From positions 1-64,000 of the forward strand of contig JANRJM010000009.1 in the NCBI GenBank assembly GCA_033763975.1: a stretch of DNA of 64,000 nucleotides, written 5' to 3'. Below, piece after piece: positions 1 through 64,000 of this stretch (within the stretch, counting starts at the first letter, position 1; each line of letters begins with the position of its first letter). The stretch comes from Planctomycetota bacterium. GTDB taxonomy: Bacteria > Planctomycetota > Phycisphaerae > Phycisphaerales > UBA1924. Under the pieces are notes generated by a model, which saw only the letters and a program-made list of their open reading frames with translations, searched no databases and was not told the origin of the DNA. A program made the position numbers and the translations under genes.

Positions 1-2271
1 GAGGCTGGCGATGTCGTCCTGGTCGACGTTGCCGTCGCGGTTGAAGTCAGGATCAACCGGGGAGCAGCTCGGGTCGCCCGCGACGACCTGCGAGATGCAG
101 GCGATGTCGTCCTGGTCGACGTTGCCGTCCTGGTTGAAGTCGGGGTCGCAGGGCGGGGTCACGGTGCCGCCCAGGCCCTCGTACGGGATGTACGCGAAGC
201 AGAACGCGATCTGGCCGATCGTCGCGGTGGTGAAGTCGAGCCCGGCGACCTCGAACTCGCCGTTGGGGCCGGCCTCGACCGCGATCGGACGCCCGGCGTC
301 CATGGAGGTGACGAGCAGCACGCCGTCGGTGCGGGCGTCGACGCCCGGGATGGTGACCGTGGTCACCGGGAAGCCGTTGGTGTCCGTCCCGGTGGCGACG
401 GTGAAGTTGTTGGTGCCGCTGAGAACCGTGGCGGCGTTGCTGACCTGGCCCGCGACGAAGTTCGGGAAGGCGTTGTAGGGCAGATAGACGTAGCCGTACT
501 CGCCGGAGGTGGTGACCGGGCCGCCCGCGACGACCGTGCCGCCCTGGTCATCGGCGTAGGTGAGCTGGAGGTTCCAGTCCCCCCCGCTCGTCGTAGCGGT
601 CACAAAGCGGTTGTTGTTCTGCCAGTTGCAGGCGATCAGCACGCCGTCCGTGGCGGCGTTGCCGCCGACCGTCACCACGCCCGTGCCCGCGTCGGTCACC
701 ACGCCCGCGTCCTGGTTCAGCCCGCGCGACGCGGGGAAGAACGCGACGTTGAAGTTGCTGTTGATCTCGGGGTTCGTGCCCAGCCCGGCGACGTGCCCGC
801 GCACCTCGCCGGCGTCAAAGCCGATGGTCGCCCAGCCCGAGAGCCCGCCGGTGACGCTGTTGTCACGGAAGAACTCGCTGCTCACCGGCATCATCACGCC
901 TTCGCGCGTGTCCAGCGTCGGCCCGCCGCTGTTGGGCCCGAGGTTGCGGGCCGCCAGGCGCGCCTGCAGCCACCCGATGCCGTAATCGCCCCGGTTGGGC
1001 CCGTAGCACTCGAGCGCGTCGGAGCCCGCCGAGCGGACGGTGTCCATATCGCCCAGCCCGTTGGCGGCGGTGATCTCCGTGGTCACGAACCGCGCCGACA
1101 CGATGTCGTTCTCACGCGCCTCGTACCAGCGGCTGGGGGTCCCCGGCTGGATGTTCACCCCGTTCTTGAAGAACGCGAAGTGGAAGACCACGTCCGACGC
1201 CGACAGGTCCTGCAGCTGCATGCCCGCGGGCAGGGGCTCGGTGTCGTACGTCTCGAGGATCCACGAGTCGCCGTCCGGGCGGACCGTCACCGGGTTGTCG
1301 ATCGTCGTGCCCGAGAGTTCGCTGTGCGGGCACGCGATCATCGTGCCCGTGCTGGGCGACTCGCCGGGGATGGTGATGCGGTAGGTGCCGTTGGTGGTGA
1401 GCGGATCGACCAGCTCGATCGTGAAGTCGCCCTGGCGGAAGAGGGGCTTTCCCGCGCCCGAGAACGAGGCCATCGTGACGCCCGCCGTGCCCTCGGGGAT
1501 GAACACGAACGCGACCGGGTCGTTCTCCCCGCCGCTCTCCGACGAGATGTTCATGCAGTGCAGCACCGCCGTGCCGTCGTAGTTCGCGAAGACATCGCCC
1601 CGGTTGTCCTCGTTCTTGGCGCCGCACACCAGCACCAGGCCGTCGCGGCGCAGGTCAACGCCCTCGGCCGAGAGCATGTAGTGCCCGTTCGCCAGCCCGC
1701 CCAGCGTGAAGTCGAGCACCTCGATGCCCGTGCCCGTGTAGTTCGCCTCCTGGCGGATCTGCAAGCCCGGCGTCCCCACGAACGTCTGGAGCCCCGCGTT
1801 GTTCGCCGCGTTGTACAGCGCCGCCGTCAGCCAGCCGTCGGCGACGGGGAAGTACGCCAGCGACGTGTTGATGTTCACCTCGGTGCCCGCCAGCGGCGGG
1901 CGGAAGATCGCGACAAAGTACTTGTCCGTCGTCGCGCTCGGGGCCGCCATCGCGGTCCCGATGTACGCCTCGGTCACCGAGGGCTCGACGCGGTACGACT
2001 CGTTCACGCCGAGCATGAGCACGCCGCTCGTGTCGTCGGCGCCGGTGAAGAAGTTCACGAAGTAGTCGCCGCGGCTGTTCGCGTTCGCCGGGTCGCCCGC
2101 GATCGGCGCCCACGGGCCGTGCCCGCCGACGCGCGTCGTCGTCACCGACGCCTCGGTGTTGCCCGCGTCGTTCTCGACGACGTTGAGATACCCGTGCTGG
2201 ACCTGCGCGAGCGCCTGCCCGGCGCACACCGCCAACGCCAGCGCCGCCGACATACGAACGAACGTCTTCAT
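1..2271 (-). CDS. Secreted protein with C-terminal dockerin-like repeats (3' end outside window)
   Basis: Reading from ATG 2271 the minus frame stays open to base 1, giving 757 codons without a stop, so the C-terminus is cut by the window edge. The start follows a GGAAGGAG ribosome binding site and encodes a signal peptide (MKTFVRMSAALALAVCAG, cleavage near ALAQ). The body is a long beta-rich, Asn/Thr/Gly-rich region with no domain I recognise. The last visible residues are two calcium-loop motifs, DFNQDGNVDQDD and DFNRDGNVDQDD, joined by a QVVAGDPSC linker. This is the dockerin-like tail also seen at 3673, 16599 and 18280. Role is inferred as an exported surface or matrix protein. Confidence 0.85.
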   Translation of the reverse strand, partial: MKTFVRMSAALALAVCAGQALAQVQHGYLNVVENDAGNTEASVTTTRVGGHGPWAPIAGDPANANSRGDYFVNFFTGADDTSGVLMLGVNESYRVEPSVTEAYIGTAMAAPSATTDKYFVAIFRPPLAGTEVNINTSLAYFPVADGWLTAALYNAANNAGLQTFVGTPGLQIRQEANYTGTGIEVLDFTLGGLANGHYMLSAEGVDLRRDGLVLVCGAKNEDNRGDVFANYDGTAVLHCMNISSESGGENDPVAFVFIPEGTAGVTMASFSGAGKPLFRQGDFTIELVDPLTTNGTYRITIPGESPSTGTMIACPHSELSGTTIDNPVTVRPDGDSWILETYDTEPLPAGMQLQDLSASDVVFHFAFFKNGVNIQPGTPSRWYEARENDIVSARFVTTEITAANGLGDMDTVRSAGSDALECYGPNRGDYGIGWLQARLAARNLGPNSGGPTLDTREGVMMPVSSEFFRDNSVTGGLSGWATIGFDAGEVRGHVAGLGTNPEINSNFNVAFFPASRGLNQDAGVVTDAGTGVVTVGGNAATDGVLIACNWQNNNRFVTATTSGGDWNLQLTYADDQGGTVVAGGPVTTSGEYGYVYLPYNAFPNFVAGQVSNAATVLSGTNNFTVATGTDTNGFPVTTVTIPGVDARTDGVLLVTSMDAGRPIAVEAGPNGEFEVAGLDFTTATIGQIAFCFAYIPYEGLGGTVTPPCDPDFNQDGNVDQDDIACISQVVAGDPSCSPVDPDFNRDGNVDQDDIASL

Positions 2272-2375
2272 GAGGTCTCTCCTTCCGATGACTCTTCGCC
2301 ACCCATTGCACACATGCACACGACGTAAGAACAACGCGTCCCGCCTCGCCCCGTGGCGCATGCGGGCGTCATGGC

Positions 2376-3293
2376 CTAGATATCCGGCGCCGAGTACCAC
2401 GGCAGCGGCACGCTCCGCGATGTCCCGTACTTCTGCACCAGCTGCGCCTTCTTGTTCTGCGCCTCCGCCCGGCTGATCGTCGACACGTGCCCGTCCGTCC
2501 ACGCCACGTTGCACGCGTCGTTGTGACGGAGGTACTCGACGATCCACTGCTTCGCTTCCGCCGCCGGCAGCTCGGCCGTCCACTGGTCGAGCTGCACCAG
2601 CGTGTCGCCGTTGCCGTCCATCATCACCTCGGACCCGTCCTGCATCATGATGATCTTCGACGGGAACTCGATGTTGTACAGCGGTCGCGGCACGCGGCGC
2701 GAGCCCTTGCGCTCGAAGAACGTCTTGCCGACCGTCTCCGGCACGCCGTCGAAGCTCGGCGTCACGCCGTTGAAGCAGTACGACGAGTACGTCGCGTACG
2801 GGTCGTGCGCGTACGTCCCGCGGAACGCCGGCAGGCTGTACCGTGCCTCCGGGCATCGCGTCGCACGCCACGACGACAGCGACGTCGCCGTCCCGATCCC
2901 GTCCAGGGGCGAGTAGTACGACTCGAGGATCGTCTCCCCCAGGAACGGGTCGTACAGCGACGCCCAGTACGCCTGCGCGCTGTCCACCGCGTTCCCGTTC
3001 GGGTCGATCGTGTACGGGCGGGGCAGGTAGTTCCTCCCGCCGAACGCGGGGATGAACCGCAACGCGTTGTTGTCCCACACCGCGTGCCACTTTTCCTTGT
3101 ACGTCAGCGAATATTGCATCACCGCGCCGTGCACCTGACGCAGGTTGTTGGCGCACACCGTCGCGCGGCCCGATCGCCGAACCTTCCCCAGCGAGGGGAG
3201 CAGAATGCTGATGAGCAGCGCGATGATCGCGATGACTACCAGCAGCTCGATGAGAGTGAAGCCCCTCAAACGTGTGGACGTTCGCGCGTGCAT
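2376..3293 (-). CDS. Prepilin-type N-terminal cleavage/methylation protein
   Basis: A 305-residue type IV pilin-like or pseudopilin-like protein. The N-terminus MHARTSTRLRGFTLIELL carries the prepilin peptidase site (G before F, Glu at +5), followed by one hydrophobic helix ending near LLPSLGKVRR. The C-terminal half has the planctomycete pattern of an AWTDGHV segment after a globular region, similar to the H-X9-DG family. ATG 3293 was chosen because GGAG lies about 10 nt upstream and it gives a short leader; an upstream in-frame start at 3392 would add 33 unlikely residues. Such proteins are numerous in planctomycetes and their individual roles are mostly unknown. Confidence 0.85.
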   Translation of the reverse strand: MHARTSTRLRGFTLIELLVVIAIIALLISILLPSLGKVRRSGRATVCANNLRQVHGAVMQYSLTYKEKWHAVWDNNALRFIPAFGGRNYLPRPYTIDPNGNAVDSAQAYWASLYDPFLGETILESYYSPLDGIGTATSLSSWRATRCPEARYSLPAFRGTYAHDPYATYSSYCFNGVTPSFDGVPETVGKTFFERKGSRRVPRPLYNIEFPSKIIMMQDGSEVMMDGNGDTLVQLDQWTAELPAAEAKQWIVEYLRHNDACNVAWTDGHVSTISRAEAQNKKAQLVQKYGTSRSVPLPWYSAPDI

Positions 3294-3672
3294 GCCGCTC
3301 GATTCTCCGTCGGGGCACGCGGGCACAGCGCGGCCGCTCCGACCGGCTGACCATACCCGTGGTGTCGCGTCCTTCCCATCCGCTGCGCGCAAGATCAGGC
3401 GCGTTGGGCAACTCTTCGCCCGCCCCTCACGCCGTCATTGCGAATCGTTCAGGGAATGGACGGTCGTTCGGAGAGTTCGCGCAACACAGCCCGTAACTTC
3501 CCGTGGCACAACCGACAGATTCTGGCCCGGCACGACCACCGCGCGGCACCACGAGCGACAGAGATCGCACGCCGCGCAGGCTCGCGTGGCCACAGACCCG
3601 CGCTGTGGCGGTCACTCTCTCACTCACGCACCCGTTCAGCAACTCACCGGCTCAAGCGCGGGGCTCGCGCAT
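3294..3672. other. Intergenic region, 379 bp
   Basis: Lies between the prepilin-like gene and the 3' end of the dockerin protein, both on the minus strand. The only structure I see is a 7-bp hairpin (GCCACAG/CTGTGGC, arms 3589-3595 and 3603-3609) downstream of the dockerin gene. It could act as a terminator but has no T run. The short open frames here have no ribosome binding site and no plausible protein. Confidence 0.5.
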
Positions 3673-4884
3673 TCACGGGCAGGGCTGGCCGCCGACGACC
3701 TGCTCCAGCGCCGCGATGTCGTCCTGGTCGACGTTGCCGTCGCGGTTGAAGTCGGGGTCGATCGCCGAGCACGACGCATCGCCCGCCACCACCTGCGCGA
3801 GGCACGCGATGTCGTCCTGGTCGACGTTGCCGTCCTGATTGAAATCCGGCTCGCACGGCGTGCCGAACACGGGCGTCAGTACGAAGATGTAGTTGCACAG
3901 CGTCAGGCTGCCCTGGTTCGACAGGAACAGCCGCCCCGTCGCGGGATCGACCGTCAGCGACTCGAGGCTCAGCGTCGAGGGGCACCCGGTGACGTCAAGC
4001 CGCGAGACGCCGCCCGGCGTGCCGTCGACCGTCAGAAGTTCCGTGCCGAGCACGTTGCCGTCCACGTCGACCGCCTGCAGGGCCGGGAAGTCGTCGTCGA
4101 ACGCGACGAACACCACGCCGTCCGGGCGCCGGATCGACGCCGGCAGGAAGGCCGAGTCCGGCGTGTACGCGATGCCCTTGGCCGTGGAGCCGGCCGGTCC
4201 GACCGGGAACGAGCCCAGGAAGTCGCCCGTGACCGCGTTCCAGCGCTCGACGCCGGTGATGTCCTGGTTGGTGACGAAGAACTCCCCGCCGCGGACCGAG
4301 ACGTACGCCACGTCCTCCGCGTTCGTGTTCCGCCCCGAGAAGATCATCGCGCAGGTCGCCGGCGTCGCGAGGCAGCCTGAGCCCGTGGGGAACTCGAGCT
4401 GCGTTCCTTCGCTGCCGGCCTGGTACGAGAAGCCGTACAGCAGCCCGTCGCCCTGCAGCGCCAGCACGTTCCCGCCCCCGCCGTGCCCCGCGCCGGGGTT
4501 CACGGTGATGCCCGACGGGTTGAGGTCGTACCCGGTCGTGCTGATGGCCTGCACCACGATCGGGCGGAACCCCGCGAACCCCGTGATGTCGCCCGCGGGC
4601 GACAGGGCGAACTCGACTTCGATGATCCAGTTCTCCGGCATCCCGAAGCCGACATCATCGATGTCGTCCGCGCTCATCAGCACCTTGTTGTTCCCGACCC
4701 AGATGATGCCTTCCGACTCCGTGAACGGCACCGGCGGGTCCATGGGGAACGGGATGTTCGGCAGCAGCACCTGCGCGTAGTCCAGGCGCGTGATCGAGTA
4801 TTCCTGCCCGAAGAGCGTGATGTTCTGAGCCTGGGCCGTGCCGCAGACCGCCAGCACGAACGCCGCCATGAGTGTGTGACGCAT
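3673..4884 (-). CDS. Secreted dockerin-like protein, beta-propeller-like body
   Basis: A 403-residue exported protein. The signal peptide is MRHTLMAAFVLAVCGTAQAQ. The body has repeated segments such as ESEGIIWVGNNKVLMSADD, EDVAYVSVRGGEFFVTNQD and ATGRLFLSNQGSL. These look like the blades of a secreted propeller of the esterase-like phytase or SdiA-regulated type, although I cannot assign a family. The last 60 residues are two dockerin calcium loops (DFNQDGNVDQDD, DFNRDGNVDQDD) ending QVVGGQPCP. ATG 4884 follows GAGAGAGA. The gene lies between two prepilin-like genes on the same strand. Confidence 0.8.
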   Translation of the reverse strand: MRHTLMAAFVLAVCGTAQAQNITLFGQEYSITRLDYAQVLLPNIPFPMDPPVPFTESEGIIWVGNNKVLMSADDIDDVGFGMPENWIIEVEFALSPAGDITGFAGFRPIVVQAISTTGYDLNPSGITVNPGAGHGGGGNVLALQGDGLLYGFSYQAGSEGTQLEFPTGSGCLATPATCAMIFSGRNTNAEDVAYVSVRGGEFFVTNQDITGVERWNAVTGDFLGSFPVGPAGSTAKGIAYTPDSAFLPASIRRPDGVVFVAFDDDFPALQAVDVDGNVLGTELLTVDGTPGGVSRLDVTGCPSTLSLESLTVDPATGRLFLSNQGSLTLCNYIFVLTPVFGTPCEPDFNQDGNVDQDDIACLAQVVAGDASCSAIDPDFNRDGNVDQDDIAALEQVVGGQPCP

Positions 4885-4939
4885 GTCTCTCTCTCCTCAG
4901 CGTGTGGGCCTTTCCAGGGGCCCGGAACAGAAACAATCG

Positions 4940-5953
4940 TTACCAGTTGAGCCCGCTCATCGTGAGCCAGCCCCCGTAGATCTGACCCTCGATGTCGTCG
5001 TACACCTGTACCGACCAGCCGTTCGACAGCGTCTGCGGCGTCGAGCCGAAGAGCCCGTCGCGCTTGCCGAAGTCATTCAGCACCCGCACCGATGCGTCCG
5101 CGTACCCCATGTTCGCGTACAGCCGGTCGTGGCGGATCTGCCCGGTGGTGATCTTCGCGCCCTTGCCGTGCGCGATGCCGAAGTCGAGGTAGATCTGGCG
5201 CCCGCTCACGTTCCCGCCCCCGGGCTGCCGCGCGATCGTCGGCCCGTCGCTCACCGACTTCGCGCCCGTGTACCGCACGCCGTCGATCACCAGCGTGTTG
5301 TTGCTGTCCAGTTCCTCGGCCTTCGTATCCCCGATCATCGGCACCATCGACAGCGGCGCGAACGAGACCGCGGCGTCGCGCAGCGCGCCCTTCGTGAACC
5401 TGCGGTCCTTGTTCTCCACCAGCACCGCCCGCGTCTTGGGGTCGGTGAACGCCATGTACCACGCCTGCGTGTAGTTCGTGTTGAACCCCTGGCGGATCAA
5501 CTCCGCCTGCTCCTCCTGCGAGATCACGCGCCACGCGTCCGCCCCGCGCACTTTCGTGTCGTTCCACACCTCCGACCCGCGCGCGGGCGACGACGGGCAC
5601 AGCGCCTGCCCGGGCAGCCCGTACCCGCCGTTCACCATGTCCGCCACCCAGCCCGACTGGTCGAGCGCGCCGAAACTCCGGTACATCCGGTTGTCCCACC
5701 CGCCGCTGCTGAAGTACCCCTTGCTGTCGTTCGAGTAGCCCGCGAACGCCGTCACGAACTGGCGCAGTTGGGCAGCGCACTTCGTCGACTTCGCCGACTC
5801 GCGCGCACTCCCCAGCGACGGGAGCAGAATCCCGATCAGGAGCGCGATGATCGCGATGACCACCAGCAGCTCGATCAGCGTGAACCCGCCCACGCCATGT
5901 CGCGCCGGTCTCATCGCCGGCATTATGATGCCCGCGCCCCCGTGAATCCACAT
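4940..5953 (-). CDS. Prepilin-type N-terminal cleavage/methylation protein
   Basis: A pseudopilin-like protein of about 337 residues. The GGFTLIELLVVIAIIALL segment has the prepilin cleavage site, Glu+5 and the hydrophobic helix. The C-terminus has the MGYADASVRVLNDFG pattern seen where H-X9-DG proteins end. The start is uncertain. ATG 5953 has AAAGAG six bases upstream, ATG 5923 and 5914 give shorter leaders without a ribosome binding site, and 5995 is also in frame. The phytase gene at 6007 is divergent, 53 bp away, so the two share a short promoter region. Confidence 0.83.
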   Translation of the reverse strand: MWIHGGAGIIMPAMRPARHGVGGFTLIELLVVIAIIALLIGILLPSLGSARESAKSTKCAAQLRQFVTAFAGYSNDSKGYFSSGGWDNRMYRSFGALDQSGWVADMVNGGYGLPGQALCPSSPARGSEVWNDTKVRGADAWRVISQEEQAELIRQGFNTNYTQAWYMAFTDPKTRAVLVENKDRRFTKGALRDAAVSFAPLSMVPMIGDTKAEELDSNNTLVIDGVRYTGAKSVSDGPTIARQPGGGNVSGRQIYLDFGIAHGKGAKITTGQIRHDRLYANMGYADASVRVLNDFGKRDGLFGSTPQTLSNGWSVQVYDDIEGQIYGGWLTMSGLNW

Positions 5954-6006
5954 GCCCCGCTCTTTGCAGTGTGTGAAGAATCCGTAAAGCACCACAGGAC
6001 CTCCAC

Positions 6007-7041
6007 ATGAACCCGATCCTCGTCCTTGCTCTGTTCGCCCTCGTGCCCCCGCCGCAGTCCGTCCCCGTCGTCCCGTGCGCCGCCCAGACCGACCCTGTCC
6101 AATCGTCGGAGGACGCCGCCGACGATCCCGCCCTCTGGGTTCACCCCACAGACCCCGCCCTCAGCCTCGTCATCGGCACCAACAAGAAATCCGGCCTCGT
6201 CGTCTACGCCCTCGACGGGCGCACGCTCCAGACACTCGACGACGGGCGCATGAACAACGTCGATGTCGTGCAGGGCCCCGGCAAGCCCGGCCTCGTCATC
6301 GCCTCCAACCGCTCCGACCAGACGCTCGCGCTCTACCGCGTCGACGCCGCCGCCCGACAACTCGTCCGCGTCGAAGGCCCCGCCATTCCCACCGGTCTCG
6401 ACGAGGTGTACGGCCTGTGCGCCTACACCGACCCCGCGTCCCGCCGCACCATCGCCGTCGTCGGCAGCAAGGGCGGCGTGGTTCGGTTCATCGATCTCCA
6501 GGACGACGCCTTCAAGCCCGCGGCCCGCGTCGTGCGCGAGTTCACCGTCGGTGGGCAGATCGAGGGCATGGCCGCCGACCCCGAACGCGGCGTCATCTAC
6601 ATCGGTGAGGAGGACGTCGGCCTCTGGCAGTACTCGCTGAACCCCGCCGCCGAGCCCGCGCGCCGCCTCGTCGACGTCGTGAAGTCCCCTGACCGCGCCA
6701 TCGCCGGCAACCTCGCCGCCGATGTCGAGGGCGTCACCATCTTCGACGCCGGGCACGGGCGCGGCTTCATCATCGCCTCCTGCCAGGGCGAGAACCGCTT
6801 CGCCGTCTACGACCGCGTGGACCTTTCCTACCGGGGCTCGTTCGCGCTCGCCATGTCGCGCGACGCCGCGCCACCCGACCGCGTCACCGAGACCGACGGC
6901 ATCCACGTTCACGCCGGAAGCCTCGGCCCGGCCTTCCCGCACGGGGTCTTCATCGCGCAGGACGACAACGAGGGCTCGCAACAGAACTTCAAGCTCGCCG
7001 ACTGGTCCAAGGTCGCCGACGCACTCCGCCTCGCGAAGTAA
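6007..7041 (+). CDS. Secreted beta-propeller phytase (3-phytase)
   Basis: A 344-residue exported enzyme that should release phosphate from phytate in a calcium-dependent way (family knowledge). It has a hydrophobic signal segment (ILVLALFALVPPP) followed by the family N-terminus DDPALWVHPTDPALSLVIG. Further blade motifs are MNNVDVVQ, IEGMAADPERGVIYIGEED and the C-terminal IAQDDNEGS, all typical of beta-propeller phytases. The length matches the family. The start ATG 6007 follows GACCTCCAC with a weak ribosome binding site. No phosphate transport genes adjoin it. Confidence 0.9.
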   Translation: MNPILVLALFALVPPPQSVPVVPCAAQTDPVQSSEDAADDPALWVHPTDPALSLVIGTNKKSGLVVYALDGRTLQTLDDGRMNNVDVVQGPGKPGLVIASNRSDQTLALYRVDAAARQLVRVEGPAIPTGLDEVYGLCAYTDPASRRTIAVVGSKGGVVRFIDLQDDAFKPAARVVREFTVGGQIEGMAADPERGVIYIGEEDVGLWQYSLNPAAEPARRLVDVVKSPDRAIAGNLAADVEGVTIFDAGHGRGFIIASCQGENRFAVYDRVDLSYRGSFALAMSRDAAPPDRVTETDGIHVHAGSLGPAFPHGVFIAQDDNEGSQQNFKLADWSKVADALRLAK

Positions 7042-7225
7042 CCTCGATTCCCGCCGCTGCCTCGGGACCTCAACGGGCATCTTCGCGCTGTCTTTATAGT
7101 TTCCCGCACGGCCGACGACAATACTTAGGCCCCCACGAGAGAGAGGGGGGTCGCGGCCTGCCGCGACGCACCGTCGACGGTCAGCGTCTGCCCGCGCGGT
7201 CGCATTCATTCCGGAGGAGAGAGAG

Positions 7226-8176
7226 ATGAAGATCGCTGCTGGTCTGTTCGTCGCGTGCGTGGCCCTTCCGGCCGTCGCCGGCACCGTCACCGGTTCCGGC
7301 TCGCTCCCCATGTACGGCTCGAACTACGGCGTGACCACCTGGCGCATCGCCGGCGACGCCGGCTCCGCCTCCACCGCCTTCGGCGCCGAGGGCATGACCT
7401 TCTTCAACGGCACCCTCTACGTCTCGCACGACCACGACGCCAACCGCGCCGCCGGCAACCTCGTCTCCTACACCCCCGGCGCCACGGGCAACCTCTCCGC
7501 CGCCACCACCACCCTCATGGGCACCGGCCCCGCCGGCCTCTGGGGCCCCGAGGGCATCACCGTCAACAACTCCGGCTCCGGCTTCGGCTCCTGGGCCGCC
7601 GGCAGCGTCCGCATCACCGGCATCGAGACCCGCGGCACTGATTCCTTCGGCGTCTTCGACACCGGCACCCCCGGCTCCAACATGTCGCCCACCGCCAACG
7701 CCGTCCCCGCGCTCGACGACATCGCCTGGGCGTCCTCCCTCGACCTCTTCGCCGGCGTCGAAGACGGCTCGGGCGATTCCTCCTTCCTTCGCTTCTTCGA
7801 CAAGAACACCATGGCCGTGCAGTCGTTCAGCGCCCCCGTGATCAACGGCGCCAAGGGCATCGCCGCCGTCAGCGGCTCCTTCGCCGCCGCCGTCACCGGC
7901 GCCTCCGTCGGCACCAGCCAGGCCTTCCTCGTCGTCAGCGAGTTCGACGGGTTCGCGTTCTACGACACCAACGGCAACGCCATCGGCCCCGCCCTCACGT
8001 TCGGCGACTACGCCGCCATCAACGAGCTCGAGTCCGTCGCCGTTGATGAGACCAACAACCTCATCTTCCTCGGCGACGAGGCCGGCCTGTCGATCCACGT
8101 CGTCTCCGTCCCCGCCCCCGGCGTGGGCGCGATCTTCGGCCTGGGCCTCCTGGCCGCCGCTCGCCGCCGCCGCTAA
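7226..8176 (+). CDS. Exported protein with PEP-CTERM-like sorting tail
   Basis: A 316-residue protein with signal peptide MKIAAGLFVACVALPAVAG and a C-terminal tail VPAPGVGAIFGLGLLAAARR. The tail has the proline motif, hydrophobic helix and arginine cluster typical of exosortase-processed PEP-CTERM proteins and relatives (known), so membrane sorting and cleavage are inferred. The middle has propeller-like segments (EGMTFFNGTLYVSHDHD, LESVAVDETNNLIFLGDE). The start follows a strong GGAGGAGAGAGAG ribosome binding site at 7211. A hairpin at 8249 lies downstream. Confidence 0.82.
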   Translation: MKIAAGLFVACVALPAVAGTVTGSGSLPMYGSNYGVTTWRIAGDAGSASTAFGAEGMTFFNGTLYVSHDHDANRAAGNLVSYTPGATGNLSAATTTLMGTGPAGLWGPEGITVNNSGSGFGSWAAGSVRITGIETRGTDSFGVFDTGTPGSNMSPTANAVPALDDIAWASSLDLFAGVEDGSGDSSFLRFFDKNTMAVQSFSAPVINGAKGIAAVSGSFAAAVTGASVGTSQAFLVVSEFDGFAFYDTNGNAIGPALTFGDYAAINELESVAVDETNNLIFLGDEAGLSIHVVSVPAPGVGAIFGLGLLAAARRRR

Positions 8177-8510
8177 GCCCGCCCATCGCGGTGCGCCCGG
8201 GCCTCACCCGCCCGCGCAGCGCGTATCGGGTCATCCTCTCTACGTACAAAGGGCCGGCTCCCGTTCAAGGGGCCGGCCCTTCGTCGTTCAAGGCGTTCCC
8301 CCCGGCGAACGCCGCAAACGCGCTGCTTCGCTTCGGCGGCACGCGCCGATGACGATCCGGATCTTCCCCGCGCCGACGCGGCCGGTCTTGCACCCGGTTT
8401 GCGCGATCCCCCCGCCACAGCGCAAAAACGCCGCCCCGGAAGGCCCCGGTTCCGAAACGACCCCTGACATGCCCAGCATCCGTCGCGCCCGCCCGGTCGA
8501 ATCCCCCGTC
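8177..8510. other. Intergenic region, 334 bp
   Basis: Contains the hairpin at 8249-8281 and otherwise GC-rich sequence without a convincing open frame. The promoter of the SOUL lipoprotein gene should lie in its right half, but I see no clear -35/-10 pair. Confidence 0.4.
8249..8281 (+). terminator. Hairpin, probable terminator of the sorting-tail gene
   Basis: Perfect 10-bp stem: AAGGGCCGGC at 8249-8258 pairs with GCCGGCCCTT at 8272-8281, across a 13-nt loop. It lies 72 bp after the stop at 8176. The downstream tract (CGTCGTTC) is only weakly T-rich, so its efficiency is uncertain. Confidence 0.5.
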
Positions 8511-9299
8511 ATGCACACGCAGTCCATTGCCGCCCTCGTTCTGGCCGCTCTCGCGCTCGGCGCCGCCGCGTGCTCCTCGTCGCGGCCCGCACGTCAGGCC
8601 TCGCTCGCCTCGTCGGCCGATGCCGCCGCCAGCACCGATACGTCCGCCGGGCCGTTGCCGGCCCAGCCGCTCGCGCCCGGGCAGATCGTCCGCGTCGGGG
8701 GCGACATGAACACCCGCATCACCGAGCGCGACGGCGAGTTCTTCGTCGGCCCGCTCTCCATCGACACCCCGCTCCCCGAGGGCTACCCCGATCCCACGCC
8801 CCCGGGCGCGATGGACATCAAGACCTACCCCGCCGTCCGGCGCGCCGAGTTCCGCGGCACGAGCACGCCCGAGTCCGGCATGGACCGCGCCTTCTGGCCG
8901 CTCTTCAACCACATCAAGTCGCGCGACATCGCGATGACCTCGCCCGTCGAGATGGACTACAACGACGTCCAGGACGCCGACTCCGCCAAGTCGCGCGATT
9001 GGACCATGTCGTTCCTCTACCGCTACCAGGACCAGGGGCCCACCGGCGAGGACGGCGCCGTCGTCGTCCGTGACGCCCCGCCCGTCACCGTCCTCGCCAT
9101 GGGCGTCAAGGGCGACTACGGCATGGAAAAGGCCCGCCCCGCCATGGAACAGATCGAGGCCTGGCTCGCGGCCAACCCGCAGTGGCGCGCCGCCGGAAAC
9201 TGGCGCAGCCTCTACTACAACGGCCCCAAGCTCATGTGGTGGAACAAGTGGGGCGAGATCCAGATCCCCGTCGAGCGGGTCAGCGCCGCCGCGCGGTAG
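8511..9299 (+). CDS. SOUL-type heme-binding family lipoprotein
   Basis: A 262-residue protein. The start at 8511 gives a lipoprotein signal (MHTQSIAALVLAALALGAAAC) with Cys21 as the lipidation site, so a membrane-anchored periplasmic location is inferred. After a Ser/Ala-rich linker, the segments IKTYPAVRRAEFRGTST, IAMTSPVEMDYNDVQ and YNGPKLMWWNKWGEIQIPV match the SOUL/HBP family fold. That family binds heme or other hydrophobic ligands in known members. An in-frame ATG at 8469 is possible but would put an odd extension before the signal. No ribosome binding site is obvious. No heme enzyme lies next to it. Confidence 0.82.
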   Translation: MHTQSIAALVLAALALGAAACSSSRPARQASLASSADAAASTDTSAGPLPAQPLAPGQIVRVGGDMNTRITERDGEFFVGPLSIDTPLPEGYPDPTPPGAMDIKTYPAVRRAEFRGTSTPESGMDRAFWPLFNHIKSRDIAMTSPVEMDYNDVQDADSAKSRDWTMSFLYRYQDQGPTGEDGAVVVRDAPPVTVLAMGVKGDYGMEKARPAMEQIEAWLAANPQWRAAGNWRSLYYNGPKLMWWNKWGEIQIPVERVSAAAR

Positions 9300-9431
9300 C
9301 CCCCTCGTCCCGTAACACCGCGCGCCCCGCGTCTCCCCGGGCTCTCCGCGGCAATCCGCGCCGTCCGCGCGCATGTTGTGCTTCCCTCCGGCACCACCCG
9401 CACGCTAGCATGTCCGCGAGGAGAGATGCTG

Positions 9432-11159
9432 ATGCGCCGTGTGCTGTCGTCCGTGCTGTGTGTGCTGCTGGGGTCCGCCTTCGCCAACGCGCAGGTGACC
9501 AACGTCTTCACCTATCAGGGCCAGCTCACCGAGGGCGGCCAGGCGCCCTCGGGCGCCTTTGACCTGCGCTTCCGACTCTTCGATCAACCCACCGACGGCA
9601 CGCCCATCGGCGGCATCCTCTGCGTCGACAATCTCCAGGTCGTCGATGGCCGCTTCACCGTCGAACTCAACTTCGGATCTGTCTTCAACGGTGCTTCGCG
9701 CTTTCTGCAGGTCGAGGTTCGACCCGACACCGGCGCGGCGTGCGACATCACGTCCGGCTTCACGGTGCTCACGCCCCGCCAGCGCCTCACCGCGACGCCC
9801 CACGCGTCGTATGCGCTCACCGCCGCCACCGCCGCCACGGCGTCTAACGCCTCGCTCTTCAACAACCAACTTCCGACGTTCTACACCAACGCCGCGAACC
9901 TCTCGGCCGGAACGCTCCCCGACGCACGGCTCAGTTCCAACATCTCGACGCTCTCGGGCGCGCAGACCTTCAGCGGCGTCAAGACGTTCAGCACTGCCCC
10001 CGCCTTCACCAGCGCCGGTTCGCCCTTCAGCGTCGCCAGTTCCTCCCGCGTCACGAACCTGAACGCCGACCTGCTCGACGGCCTGAACAGCACCGCCTTC
10101 GCCGGCGCCACTCACTCGCACGACGCCTCGGCGATCGTCAGCGGCTTGCTCGCCGACGCGCGCATCCCCGCCGGCATTCCCCGGACCGCCATCACCAACG
10201 TCTTCACCGATACGCAGGTCATCAACGTGCCCTCCCAGACGCCGCTCACGCTCATCGGCTCCAACTCCGGCGGCACGTGGGTCAACCTCCAGAACACCGG
10301 CGGCGGGCGCACCTGGAATCTCATCGCCACAGGCACCTCCAACAGCGAAGGCGCCGGCAAACTCCTCATCCGCGATCAGTCCGCGCTCGCCGTCCGCATG
10401 GCTCTGGACTCCGCCGGCCGCGTCGGCATCGGTACCACCGCCCCCTCCTCGCTCGTCGAACTCGCCCAGGCCGACGCCATGCTCCGCGTCCGCAACACGA
10501 ACGACCCCGGCGGCGGGTTCATTCAAGACACCTTCTCGACCCTCCAACTCGGCATGTACAACCCAACCGCGACCGGCTGGGGCGCTGTGCCCGCCAACAG
10601 CCAACGCTCCATGTTCGGCATCCAGAACACCGGTCGCGTCGGCACGCTCGTCAACTCGGGGGGCTCGCCCATCTGGCGCAACACGATCGACGATGGCAAC
10701 GGGAACGCCGTGTTCTCGGGCACCATCGCGGCGGCGAACACGCCCCGCATCAAGCACGTTTCGGGTTCCGCGTTCCTGGGCGTCATCAGCAATGACTCGC
10801 GGACGCTGATTGAGAACATTACCGTCACGGTCCCCGCCGCCGGCTTCCTGCACATCCACTGCCATGCGGTCCTCTACGTGTACACCACCACACCCACGGC
10901 TTCCACGGTCATCCTGGAACTCAAAGAGACCACCGGACCGGAGGTGCTGGTCAAGGAATCGCCGCTCCGCCTCAGCCCGCCCCTTTCCGGGCCCGACATG
11001 TCCATGGAGTCGTCGCAGGTCATCAACCACGTCATCCCCGTCGACGCGGGCACACGTTCATACAAGCTCCGCGTGAGGCACACCGGCCTCGGCGGCGGCG
11101 GCGGCGGCACGCTTCAAGACGCCGACATCACCATCACGTACTACCCCAGCAGCCTCTAG
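9432..11159 (+). CDS. Secreted tail-fibre/adhesin-like repetitive protein
   Basis: A 575-residue exported protein. ATG 9432 has GGAGAG six bases upstream and starts a signal peptide (MRRVLSSVLCVLLGSAFANA). The first domain (VFTYQGQLTEGGQAPSGAFD ... ATPHASYALTAA) recurs in the 23150 gene. The centre has repeats of the DLLDGLNSTAF and VGIGTTAPSSLVELAQ types, which are common in phage tail-fibre and large surface proteins. A beta-rich C-terminal domain follows, with a GGGGGG stretch. Trimeric surface fibre is an inference. It is followed by the convergent lexA gene. Confidence 0.75.
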   Translation: MRRVLSSVLCVLLGSAFANAQVTNVFTYQGQLTEGGQAPSGAFDLRFRLFDQPTDGTPIGGILCVDNLQVVDGRFTVELNFGSVFNGASRFLQVEVRPDTGAACDITSGFTVLTPRQRLTATPHASYALTAATAATASNASLFNNQLPTFYTNAANLSAGTLPDARLSSNISTLSGAQTFSGVKTFSTAPAFTSAGSPFSVASSSRVTNLNADLLDGLNSTAFAGATHSHDASAIVSGLLADARIPAGIPRTAITNVFTDTQVINVPSQTPLTLIGSNSGGTWVNLQNTGGGRTWNLIATGTSNSEGAGKLLIRDQSALAVRMALDSAGRVGIGTTAPSSLVELAQADAMLRVRNTNDPGGGFIQDTFSTLQLGMYNPTATGWGAVPANSQRSMFGIQNTGRVGTLVNSGGSPIWRNTIDDGNGNAVFSGTIAAANTPRIKHVSGSAFLGVISNDSRTLIENITVTVPAAGFLHIHCHAVLYVYTTTPTASTVILELKETTGPEVLVKESPLRLSPPLSGPDMSMESSQVINHVIPVDAGTRSYKLRVRHTGLGGGGGGTLQDADITITYYPSSL

Positions 11160-11268
11160 GCCCCGCCGACCAGGCCCGCACGCGCTGCGCCACGGGCACA
11201 ACACGCGGCTACCCAAGGCCGCGAACCCGCCAATCGCCGTCACGTATCGCCGCACCGATGCCCAGCGC

Positions 11269-11292
11269 CCGGCACCTTGTGCCAGGTGCCGG
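11269..11292. terminator. Hairpin between convergent genes
   Basis: 9-bp stem: CCGGCACCT at 11269-11277 pairs with AGGTGCCGG at 11284-11292, loop TGTGCC. It sits between the tail-fibre-like gene (+) and lexA (-), so it could stop both transcripts. There is no clear T run on either side. Confidence 0.4.
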
Positions 11293-11372
11293 ATTCCCCG
11301 TGCCCGGTGCCCGCTTCGAATGAGGCGGGGCCGCTCCAGGCCTCGGGAAGGGCACGCGCCAATCACACCCCG

Positions 11373-11990
11373 CTACCGCCCGTACCGGCGCACCACGCCC
11401 TTGACGATCCCCTGCACCTGACAGTACTTCACCCGGATGGGGTCGAAGTTCGGGTTCGCCGGCTGCAGGCGGATGTAGTCGTCTTCCTTGTAGAAGGTCT
11501 TGAGCGTCGTCGAGCCGTCGGGCAGCAGCGCGACGACCTTGTCGCCGTTGCTCGCCACCTGCGTGCGCTCGATGAGCACGAAGTCGCCGTCGAGGATTCC
11601 CTCGTCGCGCATCGAATCGCCCTCGACCTTCAGCGCGAACGTCGAGTTTTGCGAGCGTGTGCCGCACAGCACGTCGGCGAGGTCGATCTCGTCGGTGTCC
11701 GACACCTTCTCGATCGGGTTGCCCGCGGCGATCCGCCCCACCAGCGGGAACCGCAGCGGGCGGGCCTCGTCGGGCACCGCGATCCCGTCAGCGATCGACA
11801 AAGAGCGCGCCTTGTTCGGCTCGCGGACCAGCGCCCCCTTCTTGATGAGCGCCTCCACGTGCTCGAACACGGTGACCTTGCTGACGCCGATCTCGTCGGC
11901 CAGCTCCTGCATGGTCGGCGAATAGCCCCGGCGCACCCGCCAGTCGCGGATCAACTGCAGAATCTTGAGCTGCTTGGGCGTCAGGTTCAT
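11373..11990 (-). CDS. lexA: LexA repressor, SOS regulator
   Basis: A 205-residue self-cleaving repressor of the DNA damage response. The N-terminal winged helix has TPTMQELADEIGVSKVTVFE-like recognition-helix residues around 24-43. The cleavage bond is Ala89-Gly90 (RIAAGNP), the catalytic Ser is 126 in GDSMRDEG, and the catalytic Lys is 164 in TTLKTF. Length and residues are intact, so it should be functional. The minus-strand promoter at 12510-12538 would give an unusually long leader of about 510 nt. Start ATG 11990 has AGGAGC upstream. Confidence 0.95.
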   Translation of the reverse strand: MNLTPKQLKILQLIRDWRVRRGYSPTMQELADEIGVSKVTVFEHVEALIKKGALVREPNKARSLSIADGIAVPDEARPLRFPLVGRIAAGNPIEKVSDTDEIDLADVLCGTRSQNSTFALKVEGDSMRDEGILDGDFVLIERTQVASNGDKVVALLPDGSTTLKTFYKEDDYIRLQPANPNFDPIRVKYCQVQGIVKGVVRRYGR

Positions 11991-12509
11991 CGCGAACGCT
12001 CCTTTCAGTCGTCACCGGGGCAGGCCCGCACACGCGCCAGTCCGCGGGCACTGTCGCCCGGGCCTGGTGCACGGATCCCGCCCCGTCCGTGCGCACTCCA
12101 GAGATTCCGCCTTCGTCACCACACTCGTCGGCCAGGCCCGACCGCGCCGACGGCACCCGAACCGAGTGTCCCGACGCCGGCCCTCCACGCACCCACCACG
12201 GGATCGCCCCGCCCGCCCGGGCCGCGCTCTCGCACCAATCGCGCACCGCGCGAACCCACACCCCGAACACCCGCCCGCGCGAATCCCGCGCCTGCGTGTA
12301 CTCCTTCACGAAATCCCCGCCCGGTCCGAGGCTCACGACTGGGGCGTGCATCTGAGGCATGGCGCCGTCTCGCTCCGCGCGTTCGCCCGCTCCACAAGCG
12401 CCGCGCGATCCCTTTCCGCGCGGGCCAACTGGCTCCACCCGCGCCTCTCCATCATCGATCCGGATCTTCCTACCCGATCAGTTTTCTGGCAGTCTGTTCG
12501 GATCACGAT
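11991..12509 (-). other. Long leader region upstream of lexA
   Basis: About 519 bp between lexA and the predicted promoter. I see no CTGT-N8-ACAG or GAAC-N4-GTTC operator. A minus-strand frame from ATG 12360 (MPQMHAPVVSLGPGGDF...) uses GC-ending codons in a coding-like way for roughly 60 codons. It then continues into the lexA gene in another frame, stopping at 11788, so it is not called as a gene. Confidence 0.4.
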
Positions 12510-12538
12510 AGTCTACCTTTGACCGCACGGACCGTCAA
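12510..12538 (-). promoter_or_regulatory. Predicted sigma70-type promoter for lexA
   Basis: On the minus strand, TTGACG (12533-12538) and TAGACT (12510-12515) are separated by exactly 17 bp, in an AT-richer island between dprA and lexA. A second AGACT (12491-12495) lies 19 bp downstream of the first, possibly an operator repeat. Confidence 0.5.
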
Positions 12539-12619
12539 TGCCCTCAACCCTAAAATCCCAAACATTTTCCGTTCATCCATCCATCCGCGACGCCCGCGCA
12601 CCGCCCCCACGCCCGCTAA

Positions 12620-13831
12620 TCACTTGCGGTGAATGAACTTCGATCCGCTTCGCGCGACGCGTCCCTGGATCTCCAGCATCGTCAGTTCCGCCCGCACGCG
12701 GGCGACGTCCATTCCGACCGACTCCGCCACATCGTCCGCCGTTCGGGGTTCGTGCAACGCCGCCAGCAGCGCGGCGTGCACGGGGTTCGCGGGCGGCGCG
12801 GGCGCGGGCGGCGTCTGGGTGAACAGCGCGGGCGTGTCGAGCGTTTCGCGCGCGGGGAAGCGCACCGCGTGCGTCCCGCGGTGCACATGGTGTGCGCAGG
12901 CCTCGAGGGCCGCGATCACGTCCGCCGGCTCGGTGGCCATCGCGGCCTCGCCGCGCTTCAGAAGGCCGAGCGTGCCGCGCGACGCCGCCGAATCGACCCG
13001 TCCCGGCAGCGCGAACACCTCGCGTCCGTGCTCGTCGACGGCGAGGCGCGCGGTGATGAGCGCGCCGGATCGCTCGCCCGCCTCGATCACCAGCACGCCC
13101 AGCGACAGCCCGGAGATGATGCGGTTGCGTGCCGGGAAGTTCTCCGCGGCCGGGGGCGTATCGATGGGCAGTTCTGAAACGATGGCCCCGCACGCCGCGA
13201 CGCGGTCGAAGAGGTCCTTGTGCTCGGGCGGGTAGGTGTGGGCCAGCCCGCAGCCGAGCACGACGATCGTGCGTCCGCCGGCGTGGAGCGCGCCCAGGTG
13301 GGCCGCCCCGTCGATTCCCCGCGCCCCGCCCGATACGACCGTCAGCCCGGCCTGCGCCAGCCCGCCCGCGAACCGCCGCGCCTGCTCGAGCCCGTAGTGC
13401 GTGCAATCGCGCGAGCCGACGATGGCCACGGGGTAGCGATCGTCGGTCGCGGGGCGCAGGTCGCCCCGCACGAAGAGAACGCCCGGCGAATCCGGGAGCG
13501 ACGCGAGCAGCGCGGGATAGTCCGGGTCGCCCAGGTGCACGATGCGGATGTGCAGCGCGGCGGCCCGCTCCACCTCCCGGTCGGCGGCGGCCTGCGCCTC
13601 GCGCAGGCCCGTGGCGATGGCGGCACTCTTGGCATCGCCCACGCCCTGCACCTGCTTCCACGCGGCGGGCGAAGCGGCGCACGCGTCGGCGGCCGATCCA
13701 AAGCGTTCGATGGCCCGCCGGAAGAGCACCGGCCCCACGCCGCTCGACAGGTGCAGGCGCAGGCGCGCGTGCCGCTCCGCCGGCGAGTGCGGGGCGAGCA
13801 CCGGCCCGGCCGCCTCCGCGGGCGTGGTCAC
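12620..13831 (-). CDS. dprA: DNA-processing protein DprA
   Basis: A 403-residue protein that in known systems binds incoming single-stranded DNA and loads RecA during transformation. An N-terminal helix-hairpin-helix-like part is followed by the Rossmann core with VAIVGSRDCTHYG and VSGGARGIDGAAH. A C-terminal winged-helix-like DML1 domain (EPRTADDVAESVGMDVARVR) follows. The GTG start at 13831 overlaps the stop of the upstream lipoprotein gene (GTGA), which implies translational coupling. Longer in-frame starts run into that gene and are rejected. Other competence genes are not in the window. Confidence 0.92.
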   Translation of the reverse strand: MTTPAEAAGPVLAPHSPAERHARLRLHLSSGVGPVLFRRAIERFGSAADACAASPAAWKQVQGVGDAKSAAIATGLREAQAAADREVERAAALHIRIVHLGDPDYPALLASLPDSPGVLFVRGDLRPATDDRYPVAIVGSRDCTHYGLEQARRFAGGLAQAGLTVVSGGARGIDGAAHLGALHAGGRTIVVLGCGLAHTYPPEHKDLFDRVAACGAIVSELPIDTPPAAENFPARNRIISGLSLGVLVIEAGERSGALITARLAVDEHGREVFALPGRVDSAASRGTLGLLKRGEAAMATEPADVIAALEACAHHVHRGTHAVRFPARETLDTPALFTQTPPAPAPPANPVHAALLAALHEPRTADDVAESVGMDVARVRAELTMLEIQGRVARSGSKFIHRK

Positions 13832-14256
13832 GGCGTTGCGCCCCGGGCCTCCGCCGCCTGCGCGAAGGGCTCGTCGCTGCGGGCCGGCGCGTCGTGGTCC
13901 ACGATCCGCGCGTACACCCGCAGGGCCTCCTTGGTCGGCACGCCGGTCAGCACGCGCTGCGTCACGATCACCTGCGGGTACAGCGCGCCGGGAAAGGGAC
14001 GCCGCAGCGTGAGGTACGCCTCGCGGTGCCCCGGCCCGGGCAGCACGCGCGTCAGCGTCGCCTCCCATCCCGGGCTGGGCGCTTCGACCACGATCACGTG
14101 GTGACGCTCCTGCGAGTTGACCTGGACCGAGGGCCCGCTGAAGCCGCCGTCCGTCACGGCCGGTGGAGGCGCAGACGAGGCGCAACCGATCACAAGAGAC
14201 ACGCCCGCGAGCGCGACCACGAGGCGGGCGACAACGATCGACACGCGAGTACCCAT
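13828..14256 (-). CDS. Small lipoprotein coupled to dprA
   Basis: A 142-residue predicted lipoprotein. MGTRVSIVVARLVVALAGVS leads to the lipobox VIGC, giving a lipidated cysteine near residue 25. The mature part (VQVNSQERHHVIVVEAPSPG, then YLTLRRPFPGALYPQVIVTQ) belongs to no family I recognise. It overlaps dprA by 4 bases (GTGA) and is divergent from the SpoIID/LytB gene at 14314, with a 57-bp shared promoter gap. Its link to dprA may only be operonic. Confidence 0.75.
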   Translation of the reverse strand: MGTRVSIVVARLVVALAGVSLVIGCASSAPPPAVTDGGFSGPSVQVNSQERHHVIVVEAPSPGWEATLTRVLPGPGHREAYLTLRRPFPGALYPQVIVTQRVLTGVPTKEALRVYARIVDHDAPARSDEPFAQAAEARGATP

Positions 14257-14313
14257 ACAAAACCCCCGGGAGACGCGGACCCGTACAAGGCCCTCCCGAA
14301 CGGAGCATACCCC

Positions 14314-15678
14314 ATGAACACGAACACGGTCGGAACAGCACGTCGGGTGCCGGGGTGGCTCATCGGCGCGTGTGCCCTCATCGCCGCCCAGACCGTCGCG
14401 GGCCCGCTGGGCTGCGAAACGGCCCGCGGCGTGCGCAAGGACTTTGCGCTCCTTACATCCTCGGGCGCCAAAGACACCAGCGCGGTGGGCAAGTTCGCCT
14501 TCACCGACGAGCCCGACGTGCGCGTGCGCATCGCCGGGGGCGTGTCCTCCAAGGCCGTTTCGGGCGTGCCCGAGATCGTCGTCCGACCCGTCGCCGGCGC
14601 GGAAGGCTCGCCGGTGGTGGTCAAGACGCCCGCGACGGTCACGAGTTCGGCCTCGGGCGTCAAGGTGGTTCACCCGGCCGGGCAGGCGACGTTCGGCTTC
14701 GGCGTCGATGTGGAGATCGCGCCCAAGGACACGGGCGGGTCGCTGCTGCTCGACAAGGTTCGCTATCCCGGCGTCGTCGCCATCCGCCCGCGGTGGAGCG
14801 GCGCGCCGGGCGCGTTCGACGTGATCGTCTCGATGCCCGTGGAGTCGTACCTGCCGGGCGTGCTGACGCACGAGTTGTGGAAGGACTGGCCCCGCCAGAC
14901 GTACGAGGCGCAGGCGATCGCCGCCCGCACGTACGCGCTGCACGAGCGCAGCCGCGCGAGGATCCAGGGCCGCCCGTACGACGTCGAGGACACCACGAAC
15001 GACCAGGTGTACGGCGGGGCGACGGCGGCGGCGAAGCCCAACGAGGCGGCACGCGCGACGCGCGGGCTGGTGCTCGTGAGCGATGGCCGCCTGCTGCGCG
15101 CGTACTACTCGAGCACGTGCGGCGGGCGAGCCGCGTCCGCCGCCGCCGTGTGGAAGACCACGCAGGGGTACGAGTTCAACCTCGCCGACCCGCTGCAGGG
15201 CAAGGAGCGTCCGCACGCGTGCCAGGGGTCGAAGTGGTACCGCTGGGAGGCCACCCGCAGCGACGACGACGTCACGCAGCGCCTCCGCGCGTGGGGGCGA
15301 CAGTTCGAGCACGACGTCGCGACCATCGGGCGCGTGCGGCAGGCGACGGTCGCGAAGACCAACGACGCCGGGCGGCCTGATCGCTTCACGCTCACCGACG
15401 ACAAGGGCCGCACGTACTCGCTCACCAGCGAGGAACTCCGCATGGCGCTCAACCAGACCGGCGCGGGTCTGGCGCCCATTCCCGCCGACGCCGTGGTGCG
15501 CAGCGGCGACATGCAGATCGAGGTGTGGGCCAACCAGGTGAAGATCACCGGGCGCGGCTGGGGTCACGGCGTGGGCATGTGCCAGTGGTGCGCCAAGGGC
15601 CTGGCCGACCAGGGCCAGGACTGGGCGTCCATGATCCGCGAGTTCTACCCCGGGGCGGAAGTGGTGAAGGCGTATTAG
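14314..15678 (+). CDS. SpoIID/LytB-domain cell-wall protein
   Basis: A 454-residue exported protein with a signal or lipoprotein-like N-terminus (GACALIAAQTVAGPLGC). The SpoIID/LytB domain runs from about residue 170 to the end. Hallmarks are MPVESYLPGVLTHELWKDWP, YEAQAIAARTYAL, YYSSTCGGRA and the C-terminal GRGWGHGVGMCQWCAKGLAD. Family members are lytic transglycosylases acting on denuded glycan, or enhancers of amidases. Here a role in peptidoglycan remodelling unrelated to sporulation is inferred. ATG 14314 has GGAG upstream. A palindromic repeat at 15728 follows. Confidence 0.88.
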   Translation: MNTNTVGTARRVPGWLIGACALIAAQTVAGPLGCETARGVRKDFALLTSSGAKDTSAVGKFAFTDEPDVRVRIAGGVSSKAVSGVPEIVVRPVAGAEGSPVVVKTPATVTSSASGVKVVHPAGQATFGFGVDVEIAPKDTGGSLLLDKVRYPGVVAIRPRWSGAPGAFDVIVSMPVESYLPGVLTHELWKDWPRQTYEAQAIAARTYALHERSRARIQGRPYDVEDTTNDQVYGGATAAAKPNEAARATRGLVLVSDGRLLRAYYSSTCGGRAASAAAVWKTTQGYEFNLADPLQGKERPHACQGSKWYRWEATRSDDDVTQRLRAWGRQFEHDVATIGRVRQATVAKTNDAGRPDRFTLTDDKGRTYSLTSEELRMALNQTGAGLAPIPADAVVRSGDMQIEVWANQVKITGRGWGHGVGMCQWCAKGLADQGQDWASMIREFYPGAEVVKAY

Positions 15679-15727
15679 ATTTGTAAGAATCTCAATACAC
15701 CTGCCGGTTGCGGGTGGTGGTAGTCCT

Positions 15728-15752
15728 CACCACACGGAGTGTGGTGGTACCC
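15728..15752. repeat. Dispersed palindromic repeat, copy 1
   Basis: CACCACAC (15728-15735), loop GGA, GTGTGGTG (15739-15746), then GTACCC. The same 25 bases recur at 59417-59441. This copy sits between the convergent SpoIID/LytB gene and tRNA-Arg, so it could act as a terminator hairpin. Confidence 0.75.
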
Positions 15753-15767
15753 AAGCTCTCAAGGCAA

Positions 15768-15841
15768 CGCCCGAGGGCGGGCTCGAACCGCCGACCTGCG
15801 GTTTAGGAAACCGCCGCTCTATCCAACTGAGCTACCCGGGC
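15768..15841 (-). tRNA. tRNA-Arg, anticodon CCT
   Basis: Cloverleaf on the minus strand: acceptor GCCCGGG (15835-15841) pairs with CTCGGGC (15769-15775) with one G-T wobble. The D arm is GCTC/GAGC. The anticodon stem is GCGGT/ACCGC with loop TTCCTAA (anticodon CCT, codon AGG). The T arm is GGCGG/CCGCC with TTCGAGC. CCA is not encoded. Confidence 0.93.
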
Positions 15842-15947
15842 ACGCGGGAATCGTACGGCCCGGGTGCGCGAGCGGGCCGCGGGGCGGTGCCGTGGGGCTG
15901 TGAACGGGTGGAAGTCGTGCGTGGGTGAAGCGGTGAGCCGCTGGCCG

Positions 15948-16358
15948 TCACGGCCCGCCCGCCGGCGAGTCGGGCGTCAGGCTTGGGGGCGCAGCGTGTG
16001 GCGTGCCGCCGGGCTGCTGCGCGTTCGGCGGCGGGGCGCTCGGGGTGGCGAGTTTCAGGCCGCCGATGCCGGCGCCGATGAGCAGCAGGCACGCGAGCTG
16101 GGCGGGCGAGAGTCGCTCGCCCAGCAGGAACACGCCGGCCAACGCCGCCCCCACGGCCCCGATGCCGACCCACACCGCGTACGCCACGCCCAGCGGGAGC
16201 GCGGTCATTGCGCGCGCGAGCAGGATGAAGCTCACGATCATCGTCGCGATGGTGAGCACGCTCGGCCAGAGGCGCGTGAAGCCCGACGCGTGCTTCATGG
16301 ACGTGGCCCACACGGCCTCGAGCAGCCCCGCGATGATGAGGAGGATCCAAGGTTTCAT
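15948..16358 (-). CDS. sugE: SMR family transporter, SugE/Gdx type
   Basis: A 136-residue four-helix inner-membrane transporter. The first helix [15 protein letters not shown] carries the essential Glu14, followed by SGFTRLWPS. The helix [20 protein letters not shown] matches SugE (guanidinium/H+ exchanger, Gdx) more closely than EmrE. Residues after about 110 form a Pro/Ala-rich tail that is longer than usual for the family. ATG 16358 is preferred because it starts the first helix; no ribosome binding site is visible. I see no guanidine riboswitch in the 240 bp upstream. Confidence 0.88.
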
Positions 16359-16598
16359 GAAGGGAAGGTAGAGGCATTGCAGCGCGCGCACCGGGCGCGG
16401 ATCCGCCCCGGAGCGCCGGCGACGGCGTGCGCGGGCGGGCGAGCCCTGCCGACGCCTGCGCGCGGGGCAATTGTCAACGCTCCGCGAAGATTGCCGCCGG
16501 CCCGTGACAGATTCCGGTGGTCCATCGCCAATACACCGGGAAGGACGTGCGAGCGCTACGCACTTCTACCCGTTGACGGACCACAGGGAGGGCATTCC

Positions 16599-18174
16599 AT
16601 GAACATCTTCAGCACGTCGGCACTGGCACTGGCCGCGGCAAGCGGGACGGCGTTCGCCCAGCCCGCGCAGTTCGAGTACATCGGCACGAGCGACGTCGGT
16701 CTGCGGGCCGTGGCGCCGATCGGCCCCGGCGGGGGCGGCGGGTGGGTCTCGGTCGGCGGGGGCAACACGCGTCCGCCCAACGTTCAGTCGCGGCTGCAGG
16801 TCATCCGGCACACGCCCACGGGCCAGCTGGTGTGGGAGCGGCTGTGGCGCGTGGACACGCCCCCGGACGCGCCGCTCGAGGACATCATCGGCACCGACGC
16901 CGCCGCCGGAGACGAGGCGCTCTTCGTCGCGGCTCACACGACCTTCAACCCCAGCCCGCCCACGTACGACCTGGGCAACTGCCTCATCCGGTTCAACTCG
17001 GACGGAACGCTGGGTTGGGCGTGGAACTACTTCGGCCCCGGCTATCTCACCGAGACCGGGCCCCGCGGTGACGCGCATGAGCGACGGCGATCTCACGCTG
17101 GTCGGCACGGCCCTGCGTCCCGGCGGCGCGCCGGGCAATCGCGGGCATCTGGCCCGCATCGATCCCGCCTCGGGCATCCCTGATTTTCAGCGCATCGTGA
17201 GCGGCTCGTTCGATGGCGTGGGCATATCGCTGCACTTCACCGACGTGGTGGAATACGCCGGCGGCGGGGCGATCTTCATCGTCGGGTACGCGCAGCGTGG
17301 CCCGCAGCGCGACGTCATCTTCATCCTCGGCAACGCCGATCTTTCCATCCACGACGCCGCGATCCTCGACCTGCCCGGGTCGGACGAGACCAACATCTCG
17401 GTCGAAGTGAACGGCCCCGAGTTGGTGGTGGCGGCGGCGTCGCGCACACTCGGCGCCCCCGAGCCCGACGAGACCTTCGTCCTGCGTCTCAACCCCACGC
17501 TCCCGCCGCCTACCAACCCTGCGCGCTGGATCGCGCGGATCCCGCGTCTGGTCGTCGGCCCGCGCGGCGTGGCGTACGAGCCGGGCCCCACGCTCGCGCA
17601 GGATCGGTTCCTGGTTTCCGGCTACGAGGTCCCGGGCAGCACCGGTGCGGCCGCAACGATCGCGCTCGACGGCGCGGGCACGCCGCTCTGGTCGCGCCGG
17701 TACGGCACGGCGGACGGCAACGAGCGGTTCAACGCCATCGAGAACGGCGGCGGGAATCTCATCGCGGTCGGCAGTCGCTCCGTGCTCGGGCTTCCGGTAA
17801 ACGGCTACAGCGTGTTCGCGGGGCTGGATGGCGTGACGAACTGCCTCGACCAGGCGATCGACCTGCCGGCGCCGCAACTCTCGATCCCCATCCGCGAGAT
17901 CGCGCTGAACGTCGAGGATTTCAACGAGCGGGTGCCGCTGCCGCTGCGGTTCGTGCGTCGCCTGCAGGAAGTGCAGCTCTGCCCCGCGCCGTGCGACCCG
18001 GACGTCAACTGCGACGGCAATGTCGATCAGGACGACGTGGAGTGCCTCGAGCAGGCCGTCGCCGGCGAGTTCTCGTGCATCTGCGTCGACCCGGACTTCA
18101 ATCAGGACGGGAACGTGGATCAGGACGACATCGAGGCGCTGGTGCAGGTGGTCGCCGGGCAGCCGTGCCCGTGA
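16599..18174 (+). pseudogene. Secreted dockerin-like protein, interrupted by a +1 frameshift
   Basis: One protein is split over two frames. ATG 16599, after GGGAGGG, opens a signal peptide (MNIFSTSALALAAASGTAFA) and runs in frame to a GGGCCCC run at 17058-17064. The coherent sequence then continues in the next frame (AVTRMSDGDLTLVG...) to the stop at 18174. Removing one C gives about 524 residues ending in two dockerin loops (DVNCDGNVDQDD, DFNQDGNVDQDD) and QVVAGQPCP. The unshifted frame ends at 17183 in Arg-rich nonsense. An intact internal GTG at 17068 could yield the C-terminal 368 residues without a signal peptide. It may be a real mutation or a base-calling error. Confidence 0.8.
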
Positions 18175-18244
18175 ACCAGCGTGAGAGGATCCCTCACGCG
18201 TGATACCCCGCGGCCCGCGCACCGCGCCGGCCGCAATACACACG

Positions 18245-18279
18245 CCTCCGGCTCGTTCACCCGGGCCGGAGGCTTTTTC
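18245..18279 (+). terminator. Intrinsic terminator overlapping the next gene's ribosome binding site
   Basis: CCTCCGGC (18245-18252) pairs with GCCGGAGG (18265-18272), followed by CTTTTTC. It ends the preceding dockerin gene. The GGAGG of its 3' arm is also the ribosome binding site of the gene starting at 18280. Confidence 0.8.
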
Positions 18280-19509
18280 ATGCGCACGCTCCTGGCGACG
18301 TTCGTGGGCATCGCGGCGGTGGTGAACCCGGCGCAGGGTCAGCCGGTGTACGACTTCTCGGGCGTGACGGCGTTGGCCGAGGGCGCGCTCGCCGGTCAGA
18401 ACGTGAACGTGCCGGTGCCGGGGTTCGAGCTGCTGTTGATGAAGGACGGGCAGGTCGTGTACCGGCGCGCGTTCGGCGCGTGGTCGCTGGACGAGGTGGC
18501 CGCCGCGGACTCCTCGACCAAGACGCTGTCGGGCGCGCTCGTCATGTCGCTGACGGAATCGAGCGATCGTCCGTTCTCGCTGTCGTCGCGCGTCAGCGAG
18601 TTCATCCCGCAGTTCACGGGGCTCAAGCAGTTCATCACGATCCGCCAGTGCTTCAGCCACACGGCGGGCACCGGGCAGAACGGCGCCGAGGGGAACCCGG
18701 GCGTCACGCTGCAGGAGGCGGCGTTGCTCATCGCCGCGGCGCCGCTGTCGTACGTGCCGGGCACGGCGTTCAGCTACGGCGGGACGTCGATGCACGCCGC
18801 GGGCGCTGCGGCGGAACTCGCCGGCGGGCAGCCGTGGAACACGCTGTTCGCGCAGCGCATCACCGGCCCGCTGGGCCTGACGCGCACGCGGTTCGTGCTG
18901 ACGACGCCCGACAACCCGCGCATCGCGGGCGGGTGCGAGAGCACGGCGCTGGAGTTCGCGACGTTCATGGAGATGCTCCGCCGGGGCGGGCTGCACGCCG
19001 GGCCTGGCGGGGACGTCCGCGTGCTGCAACAGGCCTCGGTCGATGCGATGTTCACGCGCCAGACGCCCCCGGATGTCCCGGTCCTCAGCAGCCCCTACAC
19101 CGGCGACGGGGACTACGGCGTGGGGGTCTGGCTCGACGAACGGACCCCCGACGGCACGCTGCGCGGGGCGCTCGCGGCCGGGGCGCGGGGGTTCTCCTCC
19201 TGGATCGACTTCGACGACGGCATGGTCGGCGCGTTCGCCACCGACCGGACCCAGTCGAGCAACATCCGCACGCTGGTGAACCTGATCCGCGACGCCGCGG
19301 CGGCCGCGGTGCGCGCCGGTTGCGATCCGGACGTCAACGCCGACGGCAGCGCGGACCAGGACGACGTCGCGTGTCTGGCGTTGGCGGTCGCGGGCGAGTC
19401 TTCGTGCCTGGGGATGGGCGCCGACCCGGACTTCAACCGGGACGGGAACGTCGACCAGGACGACGTGGATGCACTGGCGCAGGTCGTCGCCGGGTCCGGC
19501 TGTCCCTAG
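18280..19509 (+). CDS. Secreted class C beta-lactamase-like serine hydrolase with dockerin tail
   Basis: A 409-residue exported enzyme. The signal peptide is MRTLLATFVGIAAVVNPAQG. The beta-lactamase/transpeptidase-like fold has the nucleophile motif Ser78-x-x-Lys81 (SSTK), the segment FSHTAGTGQ and FSYGGTSMHAAG where the Tyr motif is expected. The second motif lacks the usual Asn. Related enzymes are esterases or D-amino peptidases, so the substrate is not assignable. The C-terminus has two calcium loops (DVNADGSADQDD, DFNRDGNVDQDD). ATG 18280 sits directly after the terminator T run with GGAGG upstream. A start at 18181 would span that hairpin and is rejected. Confidence 0.85.
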   Translation: MRTLLATFVGIAAVVNPAQGQPVYDFSGVTALAEGALAGQNVNVPVPGFELLLMKDGQVVYRRAFGAWSLDEVAAADSSTKTLSGALVMSLTESSDRPFSLSSRVSEFIPQFTGLKQFITIRQCFSHTAGTGQNGAEGNPGVTLQEAALLIAAAPLSYVPGTAFSYGGTSMHAAGAAAELAGGQPWNTLFAQRITGPLGLTRTRFVLTTPDNPRIAGGCESTALEFATFMEMLRRGGLHAGPGGDVRVLQQASVDAMFTRQTPPDVPVLSSPYTGDGDYGVGVWLDERTPDGTLRGALAAGARGFSSWIDFDDGMVGAFATDRTQSSNIRTLVNLIRDAAAAAVRAGCDPDVNADGSADQDDVACLALAVAGESSCLGMGADPDFNRDGNVDQDDVDALAQVVAGSGCP

Positions 19510-19575
19510 GCGGACGTTCGCGAGCGATGCCGCGAGGGGCTCCGCGCTAGTGTTCCTCACTCGGGAGCCCCGCCG

Positions 19576-20418
19576 ATGACCGATTCCTCGCCGCCGCGCG
19601 AGCCAGTGGCGTCCGCAGCGCCCGAGCGGGGGCGGCGGTGCCGCACGCTTTTGGAACGCCCCGGCGCGTATGTCGTCCAGCAGATGACGTACGACGCGGG
19701 CACGCGGCATGCGCGCCACGCGCACGAAGACTCGAGCGTGTTTGTCGTTGTCCGCGGGCGCGTGGAAGAGCGCGCCGGCCCGCGGACCATCGAGTGCGTC
19801 GAGGGCGGGTCGGGCGTCATCCCCGCGGGGGCGGAGCACGCGAGCGTCTTCGCCGCGACGACGGTCCGCACCGTGAGCGTCGTGTTTCATGAGGCGTGGC
19901 TGTCGCGGACACTTGGCGAGGATCCCGGTGCCGCGCACCCCGCGTACATCCCCGCGGGGCGCGCGTGGGCCCGGGCGCTGGCGCTGCTGGCCGCACCCGC
20001 CCGGGCGCGCGAGTGCGGCGTGCTGGCGGCGGACGAATGCGTCGCCTCGCTGCTCGTGATGCACGCCCCGACATCCGGCGAGCGTGTGCGCCCGGAGGCC
20101 CCGCCCGCGTGGATCCGCGGCGTCACCGACCTGCTGCGCGCCGCGAACACGCCGCCGGCGCTGCACGAGATCGCCGACGCCGTGGGGCGGCATCCCGCGC
20201 ACGTCTGCCGCGCCTTCCGAGATGCCATGGGCTGCTCGATGTCGGCGTACGTGCAACTGGCGCGGGTCGAGCGGGCGGCGGAGCTGCTGCGCCGGTCGAA
20301 CGGGGGACTGGCGGAGGTCGCGCTGGCGTCGGGCTTCTATGACCAGTCGCACTTCACGCGCGAGTTCCGGCGCGTGACGGGCAGCACCCCACGGCGGTTC
20401 CGCGAATCGGTGCGCTAA
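19576..20418 (+). CDS. AraC family transcriptional regulator
   Basis: A 280-residue regulator. The N-terminal cupin-like sensing domain contains HARHAHEDSSVFVVVRGRVE. The C-terminal double helix-turn-helix spans about residues 180-280, with LHEIADAVGRHPAHVCRAFR and the signature EVALASGFYDQSHFTREFRR. The ligand and target genes are unknown. The preceding hydrolase gene ends only 66 bp upstream on the same strand, so co-transcription is possible. Confidence 0.9.
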   Translation: MTDSSPPREPVASAAPERGRRCRTLLERPGAYVVQQMTYDAGTRHARHAHEDSSVFVVVRGRVEERAGPRTIECVEGGSGVIPAGAEHASVFAATTVRTVSVVFHEAWLSRTLGEDPGAAHPAYIPAGRAWARALALLAAPARARECGVLAADECVASLLVMHAPTSGERVRPEAPPAWIRGVTDLLRAANTPPALHEIADAVGRHPAHVCRAFRDAMGCSMSAYVQLARVERAAELLRRSNGGLAEVALASGFYDQSHFTREFRRVTGSTPRRFRESVR

Positions 20419-20582
20419 CGCCGGCTGCGCGCATTCTTCGCGGGGCGGCGCAAAGCCCGTGCAAGATCGTGCCACGTGCGTTCGGTAGTGTCGCATCAGG
20501 CAGGCGTCGATGGCCGGGCAAGGCCCGCGTCGGCTACGCCGTGACACAGCACCCGATCTCGCCCGCGCGCCGTGCGTAGGCA

Positions 20583-20610
20583 CCCCGAGGTTCTCCACTC
20601 GGGGTTTTTT
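20583..20610 (+). terminator. Strong intrinsic terminator
   Basis: CCCCGAG (20583-20589) pairs with CTCGGGG (20598-20604), loop of 8, followed by six T. It lies 165 bp beyond the AraC stop codon, which is far for that gene's terminator. The 262-bp gap 20419-20680 otherwise holds no open frame that I can support. Confidence 0.85.
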
Positions 20611-20680
20611 GTCTGCGCACGCAACGTCGTCCTGCGTACGGGGCACGCGGTGAAAGGCGTATATCAATAACGAATGAAAG

Positions 20681-20751
20681 TTGGGGTACTAGGATTTGAA
20701 CCTAGACTAAGTGAGTCAGAGTCACTCGTGCTACCGTTACACCATACCCCA
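20681..20751 (-). tRNA. tRNA-Gln, anticodon CTG
   Basis: Minus-strand cloverleaf: acceptor TGGGGTA (20745-20751) pairs with TACCCCA (20682-20688). Anticodon stem AGTGA/TCACT with loop CTCTGAC gives anticodon CTG. The T arm is CTAGG/CCTAG with TTCAAAT. The discriminator base is A and no CCA is encoded. Confidence 0.93.
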
Positions 20752-20945
20752 ATCGGTCTATCGATCGCTCTCTCGCCGCGCTGGGCCCATGGGCCGGCGT
20801 GGTCTGAGCGCGGGCGGCCTTGCGTCGGCTCCGCAGGGGAGTTTTAGGGCGGGTGGAACGCCCCGGCAAGGGGCGGGGCGTGCCTGCCGAACTCCGGATA
20901 CCTTCTCGGACACGGCGGGCCCACCCCGCCCCGGAGGCACCCCGC

Positions 20946-23105
20946 ATGCGCATCGCACGGCGTCGGCAGGTCGGAATCGCGTGGTCCGGGTTCGTCGCGC
21001 CCGCGCTGGGCCCGGTGGCGGCGCTGTGCCTGCTCGCGCCCGCGGCGTGGGCGCAGGGCGGGGGCGGGCGGGGCGCCGGGACGCCCGCGGCCATCGACGC
21101 CGCCCCGCCGGAACTGCGCCAGGAGATCGACCGTGCGCGCGACCGTGTCTTCCCCGCGCTGGTGAACATCCAGGTGGTGAGCGTGTCGTACTGGGGGGGC
21201 AAGGAGCAGAAGGGCGCGAGCACCGGAAGCGGGACGATCATCTCTCGCGACGGGCTGATCGTCACCAACCAGCACGTGACCGACGACGGACGGACGTTCC
21301 GCGTGACGCTCTCCGACAAGCGCGAGGTGACGGCGACGCTCGTGGGCGAAGACCGCATGACGGACCTCGCGGTGCTGCGCGTCGATGTCGCGGACCTCAA
21401 GGGCACGCCCCTGCCGGGCGTGGCCGAGTGGGGGAACTCCGACGAACTGAAGGTGGGCGACTACGTGATGGCGATGGGCGCGCCGTACGGGCTGTCGCGC
21501 TCGGTGACGCTGGGGATCGTCTCGAACACCGAGCGCGTCTTCGCGTCGCTCTCGGGCGATGACATCGCCGACCAGGAGTTTGATTTCGACACGTCGAGCG
21601 ACGTGTTCACGCGGTGGATCCAGCACGACGCGCTGATCCTGCCCGGGAACAGCGGCGGGCCGCTGGTGAACCTGCGGGGCGAGATCGTCGGCGTAAACAC
21701 CCGGGGCGGGTCGGGCCTGGGCTTCGCGAACCCGTCGAACTTTGCACGCCAGGTGGCGCAGGAGATCATCGAGAAGGGGCGCGTGACGCGCAGCTCGATC
21801 GGGGCGGCGTTCAAGAGCGTGCGCCGGGCGGGGTACGACGAGGGCGTGCTGCTGAACAGCGTGGACGCGGACGGGGCGGCGGCGAAGGCCGGGCTCAAGG
21901 CCGGCGACGTGCTGCTGACGATGGACGGCAAGCCCCTGAACGCGCGGTTCGCCGAGGAGATCCCGCTCGTGCTGCGGGCCATCGCCGAGAAGCCGGTGGG
22001 CACGCCCGTGGAGTTCACGTACCGCCGGGGTGAGGAGACCGGCACGGTCAGCGTGACGACGGAGGAACTGCTGCGCGAGCGGGGCGACGAGACGGCGCTG
22101 CGCCTGTTCGGAATCTCCGTCGCCGAGGTGACGCCCCGGATGGTGCGCGCCCGGCGCCTGACCGACGGCAAGGGCGCGATGGTGCTGGGGGTGCGAGGGG
22201 GCGGGCCCGCGGAGAACGCCGAGCCCGCGATGCAGCGTGGCGACGTCATCCGCAGCGTGAACGGGACGCCGATCGACACGCTCCGCGACCTGGTCGACCT
22301 GTACCGCGAGATGGCCAAGCAGGACCCGCTGCCGGAGTTCGTGACGGTGGAGTTCGACCGCGCGGGCAAGAACAACCTGACGCTGCTCGAGCCCCGCCCC
22401 GACAAGCGCGAGGACCCGCCCCGCGAGCTGCCCAAGGCGTGGATCGGCGTCGCGACCCAGCCGGTGCTGCGCGACCTGGCCAAGCAGATCGGGCTGGGCG
22501 ACACGACCGGCTTCCGCGTGACGCGGGTGTACCCCGGCACCGTGGCGGCCGAGGCCGGGCTCAAGGTGGGGGACGTCATCACCAGCCTCAACGGCGATCG
22601 TCTGAACCCCCGGAGCATCCAGGACTCGGGCATGTTCCAGCGCCAGGTCCGGCGCATGTCGTCCGGGCAGGAGGTCGCGCTGGGCGTCATCCGCGGCACG
22701 CAGACGCTGGACCTCAAGATGACCCTGGAGCGCACGCGCCTGGCGCCCGAGGAAGCGCTGCGCGACGAGAACCGCGACTTCGAACTCTCGGTGCGCGAGC
22801 TCACGTTCTTCGACCGTGACGACAACCGATGGGAAGACTCGGTGCAGGGCGTGCTGGTGGAGAACGTCGAGCGCGCCGGCTGGGCGGGCCTGGCGGGATT
22901 GTTCCCGGGCGATCTCATCCAGCGCATCGACTCGATGCCCGTCACGGACATCGCGAGCTACCGCAAGGCGATGGAGGACGTGTCCGAGCGCCAGCCGGAA
23001 CGCGTGACGATCGTGGTGCTGCGCGGCCTGCGGACGCAGTTCATGTTCGCCGAGCCCGAGTGGAAGCCGGTCATCCAGACCGAGACCGGCGCCGAGAAGG
23101 AGTAG
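20946..23105 (+). CDS. DegP/HtrA-like serine protease with multiple PDZ domains
   Basis: A 719-residue exported trypsin-like protease. ATG 20946 follows GGAGG, and the signal peptide ends near AAWAQG. The catalytic triad is visible: His110 (VTNQH), Asp140 (MTDLAVL), Ser236 (LPGNSGGPL). At least three and probably four PDZ-like repeats follow (EGVLLNSVDADGAAAKAGLK, GVRGGGPAENAEPAMQRGD, RVYPGTVAAEAGLKVGD, VENVERAGWAGLAGLFPGD). That is more than the one or two of classic DegP/DegQ. A periplasmic protein-quality role is inferred from the family. Confidence 0.9.
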   Translation: MRIARRRQVGIAWSGFVAPALGPVAALCLLAPAAWAQGGGGRGAGTPAAIDAAPPELRQEIDRARDRVFPALVNIQVVSVSYWGGKEQKGASTGSGTIISRDGLIVTNQHVTDDGRTFRVTLSDKREVTATLVGEDRMTDLAVLRVDVADLKGTPLPGVAEWGNSDELKVGDYVMAMGAPYGLSRSVTLGIVSNTERVFASLSGDDIADQEFDFDTSSDVFTRWIQHDALILPGNSGGPLVNLRGEIVGVNTRGGSGLGFANPSNFARQVAQEIIEKGRVTRSSIGAAFKSVRRAGYDEGVLLNSVDADGAAAKAGLKAGDVLLTMDGKPLNARFAEEIPLVLRAIAEKPVGTPVEFTYRRGEETGTVSVTTEELLRERGDETALRLFGISVAEVTPRMVRARRLTDGKGAMVLGVRGGGPAENAEPAMQRGDVIRSVNGTPIDTLRDLVDLYREMAKQDPLPEFVTVEFDRAGKNNLTLLEPRPDKREDPPRELPKAWIGVATQPVLRDLAKQIGLGDTTGFRVTRVYPGTVAAEAGLKVGDVITSLNGDRLNPRSIQDSGMFQRQVRRMSSGQEVALGVIRGTQTLDLKMTLERTRLAPEEALRDENRDFELSVRELTFFDRDDNRWEDSVQGVLVENVERAGWAGLAGLFPGDLIQRIDSMPVTDIASYRKAMEDVSERQPERVTIVVLRGLRTQFMFAEPEWKPVIQTETGAEKE

Positions 23106-23149
23106 CCCGCCGCACGCCTGCCACCGGGGAGGAGGCGGCCGGGGGCGGC

Positions 23150-24337
23150 TCACTCCGGCGCGCTGGTGATGTAGGTGACGCGCGCGGAGAAGAGCGCGGT
23201 GGAGGCGCCGAGCCAGTCGGAGCATCCGAGCGACAGGTAGTACGAGTAAACAGAGTTGGTGATGAGCACGCTCGAATCGGCGAAGATGATCTGAATGTTC
23301 GCGCTGTTCACGGAGGACGGCGTGGCGACGAGGCCGCTGGAGCCGAACTGGCCGTGCGTGCGCCGGTAGAGCAGGCCGGTGAAGGACGAGGCGCCGTTCT
23401 CGTAGACGAAGAACTCGATGCGGGTGATGCGGCATCCGTCGGGCAGGTTGATGGGGGCGACGAGCGCGGCGCTGCCGATGCCGGCGTCAAGGAAGGTGCC
23501 GCTGGGGCCGACCTCGCGCGTGGGCGAGACGTTGGGGAGGGAGGCGTTGAACGCCGCCCCGGGCACCGAGAGCACGCGGGTCTGCGTGGCGCTGTACGCG
23601 AAGGCGTTGGCGCGGACGGTGCCGCCGACATCGAGCTTGGCGGTCGCGGAAGGCAGCCCGATGGCGACGTCGCCGTTGTTCTGCACGCGGATGCGGTCGC
23701 CGCCGTTGTCGACGACCCAGGTCTGGGTGGCGCCTTCGAAGTAGGTGCGGCAGAGGCGCAGGCCGTCGCCCGTGCTGTAGCCGTAGAACGGCAGGGCGTT
23801 CGCGCCGGCGATGTTGACGTACATGCCGCCGAAGGTGAAGTCCGGGGCGGCGGCGGTGAAGCCGAAGTACTCCGACGAGTTGAGGCGCGCGGAGCGCCCG
23901 AGGAACAGGCGCTGGCGCGACAGATCAACGTGCAGGTTCGTGCCGCCCGACGGGACGAGCCACTCCGTAAGCGCGCGGAGGGCGTACGGCGCGGGCGACA
24001 CCGGCTGGCGGGGCGCGAGCGTGGTGAAGACGCCAGACCCGGCGGGGCGGACGGCGATCTCGGCCCATCGGGCCGGGCCGGTGAACACGCCCGCCCCGGG
24101 ATCGACCTCGAGGGTGAACGTGCCGTCGGGCGCGGGCGTGACCGTCGCCAGCGTTTCGACGCCGACCTGATCGGGGCCGGCCGGGCTGGCGAAGATGCGC
24201 ACGCGGAGTTCGTGCGGCCCGGTCGCCGGCTGGCCGGCGTTTTCCAGGCGGCCCTGGTACGCGAACGGCTGCGCGAGCGCCGCGACGGGACCGACGACAA
24301 CCGCCGCGCACGCGGCCAACAACCGGTGGTTCAACAT
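23150..24337 (-). CDS. Secreted tail-fibre-like protein
   Basis: A 395-residue exported protein. ATG 24337 follows GGAGG seven bases upstream, with signal peptide MLNHRLLAACAAVVVGPVAA. The first domain (FAYQGRLENAGQPATGPHEL, then APRQPVSPAPYALRA) is homologous by eye to the start of the 9432 gene. The middle has NNGDVAIGLPSATAKLDVGG, as in phage tail-fibre or large surface proteins. The C-terminal domain is different. It is convergent with the DegP-like gene, with 44 bp between them. Surface display is an inference. Confidence 0.75.
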   Translation of the reverse strand: MLNHRLLAACAAVVVGPVAALAQPFAYQGRLENAGQPATGPHELRVRIFASPAGPDQVGVETLATVTPAPDGTFTLEVDPGAGVFTGPARWAEIAVRPAGSGVFTTLAPRQPVSPAPYALRALTEWLVPSGGTNLHVDLSRQRLFLGRSARLNSSEYFGFTAAAPDFTFGGMYVNIAGANALPFYGYSTGDGLRLCRTYFEGATQTWVVDNGGDRIRVQNNGDVAIGLPSATAKLDVGGTVRANAFAYSATQTRVLSVPGAAFNASLPNVSPTREVGPSGTFLDAGIGSAALVAPINLPDGCRITRIEFFVYENGASSFTGLLYRRTHGQFGSSGLVATPSSVNSANIQIIFADSSVLITNSVYSYYLSLGCSDWLGASTALFSARVTYITSAPE

Positions 24338-24535
24338 GGCACCCTCCTGCGACCGGGCTTCCACCGTACGGAGTTTCACCGGGTTGTCAAGCCGGACCGG
24401 CGAGAGGCCCGGGAGGTGGGAGCGACCAGCGCGGTCGCGTCCGATAGCGGCGTGCGCCCGCGCAGGCCGCCCACGGGCACGCGATAACGCCGGGCGACGG
24501 TGGGCAGGACCCGGCGCGCATCGAACACTCGAGGT

Positions 24536-25372
24536 ATGCGGCTGAGCGCCTCCCAGGCGATCATCGTGTTCGGCATCGTCGCGGCGATGCCCCCGAGCAC
24601 GGTGCGCGCGGGGGTCGTGTACCTGAACGACGCGTACGCCACGTCGTTCGGTGCGCGCGTCGCGGGCTTCAAGTACCGGGTGTCGAACACCAACTTCGAT
24701 GTGTCGCTGGACAACGGCGGCGGCACGAGCGTCCTGGGCGCATACCTGACCGGGGCCATCGGCAACACGTCGCAGTTGTCGGGCGTCACGTACGAACTGG
24801 TGGTCGCGCACGAGGTCGGCGAGGGATTCACGTTCTCGATGACGCCGGCGGGCGCGGCCTCGCCCGCACGCGTGCTGTTCTGGGGCCCGGGGCAACCGCC
24901 CGCGGGAGCCACGAGCGCGGTCACGCTGGGCGGCGTGCACACCGGGGGTGCGTTCAACACACTGCTGATCGAGGCCCGGGCCACGCTGAACGGGTCCACG
25001 ATGGCCTTCTCGCAGTTGTCGTTCACGAGCCCGACGCTGACGATCGCCGGGGGCGGCTTCGAGACGGGGTCGGTCACGCCGGCGACGCGCGGGCCGTCGG
25101 ATACGGTGGACGGGATGTGGACGCAGCGCATATCGGCGGATGCGGATCTGTCGGCGCACGACTGGACCTTCAGCGCTCGCGTGACGGCGACCCGAAACCC
25201 GGGAGGCGGCGGCGACGAGGCGCTGCGGTTCACCGTCGGCGCGGGCACGGGCACGGTGGTGCCGTCGGCCGGTGGCGAAACAATGCTGGCGACGGCGGGG
25301 CTGCTGCTGGCGATGTGGCGGCGTCGCGGCGCGCCGACGAACGGGGCAAGAACGCGGAACGCCGAGCCGTGA
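24536..25372 (+). CDS. Exported protein with weak C-terminal sorting-like helix
   Basis: A 278-residue protein. A signal segment (SQAIIVFGIVAAMPPSTVRA) is followed by a beta-rich body (VVYLNDAYATSFGARVAGFK). Near the C-terminus VPSAGGETMLATAGLLLAMW precedes an Arg cluster, which resembles a PEP-CTERM tail but with about 10 extra residues after it. ATG 24536 has GAGG immediately before it, so the spacing is short; an in-frame start at 24500 is an alternative. I recognise no domain. Confidence 0.65.
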   Translation: MRLSASQAIIVFGIVAAMPPSTVRAGVVYLNDAYATSFGARVAGFKYRVSNTNFDVSLDNGGGTSVLGAYLTGAIGNTSQLSGVTYELVVAHEVGEGFTFSMTPAGAASPARVLFWGPGQPPAGATSAVTLGGVHTGGAFNTLLIEARATLNGSTMAFSQLSFTSPTLTIAGGGFETGSVTPATRGPSDTVDGMWTQRISADADLSAHDWTFSARVTATRNPGGGGDEALRFTVGAGTGTVVPSAGGETMLATAGLLLAMWRRRGAPTNGARTRNAEP

Positions 25373-25513
25373 GCGGGCGAGGAAGTGCGGGGGTGAGCAA
25401 GGGCGCGGGGTCGGCGGTGCCGCGCATGAGCTCCGCGCCGCGAGTTCAGGGGCACGGGGTGTGCGTACGTTGAAGCCGCCTGCCCGCGCGGGGCGCGAGG
25501 TACACTCGCCCTC

Positions 25514-26350
25514 GTGAACATCGACCGGATGCGCAGGTCGCGGGCGGGCGGACGCCGGATTCCCGGCGTCATGGCGCTTGCGAAGTTGGTTGCGATCAGC
25601 GCCTTCGTCGCGCTTGTCGCGCTCGGCGAAGCAGGCGCCCTCGTCGGGTGTGCCGCGCCGTCGCGCAAGGGTGATGCCTCGCTGCGCGTCGGCCCGGTGA
25701 GCCGCGCATACCTGGAGAGCGAGGTGCGCCTGCGCCCGGTGGTGATCGGCGGGCTGCGGGCGCCCGACGACGCGCTGCGTGCCGCCGCGTCGCGCCTGGG
25801 CAAGCACGTCGGGCGCGAGGTGGTGGTCGAGGACGCGTGCGAGGTGGAACTGGAGCCGGGCGAGTACGACGTGGTGCAGCGGGTGATCGAGCGGTGCGAG
25901 GCCGTCCGCGCGATGACGCCGACCACGGTGCTCGTTGTGCCCGCGAGCGGCGCGTGGGTGACGGGCTATGCGACAAGCCGCGGCGAGGGCGAGCCGGGGC
26001 GCGGCCGGCGCGCCGTGGTCGTGGTGATGCCCGAGGGGATCGCGCGGCGCTCGGGGTTCTTCGTGCGCCCGAGCAAGCTGTGGGAATGGACGCTCGTGCA
26101 CGAGATGGGGCACGTGCTGGGCGTGCCGGCGAGTTCGTCGCACGCGTGGGACGTCGAGGGGCTCGGGGTGCACTGCACGAACCCGGGGTGCGTGATGTAC
26201 ACCGGGTTCGACTGGCGCGTGCTGTGGACGGGGATCGTCCGCGGCTGGCCGCTGGAGTTTTGTGAGGACTGCGCGCGAGAACTGCGAGAGGCGGGGGAAG
26301 CGGGTGGGGCGGAGCGGGTGAACCGCGAGCGCAATCTCGGGGTGGGGTGA
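25514..26350 (+). CDS. Archaemetzincin-like zinc metallopeptidase, lipoprotein
   Basis: A protein of up to 278 residues (GTG 25514; ATG 25529 or 25571 are alternatives). A hydrophobic segment leads to the lipobox ALVGC (Cys46). The catalytic helix is LVHEMGHVLG (His196, His200). It is followed after an insertion by VHCTNPGCVMY and then FCEDCAREL, giving the four-cysteine structural zinc site (Cys221, 226, 250, 253) diagnostic of archaemetzincins. In the family His-Cys follows HExxHxxG directly; here about 14 residues intervene, so the third metal ligand is probably His220. The substrate is unknown. Confidence 0.8.
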   Translation: MNIDRMRRSRAGGRRIPGVMALAKLVAISAFVALVALGEAGALVGCAAPSRKGDASLRVGPVSRAYLESEVRLRPVVIGGLRAPDDALRAAASRLGKHVGREVVVEDACEVELEPGEYDVVQRVIERCEAVRAMTPTTVLVVPASGAWVTGYATSRGEGEPGRGRRAVVVVMPEGIARRSGFFVRPSKLWEWTLVHEMGHVLGVPASSSHAWDVEGLGVHCTNPGCVMYTGFDWRVLWTGIVRGWPLEFCEDCARELREAGEAGGAERVNRERNLGVG

Positions 26351-26400
26351 GGGCAGCGGCGCAGCAGGGTGATGCGGCCTGGGCGGAATCTGGACACAAT

Positions 26401-26430
26401 GACGCCCGGACGCGTTGGCATCCGGGCGTC
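26401..26430. terminator. Hairpin between convergent genes
   Basis: Perfect 10-bp stem: GACGCCCGGA (26401-26410) and TCCGGGCGTC (26421-26430). A second small stem, GGTCTC/GAGACC at 26443-26456, follows. It lies between the metallopeptidase (+) and the Gly-rich mini-gene (-) and probably ends both transcripts. Confidence 0.6.
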
Positions 26431-26477
26431 GTGGTACTAGATGGTCTCACGAGACCGTGGTTGTGCCCACGAACGAG

Positions 26478-26633
26478 TTACTTCTTGGGAGGATTGTTGT
26501 CACGCCCCGGACCGGACGGGTTGGTGGTCGTGCTCGGCTTGCCGCCGGGTCCCTTGCCGCCGCCACCACCGCCGCCGCCACCACCGCCTTTGTTGCCGCC
26601 GCCCTGATTCCCGCCGCTTCCAGTACTCGACAT
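26478..26633 (-). CDS. Gly-rich 51-residue protein
   Basis: MSSTGSGGNQGGGNKGG is followed by an uninterrupted glycine run, then KGPGGKPSTTTNPSGPGRDN and a basic end. ATG 26633 has GGAG eight bases upstream on the minus strand. There is no signal peptide or hydrophobic segment and it is predicted to be disordered. The glycine run is encoded by a GGN repeat that could change length by slippage. I know no function. The ribosome binding site and the hairpin at its 3' side argue that it is a real gene. Confidence 0.55.
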   Translation of the reverse strand: MSSTGSGGNQGGGNKGGGGGGGGGGGKGPGGKPSTTTNPSGPGRDNNPPKK

Positions 26634-26905
26634 GTCGGAAACTCCCGCGGCCCGGCGGCGAGGCACACCCCCGAGAGTGCCGGACCATGCCTTCGGATGC
26701 GCGGGAGGCATCGGTGTTCCGACAATACCATGTCACCAACTCCCTGTCCGGAAGGCACTTGCGAAGTACGGCGTGAGGTTGGAGGCCGCACGGAGCGACC
26801 GAACACACGGTTCCATACCGCTGCGTTTACGAACGAACAACGTGCATGCGACGCCCGTGGCGCGGTGTGGAGCCGTGCCAACCCGCGCGGGCGAGACGTG
26901 CGGAT

Positions 26906-26934
26906 GCAGAGGGAACCCCTTCGGTTCCCTCTGC
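26906..26934. repeat. Perfect 12-bp inverted repeat
   Basis: GCAGAGGGAACC (26906-26917) and GGTTCCCTCTGC (26923-26934) with a 5-nt loop CCTTC. No T run follows on either strand, so it is not a simple terminator. Confidence 0.75.
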
Positions 26935-27057
26935 AACTCCCTCCGGCGAAGGCGGGGTCGGGGGTGCGGCGGGGGAGAGTGTGGAGAGACGGAGCGGGAG
27001 GGAGGCGTTGACTGCCCAAGAGGAGGCGGGGTCGGTGGTGCGGGGTGTACGGACGGG

Positions 27058-27275
27058 GGTGCCACCTGCCGCCTGCTCGTTCGGTCGTTGGTGCCACCCG
27101 CCCCGGAGCCGAGTTGCGGGCGGAGGAGATCGCTGATTTGGGGGCGAGAGGCGGGGGAATAGGGTGTACGGAGGTTTGGGCCACGGGATGCTCCGACATC
27201 GGCGGACCGATGTCGGTGGCACGGGCTTGATCAATGTTGGTGCCACCTGCCGTACGTACGTTGGTGCCACCTGCC
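27058..27275 (+). repeat. Repeated GGTGCCACCTGCC motif upstream of the helicase gene
   Basis: Copies at 27058-27070, 27090-27102 (one mismatch), 27239-27251 and 27263-27275. The last two are 24 bp apart and share flanking TTG before and TAC two bases after the motif. An inverted GGTGGCAC lies at 27215-27222. The array ends 41 bp before the helicase start and may be an operator array. Confidence 0.65.
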
Positions 27276-27316
27276 TTACACTGGTGCGGCATGCGCTACC
27301 AGTTGCGGAGAAAAGA

Positions 27317-29857
27317 ATGGACTTGTCGAAACTCAAACTCGACCTTGGCTCAAAGAAGCGTGAAACTGATCCGATCCGCATATTCGGCGGGCTCACGCAG
27401 CGCGGACAGGTAGAGACGCTCTACGGCCCCCAGCAGGAGGCGCTGAACGTCTGGCACCAGAAACACCGAGCCAAGTCCGATGTCCTGTTCTCCATGAACA
27501 CGGGCGGCGGCAAGACCCTCGTGGGCCTCCTCGCCGCGCAATCGCTGGTGAACGAGACAAAGGGCAAGGTGTTGTACGTTTGCCCCACCAATCAACTCGT
27601 GCAGCAGACGGCGGCGCAGGCTGAAGACTGCGGAATCACCGTGGCGACATACGGGTCCCAGACTTGGACCAACAGAGATAGATATGACTCTGCCGAGTGC
27701 TGCTGCGTCACCAACTACCACGCCGCTTTCCGCGGTGGGAGCCCATTCCTTGAAGACACGATCCGTGCCGTCCTCTTCGATGATGCCCACGTAGCGCCCG
27801 CGACGATCCGCTCGTGTTTTACCATTGAAGTAAACCGCAATCACGGAGCGTGGGGTCCGCTCATGGGCATCTTCCGCGCCCACTTCGACCATTCCCCGTT
27901 TTCCACGCGGTTCTCCCGCTTCACCGGAGGCGACCAATACGAAAGCGGAGTGTTGTTCGTGCCAGCGTGGTTTGTCTGGGAGCATCGCGCAGCGATCCAG
28001 AAGGCGCTCGCCGAGAATGGAGTGGACGCACAAGATGCCGGAACGCGCTTCGCCTACCGGCATCTGCGAGACCACTTGACCTCGTGCGCGTTCTTCCTCT
28101 CCCAGCGTGGAATCGAGATCACACCGCCCGTCATCCCCACGCATTCGCTCTCCTACTTCGGGCAGAACGTCCGGCGGTTGTACCTGACGGCCACGCTCCC
28201 ATCCCGATACGAGTGCATCCGAACTTTCGGCGTGGATCGCGCGGATATCGTTTCCCCAACAGGCAAGATCGGCGCTGCTCAGCGATTGTTCGCGTTCCCG
28301 CAAGGTGACTTGGATGAGAACGCCTACGACCAAACAGAGACGATGATTGAGCCGCACAAAGCCTGCATCATCGTCCCGTCAAAGCGTGCAGCGGAGCGGT
28401 GGGAGGGCATCGGGACCGTCTACGACAGCAAGTCAGGCCACGCCGGTATCAAAGAGTTCGCAGACGCAACAGATACTCGCAAGATGATCCTCGCGGGCAT
28501 CTTCGACGGCATCGACCTCCCCGGTAAGGCGTGCAAGGTGCTGGTTCTGGACGGCATCCCGCGCGGGGCCTGCCTACACGATCGGTTCGTAGAGGACCAG
28601 TTGGACTCGAAAAAGTTCCGGCTCTCGCAGACGGCGGGTCGGTTGACGCAGGCGATCGGGCGGATATTCCGCAGCAACACCGACCACGGCGTGGTCGTGC
28701 TGGCAGACAAAGCGTTGCAGAGTTGGCTGCGCCAACCAGAGCACATGGCGTACCTCCCTGAGTTGCTTCAGCAGCAGTTGTTGCTGGGCGCGGCGATTCG
28801 CAAGTCGCTCGAAGAGAGTGGCGAGAAGGAGGAGGCGTATCCCGACCTTATGCTGAAGGTCATCCAAGGTGAGAAGGATTGGGACGACTTCTACAACGCC
28901 AAACTCGCCGAGATCGCTACGGAGAAGCGACCGAAGGAGCCTGCATGGGGCGACGGCGCGGCGAGGAAGGAGTACGACGCTTGGACTCATATGTGGGAGG
29001 GCCGCCACCGCGCGGCCGCTGACGCCCTGAACGGACTCGGCAACGAACTGACCGACAAGGATCGCGGCTTGGCGGCGTGGCACCTCCACTGGTGCGGTGT
29101 TGCTCATCTTCAGGAGGGAGACACAGCCACAGCAGCGCTCGCCTTCCAGCAGGCCGCGAACCTGAAGGCGATGCTGGGCCGTCCCGCGACGGCCGGACCC
29201 GCGGTTGGTGCGGCAAGTGTCCCACCCGCGGTATCACCGCAGGCGAAGCGTTCTGTCGTGGCGGCGAAGGGCGCACTCGAAACGGCAGCGAAGTCGGTCC
29301 TGGACCGCTTGCGGGGTGACGGAGGCAAGAACGCGGAGGAGCACGAACAAGCCCTCTGCGACTTGGGCTCGCTGCTCGGGCTCGAATCCAGCAGGCCGGA
29401 GAAGAAGGCGGACAAGAAGGGGCCGGATGTGGCTTGGCTCTGTCCAGAATCGAAGGATGCGCTGGGGCTGGAGGCGAAGACCCAGAAGACGAAGCCCGTG
29501 GTTTACAAGAAGACACGCGATATCGGCCAAGCCCTCGATAGCCGCGAGTGGTTGAAGCAGAACCACCCTCACCTGAAGGATCACATATGGATGGTGGGCG
29601 ACCTCGGAGACGTGGTGATGCAAGCGAACCCACCTCCCGACCTACGGGTGGTACCGCTGGAGTCGATGATGGACTTGGCGCAGCGGCTCATCAACGTGGG
29701 ACGGCGGATCGTCGTGCGCCCCGCAGGGTCGTCTTTGGAGTCCGCAACCCAAGAGGCGTTCACCTACTACGGGTTGCTCTGGCCGCAAGTCGCGGAGTCG
29801 TTGGAGTACCGCTTCGCTATCGACCTCCAAGACAACGCGGTATCGGACGATGAATGA
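27317..29857 (+). CDS. Superfamily 2 helicase with possible C-terminal PD-(D/E)XK nuclease
   Basis: An 846-residue protein. ATG 27317 has GGAG six bases upstream. Helicase motifs are Walker A NTGGGKT (61-67), Walker B DDAH (155-158, a variant of DEAH), TATL (291-294) and motif VI TQAIGRIFR (444-452). After a helical region around 500-620 comes a lysine-rich linker. Then KGPDVAWLCPESKDALGLEA and Lys721 follow, giving a D-x(14)-E-x-K arrangement (Asp704, Glu719, Lys721) that resembles the PD-(D/E)XK nuclease core. The gene stands alone, without methylase or partner. Codon use is less GC-biased than in its neighbours. An anti-phage or nucleic-acid-processing role is inferred, not shown. Confidence 0.75.
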   Translation: MDLSKLKLDLGSKKRETDPIRIFGGLTQRGQVETLYGPQQEALNVWHQKHRAKSDVLFSMNTGGGKTLVGLLAAQSLVNETKGKVLYVCPTNQLVQQTAAQAEDCGITVATYGSQTWTNRDRYDSAECCCVTNYHAAFRGGSPFLEDTIRAVLFDDAHVAPATIRSCFTIEVNRNHGAWGPLMGIFRAHFDHSPFSTRFSRFTGGDQYESGVLFVPAWFVWEHRAAIQKALAENGVDAQDAGTRFAYRHLRDHLTSCAFFLSQRGIEITPPVIPTHSLSYFGQNVRRLYLTATLPSRYECIRTFGVDRADIVSPTGKIGAAQRLFAFPQGDLDENAYDQTETMIEPHKACIIVPSKRAAERWEGIGTVYDSKSGHAGIKEFADATDTRKMILAGIFDGIDLPGKACKVLVLDGIPRGACLHDRFVEDQLDSKKFRLSQTAGRLTQAIGRIFRSNTDHGVVVLADKALQSWLRQPEHMAYLPELLQQQLLLGAAIRKSLEESGEKEEAYPDLMLKVIQGEKDWDDFYNAKLAEIATEKRPKEPAWGDGAARKEYDAWTHMWEGRHRAAADALNGLGNELTDKDRGLAAWHLHWCGVAHLQEGDTATAALAFQQAANLKAMLGRPATAGPAVGAASVPPAVSPQAKRSVVAAKGALETAAKSVLDRLRGDGGKNAEEHEQALCDLGSLLGLESSRPEKKADKKGPDVAWLCPESKDALGLEAKTQKTKPVVYKKTRDIGQALDSREWLKQNHPHLKDHIWMVGDLGDVVMQANPPPDLRVVPLESMMDLAQRLINVGRRIVVRPAGSSLESATQEAFTYYGLLWPQVAESLEYRFAIDLQDNAVSDDE

Positions 29858-29931
29858 TCGCGTGCTTTGGCTTTGTAGCCGTGGTGTAGCCGTGACGCGG
29901 GCGTCCGATTCGAGCCTCCGAAGCCACCAAT

Positions 29932-29960
29932 AAAAAAGCCTCTGGGATGCTCCCAGAGGC
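29932..29960 (-). terminator. Intrinsic terminator
   Basis: Read on the minus strand: GCCTCTGGGA (29951-29960), loop GCA, TCCCAGAGGC (29938-29947), then six T (29932-29937). It lies just after the tRNA-Lys remnant and is oriented as that gene's terminator. On the plus strand the same stem lies 80 bp after the helicase. Confidence 0.85.
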
Positions 29961-29969
29961 GATTTCAAG

Positions 29970-30016
29970 TGCCCCCCGAAGGACTCGAACCTTCGACCCG
30001 CTGATGAAGAGTCAGC
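29970..30016 (-). pseudogene. 3' half of a tRNA-Lys(CTT) gene, 5' half missing
   Basis: The minus strand carries an anticodon arm GCTGA-CTCTTCA-TCAGC (30000-30016, anticodon CTT), a variable loop, a T arm GAAGG-TTCGAGT-CCTTC (29978-29994), the 3' acceptor strand GGGGGGC (29971-29977) and discriminator A. Upstream there is no CCCCCC acceptor strand and no normal D arm; instead the groEL 3' region begins. Base 37 is C instead of a purine. It is probably a nonfunctional remnant or an integration scar. Confidence 0.7.
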
Positions 30017-30039
30017 AGTCACTTTCGCGACTGCTGACT
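30010..30039 (-). repeat. 10-bp inverted repeat between groEL and the tRNA remnant
   Basis: AGTCAGCAGT (30010-30019) and ACTGCTGACT (30030-30039) with a 10-nt loop. The left arm overlaps the anticodon stem-loop of the tRNA-Lys remnant. It lies 10 bp past the groEL stop and may also serve as its 3' hairpin. Confidence 0.7.
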
Positions 30040-30049
30040 GAGGATTCAA

Positions 30050-31684
<1,635 letters not shown>

Positions 31685-31694
31685 GGGGGTCTCC

Positions 31695-31766
31695 AAATGG
31701 TCAAATGGTCAAATGGTCAAATGGTCAAATGGGCAAATGGGCAAATGGGCAAATGGGCAAATGGGC
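31695..31766. repeat. Nine tandem octamers next to the groEL ribosome binding site
   Basis: On the plus strand, four copies of AAATGGTC (31695-31726) are followed by five of AAATGGGC (31727-31766), with no interruptions. The array begins directly upstream of the groEL GGAG, so it lies in the groEL leader or promoter. The unit length of 8 and the perfect repeats make slippage likely. Confidence 0.95.
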
Positions 31767-31783
31767 ACTTAGGAAGAACGAAA

Positions 31784-32041
31784 TCAGGTGCGGGCGGAGA
31801 GATCGCGGCGGGTGTCCGCGTGCGCGAGGCCGATGCGGACCCAGGCGACGCGTTCTGCGTCGATGATGTAGACGCTCTGGCCGTCGGTGACCTTCACAAG
31901 GTGGTCGGGCTCGTCGGGGATGAGCATGGCGGTGTGGACGTGGAGTAGCGACTCGTGCGAGGGCATGGACGTGAACGCGAAGACGCAGTCGCGTTCGCCG
32001 TTGAGTTCGCGGAGTGCTGTGCGGAGTTGGTCCGGGGTCAT
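31784..32041 (-). CDS. Small conserved-looking protein between groES and groEL
   Basis: 85 residues, beginning MTPDQLRTALRELNGERDC and continuing SLLHVHTAMLIPDEPDHLVK then DGQSVYIIDAERVAWVRI. It has mixed alpha/beta character with no signal peptide or membrane segment, probably cytosolic. The strand pattern (H-VH-AMLIP, VKVTDG, VYIID, VAWVRI) suggests a small beta-rich fold. The ribosome binding site is weak. It lies 97 bp after groES and 99 bp before groEL on the same strand, so co-transcription is likely. I do not recognise the family. Confidence 0.65.
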   Translation of the reverse strand: MTPDQLRTALRELNGERDCVFAFTSMPSHESLLHVHTAMLIPDEPDHLVKVTDGQSVYIIDAERVAWVRIGLAHADTRRDLSART

Positions 32042-32138
32042 GGGTGGGGGAAGGCATCGGGCGCTGGGCATCGGGCACGAGGGGACAGAACGAAGGACTG
32101 ACGCCGGTGGCTCACGCCTCATCCCGAGTGCCCTGCAC

Positions 32139-32450
32139 TCAGTCGATGACCGCGAGGATGTCTTCCTCGGACATGATGAGGAGTTCGTCGCCGTCGAGCT
32201 TGACCTCGGTGCCGGCGTAGGACGAGAAGATGACCTTGTCGCCCTTCTTGACGGTGAGCGGGATGCGTTCGCCGGTGTCGGTGTTGATGGAGCCGGTGCC
32301 GACGGCCTCGATGACGCCGGTCTTGGGGCGGTCCTTGGACGATTCCGGCAGGAAGATGCCCGATTCGGTCTTGGACTGGGCCTCGTCCCGACGCACGAGG
32401 ATCTTGTCGCCCAGCGGGCGGATGCCCGTCGCTTTCGCCGCCTTCGCCAT
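32139..32450 (-). CDS. groES: Co-chaperonin GroES (Hsp10)
   Basis: A 103-residue heptameric lid for GroEL. ATG 32450 has a perfect GGAGGT six bases upstream. The core IRPLGDKILVRRDEAQ, the mobile loop KTESGIFLPESSKD and the end SEEDILAVID are all present. No CIRCE inverted repeat (TTAGCACTC-N9-GAGTGCTAA) occurs in the 78 bp upstream, so HrcA control is not supported here. The hairpin at 32493 belongs to the preceding gene or the leader. Confidence 0.97.
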   Translation of the reverse strand: MAKAAKATGIRPLGDKILVRRDEAQSKTESGIFLPESSKDRPKTGVIEAVGTGSINTDTGERIPLTVKKGDKVIFSSYAGTEVKLDGDELLIMSEEDILAVID

Positions 32451-32492
32451 AACAACCTCCGATATCACACTGCGTTGCGAAACCTGAACAGA

Positions 32493-32516
32493 CGCCCGGC
32501 GCACGCGCGTCGGGCG
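32493..32516 (-). terminator. GC-rich hairpin between the receiver-like gene and groES
   Basis: CGCCCGGCGC (32493-32502) and GCGTCGGGCG (32507-32516) pair over 10 bp with one G-T, loop of 4. It lies 12 bp after the stop at 32529 and 42 bp before groES. There is no strong T run; it could be a terminator or an attenuator of read-through. Confidence 0.45.
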
Positions 32517-32528
32517 GAAGAGAGACGA

Positions 32529-33038
32529 TCAGACCGGCCACTTGCCGCGGTAATGACGCTCGAGGCAGCGGCGGAGCACTTCGAGCATGACGTTGAGGTC
32601 CTGGGCCTCGCGGGGGCGGTCGACGACGGCGAAGGCGCCCATGCGGAGAGCCGCGGCGATGTCGCGGGCTTCGTCGCGCAGCGTGCGCCGGCGCTTGATG
32701 ACGACGACCGGGGGCGGCGAGGCGAGACGGACGAGGATCTCCAGCAGACGCGGGCCGCCTTCCTGGAGTTCCGGGTCGCTGTCGGCGCCGGTGTCGAGCG
32801 GGAGCGCCAGGTCGACGACGGCGACGTGGATCGGCGTGGACTGGATGATGCGGGTGGCCTCGGCGCCGGTGGTCGCCTGGTGCGAGCGGACGCCCATCGG
32901 CTCGAGCAGGCGGGGGAGACGCTCGACCCAGGGGTCGCTCTGCCACCCGCCGCTGGAGAGCAGGAGGTTGAGACGGCAGCCGGCGTGCCCGCCCGTCGCG
33001 GGGTTCTGCGGCTCGTCGGGTTGGCGGGGCGAGGGCAT
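32529..33038 (-). CDS. Response-regulator receiver-like protein
   Basis: A 169-residue protein with one receiver-like domain and no output domain. LNLLLSSGGWQS begins the fold, VAVVDLALP supplies the phospho-acceptor-like Asp, and GAFAVVDRPREAQDLNVMLE ends it. The acidic pair near the N-terminus of typical receivers is not obvious and the switch Lys position reads VVVIKRRRT, so phosphorylation is doubtful. ATG 33038 is used; GTG 33041 is adjacent. It lies upstream of groES on the same strand and is divergent from rmuC. Confidence 0.75.
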   Translation of the reverse strand: MPSPRQPDEPQNPATGGHAGCRLNLLLSSGGWQSDPWVERLPRLLEPMGVRSHQATTGAEATRIIQSTPIHVAVVDLALPLDTGADSDPELQEGGPRLLEILVRLASPPPVVVIKRRRTLRDEARDIAAALRMGAFAVVDRPREAQDLNVMLEVLRRCLERHYRGKWPV

Positions 33039-33267
33039 CACGTGTGGAGGGGACAGGCAAGCGGCGTGCCGGGCCGGGCGGGCGTCACGCGGACGTGCGA
33101 TGACGCGGACGTGACATCAGCCCGGGTGCGGCGTGGCGCGCGGCCGACGAAGCGTTCCGGTGAGTGCCGAAATGGCAGAGCGGGCGGCGCGGGGGTCGGG
33201 CGACAGTTGACACATCGTACCGAATAAACACCGCACCACAAGGTGCTGACGGTGGTACACTGCCGAC

Positions 33268-34818
33268 ATGGACGGGATGCACTGGGCGTTGCTGGCGGCG
33301 GCGGTGGCGGGCGCAGCGTTGGCCGCGTGGCTGCTGGCGCAGCGGGCATCGGGGGCGGGGCGCTTGGCGGCGGCGGAGGAGGCGGCACGCCGGCTGGAGG
33401 AGGATGTTCGCCGGCGCGACGAACTGCTGGCGGCGCGGGAGGTGGAGTTGCGGGGGATCGCGGAGAAGCACGCGCGGGCGTCGGAGGCGGCCGCGTCGCT
33501 GGAGGCATCGCTGAAGGCCGCGAACGCGGCCCGGGCGGACGAGGCGGCTCGGGCCGAGGCGGCGAAGGCGGCGGCGGTTCGAGCGGCGGAGGAGCGCGCC
33601 AAGGCGGAGCGAGATGGTGATCGCGATGCGCACCGGGCGCGGGTGGAGTCGCTGGAACGTGCGAACAAGGTGATCGAAGACCGGCTGAAGCAGTACGACA
33701 CCCAGGTGCGCGAGGCGTTCGGGGCGATCGCGAGCAAGGCGTTGCAAACCTCGCGCGAGGAGTTTCTGGCGCTCGCGAAGCAGCAGTTCGAGAAGCACGC
33801 CGGCGAAGCCGGCGCGGACCTGGCGATGCGGCAGGCCGCGATCGACGAGATGCTGCGCCCGATGCGCGAAGCGCTGGCAAAGACCGAGACGCGGCTGGGT
33901 GAGATCGAGCAGGGGGGCGCCAAGACGGCGGGCGAACTGGTGACGCGGATCACGCAGTTGCAGGAGTCGGAGCGACTGCTGCGGGAGGAGACGGGGAACC
34001 TGGTGAAGGCGTTGCGCCAGCCGCAGGTGCGGGGGCGGTACGGGGAACTGCAACTGCGCCGCGTGGCGGAGATCGCGGGCATGCGGGCGTACTGCGACTT
34101 CGAGGAGCAGTCGTCGACGCGAGACGGCGAGGGGACGCTCAACCGGCCGGACATGATCGTCCGCTTGCCGAACGGGCGGCATGTGGTGGTGGATGCCAAG
34201 ACGAACATCCAGCCGTACCTGGACGCGCTGGAGGCCAAGGACCCCGCGCGGGTGGAGGCGTGCCTCGACGCGTACGCGAACGGAGTTGCCAAGACCGCGG
34301 CGGCGCTGGGGAGCAAGTCGTATTGGAAGGGGTACGACGGGGCGCCGGAGTTCGTGGTGATGTTTGTGCCGGGCGAGCAGTTGATCGATGCGGCGCTGGC
34401 GCGCCGCCCGGACCTGCTGGAGGCGGCGGCGCGGCAGAACGTGCTGCTGGCGGGGCCGGGGTCGCTGATCGCGCTGCTGCGCGCGGTGCACCTGGGGTTC
34501 CGCGAGCAGAAGATCAGCGAGGAAGCACGGGCGATCCGCGACCTGGTGACGGAGTTGCACCAGCGGCTGGCGATCGCGCTGGAGAAGGCGGCGGGGGTGC
34601 AGCGGAGCCTGGCGGGCGCGGTGAAGTCGTGGAACGAGTTCGCCGGTTCGGTGGACGGTCGGCTGATCCCGCAGGTGAAAAAGATCGAGAGCGCGGGGGT
34701 GAAGTCGTCGCGCGAGGTAGAGGCGGTGGGGGAGATCGAGGCGACGACGAGGTCGATCGCGCTGCTGCCGGTGCGAGGCGAGGACGGCGTGTCGGTGGAC
34801 GCGGCCCGGGTCGAGTAG
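33268..34818 (+). CDS. rmuC: DNA recombination protein RmuC
   Basis: A 516-residue membrane-anchored coiled-coil protein with an endonuclease-like domain. The N-terminal helix is WALLAAAVAGAALAAWLLA. A long Ala/Glu/Arg coiled coil spans about 30-150. The RmuC domain follows with GRYGELQLRRVAEIAGM, NRPDMIVRLPNGRHVVVDAKT (PD-(D/E)XK residues) and PEFVVMFVPGEQLIDAAL. The family limits inversion-type rearrangements in E. coli. Two small coiled-coil genes follow on the same strand. TTGACA at 33207 may be its -35 box but I see no good -10. Confidence 0.93.
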   Translation: MDGMHWALLAAAVAGAALAAWLLAQRASGAGRLAAAEEAARRLEEDVRRRDELLAAREVELRGIAEKHARASEAAASLEASLKAANAARADEAARAEAAKAAAVRAAEERAKAERDGDRDAHRARVESLERANKVIEDRLKQYDTQVREAFGAIASKALQTSREEFLALAKQQFEKHAGEAGADLAMRQAAIDEMLRPMREALAKTETRLGEIEQGGAKTAGELVTRITQLQESERLLREETGNLVKALRQPQVRGRYGELQLRRVAEIAGMRAYCDFEEQSSTRDGEGTLNRPDMIVRLPNGRHVVVDAKTNIQPYLDALEAKDPARVEACLDAYANGVAKTAAALGSKSYWKGYDGAPEFVVMFVPGEQLIDAALARRPDLLEAAARQNVLLAGPGSLIALLRAVHLGFREQKISEEARAIRDLVTELHQRLAIALEKAAGVQRSLAGAVKSWNEFAGSVDGRLIPQVKKIESAGVKSSREVEAVGEIEATTRSIALLPVRGEDGVSVDAARVE

Positions 34819-34900
34819 CGATTTGCCCCGAACGCCCCGGCGGTGTGTTGCAGGATGAACAACGCTTCGCGGCGCGGTATGCTGACGCGGGGAGGTGCCC

Positions 34901-35188
34901 ATGGCGTCGGTGAAATCGTTCAACTCGTCCGCGGAGGCGAAGGCCTACTTCGACAAGCAATCGCAGAAGATCAGCGCGGCGGTCGCCAAGATCGACGCGG
35001 CGATCATCGAGGCGGACAAGTTGAAGGCGAAGGTGCTCGCGAAGGTGCCCGACGGGTACACGGCGGCGAGCGTGAAGGAGTTTGAACGCAAGCGCGAGAT
35101 GGCGAAGGGGGCCTTCAAGTCGCTGGACATCTACCTGGCGGGGGCGAAGGCGCGGGCGAAAGAGGCGATGGTTGCCTTGAAGATATAG
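34901..35188 (+). CDS. Small coiled-coil protein
   Basis: 95 residues (MASVKSFNSSAEAKAYFDK, ending AKEAMVALKI), Ala/Lys-rich and almost entirely helical, with no signal peptide. ATG 34901 follows GGAGGTGCCC, a strong ribosome binding site. It precedes the 183-residue coiled-coil gene by 21 bp, so the two form a pair downstream of rmuC. No family recognised; a structural or partner role is only inferred. Confidence 0.75.
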   Translation: MASVKSFNSSAEAKAYFDKQSQKISAAVAKIDAAIIEADKLKAKVLAKVPDGYTAASVKEFERKREMAKGAFKSLDIYLAGAKARAKEAMVALKI

Positions 35189-35209
35189 GCAGCAGAGGAG
35201 ACGGACGCC

Positions 35210-35761
35210 ATGGCCGACGCATCGGATGTTCTGAAAGCTTCGGACTCGATCATGCGGATCGTCGAGGACGCCGGCAAGCGCAGCCTCGCTCGCTCGCGGG
35301 TGCTGGCGGACCTCAAGTACGGAACGCCTTCGGAGATCGAGCACGCGAAGTCGGCGCTGCAGGCGGAGGTCGTGAGCGTGACGAAGCTGCGGGCCGCGTG
35401 CGACGCGCTGGCGAGAAGCCTGAAGAACGCCGAGGCGACGCTGGACAAGATGGACGCGACGGCGAAGAAGGACCAGGCGACGCTGGACGCGCTGGCAAAG
35501 TCCGGCGGCGGGAGCGGGAAGGAGCTCGACGAATCGTCGCCCTTCATCCTCGCGATCCACACGGGGCGGGACGCGGTGTGTCAGCGGCTGAAGTTCGCGG
35601 CGGCGGACTTCGTCAAGCTGCGGGACTCGGTGTCGCGAGACCCGAACATGAATTCCCACAGGGACCCGAAGGCGGCGCGCGTCGTGCTGGAGAAGCTCTC
35701 GGAGGCGGCCGAATCGCTGACCGAAGCGGAGCGCATGATGCGATCGATCGACATGGGGTAG
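35210..35761 (+). CDS. Coiled-coil protein, second of a pair
   Basis: 183 residues, helical: MADASDVLKASDSIMRIVED, a heptad-rich middle (SALQAEVVSVTKLRAACDAL) and a Gly/Ser hinge near residue 100 (SGGGSGKELDESSPF). GAGGAG lies upstream of ATG 35210. There is no signal or membrane segment. It is convergent with ftsH, whose stop is 6 bp away. The function is unknown; the shared helical character with the preceding gene suggests they interact. Confidence 0.75.
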   Translation: MADASDVLKASDSIMRIVEDAGKRSLARSRVLADLKYGTPSEIEHAKSALQAEVVSVTKLRAACDALARSLKNAEATLDKMDATAKKDQATLDALAKSGGGSGKELDESSPFILAIHTGRDAVCQRLKFAAADFVKLRDSVSRDPNMNSHRDPKAARVVLEKLSEAAESLTEAERMMRSIDMG

Positions 35762-35767
35762 GGCGCG

Positions 35768-37780
35768 TCAGGCCGGGGTAGGGAGCGTGCCGGGGGGCAC
35801 GTCGGGCTCGGGGCGGTCGATCTGGTCGAGGACGGCCTTGGCGGCCTTGCGGCGTTCCTCGGCGCGGGCCGCGTCGCTCACGAGCGCAGGGCGCGTCAGG
35901 GTCTCGCCCCGCATGAGCTTCTCAACATCGTCGGAGGAGAGCGTCTCGTACTTCAGGAGCGCCTCGGCGACGGCGACGACCTGCGCCCAGTGCGCCTCGA
36001 TGATGCGTTCGGCGTCGGCGAAGGCCTGGTCGACGATGCGCCGCACCTCCTCGTCGATGAGGCGGGCGGTCTCGGGCGAGTAGTCCTTGTCGGGGAGCAT
36101 GGACTCGCGGGTGTCGAGCCCGGCGTAGCGGACGAAGCCGAGGTTCTTGGACATGCCCCACTCGAGGACCATCGCGCGCGCGATGCTCGTGACCTGCAGG
36201 ATGTCCTGCTGGGCGCCGCTGGAGACATCGCCCATGGCCTTCTGCTCGGCGATGCGACCGCCGCAGGCGATGCGCATGGTGGCGTTGAGCCACTTGAGCG
36301 AGTAGCCCATGCGGTCCTTGGAGGGGAGCGAGAAGGTGGCGCCGCCCATCCCGCCGCGGGGGATGATGGTGACCTTGTGGAGCGGGTCGGCGTCCTTGGC
36401 GAGTGCCTGGAGGACGGCGTGCCCGGCCTCGTGATAGGCGACGAGCTTGTTCTCTTCCTTCTCGCGGACGCGCGACTTCTTGGCGCGCCCGAACTTGACC
36501 TTGTCGCGCGCCTCTTCGAGGTCGACGTGCTCGACGTGTTCCTTCTCGGCCATGGTCGCCATGATGGCGGCTTCGTTGATGATCGCGGCGAGGTCGGCGC
36601 CGGAGAACATGGGCGTCCCCCGGGCGATGCGCTCGAGGTCGACGTCGGGGCTGAGCTTGACCTTCTTGGCGTGGACCTTGAGGATCTCGACGCGGCCCTT
36701 GACGTCCGGCAGCGGGACGGTGATCTGGCGGTCGAAGCGCCCCGGGCGGATGAGGGCGGGGTCGAGGACGTCCGCGCGGTTGGTCGCGGCGATGACGATC
36801 ACGCCGTCGGCGGGCGTGAAGCCGTCCATCTCCACGAGGATGGCGTTGAGGGTCTGCTCGCGTTCGTCGTGCCCGCCCGAGACGAAGCCCGAGCCGCGCC
36901 GGCGTCCGACAGCGTCGATCTCATCGAGGAAGATGATGCAGGGGGCGGATTCCTTGGCCTGCTTGAAGAGGTCGCGGACGCGCGAGGCGCCCACGCCGAC
37001 GAACATCTCGACGAAGTCCGACCCGGAGATGGAGAAGAAGGGGACGTCGGCCTCGCCGGCGATGGCCTTGGCGAGGAGCGTCTTGCCGCAGCCGGGCTCG
37101 CCGATGAGGAGCACGCCGCGGGGGATGCGCCCGCCGAGCTTGGTGAACTTCTTGGGGTTCTTGAGGAACTCGATGATCTCGGTGACTTCTTCCTTGGCCT
37201 CGTCGACGCCGGCGACGTCGGAGAAGGTGACCCCGGTCATTTCCTTGTTGAGGGTTCGATGGCGCGACTTGCCGAAGTTGCCGAGCATGCCGGGCCCGCC
37301 CCCTGCGCCGCGGAAGACGCGCGAGAGCAGGAACCAGACGAGCAGGACCATGAGCAGGACGGGCCCGAAGAAGAGGAGGATGTTGGTCCAGGGAGAGGCG
37401 GGGAGGGGTTCGTACTTGCCCTGGGTGATGTCGGTGATCTCCGCCATGATGGCGTCTTTGGAGGTGTTGTTGATGGGAACGAAGATGGTGGTGTCGGCCT
37501 TGGAATCCGGGCCGGCGCGGCGCTTGGCGAGCACGCCGTCGTCGCGGACCTTGACGGACTCTTCGATGATCTGCCCGTTCTCGTACTGCGCGCGGAACTG
37601 GGCGATGGTGATGCGTTCGCCGCGGCCCGGGGTGGCGAAGAGCATGAAGACGATGAGGCCGAGGACGGCGAGGGCGACGAGGAAGAACGGCCCGCGGGAG
37701 TTGGCGGGAGGGCCCCCGGCGCGGTTGGAGTCGCCGGGCGTGCGGTTCTTGCCGGGGCGGGGTGAGTCGCCCGAGGCCAT
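35768..37780 (-). CDS. ftsH: ATP-dependent zinc metalloprotease FtsH
   Basis: A 670-residue membrane AAA+ protease that degrades membrane and regulatory proteins. Membrane helices lie at about 31-49 and 132-153 around a periplasmic domain. Walker A is GEPGCGKT (227-234), Walker B FLDEIDA (285-290), the second region of homology RPGRFDRQI and the zinc site HEAGH (450-454). The C-terminal tail is Pro/Ala-rich. ATG 37780 gives a normal N-terminus. Its ribosome binding site is weak, and the open frame extends 60 codons upstream without homology. Confidence 0.96.
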
Positions 37781-37977
37781 GGGGTGATGCGAGAGATCCG
37801 GGAGTCGTGCCACAGCGTTCTCCGGTTCGGCGGGAAAGTGTTGCGCCGAACACCGTTTTTTCGTCGATCCGGTTCCGCGGATGCACAGCGACTCGGCGGA
37901 ATCCCCCGGACGCCGGGGCGGGATCGGTACCGTATGCCAGCGCGCGGGCTGGCCGCGCATGTGTTGTACGTCTCTCG

Positions 37978-38553
37978 TTACCAGCCGGATCGGAGTTCGG
38001 ACGCGATGTCGCGCGCAAGCCGGGAAACCGCGGCGTGTCGCCCGGTGTCGAAGCGCTCGGCGGTGGGGCGGGCGGGGACGAACGTGTCGGTGGCGCGGAA
38101 GTTGGAGCGGGCGGCGAGGACCTTCCCGCTGCGGGCGTCACGCCATTCGAAGTCCACGGTGATCGTGACGGCGAGCTCCTGCGCGAAGCCGGTCTGGCGG
38201 TCGAGCGACAGGCGGCGGAGGTCGACGCCGGTGATGACGCCCTTCAGGACGGACGCGGCGGCGTCGCCCTGGACCACGCGGAGTGATGACGAGCGCTGCA
38301 GTTCCTTGATGATCGCTTCGGTGACCTCCGCGTCGAGCCCGGGCTCGTACGTGTAGTTCTCGAACACTGGCACGCGGACGGATTCGATGCCGTCGGGATA
38401 GGTGGACGCGAAGGAGTAGCCCTGGCGCGGGTCGGCGGCGCAGCCGACGGGGGCGAGGACCGAGACAGAGAGCAGGGAGAGAGCGAGGAGCGAGACAGGG
38501 AAGAGCGAGACAGCGAGCAGCGAGACAGGGAAGCGGGGGCGGCGGGGCTTCAC
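37978..38553 (-). CDS. lptE: LptE-like outer-membrane lipoprotein
   Basis: 191 residues. GTG 38553 overlaps the stop of the bamD-like gene (GTGA), implying coupling. The signal region is internally repetitive (FPVSLLAVSLFPVSLLALSL) and leads to the lipobox PVGC. The mature part GYSFASTYPDGIESVRVPVF and LQRSSSLRVV matches the LPS-assembly lipoprotein LptE, which plugs the LptD barrel. The pairing with bamD fits an outer-membrane biogenesis operon. Assignment by motif only; sequence identity in this family is low. Confidence 0.75.
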   Translation of the reverse strand: MKPRRPRFPVSLLAVSLFPVSLLALSLLSVSVLAPVGCAADPRQGYSFASTYPDGIESVRVPVFENYTYEPGLDAEVTEAIIKELQRSSSLRVVQGDAAASVLKGVITGVDLRRLSLDRQTGFAQELAVTITVDFEWRDARSGKVLAARSNFRATDTFVPARPTAERFDTGRHAAVSRLARDIASELRSGW

Positions 38554-39638
38554 GGGGTGGCCTCCGCGGGGGCGGGCTCGTCGGGCGCGTTCGGCGGCGA
38601 ATCGGCGTTCGGGGGAACATCGGTGCCCGGCGTGTTCTCGGCGCCGGGCAGCGGCCAGTTGTTGCGCTGGAGGAGGGCGAGCGCGTCGCGGGCGGCGCCG
38701 GTCTGCGGGTAGGCGTTCAGCAGGCGGGTGAGGGCGTAGCGGGCCGCGACCTGGTCGTCGCGGTCGAGATGCCAGCGCGCGGTGGCGAGCATCTGCTCGG
38801 CGGCGGATTCGTCGAGGCGGGCCTGGAGCGCGTCGGACATCCCGACGCGTTCGGCGTCGAGGGGGAACTCGCGCTGGAACTGCTCGATCTGGTACTTGGC
38901 CTCGATGAGCCCGCGCGCGTCGTGCTGCGGGCCGCGGTACTGGGCGATGTTCGCGAACGCCCGGCGCTGCATGGCCTTGGAGCGGTGCTCGCTGCGCGGG
39001 AAGAGGCTCAGGAAGACGTCGTAGACCTCGGCCGCCATCTTGAGGTTCCGGGTGCGGTAGTAGAAGTCGCCGAGCTCGAGCAAGGCCTGTTCGGCGAGGC
39101 GGCTGCCGGGCATGCGTTCGTTGATGCGGGTGAGGATTTCCTCGGCCTCGGCGATGCCGTCGCCGATGCGCAGGCCCAGGTATCGGATGCGCTTGCCGGC
39201 TAGGTAGTCCTTGGCGATCTCGAACTCGCGCTCCAGGGAGCTCGCGAAGAACTCGGACGCGGGGTAGTTCTTGACCACCTCCTCGAAGTCGTAGAGGGCG
39301 TCGTACTCACGGTCGTCGCCGAGCTTGGCGACGCCGCGGAGGTAGACCGCTTCGGGATAGACGCCCAGGCGTCGGGCACCCGGGGCGGCGATCCAGTCGT
39401 CCAGGAGGCTCTTGGCCTGGGCGAAGCGCTCGTCGGCGATGAGGCGGCGTGCCTGGGCGATGGTCTGCGCGGACGAGCCCTCCGCGAGGCGGACCTCGGC
39501 GTCGGAGATCGGGGCGGTCGCGGACGATCGGTCGCGGGATGAGCGTCCCGAGCCGCAGCCGCCGGCGGCAAGCGAGAGGGCGAGGGCGCACGCGAAGATC
39601 GCGAGCGCGGCGCGGGGCGCGGCGGGAAGGAGGTTCAT
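38550..39638 (-). CDS. bamD: BamD-like TPR lipoprotein, outer-membrane assembly
   Basis: 362 residues. The lipoprotein signal ends at ALSLAAGGC. TPR-like repeats follow: AQARRLIADERFAQAKSLLD, YDALYDFEEVVKNYPASEFF and MAAEVYDVFLSLFPRSEHRS, with the BamD-type segment AKYQIEQFQREFP. The C-terminal tail is Pro-rich. BamD is the essential lipoprotein of the BAM complex that inserts beta-barrels. ATG 39638 is preferred, 39650 possible; neither has a ribosome binding site. It is followed by the coupled lptE-like gene. Confidence 0.8.
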   Translation of the reverse strand: MNLLPAAPRAALAIFACALALSLAAGGCGSGRSSRDRSSATAPISDAEVRLAEGSSAQTIAQARRLIADERFAQAKSLLDDWIAAPGARRLGVYPEAVYLRGVAKLGDDREYDALYDFEEVVKNYPASEFFASSLEREFEIAKDYLAGKRIRYLGLRIGDGIAEAEEILTRINERMPGSRLAEQALLELGDFYYRTRNLKMAAEVYDVFLSLFPRSEHRSKAMQRRAFANIAQYRGPQHDARGLIEAKYQIEQFQREFPLDAERVGMSDALQARLDESAAEQMLATARWHLDRDDQVAARYALTRLLNAYPQTGAARDALALLQRNNWPLPGAENTPGTDVPPNADSPPNAPDEPAPAEATP

Positions 39639-39696
39639 CGCGCGAAGCATACCCGTTGCGGGCGCACGGGCGTGCGAGGAGGGCGCGGCGTGCGTG

Positions 39697-39963
39697 CTAC
39701 TTGGCCTTGGCGAGGAGGGCGTCGCGCTGGGCATCGGAGAGGGAGTTCCACTCGGGGATGCAGCCGTTGCAGCAGAACCCGACGGTGTTGCCCTTGTAGG
39801 TGGTCGTGACGCCGGGCTTGATGGGGTGGTCGGGGACCATGGGGCACTTGGAGTTGACCATGCCGGCGCTCGCGCGCGACTGGCTGCCGGACTTGGAGGC
39901 GGTGGACGCGCAGCCGGCGAGGGGGAGCAGGGCAAGGGAAAGCACGAAGAGGCGGCGGTGCAT
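39697..39963 (-). CDS. Small YHS-like metal-binding lipoprotein
   Basis: 88 residues. The lipoprotein signal MHRRLFVLSLALLPLAGC is followed by a Ser-rich linker and the cysteine-containing domain NSKCPMVPDHPIKPGVTTTY ... VGFCCNGCIPEWNSLSD. The CPM and FCCNGC motifs resemble YHS or heavy-metal-binding domains, so periplasmic metal binding is inferred. ATG 39963 follows GAGGAG. It lies upstream of bamD with 58 bp between them and is divergent from the phosphofructokinase gene. Confidence 0.78.
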   Translation of the reverse strand: MHRRLFVLSLALLPLAGCASTASKSGSQSRASAGMVNSKCPMVPDHPIKPGVTTTYKGNTVGFCCNGCIPEWNSLSDAQRDALLAKAK

Positions 39964-40065
39964 GGGAGTCTCCTCAGCGGCGCGGGCCGCCCCGAAGTGT
40001 AGACTTTTTGGGCGGGCCGGGCGGCGGGGCGTGGTCCGGGACGTGTCGTCGGCTACGCTGGCGGC

Positions 40066-41349
40066 ATGATGGGCGAGCTTGTACCTGGGAACGCGGTGAT
40101 CGGCCAGTCCGGCGGGCCGACAGCGGTCATCAACCAGTCGCTGGTCGGCGTGGTCGAAGGGTTGCGGCAGGGGCTGCACGCGGCGGGCGTGGTGGGCCGC
40201 GTGCTTGGGATGCGGCACGGCGTGCGCGGGCTGACGAAGGGCGAGCTCGTCGACCTGACGGACATGCACCAGGACCGCCTGGACCGGCTGGCGACGACGC
40301 CCAGCGCGGGGCTGGGGAGCACGCGCGACAAGCCCGACGGGGAGTACTGCGAGCGGGTGCTGCGCGCGTGCCGCGATCGCAGCGTGCGGTACTTCTTCTA
40401 CATCGGCGGGAACGACAGCTCCGACACGTGCCGCCTGGTGCGGGAGCGGGCGGTGGCGGCGGGGTACGACCTGCGATGCTTCCACGTTCCCAAGACGGTG
40501 GACAACGACCTGCTGGAGAACGACCACACGCCCGGGTTCCCGAGCGCCGCACGCTTCGTGGCGATGGCGTGCATGGCGGACTTCATGGACAACATCTCGC
40601 TCCCGGGGATCAAGATCAACGTCGTCATGGGGCGTCACGCGGGGTTCCTGACGGCGGCGAGCGTGCTTGCCCGCCGGCATGACCGCGAGTTCTCCGGCGC
40701 GAACGGCGGCGAGAGCACGGACGGCCCGCAGTTGATCTATGTGCCCGAGGTGCCCTTCGACATGGACCGGTTCGTGGCGGACGTGGAGGGGTGGTACTCG
40801 CGCAAGGGGCGGTGCCACATCGCGGTGTCGGAGGGGATCTGCGACGCGAGCGGAACGCCCATCGGCGCGAAGCTGATCTCTTCGGGGCAGGTCGACGCGC
40901 ACGGGAACGTGCAGCTCTCCGGAAGCGGGGCGCTGGGCGACGCGCTGGCGGACTTCCTCAAGGCGAAGCTGACGCCGGCCGGCGGGAAGCCGCCCCGCGT
41001 GCGGGCGGACACGTTCGGGTACGTGCAGCGCTGCTGGCCCGACGCGAGCCCGGTGGACGGCGTGGAGGCGCGCCGTGCGGGGCAGTTCGCGGCGCGTCTG
41101 GCGATGCAGGGCGTGCACGACGGGAGCGTGGCGATCGTGCGGCAGGGGTCGGGGAGCGACCAGTGGCTGGGGCAGGACAACGGGCAGCCCTACCTGAGCG
41201 CGTTCCGCCGGGTGGAGTTGTCGGCGGTCGCGGGGAAGACGCGGCACATGCCGGCGAACTTCCTCGACGGGCACAACAACGTGTCGCGCGAGTTCGTGGA
41301 GTACGCGCTACCGCTGGTGGGCCCGCTGCCGGGGTTCGAGCGGCTGTAG
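40066..41349 (+). CDS. pfp: 6-phosphofructokinase, pyrophosphate-type
   Basis: 427 residues. It phosphorylates fructose 6-phosphate, probably with pyrophosphate. The nucleotide-site segment IGQSGGPTAVINQ starts the fold. GGNDSSD (114-120) replaces GGDD/GGDG, and PKTVDNDL (142-149) carries the Lys and catalytic Asp typical of PPi-dependent enzymes. MGRHAGFLTAAS completes the substrate site. The length fits the long PFP/group III class. Two ATG codons begin the frame and the first is used. Confidence 0.9.
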   Translation: MMGELVPGNAVIGQSGGPTAVINQSLVGVVEGLRQGLHAAGVVGRVLGMRHGVRGLTKGELVDLTDMHQDRLDRLATTPSAGLGSTRDKPDGEYCERVLRACRDRSVRYFFYIGGNDSSDTCRLVRERAVAAGYDLRCFHVPKTVDNDLLENDHTPGFPSAARFVAMACMADFMDNISLPGIKINVVMGRHAGFLTAASVLARRHDREFSGANGGESTDGPQLIYVPEVPFDMDRFVADVEGWYSRKGRCHIAVSEGICDASGTPIGAKLISSGQVDAHGNVQLSGSGALGDALADFLKAKLTPAGGKPPRVRADTFGYVQRCWPDASPVDGVEARRAGQFAARLAMQGVHDGSVAIVRQGSGSDQWLGQDNGQPYLSAFRRVELSAVAGKTRHMPANFLDGHNNVSREFVEYALPLVGPLPGFERL

Positions 41350-41389
41350 CGACCGCGGCTCGCGAGCGGTGATGAACAGACAAAGCGAA

Positions 41390-41415
41390 ACCGCCGCGGG
41401 AAGGCCCGCGGCGGT
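41390..41415. terminator. Bidirectional hairpin terminator
   Basis: 11-bp perfect stem: ACCGCCGCGGG (41390-41400), loop AAGG, CCCGCGGCGGT (41405-41415). It lies between the convergent pfp (+) and DUF1579 (-) genes. On the minus strand it is followed by TTTCGCTTTG. Confidence 0.7.
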
Positions 41416-41441
41416 CGTGCATTGTGGAAGGGTTGAGGGGC

Positions 41442-42347
<906 letters not shown>

Positions 42348-42519
42348 GGCTGGTCTTCCCAGGTCGGAAGGCCGTCACGCGGAGGTGAGATGCCGGGCGG
42401 GCCCTGTGCCCGCGGCGTCCTCGCGTTGACCTTCTCGCTTCCGGGAGACTCCATCGGTCCGACGGACGCGCGAGTTCTCGGATCGACAGGGTTTCAGGAC
42501 TTGTCGGTGCCCGGGGCGC

Positions 42520-43719
42520 TTATCGGACGGGCACGCGCTCGGTGATCTCGAGGCCGAAGGCGTCGAGCCCGGGGAGTGCGCGGCTGGAGTTGGTGAGCAG
42601 GCGGAGTTTGCGCAGGCCAAGTGCCCGCAGGATCTGCCCGCCGACGCCGAACTCGCGCCGTGGTGCATCACCCGACGCGGGGGACGCGAGCTCCGGACGA
42701 TCGGCGTCGAGCGGGTGGCGTCGGAGCGTCTGGAGGTGGTTCTCGAGGTCCGCGCCCGGAGGGTGGTCGGGCCCGCTGGTGCGCAGATAGACGAGCGCGC
42801 CGCGCCCTTCGCGCTGGAGGAGCCGCATGGACTCGTGGAGGATGCGGCTTGTGGGGCCGTCGGGCGATGCGTCCAGATCGCCGAACGCATCGCCCAGGAG
42901 GTGGCGCCGGTGCATGCGGACGAGGGTCGGCCGGTCGTCGGGTGGCGAGACGGCGTCCGCGCCGATGGTGCGTCCGACGTCGCCGACTGTGAGCACGAGG
43001 TGCGGGAGCGGGTCGACGACGGACTCGAACAGGAACGCCGTGAAGGTGCCGAACTCGGTGCGGAGGGGGCGGCCTTCGAAGGGCGGGAGGCGGCGGACGA
43101 GGGTCTCGCGCGCGAGGCGGTGCTGGATGATCTGGGCGACCGAGCACAGTTTGAGGTTGTGCTCGGCGCAGAAGGCCTTGAGGTCGGGGAGGCGGGCCAT
43201 CTCGCCGTCCGGGCGCATGATCTCGATGATGCACGCGGCGGGGTAGAGACCGGCCAGGCGGCAGAGGTCGAGCGAGCCCTCGGTCTGGCCCGTGCGGACG
43301 AGGACGCCCCCGTCGCGCGAGCGCAGCGGGTTGATGTGCCCGGGGCGGGCGAAGTCGTCGGGTCCGAAGCGCGGGTCGATGGCCATGCGGATGCAGGCGG
43401 CGCGCTCCTTGGCGGAGACGCCGGTGGTGCCGCCGTGCTTGGCGTGGAGGTCGATGGAGACGGTGAACGCGGTGCCGCGGGGCGTGGTGTTGATGCCGGC
43501 CTGCGGATGGAGATTGAGCCGGTCGCAGTCGGTCTCGGTAAGCGAGAGACAGAGGTAGCCCAGGGCGTGACGGAGCATGAACGTCACGGCCTCGGGCGTG
43601 ACGAACTGCGCGGGGAGGACGAGGTCGCCCTCGTTCTCGCGGTGCTCGTCGTCGGTGAGGACGACCATGCGCCCGGCGCGGAGGTCGTCGAGGACGTCGG
43701 GGATGGGGGAGAAGGGCAT
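42520..43719 (-). CDS. ribBA: 3,4-dihydroxy-2-butanone-4-phosphate synthase with degenerate GTP cyclohydrolase II domain
   Basis: 399 residues for riboflavin synthesis. The RibB half is intact: TDDEHRENEGDLV (22-34), INTTPRGTAFTVSIDLHAKH and HGGTTGVSAKERA. The RibA half (from about 215) keeps QREGRG and LGLRKLRLLTN but lost all three zinc cysteines. Where the family has H-S-E-C...C-D-C, this protein reads VRMHRRHLLGDAFGDLDASP (267-286). It is therefore probably only a RibB enzyme, and a separate RibA should exist elsewhere. The start is ATG 43719. No FMN riboswitch is apparent upstream. Confidence 0.9.
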   Translation of the reverse strand: MPFSPIPDVLDDLRAGRMVVLTDDEHRENEGDLVLPAQFVTPEAVTFMLRHALGYLCLSLTETDCDRLNLHPQAGINTTPRGTAFTVSIDLHAKHGGTTGVSAKERAACIRMAIDPRFGPDDFARPGHINPLRSRDGGVLVRTGQTEGSLDLCRLAGLYPAACIIEIMRPDGEMARLPDLKAFCAEHNLKLCSVAQIIQHRLARETLVRRLPPFEGRPLRTEFGTFTAFLFESVVDPLPHLVLTVGDVGRTIGADAVSPPDDRPTLVRMHRRHLLGDAFGDLDASPDGPTSRILHESMRLLQREGRGALVYLRTSGPDHPPGADLENHLQTLRRHPLDADRPELASPASGDAPRREFGVGGQILRALGLRKLRLLTNSSRALPGLDAFGLEITERVPVR

Positions 43720-43755
43720 CGCGGGCAGGGTACGGGGTGGGCGTGGGGTGCGGCG

Positions 43756-45132
43756 TCAGGCACGGGTAAGGCGGGGGGCGCGGAGGTAGGTGGCGGTTCG
43801 CCAGAGGTACTCGAGTGGGCCGATCTGGAAGAAGTGCATCCAGAGGGTGCTGAAGACGAGCTGGAAGAGGTAGACGCTGAAGACGAAGACGATCTGCTCG
43901 ACGCGGGAGAACGAGCCGAAGTTGCCCAGGCCGTAGAAGTAGAAGGTGGTGGTGGCGATGAGGGTCTGCATGAGGTAGTTGGTGAAGGCCATGCGGCCTG
44001 CGTTGGCGAGGAGCGCGGTGAGCAGGCGGAGCTTGCCGGAGGCGACGATGAGGACCCACATGCCCAGGAAGCCGCCGGCCATGAGCGGGCCGGACAGGCC
44101 TTGGGTGAAGGTGAAGACGGCGAGCCGCCAGAGTTGATCGCCGGAGGAGATGACCCACATGCCCAGGGCGGCGACGGGGAGCCCGACGAGGAACCCCGCG
44201 GCGACGAGGCGGCGGTGGAGCGCGCGGTGCTGGGGGGCGAAGGCGTTGCCCTTGGCGAGCGCGGCGCCGATGAGGAACATGCCCAGGACGCTCCAGCCGA
44301 AGCCAAAGAGCGAGATGAGCAGGATGAACCCCCACGAGAGCGCGCGGAAGGCGAAGAGCTGGTCGTACGGGCCGTCGCGGTAGGCCTCGGTCTCGGCCTG
44401 CATCCAGACGGGGTCGTCGGGGCTCTGGCCCTGACCCTGCCGCCAGGCGTGGAGGAGGCGCTCAAAGGGCGGCTTGGCGGGCGCGGGAGACGCGAGTTCG
44501 GTGGACGTCGGTGCGGCGGCGTCCGGATTGGCGGAAGCGGAATCAGTGGAAGCGGGCTCGGCGGGAGCGGGCTCGGCGGGCGCGGGTGGCGCTACCTCCA
44601 CCGACGCGGTGCGCTGCGGCCGGGGGCTGAGCGTCGAGAGCAGCGCGAAGGTGGTGTTGAGGAAAAGGGAGAAGGCGAGGAGCGCGGCGCCGACGATGGC
44701 GAGGGTGCGCGCGGGGAGGTGCCCCAGGAGGAGGAGGACGAAGCCGAGGGTGGCGTAGAGGAAGAGGATGTCGCCGTACCAGAAGCCCAATGCATGAATC
44801 GCGCCGACGGCGAGCAGAAAGACAAGTCGGCGGGCGTAGAGGGGGCCCCAGGAGACGGCGGCGGCGTCGCGGACGCGGGTGCGCTGGAGGGCGAAGCCAA
44901 CGCCGAAGAGCAGCGAGAAGAGGCTGTAGAACTTGCCCGTGCAGAGGACGTGGACGCCGACGTGGACGAGTTGATCGGCGAGTGGGCCCGTGGGCGCAAA
45001 GTTCATGTACTCGCCGAACGGCTCGGAGAAGAACTGGACGTTGACGCAGAGGATGCCCAGGAGCGCGAAGCCCCGGGCGACGTCGACGGCGTCGATGCGA
45101 TTGGATGCGGGAACGGGTGAGTGAGGTTTCAT
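43756..45132 (-). CDS. DUF418 (YeiB-like) membrane protein
   Basis: 458 residues, polytopic. The N-terminus RIDAVDVARGFALLGILCVN and the C-terminal half NAGRMAFTNYLMQTLIATTT ... LEYLWRTATYL are hallmarks of DUF418 proteins, which belong to the acyltransferase-3-like membrane fold. A Pro/Ala/Ser-rich cytoplasmic or periplasmic loop of about 60 residues (around 175-235) is inserted between helices and is unusually long. The role is unknown; relatives may modify surface glycans. It lies 36 bp upstream of ribBA on the same strand. Confidence 0.87.
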   Translation of the reverse strand: MKPHSPVPASNRIDAVDVARGFALLGILCVNVQFFSEPFGEYMNFAPTGPLADQLVHVGVHVLCTGKFYSLFSLLFGVGFALQRTRVRDAAAVSWGPLYARRLVFLLAVGAIHALGFWYGDILFLYATLGFVLLLLGHLPARTLAIVGAALLAFSLFLNTTFALLSTLSPRPQRTASVEVAPPAPAEPAPAEPASTDSASANPDAAAPTSTELASPAPAKPPFERLLHAWRQGQGQSPDDPVWMQAETEAYRDGPYDQLFAFRALSWGFILLISLFGFGWSVLGMFLIGAALAKGNAFAPQHRALHRRLVAAGFLVGLPVAALGMWVISSGDQLWRLAVFTFTQGLSGPLMAGGFLGMWVLIVASGKLRLLTALLANAGRMAFTNYLMQTLIATTTFYFYGLGNFGSFSRVEQIVFVFSVYLFQLVFSTLWMHFFQIGPLEYLWRTATYLRAPRLTRA

Positions 45133-45335
45133 TCACAATCCTCGGTGAAAGCGCAAGTCCTGAACTTCATCCCGAAAATCAGTCAATGCGGCCGCAAGAT
45201 GGTGGCCACGGAGATACATGCTGGTACGGTCGCGGGCATCGAGTCCGAGTGCGGGCGTTCGCCGCGTGGCGAGCAGGCCGCGCGCGGACGCGCCGTGCTG
45301 TCGGCGGCGATCGGTCTGGAGAAAGGGAAGCACTC

Positions 45336-46184
45336 ATGAAGCATGTTACATTGATCGCGGGGATGGTGCTGTGCGGGGCAGGGGCGCCGGCGATGGCGGA
45401 ACTGGTGTACGGGGTGACGCTGACGCAGACGCTGGTGTCCTGGGACAGCGCGGCGCCGGGGACGATCCTGTCGGGGGCGCCGGTGCAGGGGCTCGCGCCC
45501 AACGAGACCGTGCAGGGCCTGGACCTCCGCCCGGCGACGGGGGAGCTGTTCGCGCTGGGGAGCTTCAGCAACCTGTACCGCGTGAACCCGGCGAACGGGC
45601 AGGCGACGTTCGTCGCGCCGCTGTCCGCGTCGCTGAACGGCTCGTCGTTCGGGTTCGACTTCAACCCGACGGTGGACCGCATCCGCACGGTGAGCGACGC
45701 GGACCAGAACCTACGCTCGGTGCCGTCGACGGGTGTGACGACGGTCGACGGGACGCTCGCCTTCGCGGCGGGTGACGTCAACGCGGGCGTGAACCCCAAC
45801 GTGGTTGGCGCGGCGTACACGAACAACTTCATGACCGGCGCGGGGACGCAGTTGTTCGTGGTCGACGCGGGGCTCGACGCGCTGCTCCTGCAGAACCCGG
45901 CGAACAGCGGGCAACTGACGACGATCGGGTCGCTGGGGACCGACATCACCGATCTCTCGACCTTCGACATCTCGGGGAACACGGGCGTGGCGTACATGTC
46001 GATCCGCGACATGAACTTGTCGCGGTCGACGTTCTGGACGGTGAACCTGTCGACCGGCGCGGGGATGATGGTGGGCGAAGTGGGTGGGGGGAGCATCATC
46101 ACCGCGATGACGGTGGTGCCGGCGCCGGCCTCGGCGGCGCTGCTCGGGCTGGGCATGGCGGCGGCGCTGCGTCGCCGGCGCTGA
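45336..46184 (+). CDS. DUF4394-type exported protein with sorting tail
   Basis: 282 residues. Signal peptide MKHVTLIAGMVLCGAGAPAM, then a DUF4394-like propeller domain: VQGLDLRPATGELFALGSFS, NGSSFGFDFNPTVDRIRTVS and VGAAYTNNFM. The C-terminus VVPAPASAALLGLGMAAALR plus an Arg cluster is a PEP-CTERM-like sorting signal, as in the 7226 gene. ATG 45336 follows GGGAAG. It is divergent from the DUF418 gene across 203 bp in which I see no clear promoter. Confidence 0.85.
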   Translation: MKHVTLIAGMVLCGAGAPAMAELVYGVTLTQTLVSWDSAAPGTILSGAPVQGLAPNETVQGLDLRPATGELFALGSFSNLYRVNPANGQATFVAPLSASLNGSSFGFDFNPTVDRIRTVSDADQNLRSVPSTGVTTVDGTLAFAAGDVNAGVNPNVVGAAYTNNFMTGAGTQLFVVDAGLDALLLQNPANSGQLTTIGSLGTDITDLSTFDISGNTGVAYMSIRDMNLSRSTFWTVNLSTGAGMMVGEVGGGSIITAMTVVPAPASAALLGLGMAAALRRRR

Positions 46185-46235
46185 GCCCCTATCGCACACC
46201 CGCACGGGCGGGCGACATCACTTGCCTCTATCTCT

Positions 46236-46271
46236 ACCGCCCGCGGGGGACGAGTGTTCCTCGCGGGCGGT
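46236..46271 (+). terminator. Hairpin after the sorting-tail gene
   Basis: 10-bp stem: ACCGCCCGCG (46236-46245) and CGCGGGCGGT (46262-46271) with a 16-nt loop, 51 bp after the stop at 46184. The trailing sequence is weakly T-rich. Confidence 0.5.
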
Positions 46272-46318
46272 TCGTGCTTGGAGCGAGGCGCGCGCCGGCG
46301 GGCAGGTAGACTGCCCGC

Positions 46319-47704
46319 ATGGAGCACGCTCGGATCTTTGCGGAAGGCGGCGGGCTGTCGGCGCCGACGGCGTGGAGCGCGGCGGCGTTCGGCTGGATGG
46401 TGCGCACGGCGCGCGAGCGGTTGGCCCGCGATGGGGGCGGGGACGGTGCCGTGCGCGCCGTGATTCTGGGCGCGGTGACGCTCGACGAGCCCGACGAGCG
46501 CGAGCAGGCCCTGCGCGACGCGGGCGCGGCGGAGGTGCGCTCGTGCATCGTGACGGATGACGGGGGCGGCGAGGCGGAGGCCGCGGCGGCGATCGGGCGT
46601 GCGCACGTCCTGTTTCTTCGCGGGGGCGACCAGGGTCGTTACGTGCGGGGCTGGCGGAATACGTCGGTGTTCGCGGCGATCCGGGAACTCGCGGCGCGCG
46701 GGGGCGTGGTCGCGGGCACGAGCGCCGGGTGCGCGGTGCTCGGCGAGGTGACGTACTCGGCGGAGAACGACTCGCTGTCGGCGACGGAAGCGCTGGCGGA
46801 CCCGGCCCACCCGGACGCCACGCTGGTGCGCGGGTTCACGGGCCTCGCGCCGGGCGTGCTGTTCGACACGCACTTCACCGAGCGGGGGCGCCTGGGGCGG
46901 CTGCCGGTGCTGCTGGGAAGAAGCCGCGAGTTGTTCGAGGAGCGGCGGGCGGTGCTGGGCGTGGGGTGTGATCCGCGGACGGCGGCGGCGGTGGGGGCCG
47001 ACGGTATCGCCCGGGTGATGGGCGAGGGCACGGTGACGCTGCTGCGCGAGACGGCGGGGTCGCGGGTGCGGGTGGGGAGCGGCGGGCCCCCGACGGTGAC
47101 GGACCTGTCGTGCGACGTGCTGCTGGCGGGGTCGGCGTTTCGAATGGCGGACGGGGCGGTGGTGGAGCGTCCCGCGGAGGCCGCGCGCAACGGGCACGGG
47201 GATGTGGTGGAGGAGCGATCGTTCGAGGCGCTCACGATCGACGGCGCGCGTGAGGGCGACGGCGGGCTGGGCGTGCTGCGCGTGCGAAAGGTGGAGGCGG
47301 GCGCGGGTGAAGAGCGGCGCGGGGCGTGGGAGAGCGTGTCGGGCGAGGGGCGCCTGCCGGGGAGCGTGGTGCGGACGCGGGCGTTCAGCGACGACGTGTG
47401 GGACTCGTTCGCGGCGGTGCTGGGGGCGTTGGCCGCGGGGCCCGGGCTGGTCGGGTGGTGGGTGCCGGAGGGGTGCCATCTCGCGGTGGACGAGGCGGGG
47501 CTGGTGCGCGTGCGTGCGGACAGCACGTCGTCGGTGCTGGTGCTGGATTCGGCGGGGGCGACGTACGCCGGGACGCGCGGTGCGCCGGGTGCGCGGGCCG
47601 CGAGCCATCTCGAGGGCGCGCGGGTACATGTGCTGGGGCCCGGGTGGGGGCTGTCGCTGCGGACGCGGGGGGTTGTGGCGCCGGAGGCGGCGACGGGCGG
47701 CTGA
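46319..47704 (+). CDS. Cyanophycinase-like peptidase S51 family protein
   Basis: 461 residues, no signal peptide. The S51 fold is shown by HVLFLRGGDQGRYV and the nucleophile elbow VVAGTSAGCAVLG, followed by DTHFTERGRLGRL and GVGCDPRTAAAV. These match cyanophycinases, which cleave the beta-Asp-Arg storage polymer. The C-terminal 180 residues (after about 280) are extra and look like a separate regulatory part. No cyanophycin synthetase is in the window, so the substrate may differ. ATG 46319 has no clear ribosome binding site. Confidence 0.83.
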   Translation: MEHARIFAEGGGLSAPTAWSAAAFGWMVRTARERLARDGGGDGAVRAVILGAVTLDEPDEREQALRDAGAAEVRSCIVTDDGGGEAEAAAAIGRAHVLFLRGGDQGRYVRGWRNTSVFAAIRELAARGGVVAGTSAGCAVLGEVTYSAENDSLSATEALADPAHPDATLVRGFTGLAPGVLFDTHFTERGRLGRLPVLLGRSRELFEERRAVLGVGCDPRTAAAVGADGIARVMGEGTVTLLRETAGSRVRVGSGGPPTVTDLSCDVLLAGSAFRMADGAVVERPAEAARNGHGDVVEERSFEALTIDGAREGDGGLGVLRVRKVEAGAGEERRGAWESVSGEGRLPGSVVRTRAFSDDVWDSFAAVLGALAAGPGLVGWWVPEGCHLAVDEAGLVRVRADSTSSVLVLDSAGATYAGTRGAPGARAASHLEGARVHVLGPGWGLSLRTRGVVAPEAATGG

Positions 47705-47764
47705 AAGGGTGGGCGGCGGATCCCGAAGAAGTGGCGCGGGCGAGGGCTCGCGGAGGGCCGCGGC

Positions 47765-48445
47765 GTGCTCTACGTGTCATCGATCATCAAGTGGATTGTG
47801 TGTGCCCCCGTGCTGCTGCTGTGGCGGGGGTATTTGCTGTTGTGGTGGGCGTTTGACGACTCCGATCGGCGACGGACGGAGGCGTCGGGTCGTGCCCCGC
47901 ACGGCGCCCCGCCGTCGCCCGGGGTCGCGGACGACGCGCCGGCCGGCGCGGAGCAGCGCACGGCGTTCGAGGTGGTGGATTCGACGCCCGAGCCGGTGCC
48001 GCCGCCGAAGGGCATGCTGCGCGTGGGGTTCGCCACGACGCTGGCGATCTCGGCGTTCGCGGGGTTGCTGGTGAGCGTGGTGGACGAGCCGGCGCTGACG
48101 CACGGGCGCGCGTGGCTGCTGTGGATGATGGCGACGGTGGTCGGCGGGATCGTGACGCAGAGCGCGGTGCGTCATGCGGCGGCGCGGGCGGCGATCAAGA
48201 AGCCCCTGACGCGCTGGGGCAAGGTGCGATTGGCCGCGGGCGGCGTGCGGGATACGTGCGTCGCCACGGGCAAGGGTGTCGGGCGATTGTGCATGACGGG
48301 CGTGCAGGCGGCACGCGTGACGCGCCAGGCGGCGCGGCGTGCGGCGGGGTCGTCGGCGGCGCGAGCGGCTCGGGGCGCGGCCGTGCGGGCGTGGGGCGCG
48401 GTGAAGCCGGCACGCGCGAGCAGCGGCGGCGCCGGGACGGCGTGA
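47765..48445 (+). CDS. Small membrane protein
   Basis: 226 residues from GTG 47765. The N-terminal helix IIKWIVCAPVLLLWRGYLLL is followed by a polar linker. Two central helices (FATTLAISAFAGLLVSVVDE and WLLWMMATVVGGIVT) and a long Ala/Arg-rich basic tail follow, probably cytoplasmic and able to contact nucleic acid or the membrane surface. No family recognised. It lies 60 bp after the S51 gene and may be co-transcribed. Confidence 0.65.
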   Translation: MLYVSSIIKWIVCAPVLLLWRGYLLLWWAFDDSDRRRTEASGRAPHGAPPSPGVADDAPAGAEQRTAFEVVDSTPEPVPPPKGMLRVGFATTLAISAFAGLLVSVVDEPALTHGRAWLLWMMATVVGGIVTQSAVRHAAARAAIKKPLTRWGKVRLAAGGVRDTCVATGKGVGRLCMTGVQAARVTRQAARRAAGSSAARAARGAAVRAWGAVKPARASSGGAGTA

Positions 48446-48478
48446 GACCGGCCGAGCGCGAACCGGCCGGGACGTGGC

Positions 48479-49321
48479 TCAGCGGCGCAGGCCGACGGGT
48501 TCGCCGAGGATCTCGCGCAGCAAAATCGCGCGGCGCCATTCGGCGCGCGTCACGGGCACGCTGAAGATCGGAACACCGAGATCGACGGGGGTCTGCCGGC
48601 GGCGGACGTCGGCGCGGGTGGCGGTGCCGAGCGAGGTGGCGCGGGCGGGAACGTCGTCGAGCGGATCGGACGCCGCTTTGAAGGCGGCGCGGCGGCGGAG
48701 TTCGTCGGGATCTTCCTCGGTCGGGGCCTGCAGCGGGGCCGGGCGGGGGCGCTGCGCCTGGGCCTGGCGTGCGGCGCGCCGGGAACCCTGCGCGGGGGCT
48801 TGCGACTGGGCCGGGGCGGGGCGCGGGCCCTGGCGTGAGCGCTGGGCGGGTCGCGGCGCCTGTGCCGGCCGCGGAGCCGGCGCGGGCGCGGGCTGCGGCA
48901 CCGGGGCGGGCTGCTGCGGGAACATGTCGGTCGGGACTTCGAGGATGATGCCCCCGGGAAGACGGACGTGGGTGGTGCCGCCCGCGGCGGGGGGTTGGGT
49001 GGGGGCCGGCTGCTGCGTGCTGGGGGCCGGCGCCTGGTTGCCCTCGAGCGTGGCGCGGCGGCGGGCGGCGAGTTCCTCAAGCTTCTGACGCGCGGAGACC
49101 TGTTCGATCTCGCGGGCGCGCTGCGGCGGCGTCTCGACGCGACCGGTGCGGAGTTGTTCTTCCTCTTGCCGCCGGCGGAGGGCGAGCGCGTCGCGCTTGC
49201 GCTTCTGCTCGGCGAGCGCCTGGAAGATGACTTTGAGAATGGGCCCCACGATCACGACGATCGCGATGAGCATCTGCGGGTGGTTCGCGAAGAACCGGAA
49301 GATGGCTTGGAGCGTGCCCAT
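48479..49321 (-). CDS. Membrane-anchored Pro/Gln/Ala-rich protein
   Basis: 280 residues. The N-terminal helix MLIAIVVIVGPILKVIFQAL is followed by a charged helical region (QKRKRDALALRRRQEEEQL), a 120-residue Pro/Ala/Gln-rich disordered stretch and a conserved-looking end (VTRAEWRRAILLREILGEPV). ATG 49321 is 8 bp downstream of the ABC ATPase stop, so the two are probably co-transcribed. No function can be assigned from sequence. Confidence 0.7.
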   Translation of the reverse strand: MGTLQAIFRFFANHPQMLIAIVVIVGPILKVIFQALAEQKRKRDALALRRRQEEEQLRTGRVETPPQRAREIEQVSARQKLEELAARRRATLEGNQAPAPSTQQPAPTQPPAAGGTTHVRLPGGIILEVPTDMFPQQPAPVPQPAPAPAPRPAQAPRPAQRSRQGPRPAPAQSQAPAQGSRRAARQAQAQRPRPAPLQAPTEEDPDELRRRAAFKAASDPLDDVPARATSLGTATRADVRRRQTPVDLGVPIFSVPVTRAEWRRAILLREILGEPVGLRR

Positions 49322-49329
49322 GCGGCGGA

Positions 49330-50175
49330 TCAGTGTATTCCGGGGCGGTGCGGGGCGAGATCGTCGTGCGGGATGTACGCGACGTGGTCGGCGTCGCCCC
49401 GGGCGTCGAAGCGCACGCCGAAGAGATCGGCGAGCGCGCCGGGGGACATGACGTCGCGCGCCGGACCGTGGGCGGCGACGGTTCCGGCGGGGGAGAGCAG
49501 GAGGGCGTGGGAGGCGAAGCGCCGGGCGAGGGAGAGGTCGTGCAGGACGCAGACGACGGTGCCGCCGCGGTCGGCGAGGGCGCGGAGCAGAGCGAGAGTG
49601 CGGAGTGCGTGCGCGGGATCCATGGCGCTGACGGGCTCGTCGGCGAGGAGCAGGCGACCGGCGGGGTCGGCGTCGGGGTGGGCGCAGCCGATCTGGGCGA
49701 GGGCACGGGCGAGGGAGACTCGTTGGCGCTGGCCCGCGGAGAGGACGGCGAAGAGGTCGTGCGCGCGGGGCAGCAGATCGACGCGCTGGAGGGCGAGGTC
49801 GGCGGGCGAGGGCGCGAGGGCGGGGCGGGCGTCGCCCCGGGCGTAGAGCCCGAAGCCGACGATCTCGCGCGCGGTGAAGGCGAAGGCGACGTCTGCGGAC
49901 TGCGCGATGTAGGCGAGGCGGGAGGCGACGCGCGGGCGTGCGGAACCGGGGAGTGTGCTGATGTTCTCGGCGCGGTCGGGGGCGACGTGGAGGAGGACGC
50001 GCCCGGAATCGGGCGTGAGCAGGCCGGCGAGGGCGCGGAGGAGGGTGGACTTGCCCGCGCCGTTGGGCCCGAGGATCGCGGTCATGGTGGCGGGGGCGAA
50101 AGAGGCGGACACGCCCCGGAGCACGGGGAGTCCGGGCTCGAACGCCACATGGAGGTCGTGGGCGGCGAGCGTCAC
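49330..50175 (-). CDS. ABC transporter ATP-binding protein, iron/heme/B12 type
   Basis: 281 residues. Walker A is LGPNGAGKSTLLRALAGLL, the Q-loop AYIAQSADVAFAFTAREIV, the signature LSAGQRQRVSLARALAQ and Walker B RLLLADEPVSAMD. The pattern resembles HmuV/FecE/BtuD-type ATPases of metal-chelate importers. The signature Q in place of G (SAGQ) is tolerated in the family. It starts with GTG 50175. No permease adjoins; a candidate binding protein is at 56388. Confidence 0.88.
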   Translation of the reverse strand: MTLAAHDLHVAFEPGLPVLRGVSASFAPATMTAILGPNGAGKSTLLRALAGLLTPDSGRVLLHVAPDRAENISTLPGSARPRVASRLAYIAQSADVAFAFTAREIVGFGLYARGDARPALAPSPADLALQRVDLLPRAHDLFAVLSAGQRQRVSLARALAQIGCAHPDADPAGRLLLADEPVSAMDPAHALRTLALLRALADRGGTVVCVLHDLSLARRFASHALLLSPAGTVAAHGPARDVMSPGALADLFGVRFDARGDADHVAYIPHDDLAPHRPGIH

Positions 50176-50262
50176 GGGGGGAGGGTAGGGGCGGGGCGTC
50201 GCGGCGCGCCGCAGGGGGGAGATCGGGCGTGGGCGGGGCGGCGTCGACTATGCTGTGCCCGC

Positions 50263-51249
50263 ATGAGCACGATCACGACGGTGGCGATGACGGGTGCGAC
50301 GGGGTTCGTGGGCGGGTACGTGGTGCGCGAACTGCTGGCGCGGGGGTACGGCGTGCGGGCGCTGGTGCGCGATCGCGCGGCGGCGCGGTCGTCGCTGCCG
50401 GGATCGGTGACGCTGGTCGAGGGCGACATCCTCGACGAACGCCGCGTGGACGAACTGCTGGGCGGCGCGCAGGCGTGTGTGAACCTGGCGGGGATCATCC
50501 GCGAGGTGCGCACGGGGGGGCGGGCCCAGACGTTCGAGCGGGTGCACACGCGTGCGGCGCGCCTGCTCGTGGAGCGGTGCACGGCGCTGGGCGTGCGGCG
50601 GTTCGTGCAGATGTCCGCGCTCGGGGTGCGGGACGTGGGGGTGAGCGAGTATCAGCGGACGAAGTGGGAGGCTGAGCAGGCGGTGCGGCTGAGCGAGCTG
50701 GACTGGACGATCTTCCGCCCGTCGCTGATCCACGGGCCCGAGGGTGAGTTCGTGCGCCTGGCGAAGGGGCTGTGCAGCGGGCACGAGGCGCCGTGGGTGT
50801 TCATCCCGTACTTCGCGCGGGAGGTGGAGGACGTGCGCGTGCCGCTGGGGCCGGTGACGCTCGTGGCGCCCAGGGTGCAGCCGGTGTGGGTGCAGGACGT
50901 CGCGGGCGCGATGGTCCGATCGCTGGGGACGCCCGCGGCGGTGGGGGAGATCTACAACCTGGCGGGCGGCGAGGTGCTGACGTGGCCCGAGATGCTGCGC
51001 GAGGTGCGGGACCACGTGCACGGGGCGAACCGCGACCTCGAGCCGATGGGCGTGCCGTCGGTGGCGGCGGCGTGGGGCGCGAAGGCGGCCGGGGCGGTGG
51101 GGCTGGGCGGGCTGCTGCCGTTCGACGAGGGGATGGCGCGCATGGGCGCCGAAGACTCGACGGCGAGCGTGGTGAAGGCGACGGAAGACCTGGAGTTCAG
51201 GGCGAGCGGGTTCCGCGCAACGTTCCGGGCGTACGCGGGCGCGGTGTAA
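50263..51249 (+). CDS. NAD(P)-binding epimerase-like protein (NDUFA9-type SDR)
   Basis: 328 residues, extended short-chain dehydrogenase fold. VAMTGATGFVGGYVVRELLA is the nucleotide-binding glycine motif. VNLAGIIREV, FVQMSALGV and SEYQRTKWEAEQAV give the NDUFA9/complex-I-subunit type atypical SDR pattern, with a Y-x-x-x-K active pair (YQRTK). The C-terminal half has QPVWVQDVAGAM and GEIYNLAGGEVL. Substrate unknown; quinone or isoprenoid roles are seen in relatives. It is divergent from the ABC ATPase gene. Confidence 0.85.
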   Translation: MSTITTVAMTGATGFVGGYVVRELLARGYGVRALVRDRAAARSSLPGSVTLVEGDILDERRVDELLGGAQACVNLAGIIREVRTGGRAQTFERVHTRAARLLVERCTALGVRRFVQMSALGVRDVGVSEYQRTKWEAEQAVRLSELDWTIFRPSLIHGPEGEFVRLAKGLCSGHEAPWVFIPYFAREVEDVRVPLGPVTLVAPRVQPVWVQDVAGAMVRSLGTPAAVGEIYNLAGGEVLTWPEMLREVRDHVHGANRDLEPMGVPSVAAAWGAKAAGAVGLGGLLPFDEGMARMGAEDSTASVVKATEDLEFRASGFRATFRAYAGAV

Positions 51250-51265
51250 CGCGCGGCGGACGGTC

Positions 51266-51484
51266 TCAGTTCGAGCGGATGGGCGTGGCGCGCCCGAAGA
51301 TGCTGGTGGGGCGGTGGGCGGCCGGCGGGTTGGGCGCGGGCGCTACAGGGCGCGCGGGCTCGGGCGCGATGGCCTGGGCGGGCGGCGCGGGCGAGGTGCG
51401 CTGGGCGCGGAGCTGGTCGATCGAGCGATCGAGCTTCCCGAGGATTGACTTCACCTGATTGAACGTCTTTTCGGACGGTCCCAT
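51266..51484 (-). CDS. Small Pro/Ala-rich protein
   Basis: 72 residues: MGPSEKTFNQVKSILGKLDR, a short amphipathic helical part, then a Pro/Ala-rich tail ending SIFGRATPIRSN. ATG 51484 has AAGGAGG upstream, one of the strongest ribosome binding sites in the window, which supports a real gene. No family recognised. It is convergent with the epimerase-like gene, 16 bp apart. Confidence 0.6.
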   Translation of the reverse strand: MGPSEKTFNQVKSILGKLDRSIDQLRAQRTSPAPPAQAIAPEPARPVAPAPNPPAAHRPTSIFGRATPIRSN

Positions 51485-51619
51485 GGCCGGCCCTCCTTGG
51501 CGACACCGGCATCGGACAATCCTGCGCTCGACTTGGGGTTCGAGAGACCATTGGTACCGACTCGGCGGGTCGTTCGGTCTGCGCGGGCGTCACGCGGACC
51601 CGGGCGATAGGCTGTGCCC

Positions 51620-52336
51620 ATGGCGCGGGTGGAACTGGATCAGATCCGGGTGGGGTACGCGCGAGCGGGCGAGGTCGTGCGCGGCGTGAGCCTCGCCGTA
51701 GATGCGTCGGGCAGCGTGGCGCTGATCGGGGCCTCTGGCGGGGGGAAGACGACGCTGCTGCGGGTGGTCGCGGGGCTGCTGCGGGCGACGTCGGGGCGGG
51801 TGCTGATCGACGGGCGGGAGGTGACGGACGTGCCGCCCCACGCGCGCGGGGTGGGGCTGGTGTCGCAGGGGGCGGGGTTATACCCGCACCTGACGGTGCG
51901 CGAGAGCATCGAAATGGCGCGCCGCGGCGCGAGCGGAATGGGGACCAAGGACGCCGCCGCGGCGCTGGGGATCGAGCACGTGCTGGAGCGGCGGGCATGG
52001 GAGGTGTCGGGGGGCGAGCGTCGGCGGGCGGCGTTGGCGCGGGAGTTGGTGCGGGGCGCCCGGGTGCTGCTGCTCGACGAGCCGACCACCGCGCTGGACG
52101 CGCTGGCGCGGGCCGACGCGCACGAGGCGATCCTGCGGGTGCGGGAGCGGCTCGGGTGCACGCTGGTGCTGGTGACGCACGACGCGGACGAGGCGGTGCG
52201 GCTGTGCGGGCACGGCGTGGTGCTCGAGGGGGGCGTGGTGGCGGGCGCGGGCACGCTGGCGGCGCTGCGGGCGACGCCCCCGACGACGCTGGCCCGGGCG
52301 TTCTTCGCGCGAGCGCGTGCGGAGGACGCCGCATGA
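51620..52336 (+). CDS. ABC transporter ATP-binding protein
   Basis: 238 residues. Walker A is IGASGGGKTTLLRVVAGLL, the Q-loop LVSQGAGLYPHLTVRESI, the signature VSGGERRRAALARELVRGA and Walker B VLLLDEPTTALD. It resembles the MalK/PotA type but lacks their C-terminal regulatory domain. No permease is adjacent. The stop overlaps the start of the next gene (ATGA), so the two are translationally coupled. ATG 51620 is preferred over the GTG two codons upstream. Confidence 0.87.
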   Translation: MARVELDQIRVGYARAGEVVRGVSLAVDASGSVALIGASGGGKTTLLRVVAGLLRATSGRVLIDGREVTDVPPHARGVGLVSQGAGLYPHLTVRESIEMARRGASGMGTKDAAAALGIEHVLERRAWEVSGGERRRAALARELVRGARVLLLDEPTTALDALARADAHEAILRVRERLGCTLVLVTHDADEAVRLCGHGVVLEGGVVAGAGTLAALRATPPTTLARAFFARARAEDAA

Positions 52337-53478
52337 ACACGCTGGCGCGGGTGGTGGGCGCCGTGGCGCTGGGCGCGGTAGTGCTGGGCGCGGCGGCGGC
52401 GGCGGGGCAGCCGGCAGGGCCGCCGGGTCGGGGCGCCGACGCGGGGCCGGTGGTGCGGATCATCGCGAGCGATGCGTTGGACACGATCGCGCAGGCCGCG
52501 GCGTTGGAGGCGTTGCTGGAGGAGGCCAAGGGCGCAAAGGCCGGGCTGGTCGTGCTGGAGTTATCCGGCGATGGGGCGCGCCTGGACGTGGTGAACCGGA
52601 TGGCGGGGGCGCTGCGTCGGGCGGAGGTCGCGCTGGCGGGGTATCTGACGGGGGGCGAGAACGATCGCGTGGGCGCCGGGCAGTTGGCGCTCGGGCTGAT
52701 GACGGCACGGATGGTGGCGCACCCGCGCGTGATGGTAACGGGCGCGGCGCGGGGCGCGTCGGACGAGTTATCGCCCGACGACACGGCGTGGGCGGCGGTG
52801 GCGGCGGAACTGCGCGGGCGGCTGGAGTGGGGGCTGGGGGCGCGTGAGCACGGGCCCGATCTCGCCATCGCGTTGACCGGCACCTGCGACGGGCTGCGCC
52901 TGGTGCGCGAGGGCGGGCGCGCGACGCTGCGCGTGCTGCCCGAGGGGGGCGCGAACGCGGAGCCGGTGGTGCGGGCCGGGCGTGACGGGTGCGAGTTCAT
53001 GCTGACGCGGGCGGCGCTTTCGGAGGTGGGGCTGGTCGCGGCGGAGGCGCCCGCGTGGCGCGAGGCGGCGCGACGGCTGGACGTGGGCGGGCGGATGGTG
53101 CTGGAGCGACGGCTGCCGCCGGGCGCGAGGGCGGCACGCGGCGAGGCGCTGGGGCACCTGGCGCGCGCGGACGAGGCGCTGGCGCGGGCCCAGGGGGCGC
53201 TGTCGCTGGCGGACCCGTCGACCCACAGCGTGGCGGCGAAGAAGTACCACGAGGCGGGGCGCGAGGCGAGAGAGTCGCTGGCACATGCGGAGCGCGCGCT
53301 CGACGAGTTCGACGCGCTGGTCGAGCGCGTGCCCGAGGTGCTGCGGACGGCGCGCGAGGACGGGGACCGGCGCGTGCGGGCTTCGCAGTACGAGAGCGGA
53401 TGGCGGAAGGCGGCGCGCGACGCACGCGCGCGCGCGAAGACGCTGCGTGCGAAGGCGGCGGACTACCTGCGGCAGTAG
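52333..53478 (+). CDS. Exported protein with degenerate ClpP/NfeD-like domain
   Basis: 381 residues with signal peptide MNTLARVVGAVALGAVVLGA. Residues about 40-150 (VVRIIASDALDTIAQAAALE, LVVLELSGDGARLDVVNRMA, LAGYLTGGENDRVGAGQLAL) follow the strand-helix order of NfeD-type membrane serine proteases. The catalytic Ser/Lys are not evident, so it is probably inactive. A helical C-terminal half follows (ALGHLARADEALARAQGALS). It is coupled to the ABC ATPase by a 4-base overlap. The role is unknown; the homology call is by pattern and is tentative. Confidence 0.6.
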   Translation: MNTLARVVGAVALGAVVLGAAAAAGQPAGPPGRGADAGPVVRIIASDALDTIAQAAALEALLEEAKGAKAGLVVLELSGDGARLDVVNRMAGALRRAEVALAGYLTGGENDRVGAGQLALGLMTARMVAHPRVMVTGAARGASDELSPDDTAWAAVAAELRGRLEWGLGAREHGPDLAIALTGTCDGLRLVREGGRATLRVLPEGGANAEPVVRAGRDGCEFMLTRAALSEVGLVAAEAPAWREAARRLDVGGRMVLERRLPPGARAARGEALGHLARADEALARAQGALSLADPSTHSVAAKKYHEAGREARESLAHAERALDEFDALVERVPEVLRTAREDGDRRVRASQYESGWRKAARDARARAKTLRAKAADYLRQ

Positions 53479-53499
53479 GATGGAGACGGGAGGCCTTGC

Positions 53500-54123
53500 A
53501 TGGGACGCGAGACACGGGCGCGGGATCAGGACGACGGGGAAAAGAAAGGGCGGCGAGCGATGACGGCGCCCGCGCGGGGCCCGAAGGGCGCGGGAGCGCT
53601 CAGCGCGGGGCAGGGCTACGCGATGGAGCAGTTGCTCCGGACGCGGGAGCTGTTCTGGCACAACGTGGTGCAGGAGATCTTGACCGGGTTGTCGGTGCTG
53701 CACGCGAAGCGGACGAGCGGCGACAGCGCGGGCGCCGACGTGTTCGACGGGCGGATCGCGGTGATCACGGCGCACGGGGCGCGCGTGCCCATCGGGGCGG
53801 TGTACCCGCTGTTCGCGTGCGCGGTGTCGACGAGCGAGCAGGAGCGCGCGTTAAGCACGGCCGTGGAGTGCACGGTCTTCCAGATCGAAACGCCCGAGGG
53901 GCACGCGTTCACGCTGCCCTTGCACGAGATCCGCGCGGTGCACGCGCTGAGCGCGGAACTGATGGAGCGGATCAAGGGCGCGTCGTCGGACAGCGCGAGC
54001 CCGGAGGAAGCGCGGGAGGAGATGCCGTTCGGGTTCGCGGCGTTCACGAGCCTGGCGCGGTCGCGCCGGGAGGGGGCGGGCGTGCCCGGGCCGCTGATCG
54101 TCGGGCCGGGGCTTGCGGAATAG
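53500..54123 (+). CDS. Uncharacterised cytosolic protein
   Basis: 207 residues. ATG 53500 follows GGGAGG six bases upstream; ATG 53560 is an alternative without the charged extension. The core GYAMEQLLRTRELFWHNVVQ, SVLHAKRTSGDSAGADVFDG, VECTVFQIETPEGHAFTLPL is alpha/beta with no signal or membrane segment. The last part (HALSAELMERIKG) is helical. No family recognised. It is 21 bp after the NfeD-like gene and probably in the same operon. Confidence 0.7.
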   Translation: MGRETRARDQDDGEKKGRRAMTAPARGPKGAGALSAGQGYAMEQLLRTRELFWHNVVQEILTGLSVLHAKRTSGDSAGADVFDGRIAVITAHGARVPIGAVYPLFACAVSTSEQERALSTAVECTVFQIETPEGHAFTLPLHEIRAVHALSAELMERIKGASSDSASPEEAREEMPFGFAAFTSLARSRREGAGVPGPLIVGPGLAE

Positions 54124-54221
54124 CGCAGCGCGGGGGTGCGTGACGCGAACCGCGGGGCGGGGGTGTCCGTATCATCCGACCCGGGCGGACGGGCGAATCA
54201 ATCGCAGGGCCGGAGGTGTGC

Positions 54222-54989
54222 ATGCGGACGCTCGTCGCCATTCCCGTCTACAACGAGTCGCGGCACGTGCAGAGCGTGCTGGAGCGCGTGCTGGTGTACT
54301 CCCGGGACGTGCTGGTGGTGGACGACGGCTCGACGGACGACACGCCGCGACTGCTGGCGGAATACCCGGTGGAGCTCATCCGGCATGTGCGCAACCGCGG
54401 GTACGGGTCGTCGCTGCGGGACGCGTTCCGGTTCGCGGCGGCGGAGAAGTTCGACTGGCTGATCACCATGGACTGCGACGACCAGCACGAGCCGGCGTCG
54501 ATCCCGGCGTTCATCGCGGCGGCGCGCGAGGACCGGTTCGACGTGGTGAGCGGGTCGCGCTACCTGCGCGCCGACAACGGCGACGCGGCGCCGCCCGATC
54601 GGCGGGAGATCAACCAGGCCATCACGCGGGAGTTGAACTGCCGTCTGTCGCGTTCGCTGGGCACGATGCTGACGGACGCGTTCTGCGGGTTCAAGGCGTA
54701 CCGGGTGTCGGCGCTGCGCCGCATGAAGCCGACGGTGCGGGGGTACGCGTTCCCGATGCAGTTCTGGGCGCAGGCGGCGGCGCTGCGCCTGCGGGTGCGC
54801 GAGTTGCCGGTGCGCCGGATCTACAACGATCCGAGCCGCACGTTCGGGGGCGTGCTGGACGACGCCGCCAAGCGCCTGGCGCATTACCGTGGGGTGCTGC
54901 ACCGGGAGTTGCGGCGTCGGGCGGACCGCCTGCCGGTGGCGGCGTTGGCGGGGCTGGACGTGGACGGGACCGAGTGCTCGTGTCAGTGA
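54222..54989 (+). CDS. Family 2 glycosyltransferase
   Basis: 255 residues. The GT-A fold begins TLVAIPVYNESRHVQSVLER. It has VVDDGSTDDTPRL and the metal-binding DCDDQHEPASIP. SRYLRADNGD and ITRELNCRLSRSLGTMLTDA match the polyprenyl-phosphate mannosyl- or glucosyltransferase subgroup (DPM1-like), without membrane helices. It could make a lipid-linked sugar donor for surface glycans. ATG 54222 has GGAGG five bases upstream; GTG 54216 is also in frame. Confidence 0.9.
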   Translation: MRTLVAIPVYNESRHVQSVLERVLVYSRDVLVVDDGSTDDTPRLLAEYPVELIRHVRNRGYGSSLRDAFRFAAAEKFDWLITMDCDDQHEPASIPAFIAAAREDRFDVVSGSRYLRADNGDAAPPDRREINQAITRELNCRLSRSLGTMLTDAFCGFKAYRVSALRRMKPTVRGYAFPMQFWAQAAALRLRVRELPVRRIYNDPSRTFGGVLDDAAKRLAHYRGVLHRELRRRADRLPVAALAGLDVDGTECSCQ

Positions 54990-55002
54990 GGGGAAGGCGA
55001 GC

Positions 55003-56391
55003 GTGAGCGAGGCGCCGACGATGCGGCCGTCGCCGGCTGCGTGGATGGACGCGGCGCGCGCGTGGTGGGCGCGGGGCGACGCGGGAATGCGCGACGCGAC
55101 GCGGGGGGCGCTGGGCCTGCCGACGGACAGGCCAGTGGTGATGAGCGGGCACCAGTGCGAGTTCTGGCACCCGGGAATTCTCGCCAAGTTCTTCGCCGCG
55201 CAGGCGTGCGCGCGCGCTCTGGGCGGGTGCGCGGCGTGGGCGGAGGTCGATCAGGACAGCGGCGCGGCGTGGGACGTCGCGTACCCGACGCGGGGGTTGG
55301 AGCGGCGGGTGTGGCGGGTGGGCGAGCCCGAGGGCGGGCCGCCGGCGGAGGGCACGCCCGCGGGGTGCGTGGGCGCGCTGCGGGTGACGCAGGCCGCGGC
55401 GCCGGGCGAGGGCGTGCCGGAGTTCGTCGCGAACGGGCTGCGGGCGATTCGCGCGGCGTGCGCGGCGCACACGGGCGAGGCGTCGCTGGCGCGCCAGGTG
55501 CAGCGGGCGCGGGGCGACCTGCTGCGCGGGGCGGGCCTGGTCGCCCCGGGAGATCCTGCGCCCACGCCGGTGTGGGCGCTGACGCTGATCGAGACGCCCG
55601 TGATGCGCGAGGCGGTGGAGGCGATGCGGCGTGAGCCCGGTGCGTGCGTGGCGGCGCACAACGCGGCGGCGGCGGCGCACCCGGGCGCGCGCGTCCGCGC
55701 GCTGCACGCGCGCGGCGCGCGGGTGGAACTGCCCCTGTGGTGGGTGCGGCCCGGCGCGGCGCGCCGGCGGGTGTACGCGGATGAACTCGCGGGCGGCGGC
55801 GTGGGGCCCGGCGGCGCGGGCCGGGACGGCGCGACCCTGGCGCCGCGGGCGCTGCTGCTGACCGGAGTCTTGCGCCGGGCGGCGTGCGACCTGTTCGTGC
55901 ACGGGCTGGGGGGCGAGAAGTACGACCTGGTGACCGAGGCGTGGCTGCGCAACTGGCTGGGGTGGGAGTTGGCGCCGACGGCCGTGGCAACGGCGACGCG
56001 CCGGCTGGCGCTAGGCGACCGCACGCTGCCGGAGCCGTCGGAGATCCAGCGGGCGCGGGCCGCGGCGCACCGCGCGGCGCACGACCCGGCGATGGTGGGC
56101 GAGGCAGAGGCGGGCGCACGAAAGCGCGCGCTGGTGGCGGCGATCCGCGGCGCGGGCACGCGCGCCGAGCGGGCCGGGCTGTTCCGCGCCATGCACGACC
56201 TGCTGGCGGAGGTCCGGGCGCGCCGGGGGGGCGAGGTTGAGTCGCTCGCCGCGCGGGCGCGCGAACTGGCGGGGCTGGCGTCGCGCGCGGCGGTGGCGCA
56301 CGATCGGACGTGGGCGTTCCCGCTGTACCCGGCAGCGGTGTTGCGCGAGCTGCGGGACGCGGTGCGGGCGGGCTTTGGAGCGAACGCGTGA
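55003..56391 (+). CDS. Uncharacterised protein, possibly BshC-related
   Basis: 462 residues from GTG 55003 (GGGAAGG upstream; ATG 55021 is an alternative). Two motifs stand out: VVMSGHQCEFWHPGILAKFF near residue 50 and FVHGLGGEKYDLVTEAWLRN near 305. Their spacing and character recall BshC-type cysteine-adding enzymes, but the match is by eye only. The C-terminal part is helical (GAGTRAERAGLFRAMHDLLA). The stop overlaps the next start (GTGA), so it is coupled to the BtuF-like gene. Confidence 0.65.
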   Translation: MSEAPTMRPSPAAWMDAARAWWARGDAGMRDATRGALGLPTDRPVVMSGHQCEFWHPGILAKFFAAQACARALGGCAAWAEVDQDSGAAWDVAYPTRGLERRVWRVGEPEGGPPAEGTPAGCVGALRVTQAAAPGEGVPEFVANGLRAIRAACAAHTGEASLARQVQRARGDLLRGAGLVAPGDPAPTPVWALTLIETPVMREAVEAMRREPGACVAAHNAAAAAHPGARVRALHARGARVELPLWWVRPGAARRRVYADELAGGGVGPGGAGRDGATLAPRALLLTGVLRRAACDLFVHGLGGEKYDLVTEAWLRNWLGWELAPTAVATATRRLALGDRTLPEPSEIQRARAAAHRAAHDPAMVGEAEAGARKRALVAAIRGAGTRAERAGLFRAMHDLLAEVRARRGGEVESLAARARELAGLASRAAVAHDRTWAFPLYPAAVLRELRDAVRAGFGANA

Positions 56392-57440
56392 CCAGCGTGC
56401 GAGCGCAGCGCGTGGCGAACGGCGCGGGGCGAGGCGCGGATGTGCGCTCGCTGTCGCGCCGGCGCGTGCTGGCGGGGCTGCTGGGCGCGGGCCTGGGCGC
56501 GACGGGTTTGGGCGTGGCGGGGCTGACGGGTGGGTGCGAACGCCGGCGCGGGGCGGACGACGCGCCGGGCGCGAACGGGCCGGGCGCGAACGGGCCGCGT
56601 GCGGGCGACTCGGGCGGCTCGGGCGCGGCGCGGATCGTCTCGCTCAGCCCCGCGGTGTCGGTGATCCTGCGCGACCTGGGGCTGGGCGAGCAGGTCGTGG
56701 GGCGGCACGCGTACGAGATGGTGCTGCGCGCGGGGCTGCCCGTGTGCGGTGATCAGACGGGGATCGATCTCGAGGCCCTCCGCGCGGTTCGCCCGACGCA
56801 CGTCATCACGCAGTGGGGCGCGCGAGAGTTGCCCGCAGCGCTGCGCGACATGGCGGCGTCGGGCGCGTGCGCGCTGCACGACGCGGCGCTGCTGACGCTG
56901 GACGACGTGGCGCGCGAGATCCACGCGATCGACGCCTTTGTGCGCGGGGCGTCGGGCTCGGCGCAGGGGCGGGCGCTGGCGGCGTCGTTTGACGCGGCGC
57001 TGGAGCCCGAGCCCGGGGTGGCACAGGCCGGGCGGGTGCTGCTCCTGGGCGCGGTCGAGCCGCCGGGCGCGCTGGGGCCGGGGAGTTGCCATCACGACCT
57101 GCTCGTGCGGCTGGGGGGCGCGCCGGCGCTCGCGGCGGGCGGGGCGTGGCAGGTACTGACGCTGGAAGACGTGCGGGCCTTGGCGCCGGGCGCGATCATC
57201 GCGTTCGTGCCGGGCGCGGGCACGCGGAGCACAGCGAGCGATGGCGCGCCGAACACCGGCGCAGCGATCACAGGCGCGGCGGCTCGCGAGCGGCTGGGTT
57301 CGCTCGCGCGCGTGGCCGCGGGTGCGTTCGAGCGCGGGCGGGTGGCGGTGATCGATGATCCGCTGGGGCTGCTGCCCGCGACGAGCCTGGCCGGGGTGGC
57401 GGGGGCGGTGCGCGGGCTGCTGCGGGCATGGCGCGCGTGA
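56388..57440 (+). CDS. BtuF-like ABC substrate-binding protein, Tat/lipoprotein signal
   Basis: 350 residues from GTG 56388, overlapping the previous stop. The N-terminus has a twin-arginine motif and lipobox (LSRRRVLAGLLGAGLG ... GLTGGC), so Tat export and lipidation are likely. After a Gly/Pro linker the class III binding-protein fold appears: RIVSLSPAVSVILRDLGLGE, VVGRHAYE, GDQTGIDLEALRAVRPTHVI and HDLLVRLGGAPA. Ligands of the family are B12, heme and Fe-siderophores. The permease is absent here. Confidence 0.82.
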   Translation: MTSVRAQRVANGAGRGADVRSLSRRRVLAGLLGAGLGATGLGVAGLTGGCERRRGADDAPGANGPGANGPRAGDSGGSGAARIVSLSPAVSVILRDLGLGEQVVGRHAYEMVLRAGLPVCGDQTGIDLEALRAVRPTHVITQWGARELPAALRDMAASGACALHDAALLTLDDVAREIHAIDAFVRGASGSAQGRALAASFDAALEPEPGVAQAGRVLLLGAVEPPGALGPGSCHHDLLVRLGGAPALAAGGAWQVLTLEDVRALAPGAIIAFVPGAGTRSTASDGAPNTGAAITGAAARERLGSLARVAAGAFERGRVAVIDDPLGLLPATSLAGVAGAVRGLLRAWRA

Positions 57441-57477
57441 TCGGGCGCGGGGCGCACGCCGCTACGATCGCGGCTCT

Positions 57478-59397
57478 ATGAGCACGCACGATGCGCACGG
57501 CGAGGGTGGCGGGGCGACGCGGGATCCGGCGGCGGTGCTGGGCGAGCGGTTTCGCGAGGCGATCGCGCGCCTGTACCCGCAGGCCGGCACGACGGACCCG
57601 GTGATCACGCCCTGCAAGTCGGCGGACCTGGGCGACTTTCAGGCGAACGGCGCGATGGCGCTGGCGAAGCGCGTGGGGATGAAGCCGCGAGACGTGGCGC
57701 TGGCGCTCGTGCGCGAGGTGCGGCTGGACGACGTGGCGGAAGGGCTGACGGAAGGGTCGGTCGCTGGCCCGGGGTTCATCAACATCCGGCTGAAGGCCGC
57801 GGCCCTGGCGGGGAGCCTCGCGGCGCTGGACGCGCCCGGGCTGGGCGTCGAGGCGGCGGCCCCGGCGCGGACGATCGTCGTCGACCTGATGGGCGTGAAC
57901 CTGGCGAAGCAGATGCACGTCGGGCATCTGCGCAGCCCGATCATCGGCGACTGCCTCGCGCGCGTGTTCGAGCGTCTGGGCCATCGCGTGATCCGCCAGA
58001 ACCATGTGGGCGACTGGGGCCTGCCCATCGCGATGGTGACCGCGCGCCTCATGACGCTGGCGGCGGCGGGGCGGGTGGACCTGTCGCGCGTCACGCTGGA
58101 CGAACTCGACGACGCCTACAAGGCGGCCCAGTTGGAGTGCCAGCGCGACAGCGCGGGGCTGGCGTGCGTGCGTCGGTACGGGCTGGGGCCCAAGGCGGAG
58201 GCGGAGCTGGAAGAGCAGGTGGCCGGGGCGACCGAGGCGTTCATGCACGCGCGCCAGACGCTGGTGCGCTTGCAGGCGAAAGAGCCCGCAACGTACGCGG
58301 TGTGGCGGCGGATCTACGACGTGACGATGGCGACGTGCCTGGAGGTGTGCCGCCTGCTGGATGTGCGGGTGACGGAGGCGGACAGCGCCGGGGAGAGCAG
58401 CTACGCGGACGAGTTGGGGCCGCTGATCGAGGACCTGACGGCGCGGGGCGTGGCGGTGGCCGACCAGGGGGCGCTGATCGTGCGTCTGGACGAGCCGGCG
58501 ACCGACGAGGCGGGCACGCCCCTGTGGGAGCCGATCCGGGAGCCCTGCCTGGTGCGCAAAACCGACGGCGGGTACCTGTACGCGACGACGGACATCGCGG
58601 CGGTGCGGCGGCGCGTGCAGCGGTTCGGCGCGCACGAGCTGTTCTACGCGATCGACGCACGCCAGAACCTGCACCTGCGCCAGGTGTTCGCGAGCGCGAT
58701 CAAGGCGGGCTACGCCATCCACCCGCAGACCGGGAGGCCCGCGCGGATGGCGCACGCGGCGTTCGGGTCGGTGCTGGGCGAGGACGGGCGCCCGTTCAAG
58801 ACGCGTTCGGGCGAGAGCGTGAAGCTCGCGGACCTGCTGCGCGAGACGTTCGCGCGCGCTGGGGGAGTGCTGGCGGCGCGGAACGCGGAGTTAGCGGGCG
58901 AGGAGGCGGCGGGCGTGGCGCGGGCGGTGGGCATCGCGGCGCTCAAGTATGCGGACCTCTCGACGGACCGCGTGAAGGACTACGTGTTCAGTTTCGACCG
59001 GATGCTGGCGTTCGAGGGGAACACCGGCCCGTACTTGTTGTACGCGCTGGTGCGGGTGCGGAGCATCTTCCGCAAGGCGGCGGAGCGCGGCGTGGGCGAG
59101 TCGTGGCGCGGGGCGCCGTTCGTGGTGTCGCACGCGGGCGAGAAGCAGTTGGCGCTGACGCTGCTGCGCTACCCCGGGGTGCTGCGGAGCGTGGCCGAGA
59201 GCCTCGAGCCGCACCGCTTGTGCGCGTACGTCTACGAGCTGGCGGGGGCGTTCAGCGTGTTCTTTGACCAGTGCCCGGTGCTGGCGGCGGGGGACGACGC
59301 GACGCGCGATGCGCGCCTGCGCCTGTGCGACCTGACGGGGCGGGTGCTGGCCGACGGGCTGGGCGTGCTGGGCATCCCGGCGATCGAGCGGATGTAG
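57478..59397 (+). CDS. argS: Arginyl-tRNA synthetase
   Basis: 639 residues, class I synthetase charging tRNA-Arg. The HIGH motif is NLAKQMHVGHLRSPIIGD (His147-His150). The arginine pocket region is NHVGDWGLP and the C-terminal anticodon domain begins near AALKYADLSTDRVKDYVFSF. The N-terminal Add-1 domain (CKSADLGDFQANGAM) is present. KMSK is absent, as is normal for many ArgRS. ATG 57478 lacks a clear ribosome binding site. It is 37 bp after the BtuF-like gene. Confidence 0.95.
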   Translation: MSTHDAHGEGGGATRDPAAVLGERFREAIARLYPQAGTTDPVITPCKSADLGDFQANGAMALAKRVGMKPRDVALALVREVRLDDVAEGLTEGSVAGPGFINIRLKAAALAGSLAALDAPGLGVEAAAPARTIVVDLMGVNLAKQMHVGHLRSPIIGDCLARVFERLGHRVIRQNHVGDWGLPIAMVTARLMTLAAAGRVDLSRVTLDELDDAYKAAQLECQRDSAGLACVRRYGLGPKAEAELEEQVAGATEAFMHARQTLVRLQAKEPATYAVWRRIYDVTMATCLEVCRLLDVRVTEADSAGESSYADELGPLIEDLTARGVAVADQGALIVRLDEPATDEAGTPLWEPIREPCLVRKTDGGYLYATTDIAAVRRRVQRFGAHELFYAIDARQNLHLRQVFASAIKAGYAIHPQTGRPARMAHAAFGSVLGEDGRPFKTRSGESVKLADLLRETFARAGGVLAARNAELAGEEAAGVARAVGIAALKYADLSTDRVKDYVFSFDRMLAFEGNTGPYLLYALVRVRSIFRKAAERGVGESWRGAPFVVSHAGEKQLALTLLRYPGVLRSVAESLEPHRLCAYVYELAGAFSVFFDQCPVLAAGDDATRDARLRLCDLTGRVLADGLGVLGIPAIERM

Positions 59398-59416
59398 GAC
59401 ACCACCGGATGCGGGA

Positions 59417-59461
59417 CACCACACGGAGTGTGGTGGTACCCGGCGGAGTGTGGTGGTACCC
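59417..59461. repeat. Dispersed palindromic repeat, copy 2, with a partial tandem copy
   Basis: Bases 59417-59441 are identical to 15728-15752 (CACCACAC, GGA, GTGTGGTG, GTACCC). A partial second copy (CGGAGTGTGGTGGTACCC) at 59444-59461 has a period of 20. It lies between the convergent argS and rnr genes. Confidence 0.85.
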
Positions 59462-59464
59462 AGA

Positions 59465-61933
59465 TCACGGGTCGCGGCGGTGCTGCTTCTTGCCCTTGTC
59501 GCGGCTCTTGCTGCGCTGGCTGCGCTTCTGCGAGCCGGTCTTGAACGAATCCCACTTGCCCGGGCCGAAGCCCCCGCCGATGCCGCCCCCGATGCCGCCC
59601 CCGATGCCGCCGGCGGGCTTGTCGGGGATGGGCTTCCTGGCCTTGCCCCCCGCGCGCGTGGCGGCGTCCTCGATGACGAGGTCCATCTGGCGCTTGGCGA
59701 GGTCGACGTTGGCGATGCGGACCGTGACGAGATCGCCGAAGTTGAAGCTGCGGCCGGAGCGCTGATCGGTGAGGGCGCCGCTGCGCGGGTCGATGCGCCA
59801 AATGGGGGTGAGGTTCTCGCGGGTGACGTCGCCCGGGAGGTCTTCGCTCTTGATGAAGCCGTCGGCGAGGTACTTGTCGAGCTGCACGAATATGCCGCGG
59901 GGCGTGACGTTGGTGACGACGCCCTTGTACGCGTCGCCGACGTGCTTGCTGAGGAGTTGGAGGACGAGGAAGCTGCGCAGTTCGCGCTCGGCGCTCTCGG
60001 CGTTCACCTCGCGCCGGACGGCCTGGTGCCCGATCTCGACGAGTTCCTCTTCGGGCGGGCAGTTCTTGGCGCTGCGCAGGTCGCGCCCGAGTTCTTTCTG
60101 CTCGCGCTCGCCCCGCGGGCGCTTCTTGCCGTTGTCGGTGCGGGCGAGGTACTCGGCGAGCGCGCGGTGCACCGTGAGGTCGGCGTAGCGACGGATCGGG
60201 CTCGTGAAGTGCGCGTAGGCGTCGCTCGCCAGGGCGAAGTGCCCGATGAGCGCGGGGCTGTACTCGGCCTTGGAGAGGGTGCGCAGGACGGCGAGGTGCA
60301 CGGCCCGTGCGGCGGGCGTGCCGTGGGTCGCCTTGAGCAGCCCCTGGAGTTCCTCGCGCGTCGGGTTCTTCGGCACGCGGAAGCCCGCGACCATCGCGAC
60401 CTTGCGCATGCCCTCGACGTCGCCCGGGACCGGGTCGGGGTGGATGCGGCGCAGCAGCGGCACGCCGAGGTTCTCGAAGAGACGCGCGAGCACCTCGTTG
60501 GCCTCGACCATGAACATCTCGATGAGCTTGTGCGTGAAGGCGTCGTCCTCGCGCTCGGCGTCCACGACGTGCCCGTTCTCGTCGTAGATCAGCACGACCT
60601 CGGGCAGGTCGAGGACGATCATGCCCTTACGGTCGCGCCGGGCCTGGATGGCCTTGGCGCAGCGGTTCATCTCGCGCAGCGTGTCGATGAGCTGGTCGGT
60701 GTACTCGGGCTTGGTCTTGGCGTGCTTGCGGGCCTCGTCGGGGTCGCCGTCGATGAGGGCCTGCGCCTCGAGGTACGTCAGGCGCTTGGAACTGCGGATG
60801 AGCGTCTGGGCGACACCCTCGCCCCGCACCTCGCCCCGCGAGTCGTACGTCATGAACGCGCTCTTGCAATAGCGGTACACGCCCTCCTGCAGCGAGCAGA
60901 TGCCGTTGCTGAGCACCTCGGGCAGCATGGGGATGACGTGGCGGGGGAGGTAGCAGGAGTTGCAGCGGTCGGAGGCCTCGACGTCGAGCGGGCTGCCCCG
61001 GGGGATGAAGTGCGCGACGTCGGCGATGTGCACGCCGACCTCCCAGCCGCCGCCCTCGAACTGGTCGGTGCGCCGGATGGAGATGGCGTCGTCGTAGTCC
61101 TTGGCGTCGGGCGGGTCGATGGTGATGATGAAGTCGTCGGTGAGGTCGAGCCGGTCGGGCAGCGTCTTGTCGGCGACGTAGGCCGCGATCTCGCGCTCGT
61201 ACGTCTGCGCCGCCTCGCGCGCCTGCTGCACGCACTCTTCGGGGAACTCGCCCGGAAGGTCATACGCGGCGATGACCGCCTGGGTCTCGACGTCGGGACG
61301 CCCGGCCTCGCCCAGCACGCGCGTGATGACGCCCTCGCCGAGCATGTCGGCCTCGGGCCACAGCGTCAGCTCGACGACGACCTTGTCGCCTTCCTTGACG
61401 TTCTTGCTGGCGGCGTCGGGGACGACGATGGGCGAGGTGACCTGGCGCCCGTCGGGCATGACGACCCACTGCTGGCCGCGCTTCTGGACGGTGCCGGTGT
61501 AGCTGGACTTGTGGCGTTCGACGACCTCGATGATGGTGCCGGAGTAGCCGTCGCCGCCGGGCGAGCGCCGGTCGGGGGCGATGCTGGCGCGGACGGTGTC
61601 GCCGGTGAGGGCGTCGCCAACGCTGTCGGCGGGGATGAAGACGGAGCGCTCGCGGACGGCGTCGGCGGGCGTGATGAACCCGAAGCCGCGCATCGTCTTG
61701 CGGAACTTGCCGGTCACCTGCCCGCCCTTGCCGGCGAGTGAGGGGAGCATCACGTGCCCGCTGTCGCCGAACTCGAGCTTGCCGGCGGTTTCCAAGGCGC
61801 GCACCGCGGCGACGAACTCGTCGGTCTCCTCGCGCGGCACGCTGAGGTCCGCCGCGAGGTCGGGCATGCGCCGGGGTGTGTACGACTCGTGCTTCAGGTG
61901 GTCGAGCACGCGGCGTTGGTAGCGATCCTGCAT
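59465..61933 (-). CDS. rnr: Ribonuclease R, 3'-5' exoribonuclease
   Basis: 822 residues. N-terminal winged helix and cold-shock domains (VTGKFRKTMRGFGFITPADA, TGTVQKRGQQWVVMP) are followed by the RNB catalytic core IDPPDAKDYDDAIS (272-285) with the metal-binding aspartates. AHFTSPIRRYADLTVHR and a C-terminal S1 domain (YKGVVTNVTPRGIFVQLDKY) follow. The tail has GGIGGG repeats and a basic end. ATG 61933 is preferred; the frame runs 33 codons further upstream without homology. It is convergent with argS. Confidence 0.95.
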   Translation of the reverse strand: MQDRYQRRVLDHLKHESYTPRRMPDLAADLSVPREETDEFVAAVRALETAGKLEFGDSGHVMLPSLAGKGGQVTGKFRKTMRGFGFITPADAVRERSVFIPADSVGDALTGDTVRASIAPDRRSPGGDGYSGTIIEVVERHKSSYTGTVQKRGQQWVVMPDGRQVTSPIVVPDAASKNVKEGDKVVVELTLWPEADMLGEGVITRVLGEAGRPDVETQAVIAAYDLPGEFPEECVQQAREAAQTYEREIAAYVADKTLPDRLDLTDDFIITIDPPDAKDYDDAISIRRTDQFEGGGWEVGVHIADVAHFIPRGSPLDVEASDRCNSCYLPRHVIPMLPEVLSNGICSLQEGVYRYCKSAFMTYDSRGEVRGEGVAQTLIRSSKRLTYLEAQALIDGDPDEARKHAKTKPEYTDQLIDTLREMNRCAKAIQARRDRKGMIVLDLPEVVLIYDENGHVVDAEREDDAFTHKLIEMFMVEANEVLARLFENLGVPLLRRIHPDPVPGDVEGMRKVAMVAGFRVPKNPTREELQGLLKATHGTPAARAVHLAVLRTLSKAEYSPALIGHFALASDAYAHFTSPIRRYADLTVHRALAEYLARTDNGKKRPRGEREQKELGRDLRSAKNCPPEEELVEIGHQAVRREVNAESAERELRSFLVLQLLSKHVGDAYKGVVTNVTPRGIFVQLDKYLADGFIKSEDLPGDVTRENLTPIWRIDPRSGALTDQRSGRSFNFGDLVTVRIANVDLAKRQMDLVIEDAATRAGGKARKPIPDKPAGGIGGGIGGGIGGGFGPGKWDSFKTGSQKRSQRSKSRDKGKKQHRRDP

Positions 61934-62033
61934 GCGGTAGCCTAGCGCGACTGTCCGCGGCACTTGCCGACCGGCGACTTCTCCACCGGCAATCCACACC
62001 GATCGGAGCTTCGGTGGTTCCGCGGGATTCATC

Positions 62034-62062
62034 TTGACAGCATGTATCCTCCCATGTCAAAT
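62034..62062 (+). promoter_or_regulatory. Predicted promoter of the poly-C gene
   Basis: TTGACA (62034-62039, perfect consensus), 17-bp spacer, TCAAAT (62057-62062). A start about 7 bp on would leave a very short leader before AAGGAGG at 62071. Confidence 0.6.
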
Positions 62063-62094
62063 GACGCGATAAGGAGGTTTCGGCGATGCGCACT

Positions 62095-62106
62095 CCCCCC
62101 CCCCCC
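62095..62106 (+). repeat. 12-base C homopolymer behind a start codon
   Basis: Twelve consecutive C, beginning 9 bases after the A of ATG 62086, which itself has AAGGAGG eight bases upstream. With 12 C that ATG is out of frame with the downstream protein; with 11 or 14 C it would be in frame. Confidence 0.9.
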
Positions 62107-62116
62107 GCGGTTGCTG

Positions 62117-62578
62117 ATGATCCAAGTCCCCCAACGCTGTGCCGTGACGAGCTCGACACGATGCACACGACGTCGCATTCAGAATCATGTCGGCCGTACG
62201 ACGGTGGCGGCCTTTGCGGCGTGCATGACGCAGGCCGCCTCAAGCCAGCCCTCCGCTGAGTGGTGCAACAACAATGTGATCGCCGGAGTTGGGGAGGAAT
62301 GGCAGTTGCACGCATCGTGCGGCCCGGACGACACGCCGTGCTCGCTCGCGATGAAGTGTCCAAGAGACGACACCTGTCAGACTGTTGGTGCGGGCCAGGG
62401 AACGTGGGACAACTGCGGAACACCAACGCTCGTGTCGATGGAATGTGATTGGTACGGCGCGGGCAAGTGCGTCGCCGGCCGATGTGTCTCCGGCGCCGAA
62501 GAGCCGACGGACGTCGAGCCCCCGTTGGTCAAGTGGGTCACTCGCTACAACGCTCCCATCTCGTGCGAACCGGCGTAA
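62117..62578 (+). CDS. Cys-rich secreted protein, possibly phase-variable start
   Basis: The downstream frame encodes at least 153 residues from ATG 62117 (MIQVPQRC...), with a basic region, a short hydrophobic segment TTVAAFAACMTQAASS and a cysteine-rich domain (EWCNNNVI, HASCGPDDTPCSLAMKCPRD, DTCQTVGAGQGTWDNCGTP, MECDWYGAGKCVAGRC). The Cys pattern suggests a disulphide-stabilised extracellular domain. ATG 62117 has no ribosome binding site. The good one belongs to ATG 62086, which lies one base out of frame across the 12-C tract. In that frame translation stops at TGA 62258. No family recognised. Confidence 0.6.
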   Translation: MIQVPQRCAVTSSTRCTRRRIQNHVGRTTVAAFAACMTQAASSQPSAEWCNNNVIAGVGEEWQLHASCGPDDTPCSLAMKCPRDDTCQTVGAGQGTWDNCGTPTLVSMECDWYGAGKCVAGRCVSGAEEPTDVEPPLVKWVTRYNAPISCEPA

Positions 62579-62632
62579 GCTGTCCGATGCCCGATCCGAA
62601 CTCAGGCAGTTGACTCTCGGAAGGTTGCAGCG

Positions 62633-63742
62633 ATGCGAGTGCACCCGGTCCTCTGTATGATAACGATCGTCCTCGGGGCGGTATCCGGGCATGCGGCGGG
62701 ACAGCCGGGGTGGATCGATCCGCGGCTTGCCGCGTTTGCGCGCGTCTGGAGCGACGTCCCCGCGGTGCGCACGACATGGGGATGGCAGTTTGAACGCCCG
62801 AGCGCGGCGGATCCGCAGGAGCGGTATCGATGCTCGCTGATCGACACGACGCTCGGCAGGCCGTACGAACTTCTGAAGAGCGACCGCGTGTTTACACGCG
62901 GCGAGCCCTTCCCTCCCGAGGACCTGCCGTGGGCGATCGAGAACTGGGTGCAGGCGAATCCGAAGGACGCGGTTCTCCGACACCCGACGTCGCTCTACCA
63001 ATCACCGGACGGGCTGCTGCTCGACGACGTGTTGACACGGGGCGTCGCGGGCGGGGACTTGCACCGTGTCGAGCCGAAGGATGATCGATTTCTAGGGGCT
63101 GTTCATGCGGGCCCACACGCCCTTGCGTGGTGGGTGCTGGAGCATCCCGCCGAGGCGGCCCGGGCGAAGATCGAGGATCTGCCCGGGGGCGCCCTTCGCG
63201 TCACCCCGCGTGCGACGGACCGCGTGTTCGTGCTCGCGCCGCTGGAGGACGCCTTCGTGCTCGTGCGCGCTGAGCATGCGCCAGCGATGCCCGACATGGA
63301 CGGCGCGGTGTTCGTCGAACGCTTCGAGGACTACGCGGAGCTGCCCGGCCTGCCGCCGTTTCCTCGGAGACGGATGAGCGATGCGCCGAACCTGCGTCAG
63401 ATGCCCGACGGGCGGCTCGTGTACGAGCACGACAATCGGAACATCTCGATCAAGGGGCTCATTCGGGCGGAGCGGCTGGACCGGTTCCCGCCCGAGATTC
63501 CGGAAAAGGTCCGAGCCCGCGCCGCATCCCAGGGTGTTGCCCGTGGGGTGTCGATGGCACACCGCGACGACTCGCGCGTGTCGCGGTTTGAGAACGGGCG
63601 GCTTGTTCACCCGCCGCCCCTTGGCGCGGAGCCGGCGCCCGCGCCGTTGTCGGGCATCACGATGGGGTTGCGTTGGGCCGGAGTGGCAATGCTCGCGCTG
63701 GGCATGGGCTGGGTCGTGTGGCGCTGGAAGGCGGGGCGATGA
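62633..63742 (+). CDS. Exported protein with C-terminal membrane helix
   Basis: 369 residues. Signal peptide MRVHPVLCMITIVLGAVSGH and a C-terminal helix GLRWAGVAMLALGMGWVVWR followed by KAGR, so a membrane-anchored periplasmic protein is inferred. The body (RVWSDVPAVRTTWGWQFERP, VERFEDYAELPGLPPFPRRR) fits no family I know. The stop overlaps the start of the prepilin gene (ATGA), so a link with pilus or secretion assembly is possible. Confidence 0.7.
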   Translation: MRVHPVLCMITIVLGAVSGHAAGQPGWIDPRLAAFARVWSDVPAVRTTWGWQFERPSAADPQERYRCSLIDTTLGRPYELLKSDRVFTRGEPFPPEDLPWAIENWVQANPKDAVLRHPTSLYQSPDGLLLDDVLTRGVAGGDLHRVEPKDDRFLGAVHAGPHALAWWVLEHPAEAARAKIEDLPGGALRVTPRATDRVFVLAPLEDAFVLVRAEHAPAMPDMDGAVFVERFEDYAELPGLPPFPRRRMSDAPNLRQMPDGRLVYEHDNRNISIKGLIRAERLDRFPPEIPEKVRARAASQGVARGVSMAHRDDSRVSRFENGRLVHPPPLGAEPAPAPLSGITMGLRWAGVAMLALGMGWVVWRWKAGR

Positions 63743-64000
63743 ACAACTCGGGCGTGCGTCAGTCTCGTTCGCGCGATGGTTCGCGCCGGCGCGGCTTCTC
63801 GCTCCCGGAGTTGATTGTCAGCATCGGGATCGTCGCGGTGCTGTTCTCGCTGCTGACACCGGCGCTGGGGCGCGCGAAGCGAGATGCGGTGGAGTTGCGA
63901 TGCGTCACCCGGGCCGGGGAACTCGCACGCCTCGTGCATGCGTACGCCGTCGACCATCGCGGCATGCCCCCGATGATCTACAGCGACGATCCGATGCAGC
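63739..64000 (+). CDS. Prepilin-type N-terminal protein (3' end outside window)
   Basis: 87 codons visible, cut by the window edge. The leader MNNSGVRQSRSRDGSRRRG precedes the cleavage site and FSLPELIVSIGIVAVLFSLL, with Glu at +5 and a hydrophobic helix, as in type II secretion pseudopilins. SLPEL replaces the more common TLIEL. After the helix, HAYAVDHRGMPPMIYSDDPM begins the globular part. ATG 63739 overlaps the previous stop, so translation is coupled. Confidence 0.82.
   Translation, partial: MNNSGVRQSRSRDGSRRRGFSLPELIVSIGIVAVLFSLLTPALGRAKRDAVELRCVTRAGELARLVHAYAVDHRGMPPMIYSDDPMQ

What the first reader, a model, noticed from the sequence alone, without database searches (positions are those of the whole stretch)
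27317..29857. Stand-alone helicase with a possible C-terminal PD-(D/E)XK nuclease
The 846-residue protein has clear SF2 helicase motifs (NTGGGKT, DDAH, TATL, QAIGRIFR). Beyond a linker it has Asp704...Glu719-x-Lys721 in a D-x(14)-ExK layout typical of restriction-like nucleases. It lies alone in an accessory-looking stretch with codon use unlike its neighbours, between a terminator and a tRNA remnant. Single-gene helicase-nucleases are a recurrent form of anti-phage defence, so this could be an undescribed one. The fusion is seen; the function is inferred.
Basis: partly seen in the sequence, partly recalled or inferred. Interest (0 to 1): 0.75.

Follow-up and report, generated by a model that had tools for sequence, protein, structure and literature searches.

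The report
Hna-family anti-phage helicase-nuclease in a Planctomycete
The gene encodes what is most likely a bacterial virus-defence enzyme of a kind already described and structurally solved in another bacterium (Hna), probably acquired here by horizontal transfer; it is an ordinary though quite divergent member of that family.

Summary
Window 27317-29857 (+) encodes an intact 846-residue SF2 helicase with a C-terminal PD-(D/E)XK nuclease. It matches PADLOC's PDC-S28 over its whole length (698 bits), as does the characterised anti-phage protein Hna of Sinorhizobium meliloti (1020 bits). Its predicted structure has Hna (9YHN) as best solved match by far (Z 39.7; next non-Hna entry 18.0). The C-terminal domain folded alone matches Hna's nuclease (Z 18.0), then BspD6I and FokI. 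All four mutagenised Hna nuclease residues are present. The gene is patchily distributed (no match in 6 other genomes of its genus, two of them only 71-76% complete), foreign in codon use, and lies beside a tRNA-Lys(CTT) 3'-half scar. An 85% identical copy sits at an unrelated site in another genus. Most likely it works as Hna does: an idling ssDNA exonuclease released during infection; this step is inferred. One real difference: the dimer-loop residues that restrain S. meliloti Hna are not kept here, nor in most of the 33 relatives aligned, so brake and trigger may differ.

The parts
27317..29857 (+). Hna-family (PDC-S28) SF2 helicase / PD-(D/E)XK nuclease gene, 846 aa
27500..27517 (+). helicase motif I TGGGKT, residues 62-67 (K66)
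   Evidence: motif-I Lys kept in 33 of 33
27779..27790 (+). helicase motif II DDAH, residues 155-158
28649..28672 (+). helicase motif VI QAIGRIFR, residues 445-452
29237..29854 (+). C-terminal PD-(D/E)XK nuclease domain, residues 641-846
29423..29428 (+). P703-D704, equivalent to Hna P712-D713
29471..29479 (+). E719-x-K721, equivalent to Hna E727-x-K729
29970..30016 (-). 3' half of a tRNA-Lys(CTT) gene: scar, probably an integration (att) site
29938..29960 (-). terminator-like hairpin duplicated with the tRNA-Lys 3' flank

Best explanation
The gene is a horizontally acquired single-gene anti-phage system of the Hna family. Working model, after S. meliloti Hna: the protein waits in the cell as an ATP-bound, nuclease-inhibited enzyme; infection (for Hna, a phage ssDNA-binding protein) releases the nuclease; the C-terminal PD-(D/E)XK domain then digests single-stranded DNA from its 3' end, phage replication fails and the infected cell is sacrificed. 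Shown here: family membership by sequence and predicted fold, an intact nuclease active site, helicase motifs, a substitution pattern of a constrained protein, signs of mobility. Inferred from the family: phage defence, exonuclease polarity, ATP restraint, trigger. Not transferable as published: the particular dimer-loop contacts of S. meliloti Hna.
For: Full-length match to PDC-S28 (698 and 495 bits); S. meliloti Hna matches the same two models at 400 and 1020 bits (PDLC04987, PDLC04986); 33 of 33 aligned members match both at E<=1e-10; the DinG-type helicase of the same genome shows no PDC-S28 match at E<=0.001. phmmer to 10UJ E=3.4e-47. Foldseek: 9YHN rank 1, E=3.4e-42; VIA-align Z 39.7 against 18.0 for the next non-Hna entry. 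Nuclease domain alone: 9YHN 659-844 at Z 18.0, then BspD6I 11.0 and FokI 10.3. P703/D704/E719/K721 align with the mutagenised P712/D713/E727/K729. Against the 85% identical copy in another genus, over 846 codons, 93, 50 and 390 differences fall at codon positions 1, 2 and 3, as expected for a working protein. Mobility: patchy presence, GC3, different neighbours in L005, tRNA scar, and one congener (G005) in which groEL and the counterpart of the window's 23150-24337 gene lie 2.3 kb apart without hna, against 5.7 kb in the window.
Against: Only 22-24% identity to S. meliloti Hna, in a separate well-supported branch. T30, D31 and P34 of the Hna dimer loop are G, Q and T here, and R36 is Y36. The full-length superposition by Foldseek is loose (TM 0.64, rmsd 14.1 over 853 columns; model pTM 0.65), so domain arrangement is unsettled. 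No activity was or could be measured. No defence gene was recognised among the nine neighbouring readings scanned with PADLOC; the matches there (RmuC, FtsH, trypsin-like protease) are to housekeeping-type proteins as I read them.
Confidence: 0.92

Rival explanations
1. It is a variant branch of the Hna family with the same nuclease output but a different brake and a different phage trigger, because the dimerisation loop that restrains S. meliloti Hna is not kept. (This refines the best explanation and does not exclude it.)
For: T30/D31/P34 identical to S. meliloti Hna in only 4, 7 and 9 of 33 sequences (S. meliloti Hna itself counted), while Q39, P712, D713 and E727 are kept in 33 of 33 and K729 in 32 of 33; separate branch in the tree, 9 rows, support 100/99. 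The paper proposes that the phage SSB competes for this same interface.
Against: Loops diverge freely while an interface persists; no dimer was modelled; the two branches share the whole architecture; the 33 sequences are an uneven sample.
Confidence: 0.35
2. It is a DNA-repair helicase-exonuclease of the DinG/XPD (ExoDinG) kind, not a defence gene.
For: DinG and XPD are the next structural neighbours.
Against: Hna is far closer (Z 39.7 against 18.0); the genome has its own DinG-type helicase; no match in 6 of 6 congeners, two of them 71-76% complete; homologues on plasmids and IMG/VR contigs; foreign codon use.
Confidence: 0.05
3. It is a stranded, decaying relic of a mobile element without present function.
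For: It sits beside a tRNA scar and no integrase was recognised among the ten neighbouring readings scanned with Pfam (one of them a wrong frame).
Against: Open frame and all catalytic residues intact; differences from its close relative concentrated at third codon positions.
Confidence: 0.05

Closest known systems
Hna of Sinorhizobium meliloti (pSymA, SMa2245; PDB 10UJ, 9YHN, 9YKJ; PMC13381803)
   Same: Length (846 and 845 aa), SF2 helicase domains followed by PD-(D/E)XK nuclease, all four mutagenised nuclease residues, Q39, single gene, best fold match by far.
   Different: 22-24% identity; other branch of the family; dimer-loop T30/D31/P34 and R36 not kept; Planctomycetota host (inferred from the title of L005, a genome placed in the same family); no TcmP-like gene recognised among its neighbours.
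PADLOC PDC-S28 (models PDLC04986 and PDLC04987)
   Same: Full-length match to both models; the window protein scores higher with PDLC04987, S. meliloti Hna with PDLC04986.
   Different: A label for a candidate system; the calls here show that it covers Hna itself.
DinG / XPD helicases, including ExoDinG
   Same: Helicase core fold (Z about 15-18); the Hna paper compares Hna with ExoDinG.
   Different: Much weaker match; no C-terminal PD-(D/E)XK domain as far as I recall (not tested); the genome has its own DinG-type gene.
Hachiman, Nhi, Gabija (helicase-nuclease defences)
   Same: Same general idea of helicase and nuclease modules working together (PMC13381803).
   Different: None of them is named among the 25 PADLOC matches shown for the window protein (26 in all).

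Membership tests
Hna | Full-length homology to the type protein | tested here: met
   phmmer E=3.4e-47, query residues 11-748; both match PDC-S28 nearly end to end
Hna | Two SF2 helicase domains plus C-terminal PD-(D/E)XK nuclease in one protein of about 845 aa | tested here: met
Hna | Nuclease residues P712, D713, E727, K729 | tested here: met
   P703, D704, E719, K721
Hna | Dimer-loop residues T30, D31, P34 (loop called highly conserved in PMC13381803) | tested here: not met
   G30, Q31, T34; identical in only 4, 7 and 9 of 33 family members. A feature of the branch around S. meliloti Hna in this sample, so not taken as defining the family.
Hna | ATP-coordinating R36 and Q39 | tested here: inconclusive
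   Q39 kept, R36 is Y36; R36 kept in 13 of 33
Hna | Phage resistance by abortive infection | not testable with these tools
   needs a phage assay
Hna | 3'-5' ssDNA exonuclease restrained by ATP, released by phage SSB | not testable with these tools
   needs purified protein
PDC-S28 (PADLOC) | Match to its profile models over full length | tested here: met
   PDLC04987 3.4e-210 (residues 2-831), PDLC04986 8.4e-149 (3-825)
[quoted passage not shown]
   predicted, pLDDT 86.9; BspD6I, FokI, HindIII, EndoMS among the matches with Z 8 or more
DinG/XPD helicase | DinG/XPD as the closest relatives | tested here: not met
   Hna Z 39.7 against 18.0 for CRISPR-associated DinG; PDC-S28 698 bits against type IV DinG 56 bits; separate DinG-type gene L085 in the genome

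The most novel reading that the evidence does not exclude
The branch of the Hna family that holds the window gene keeps the nuclease but not the S. meliloti dimerisation loop, so it is held off and switched on in another way (another interface, another phage product); the published autoinhibition would then be an invention of one clade and not the family's mechanism.
Probability: 0.3. Interest if true: 0.5.

Novelty: new member of a known kind. Interest (0 to 1): 0.27.

Why it matters
It places an Hna-type gene in Planctomycetota with signs of horizontal transfer, shows that PADLOC's candidate PDC-S28 includes Hna, and shows that in a sample of 33 sequences the dimer loop reported as highly conserved is kept only around S. 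meliloti Hna while the nuclease site is kept nearly throughout. That gives a direct test of how general the ATP-dimer brake and the SSB trigger are.

Tried and rejected
Whole-model structural comparison with 9YHN aligned model residues 17-620 only, so the nuclease domain was folded alone and searched again. The Rfam scan of 26000-32600 gave one sub-threshold hit (24.7 bits against a gathering score of 65), taken as chance. A second att copy upstream of hna was looked for: with up to 2 mismatches the 18-base core has 10 places in the genome, 2 exact (the remnant and the intact tRNA-Lys) and 8 with 2 mismatches, none of these in the window; so no element boundaries can be drawn. Similarity of the flanks of hna between the window and L005 was looked for and only short chance-level matches were found. 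In one search one of ten readings (23308-24255, minus) was a wrong frame; the gene there is 23150-24337, minus, and it was not scanned with Pfam. The housekeeping-repair and relic readings were considered and put low. In the phage collection 1 of 50,697 records matched, named as a Salmonella strain.

Papers: PMC13381803 abstract and sections 4 and 6-10 read, other passages by term; PMC12445080 and PMC11811056 passages only; Sather et al. 2023 (10.1016/j.chom.2023.01.010) not read, seen only as cited. Only one paper of the library holds the term PDC-S28, and it does not hold the word Hna in its main text; it says that PDC-S28 is among candidates that another program names otherwise, without giving the name in that passage. 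So whether the identity PDC-S28 = Hna is in print was not settled. The Hna plus Planctomycet search returned 74 papers, of which 10 were listed; the titles shown are not about phage defence.

Rows dropped: L004 (G042, partial match, E 4.2e-4) was left out of the family; L002 (same contig as L005 by length and position) and L001 and L053 (own copy) were left out of alignment A4 as duplicates. Of 230 plasmid records, 40 were listed and I fetched 7 (H1, H2, H4, H5, H8, H23, H32), so the family sample is not even. Of 36 relatives with a groEL match, 29 had loci and went into; two of these (L014, L041) hold only 30 and 42 bases beyond the match and one (L023) 555.

Full report
Observation. Pfam finds ResIII, DEAD and Helicase_C_2 but no nuclease domain, so the C-terminal claim needed a fold.

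Family. PADLOC names it PDC-S28 nearly from end to end (PDLC04987 698 bits; PDLC04986 495 bits). phmmer against solved structures finds one sequence, of 10UJ/9YHN/9YKJ, at E=3.4e-47; the paper PMC13381803 (for 10UJ and 9YKJ) and the PDB titles (for 9YHN and 9YKJ) give it as Hna. The S. meliloti 2011 pSymA ORF L012:2953-5490 is 845 aa and, by my reading, carries the letters printed for 10UJ; PMC12445080 lists Hna as SMa2245, together with a TcmP gene SMa2243 (passages). This Hna matches PDC-S28 at 1020 bits. All 33 members of alignment A4 (the window, L005, L003, 6 other phylum loci, 7 plasmid loci, 17 IMG/VR loci) match both PDC-S28 models at E<=1e-10. As a control, the DinG-type helicase of the window's own genome matches type IV DinG models and no PDC-S28 model at E<=0.001, and gives a best BLASTP score of 36.6 bits with the window protein (Hna gives 177 bits).

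Structure. A model from 19 sequences has pLDDT 79.4, pTM 0.65. Foldseek ranks three Hna chains 1 to 3; the first superposition is loose over its full length (TM 0.64, rmsd 14.1), so domain placement is uncertain. VIA-align gives 9YHN Z 39.7, rmsd 2.8 over 586 residues (model 17-620), the Hna dimer 26.0, then 18.0 for CRISPR-associated DinG. [quoted passage not shown] D704 lies just before the strand at 705-709 and E719 in that at 714-720. Best matches: 9YHN 659-844 (Z 18.0), BspD6I nickase and its small subunit (11.0-10.6), FokI (10.3), HindIII (8.2), EndoMS (8.1), Holliday-junction resolvases (up to 6.9).

Active sites. Against the residues mutated in Hna: P712, D713 and E727 identical in 33 of 33 aligned sequences, K729 in 32 of 33 (Tyr in L003), Q39 in 33 of 33, R36 in 13 of 33. 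The dimer-loop residues T30, D31 and P34 are identical in only 4, 7 and 9 of 33; the window has G30, Q31, T34 and Y36 (counts include S. meliloti Hna itself). The paper calls the loop highly conserved. In my sample P34 is kept in 9 of the 10 sequences nearest to S. meliloti Hna and in none of the other 23. The sample is uneven and loop alignment is less certain, but the segment is nearly ungapped up to Gln39.

Tree. With 33 rows and 829 columns the window joins L005 (100/100), then L055 (100/100), then plasmid and IMG/VR proteins (9 rows, 100/99); S. meliloti Hna lies among 19 other rows (100/100). Five rows form a third set, three of them flagged as long-branched; L006 in the window's set and L057 in Hna's are flagged too. 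The root is only at the midpoint.

Distribution and mobility. Of 61 genomes (own included) 4 had a match; one (G042) is weak and partial, leaving own, G022 and G032. None of the 6 congeners had one; G001 and G003 are only 76% and 71% complete. In a phylum sample 7 of 392 had a match at E<=1e-30, own included. Plasmids: 230 records matched at E<=1e-5, 72 with one place over at least 80% of the query (not all need be Hna). IMG/VR: 17 loci from 82 pattern matches. The gene's GC3 is 0.773, window neighbours 0.88-0.96 (0.91-0.96 without groES); in L005 0.612 against 0.93-0.97 for three neighbours. L005 has it beside atpG (named by my reading of the translation), the window beside groEL, with no flank similarity above chance level.

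Site. In 29 of 29 relatives' groEL loci compared, DNA similarity to the window ends at window 30048-30098, that is, within or just past the 3' end of groEL (stop codon 30050-30052); 26 of them hold about 1.5 kb beyond. In three congeners with about 5 kb beyond groEL held (G004, G005, G006) no hna is there. In G005 the counterpart of the window's gene at 23150-24337 (47% identical) lies on the same contig 2.3 kb beyond groEL, in the same order and direction as in the window, where the distance is 5.7 kb: this looks like a site without the insert, though the genes between differ. In G004 that counterpart is on another contig, so the order is not general, and short matches to this gene's N-terminal part are many. 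The PDZ protease further upstream is on another contig than the best groEL match in 6 of 6 congeners; contig ends limit what this shows.

Scar. Window 29918-30016 is 87% identical to the 3' half and 3' flank of the intact tRNA-Lys(CTT) on contig C7. In congener G002 an intact tRNA-Lys(CTT) and a 49-base copy of its 3' part lie 9.5 kb apart and enclose a tyrosine integrase and a DNA methylase gene: this tRNA end looks like an integration site in the genus. That hna itself came in by this route is inference.

Mechanism. See Best explanation. Shown here: homology, predicted fold, intact active site, constraint, signs of mobility. Exonuclease activity, ATP restraint, SSB triggering and abortive infection are transferred from S. 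meliloti Hna (PMC13381803; PMC12445080). The dimer loop is where transfer is least safe.

Verdict. Ordinary as a discovery; useful as a divergent member that can test how general the published Hna switch is.

Noticed in passing
window 27056-27275: Four copies (up to 2 mismatches) of TTGGTGCCACCTGCC lie just upstream of hna (4 in the window, 0.13 expected; with 1 mismatch 3 here and one more in the genome on C18); possibly operator sites.
   Followed up: partly
window 31694-31765: Tandem array of an 8-base unit (CAAATGGT/G) between groEL and groES.
   Followed up: no
L099 about 2668-12261 (G002:C65): Island of about 9.5 kb between an intact tRNA-Lys(CTT) and a duplicate of its 3' part in a congener, with a tyrosine integrase and a DNA methylase; six other ORFs scanned had no Pfam match.
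   Followed up: partly
L003 1225-3828 (-): Hna homologue in a same-family genome with Tyr in place of the catalytic Lys (E-D-Y for E-x-K), perhaps nuclease-altered, near an ORF that reads like a tyrosine recombinase (my reading).
   Followed up: no
L012 5569-7760: Two ORFs beside S. meliloti hna; PMC12445080 lists a TcmP three-Cys-motif partner gene (SMa2243) with hna. Which of the two it is was not tested.
   Followed up: no
window 23150-26350: Of the genes between the PDZ protease and hna, 24500-25372 and 25514-26350 have no Pfam match and the latter has no match in 6 congeners; 23150-24337 (-) has full-length counterparts in three congeners and a widely repeated N-terminal part.
   Followed up: partly
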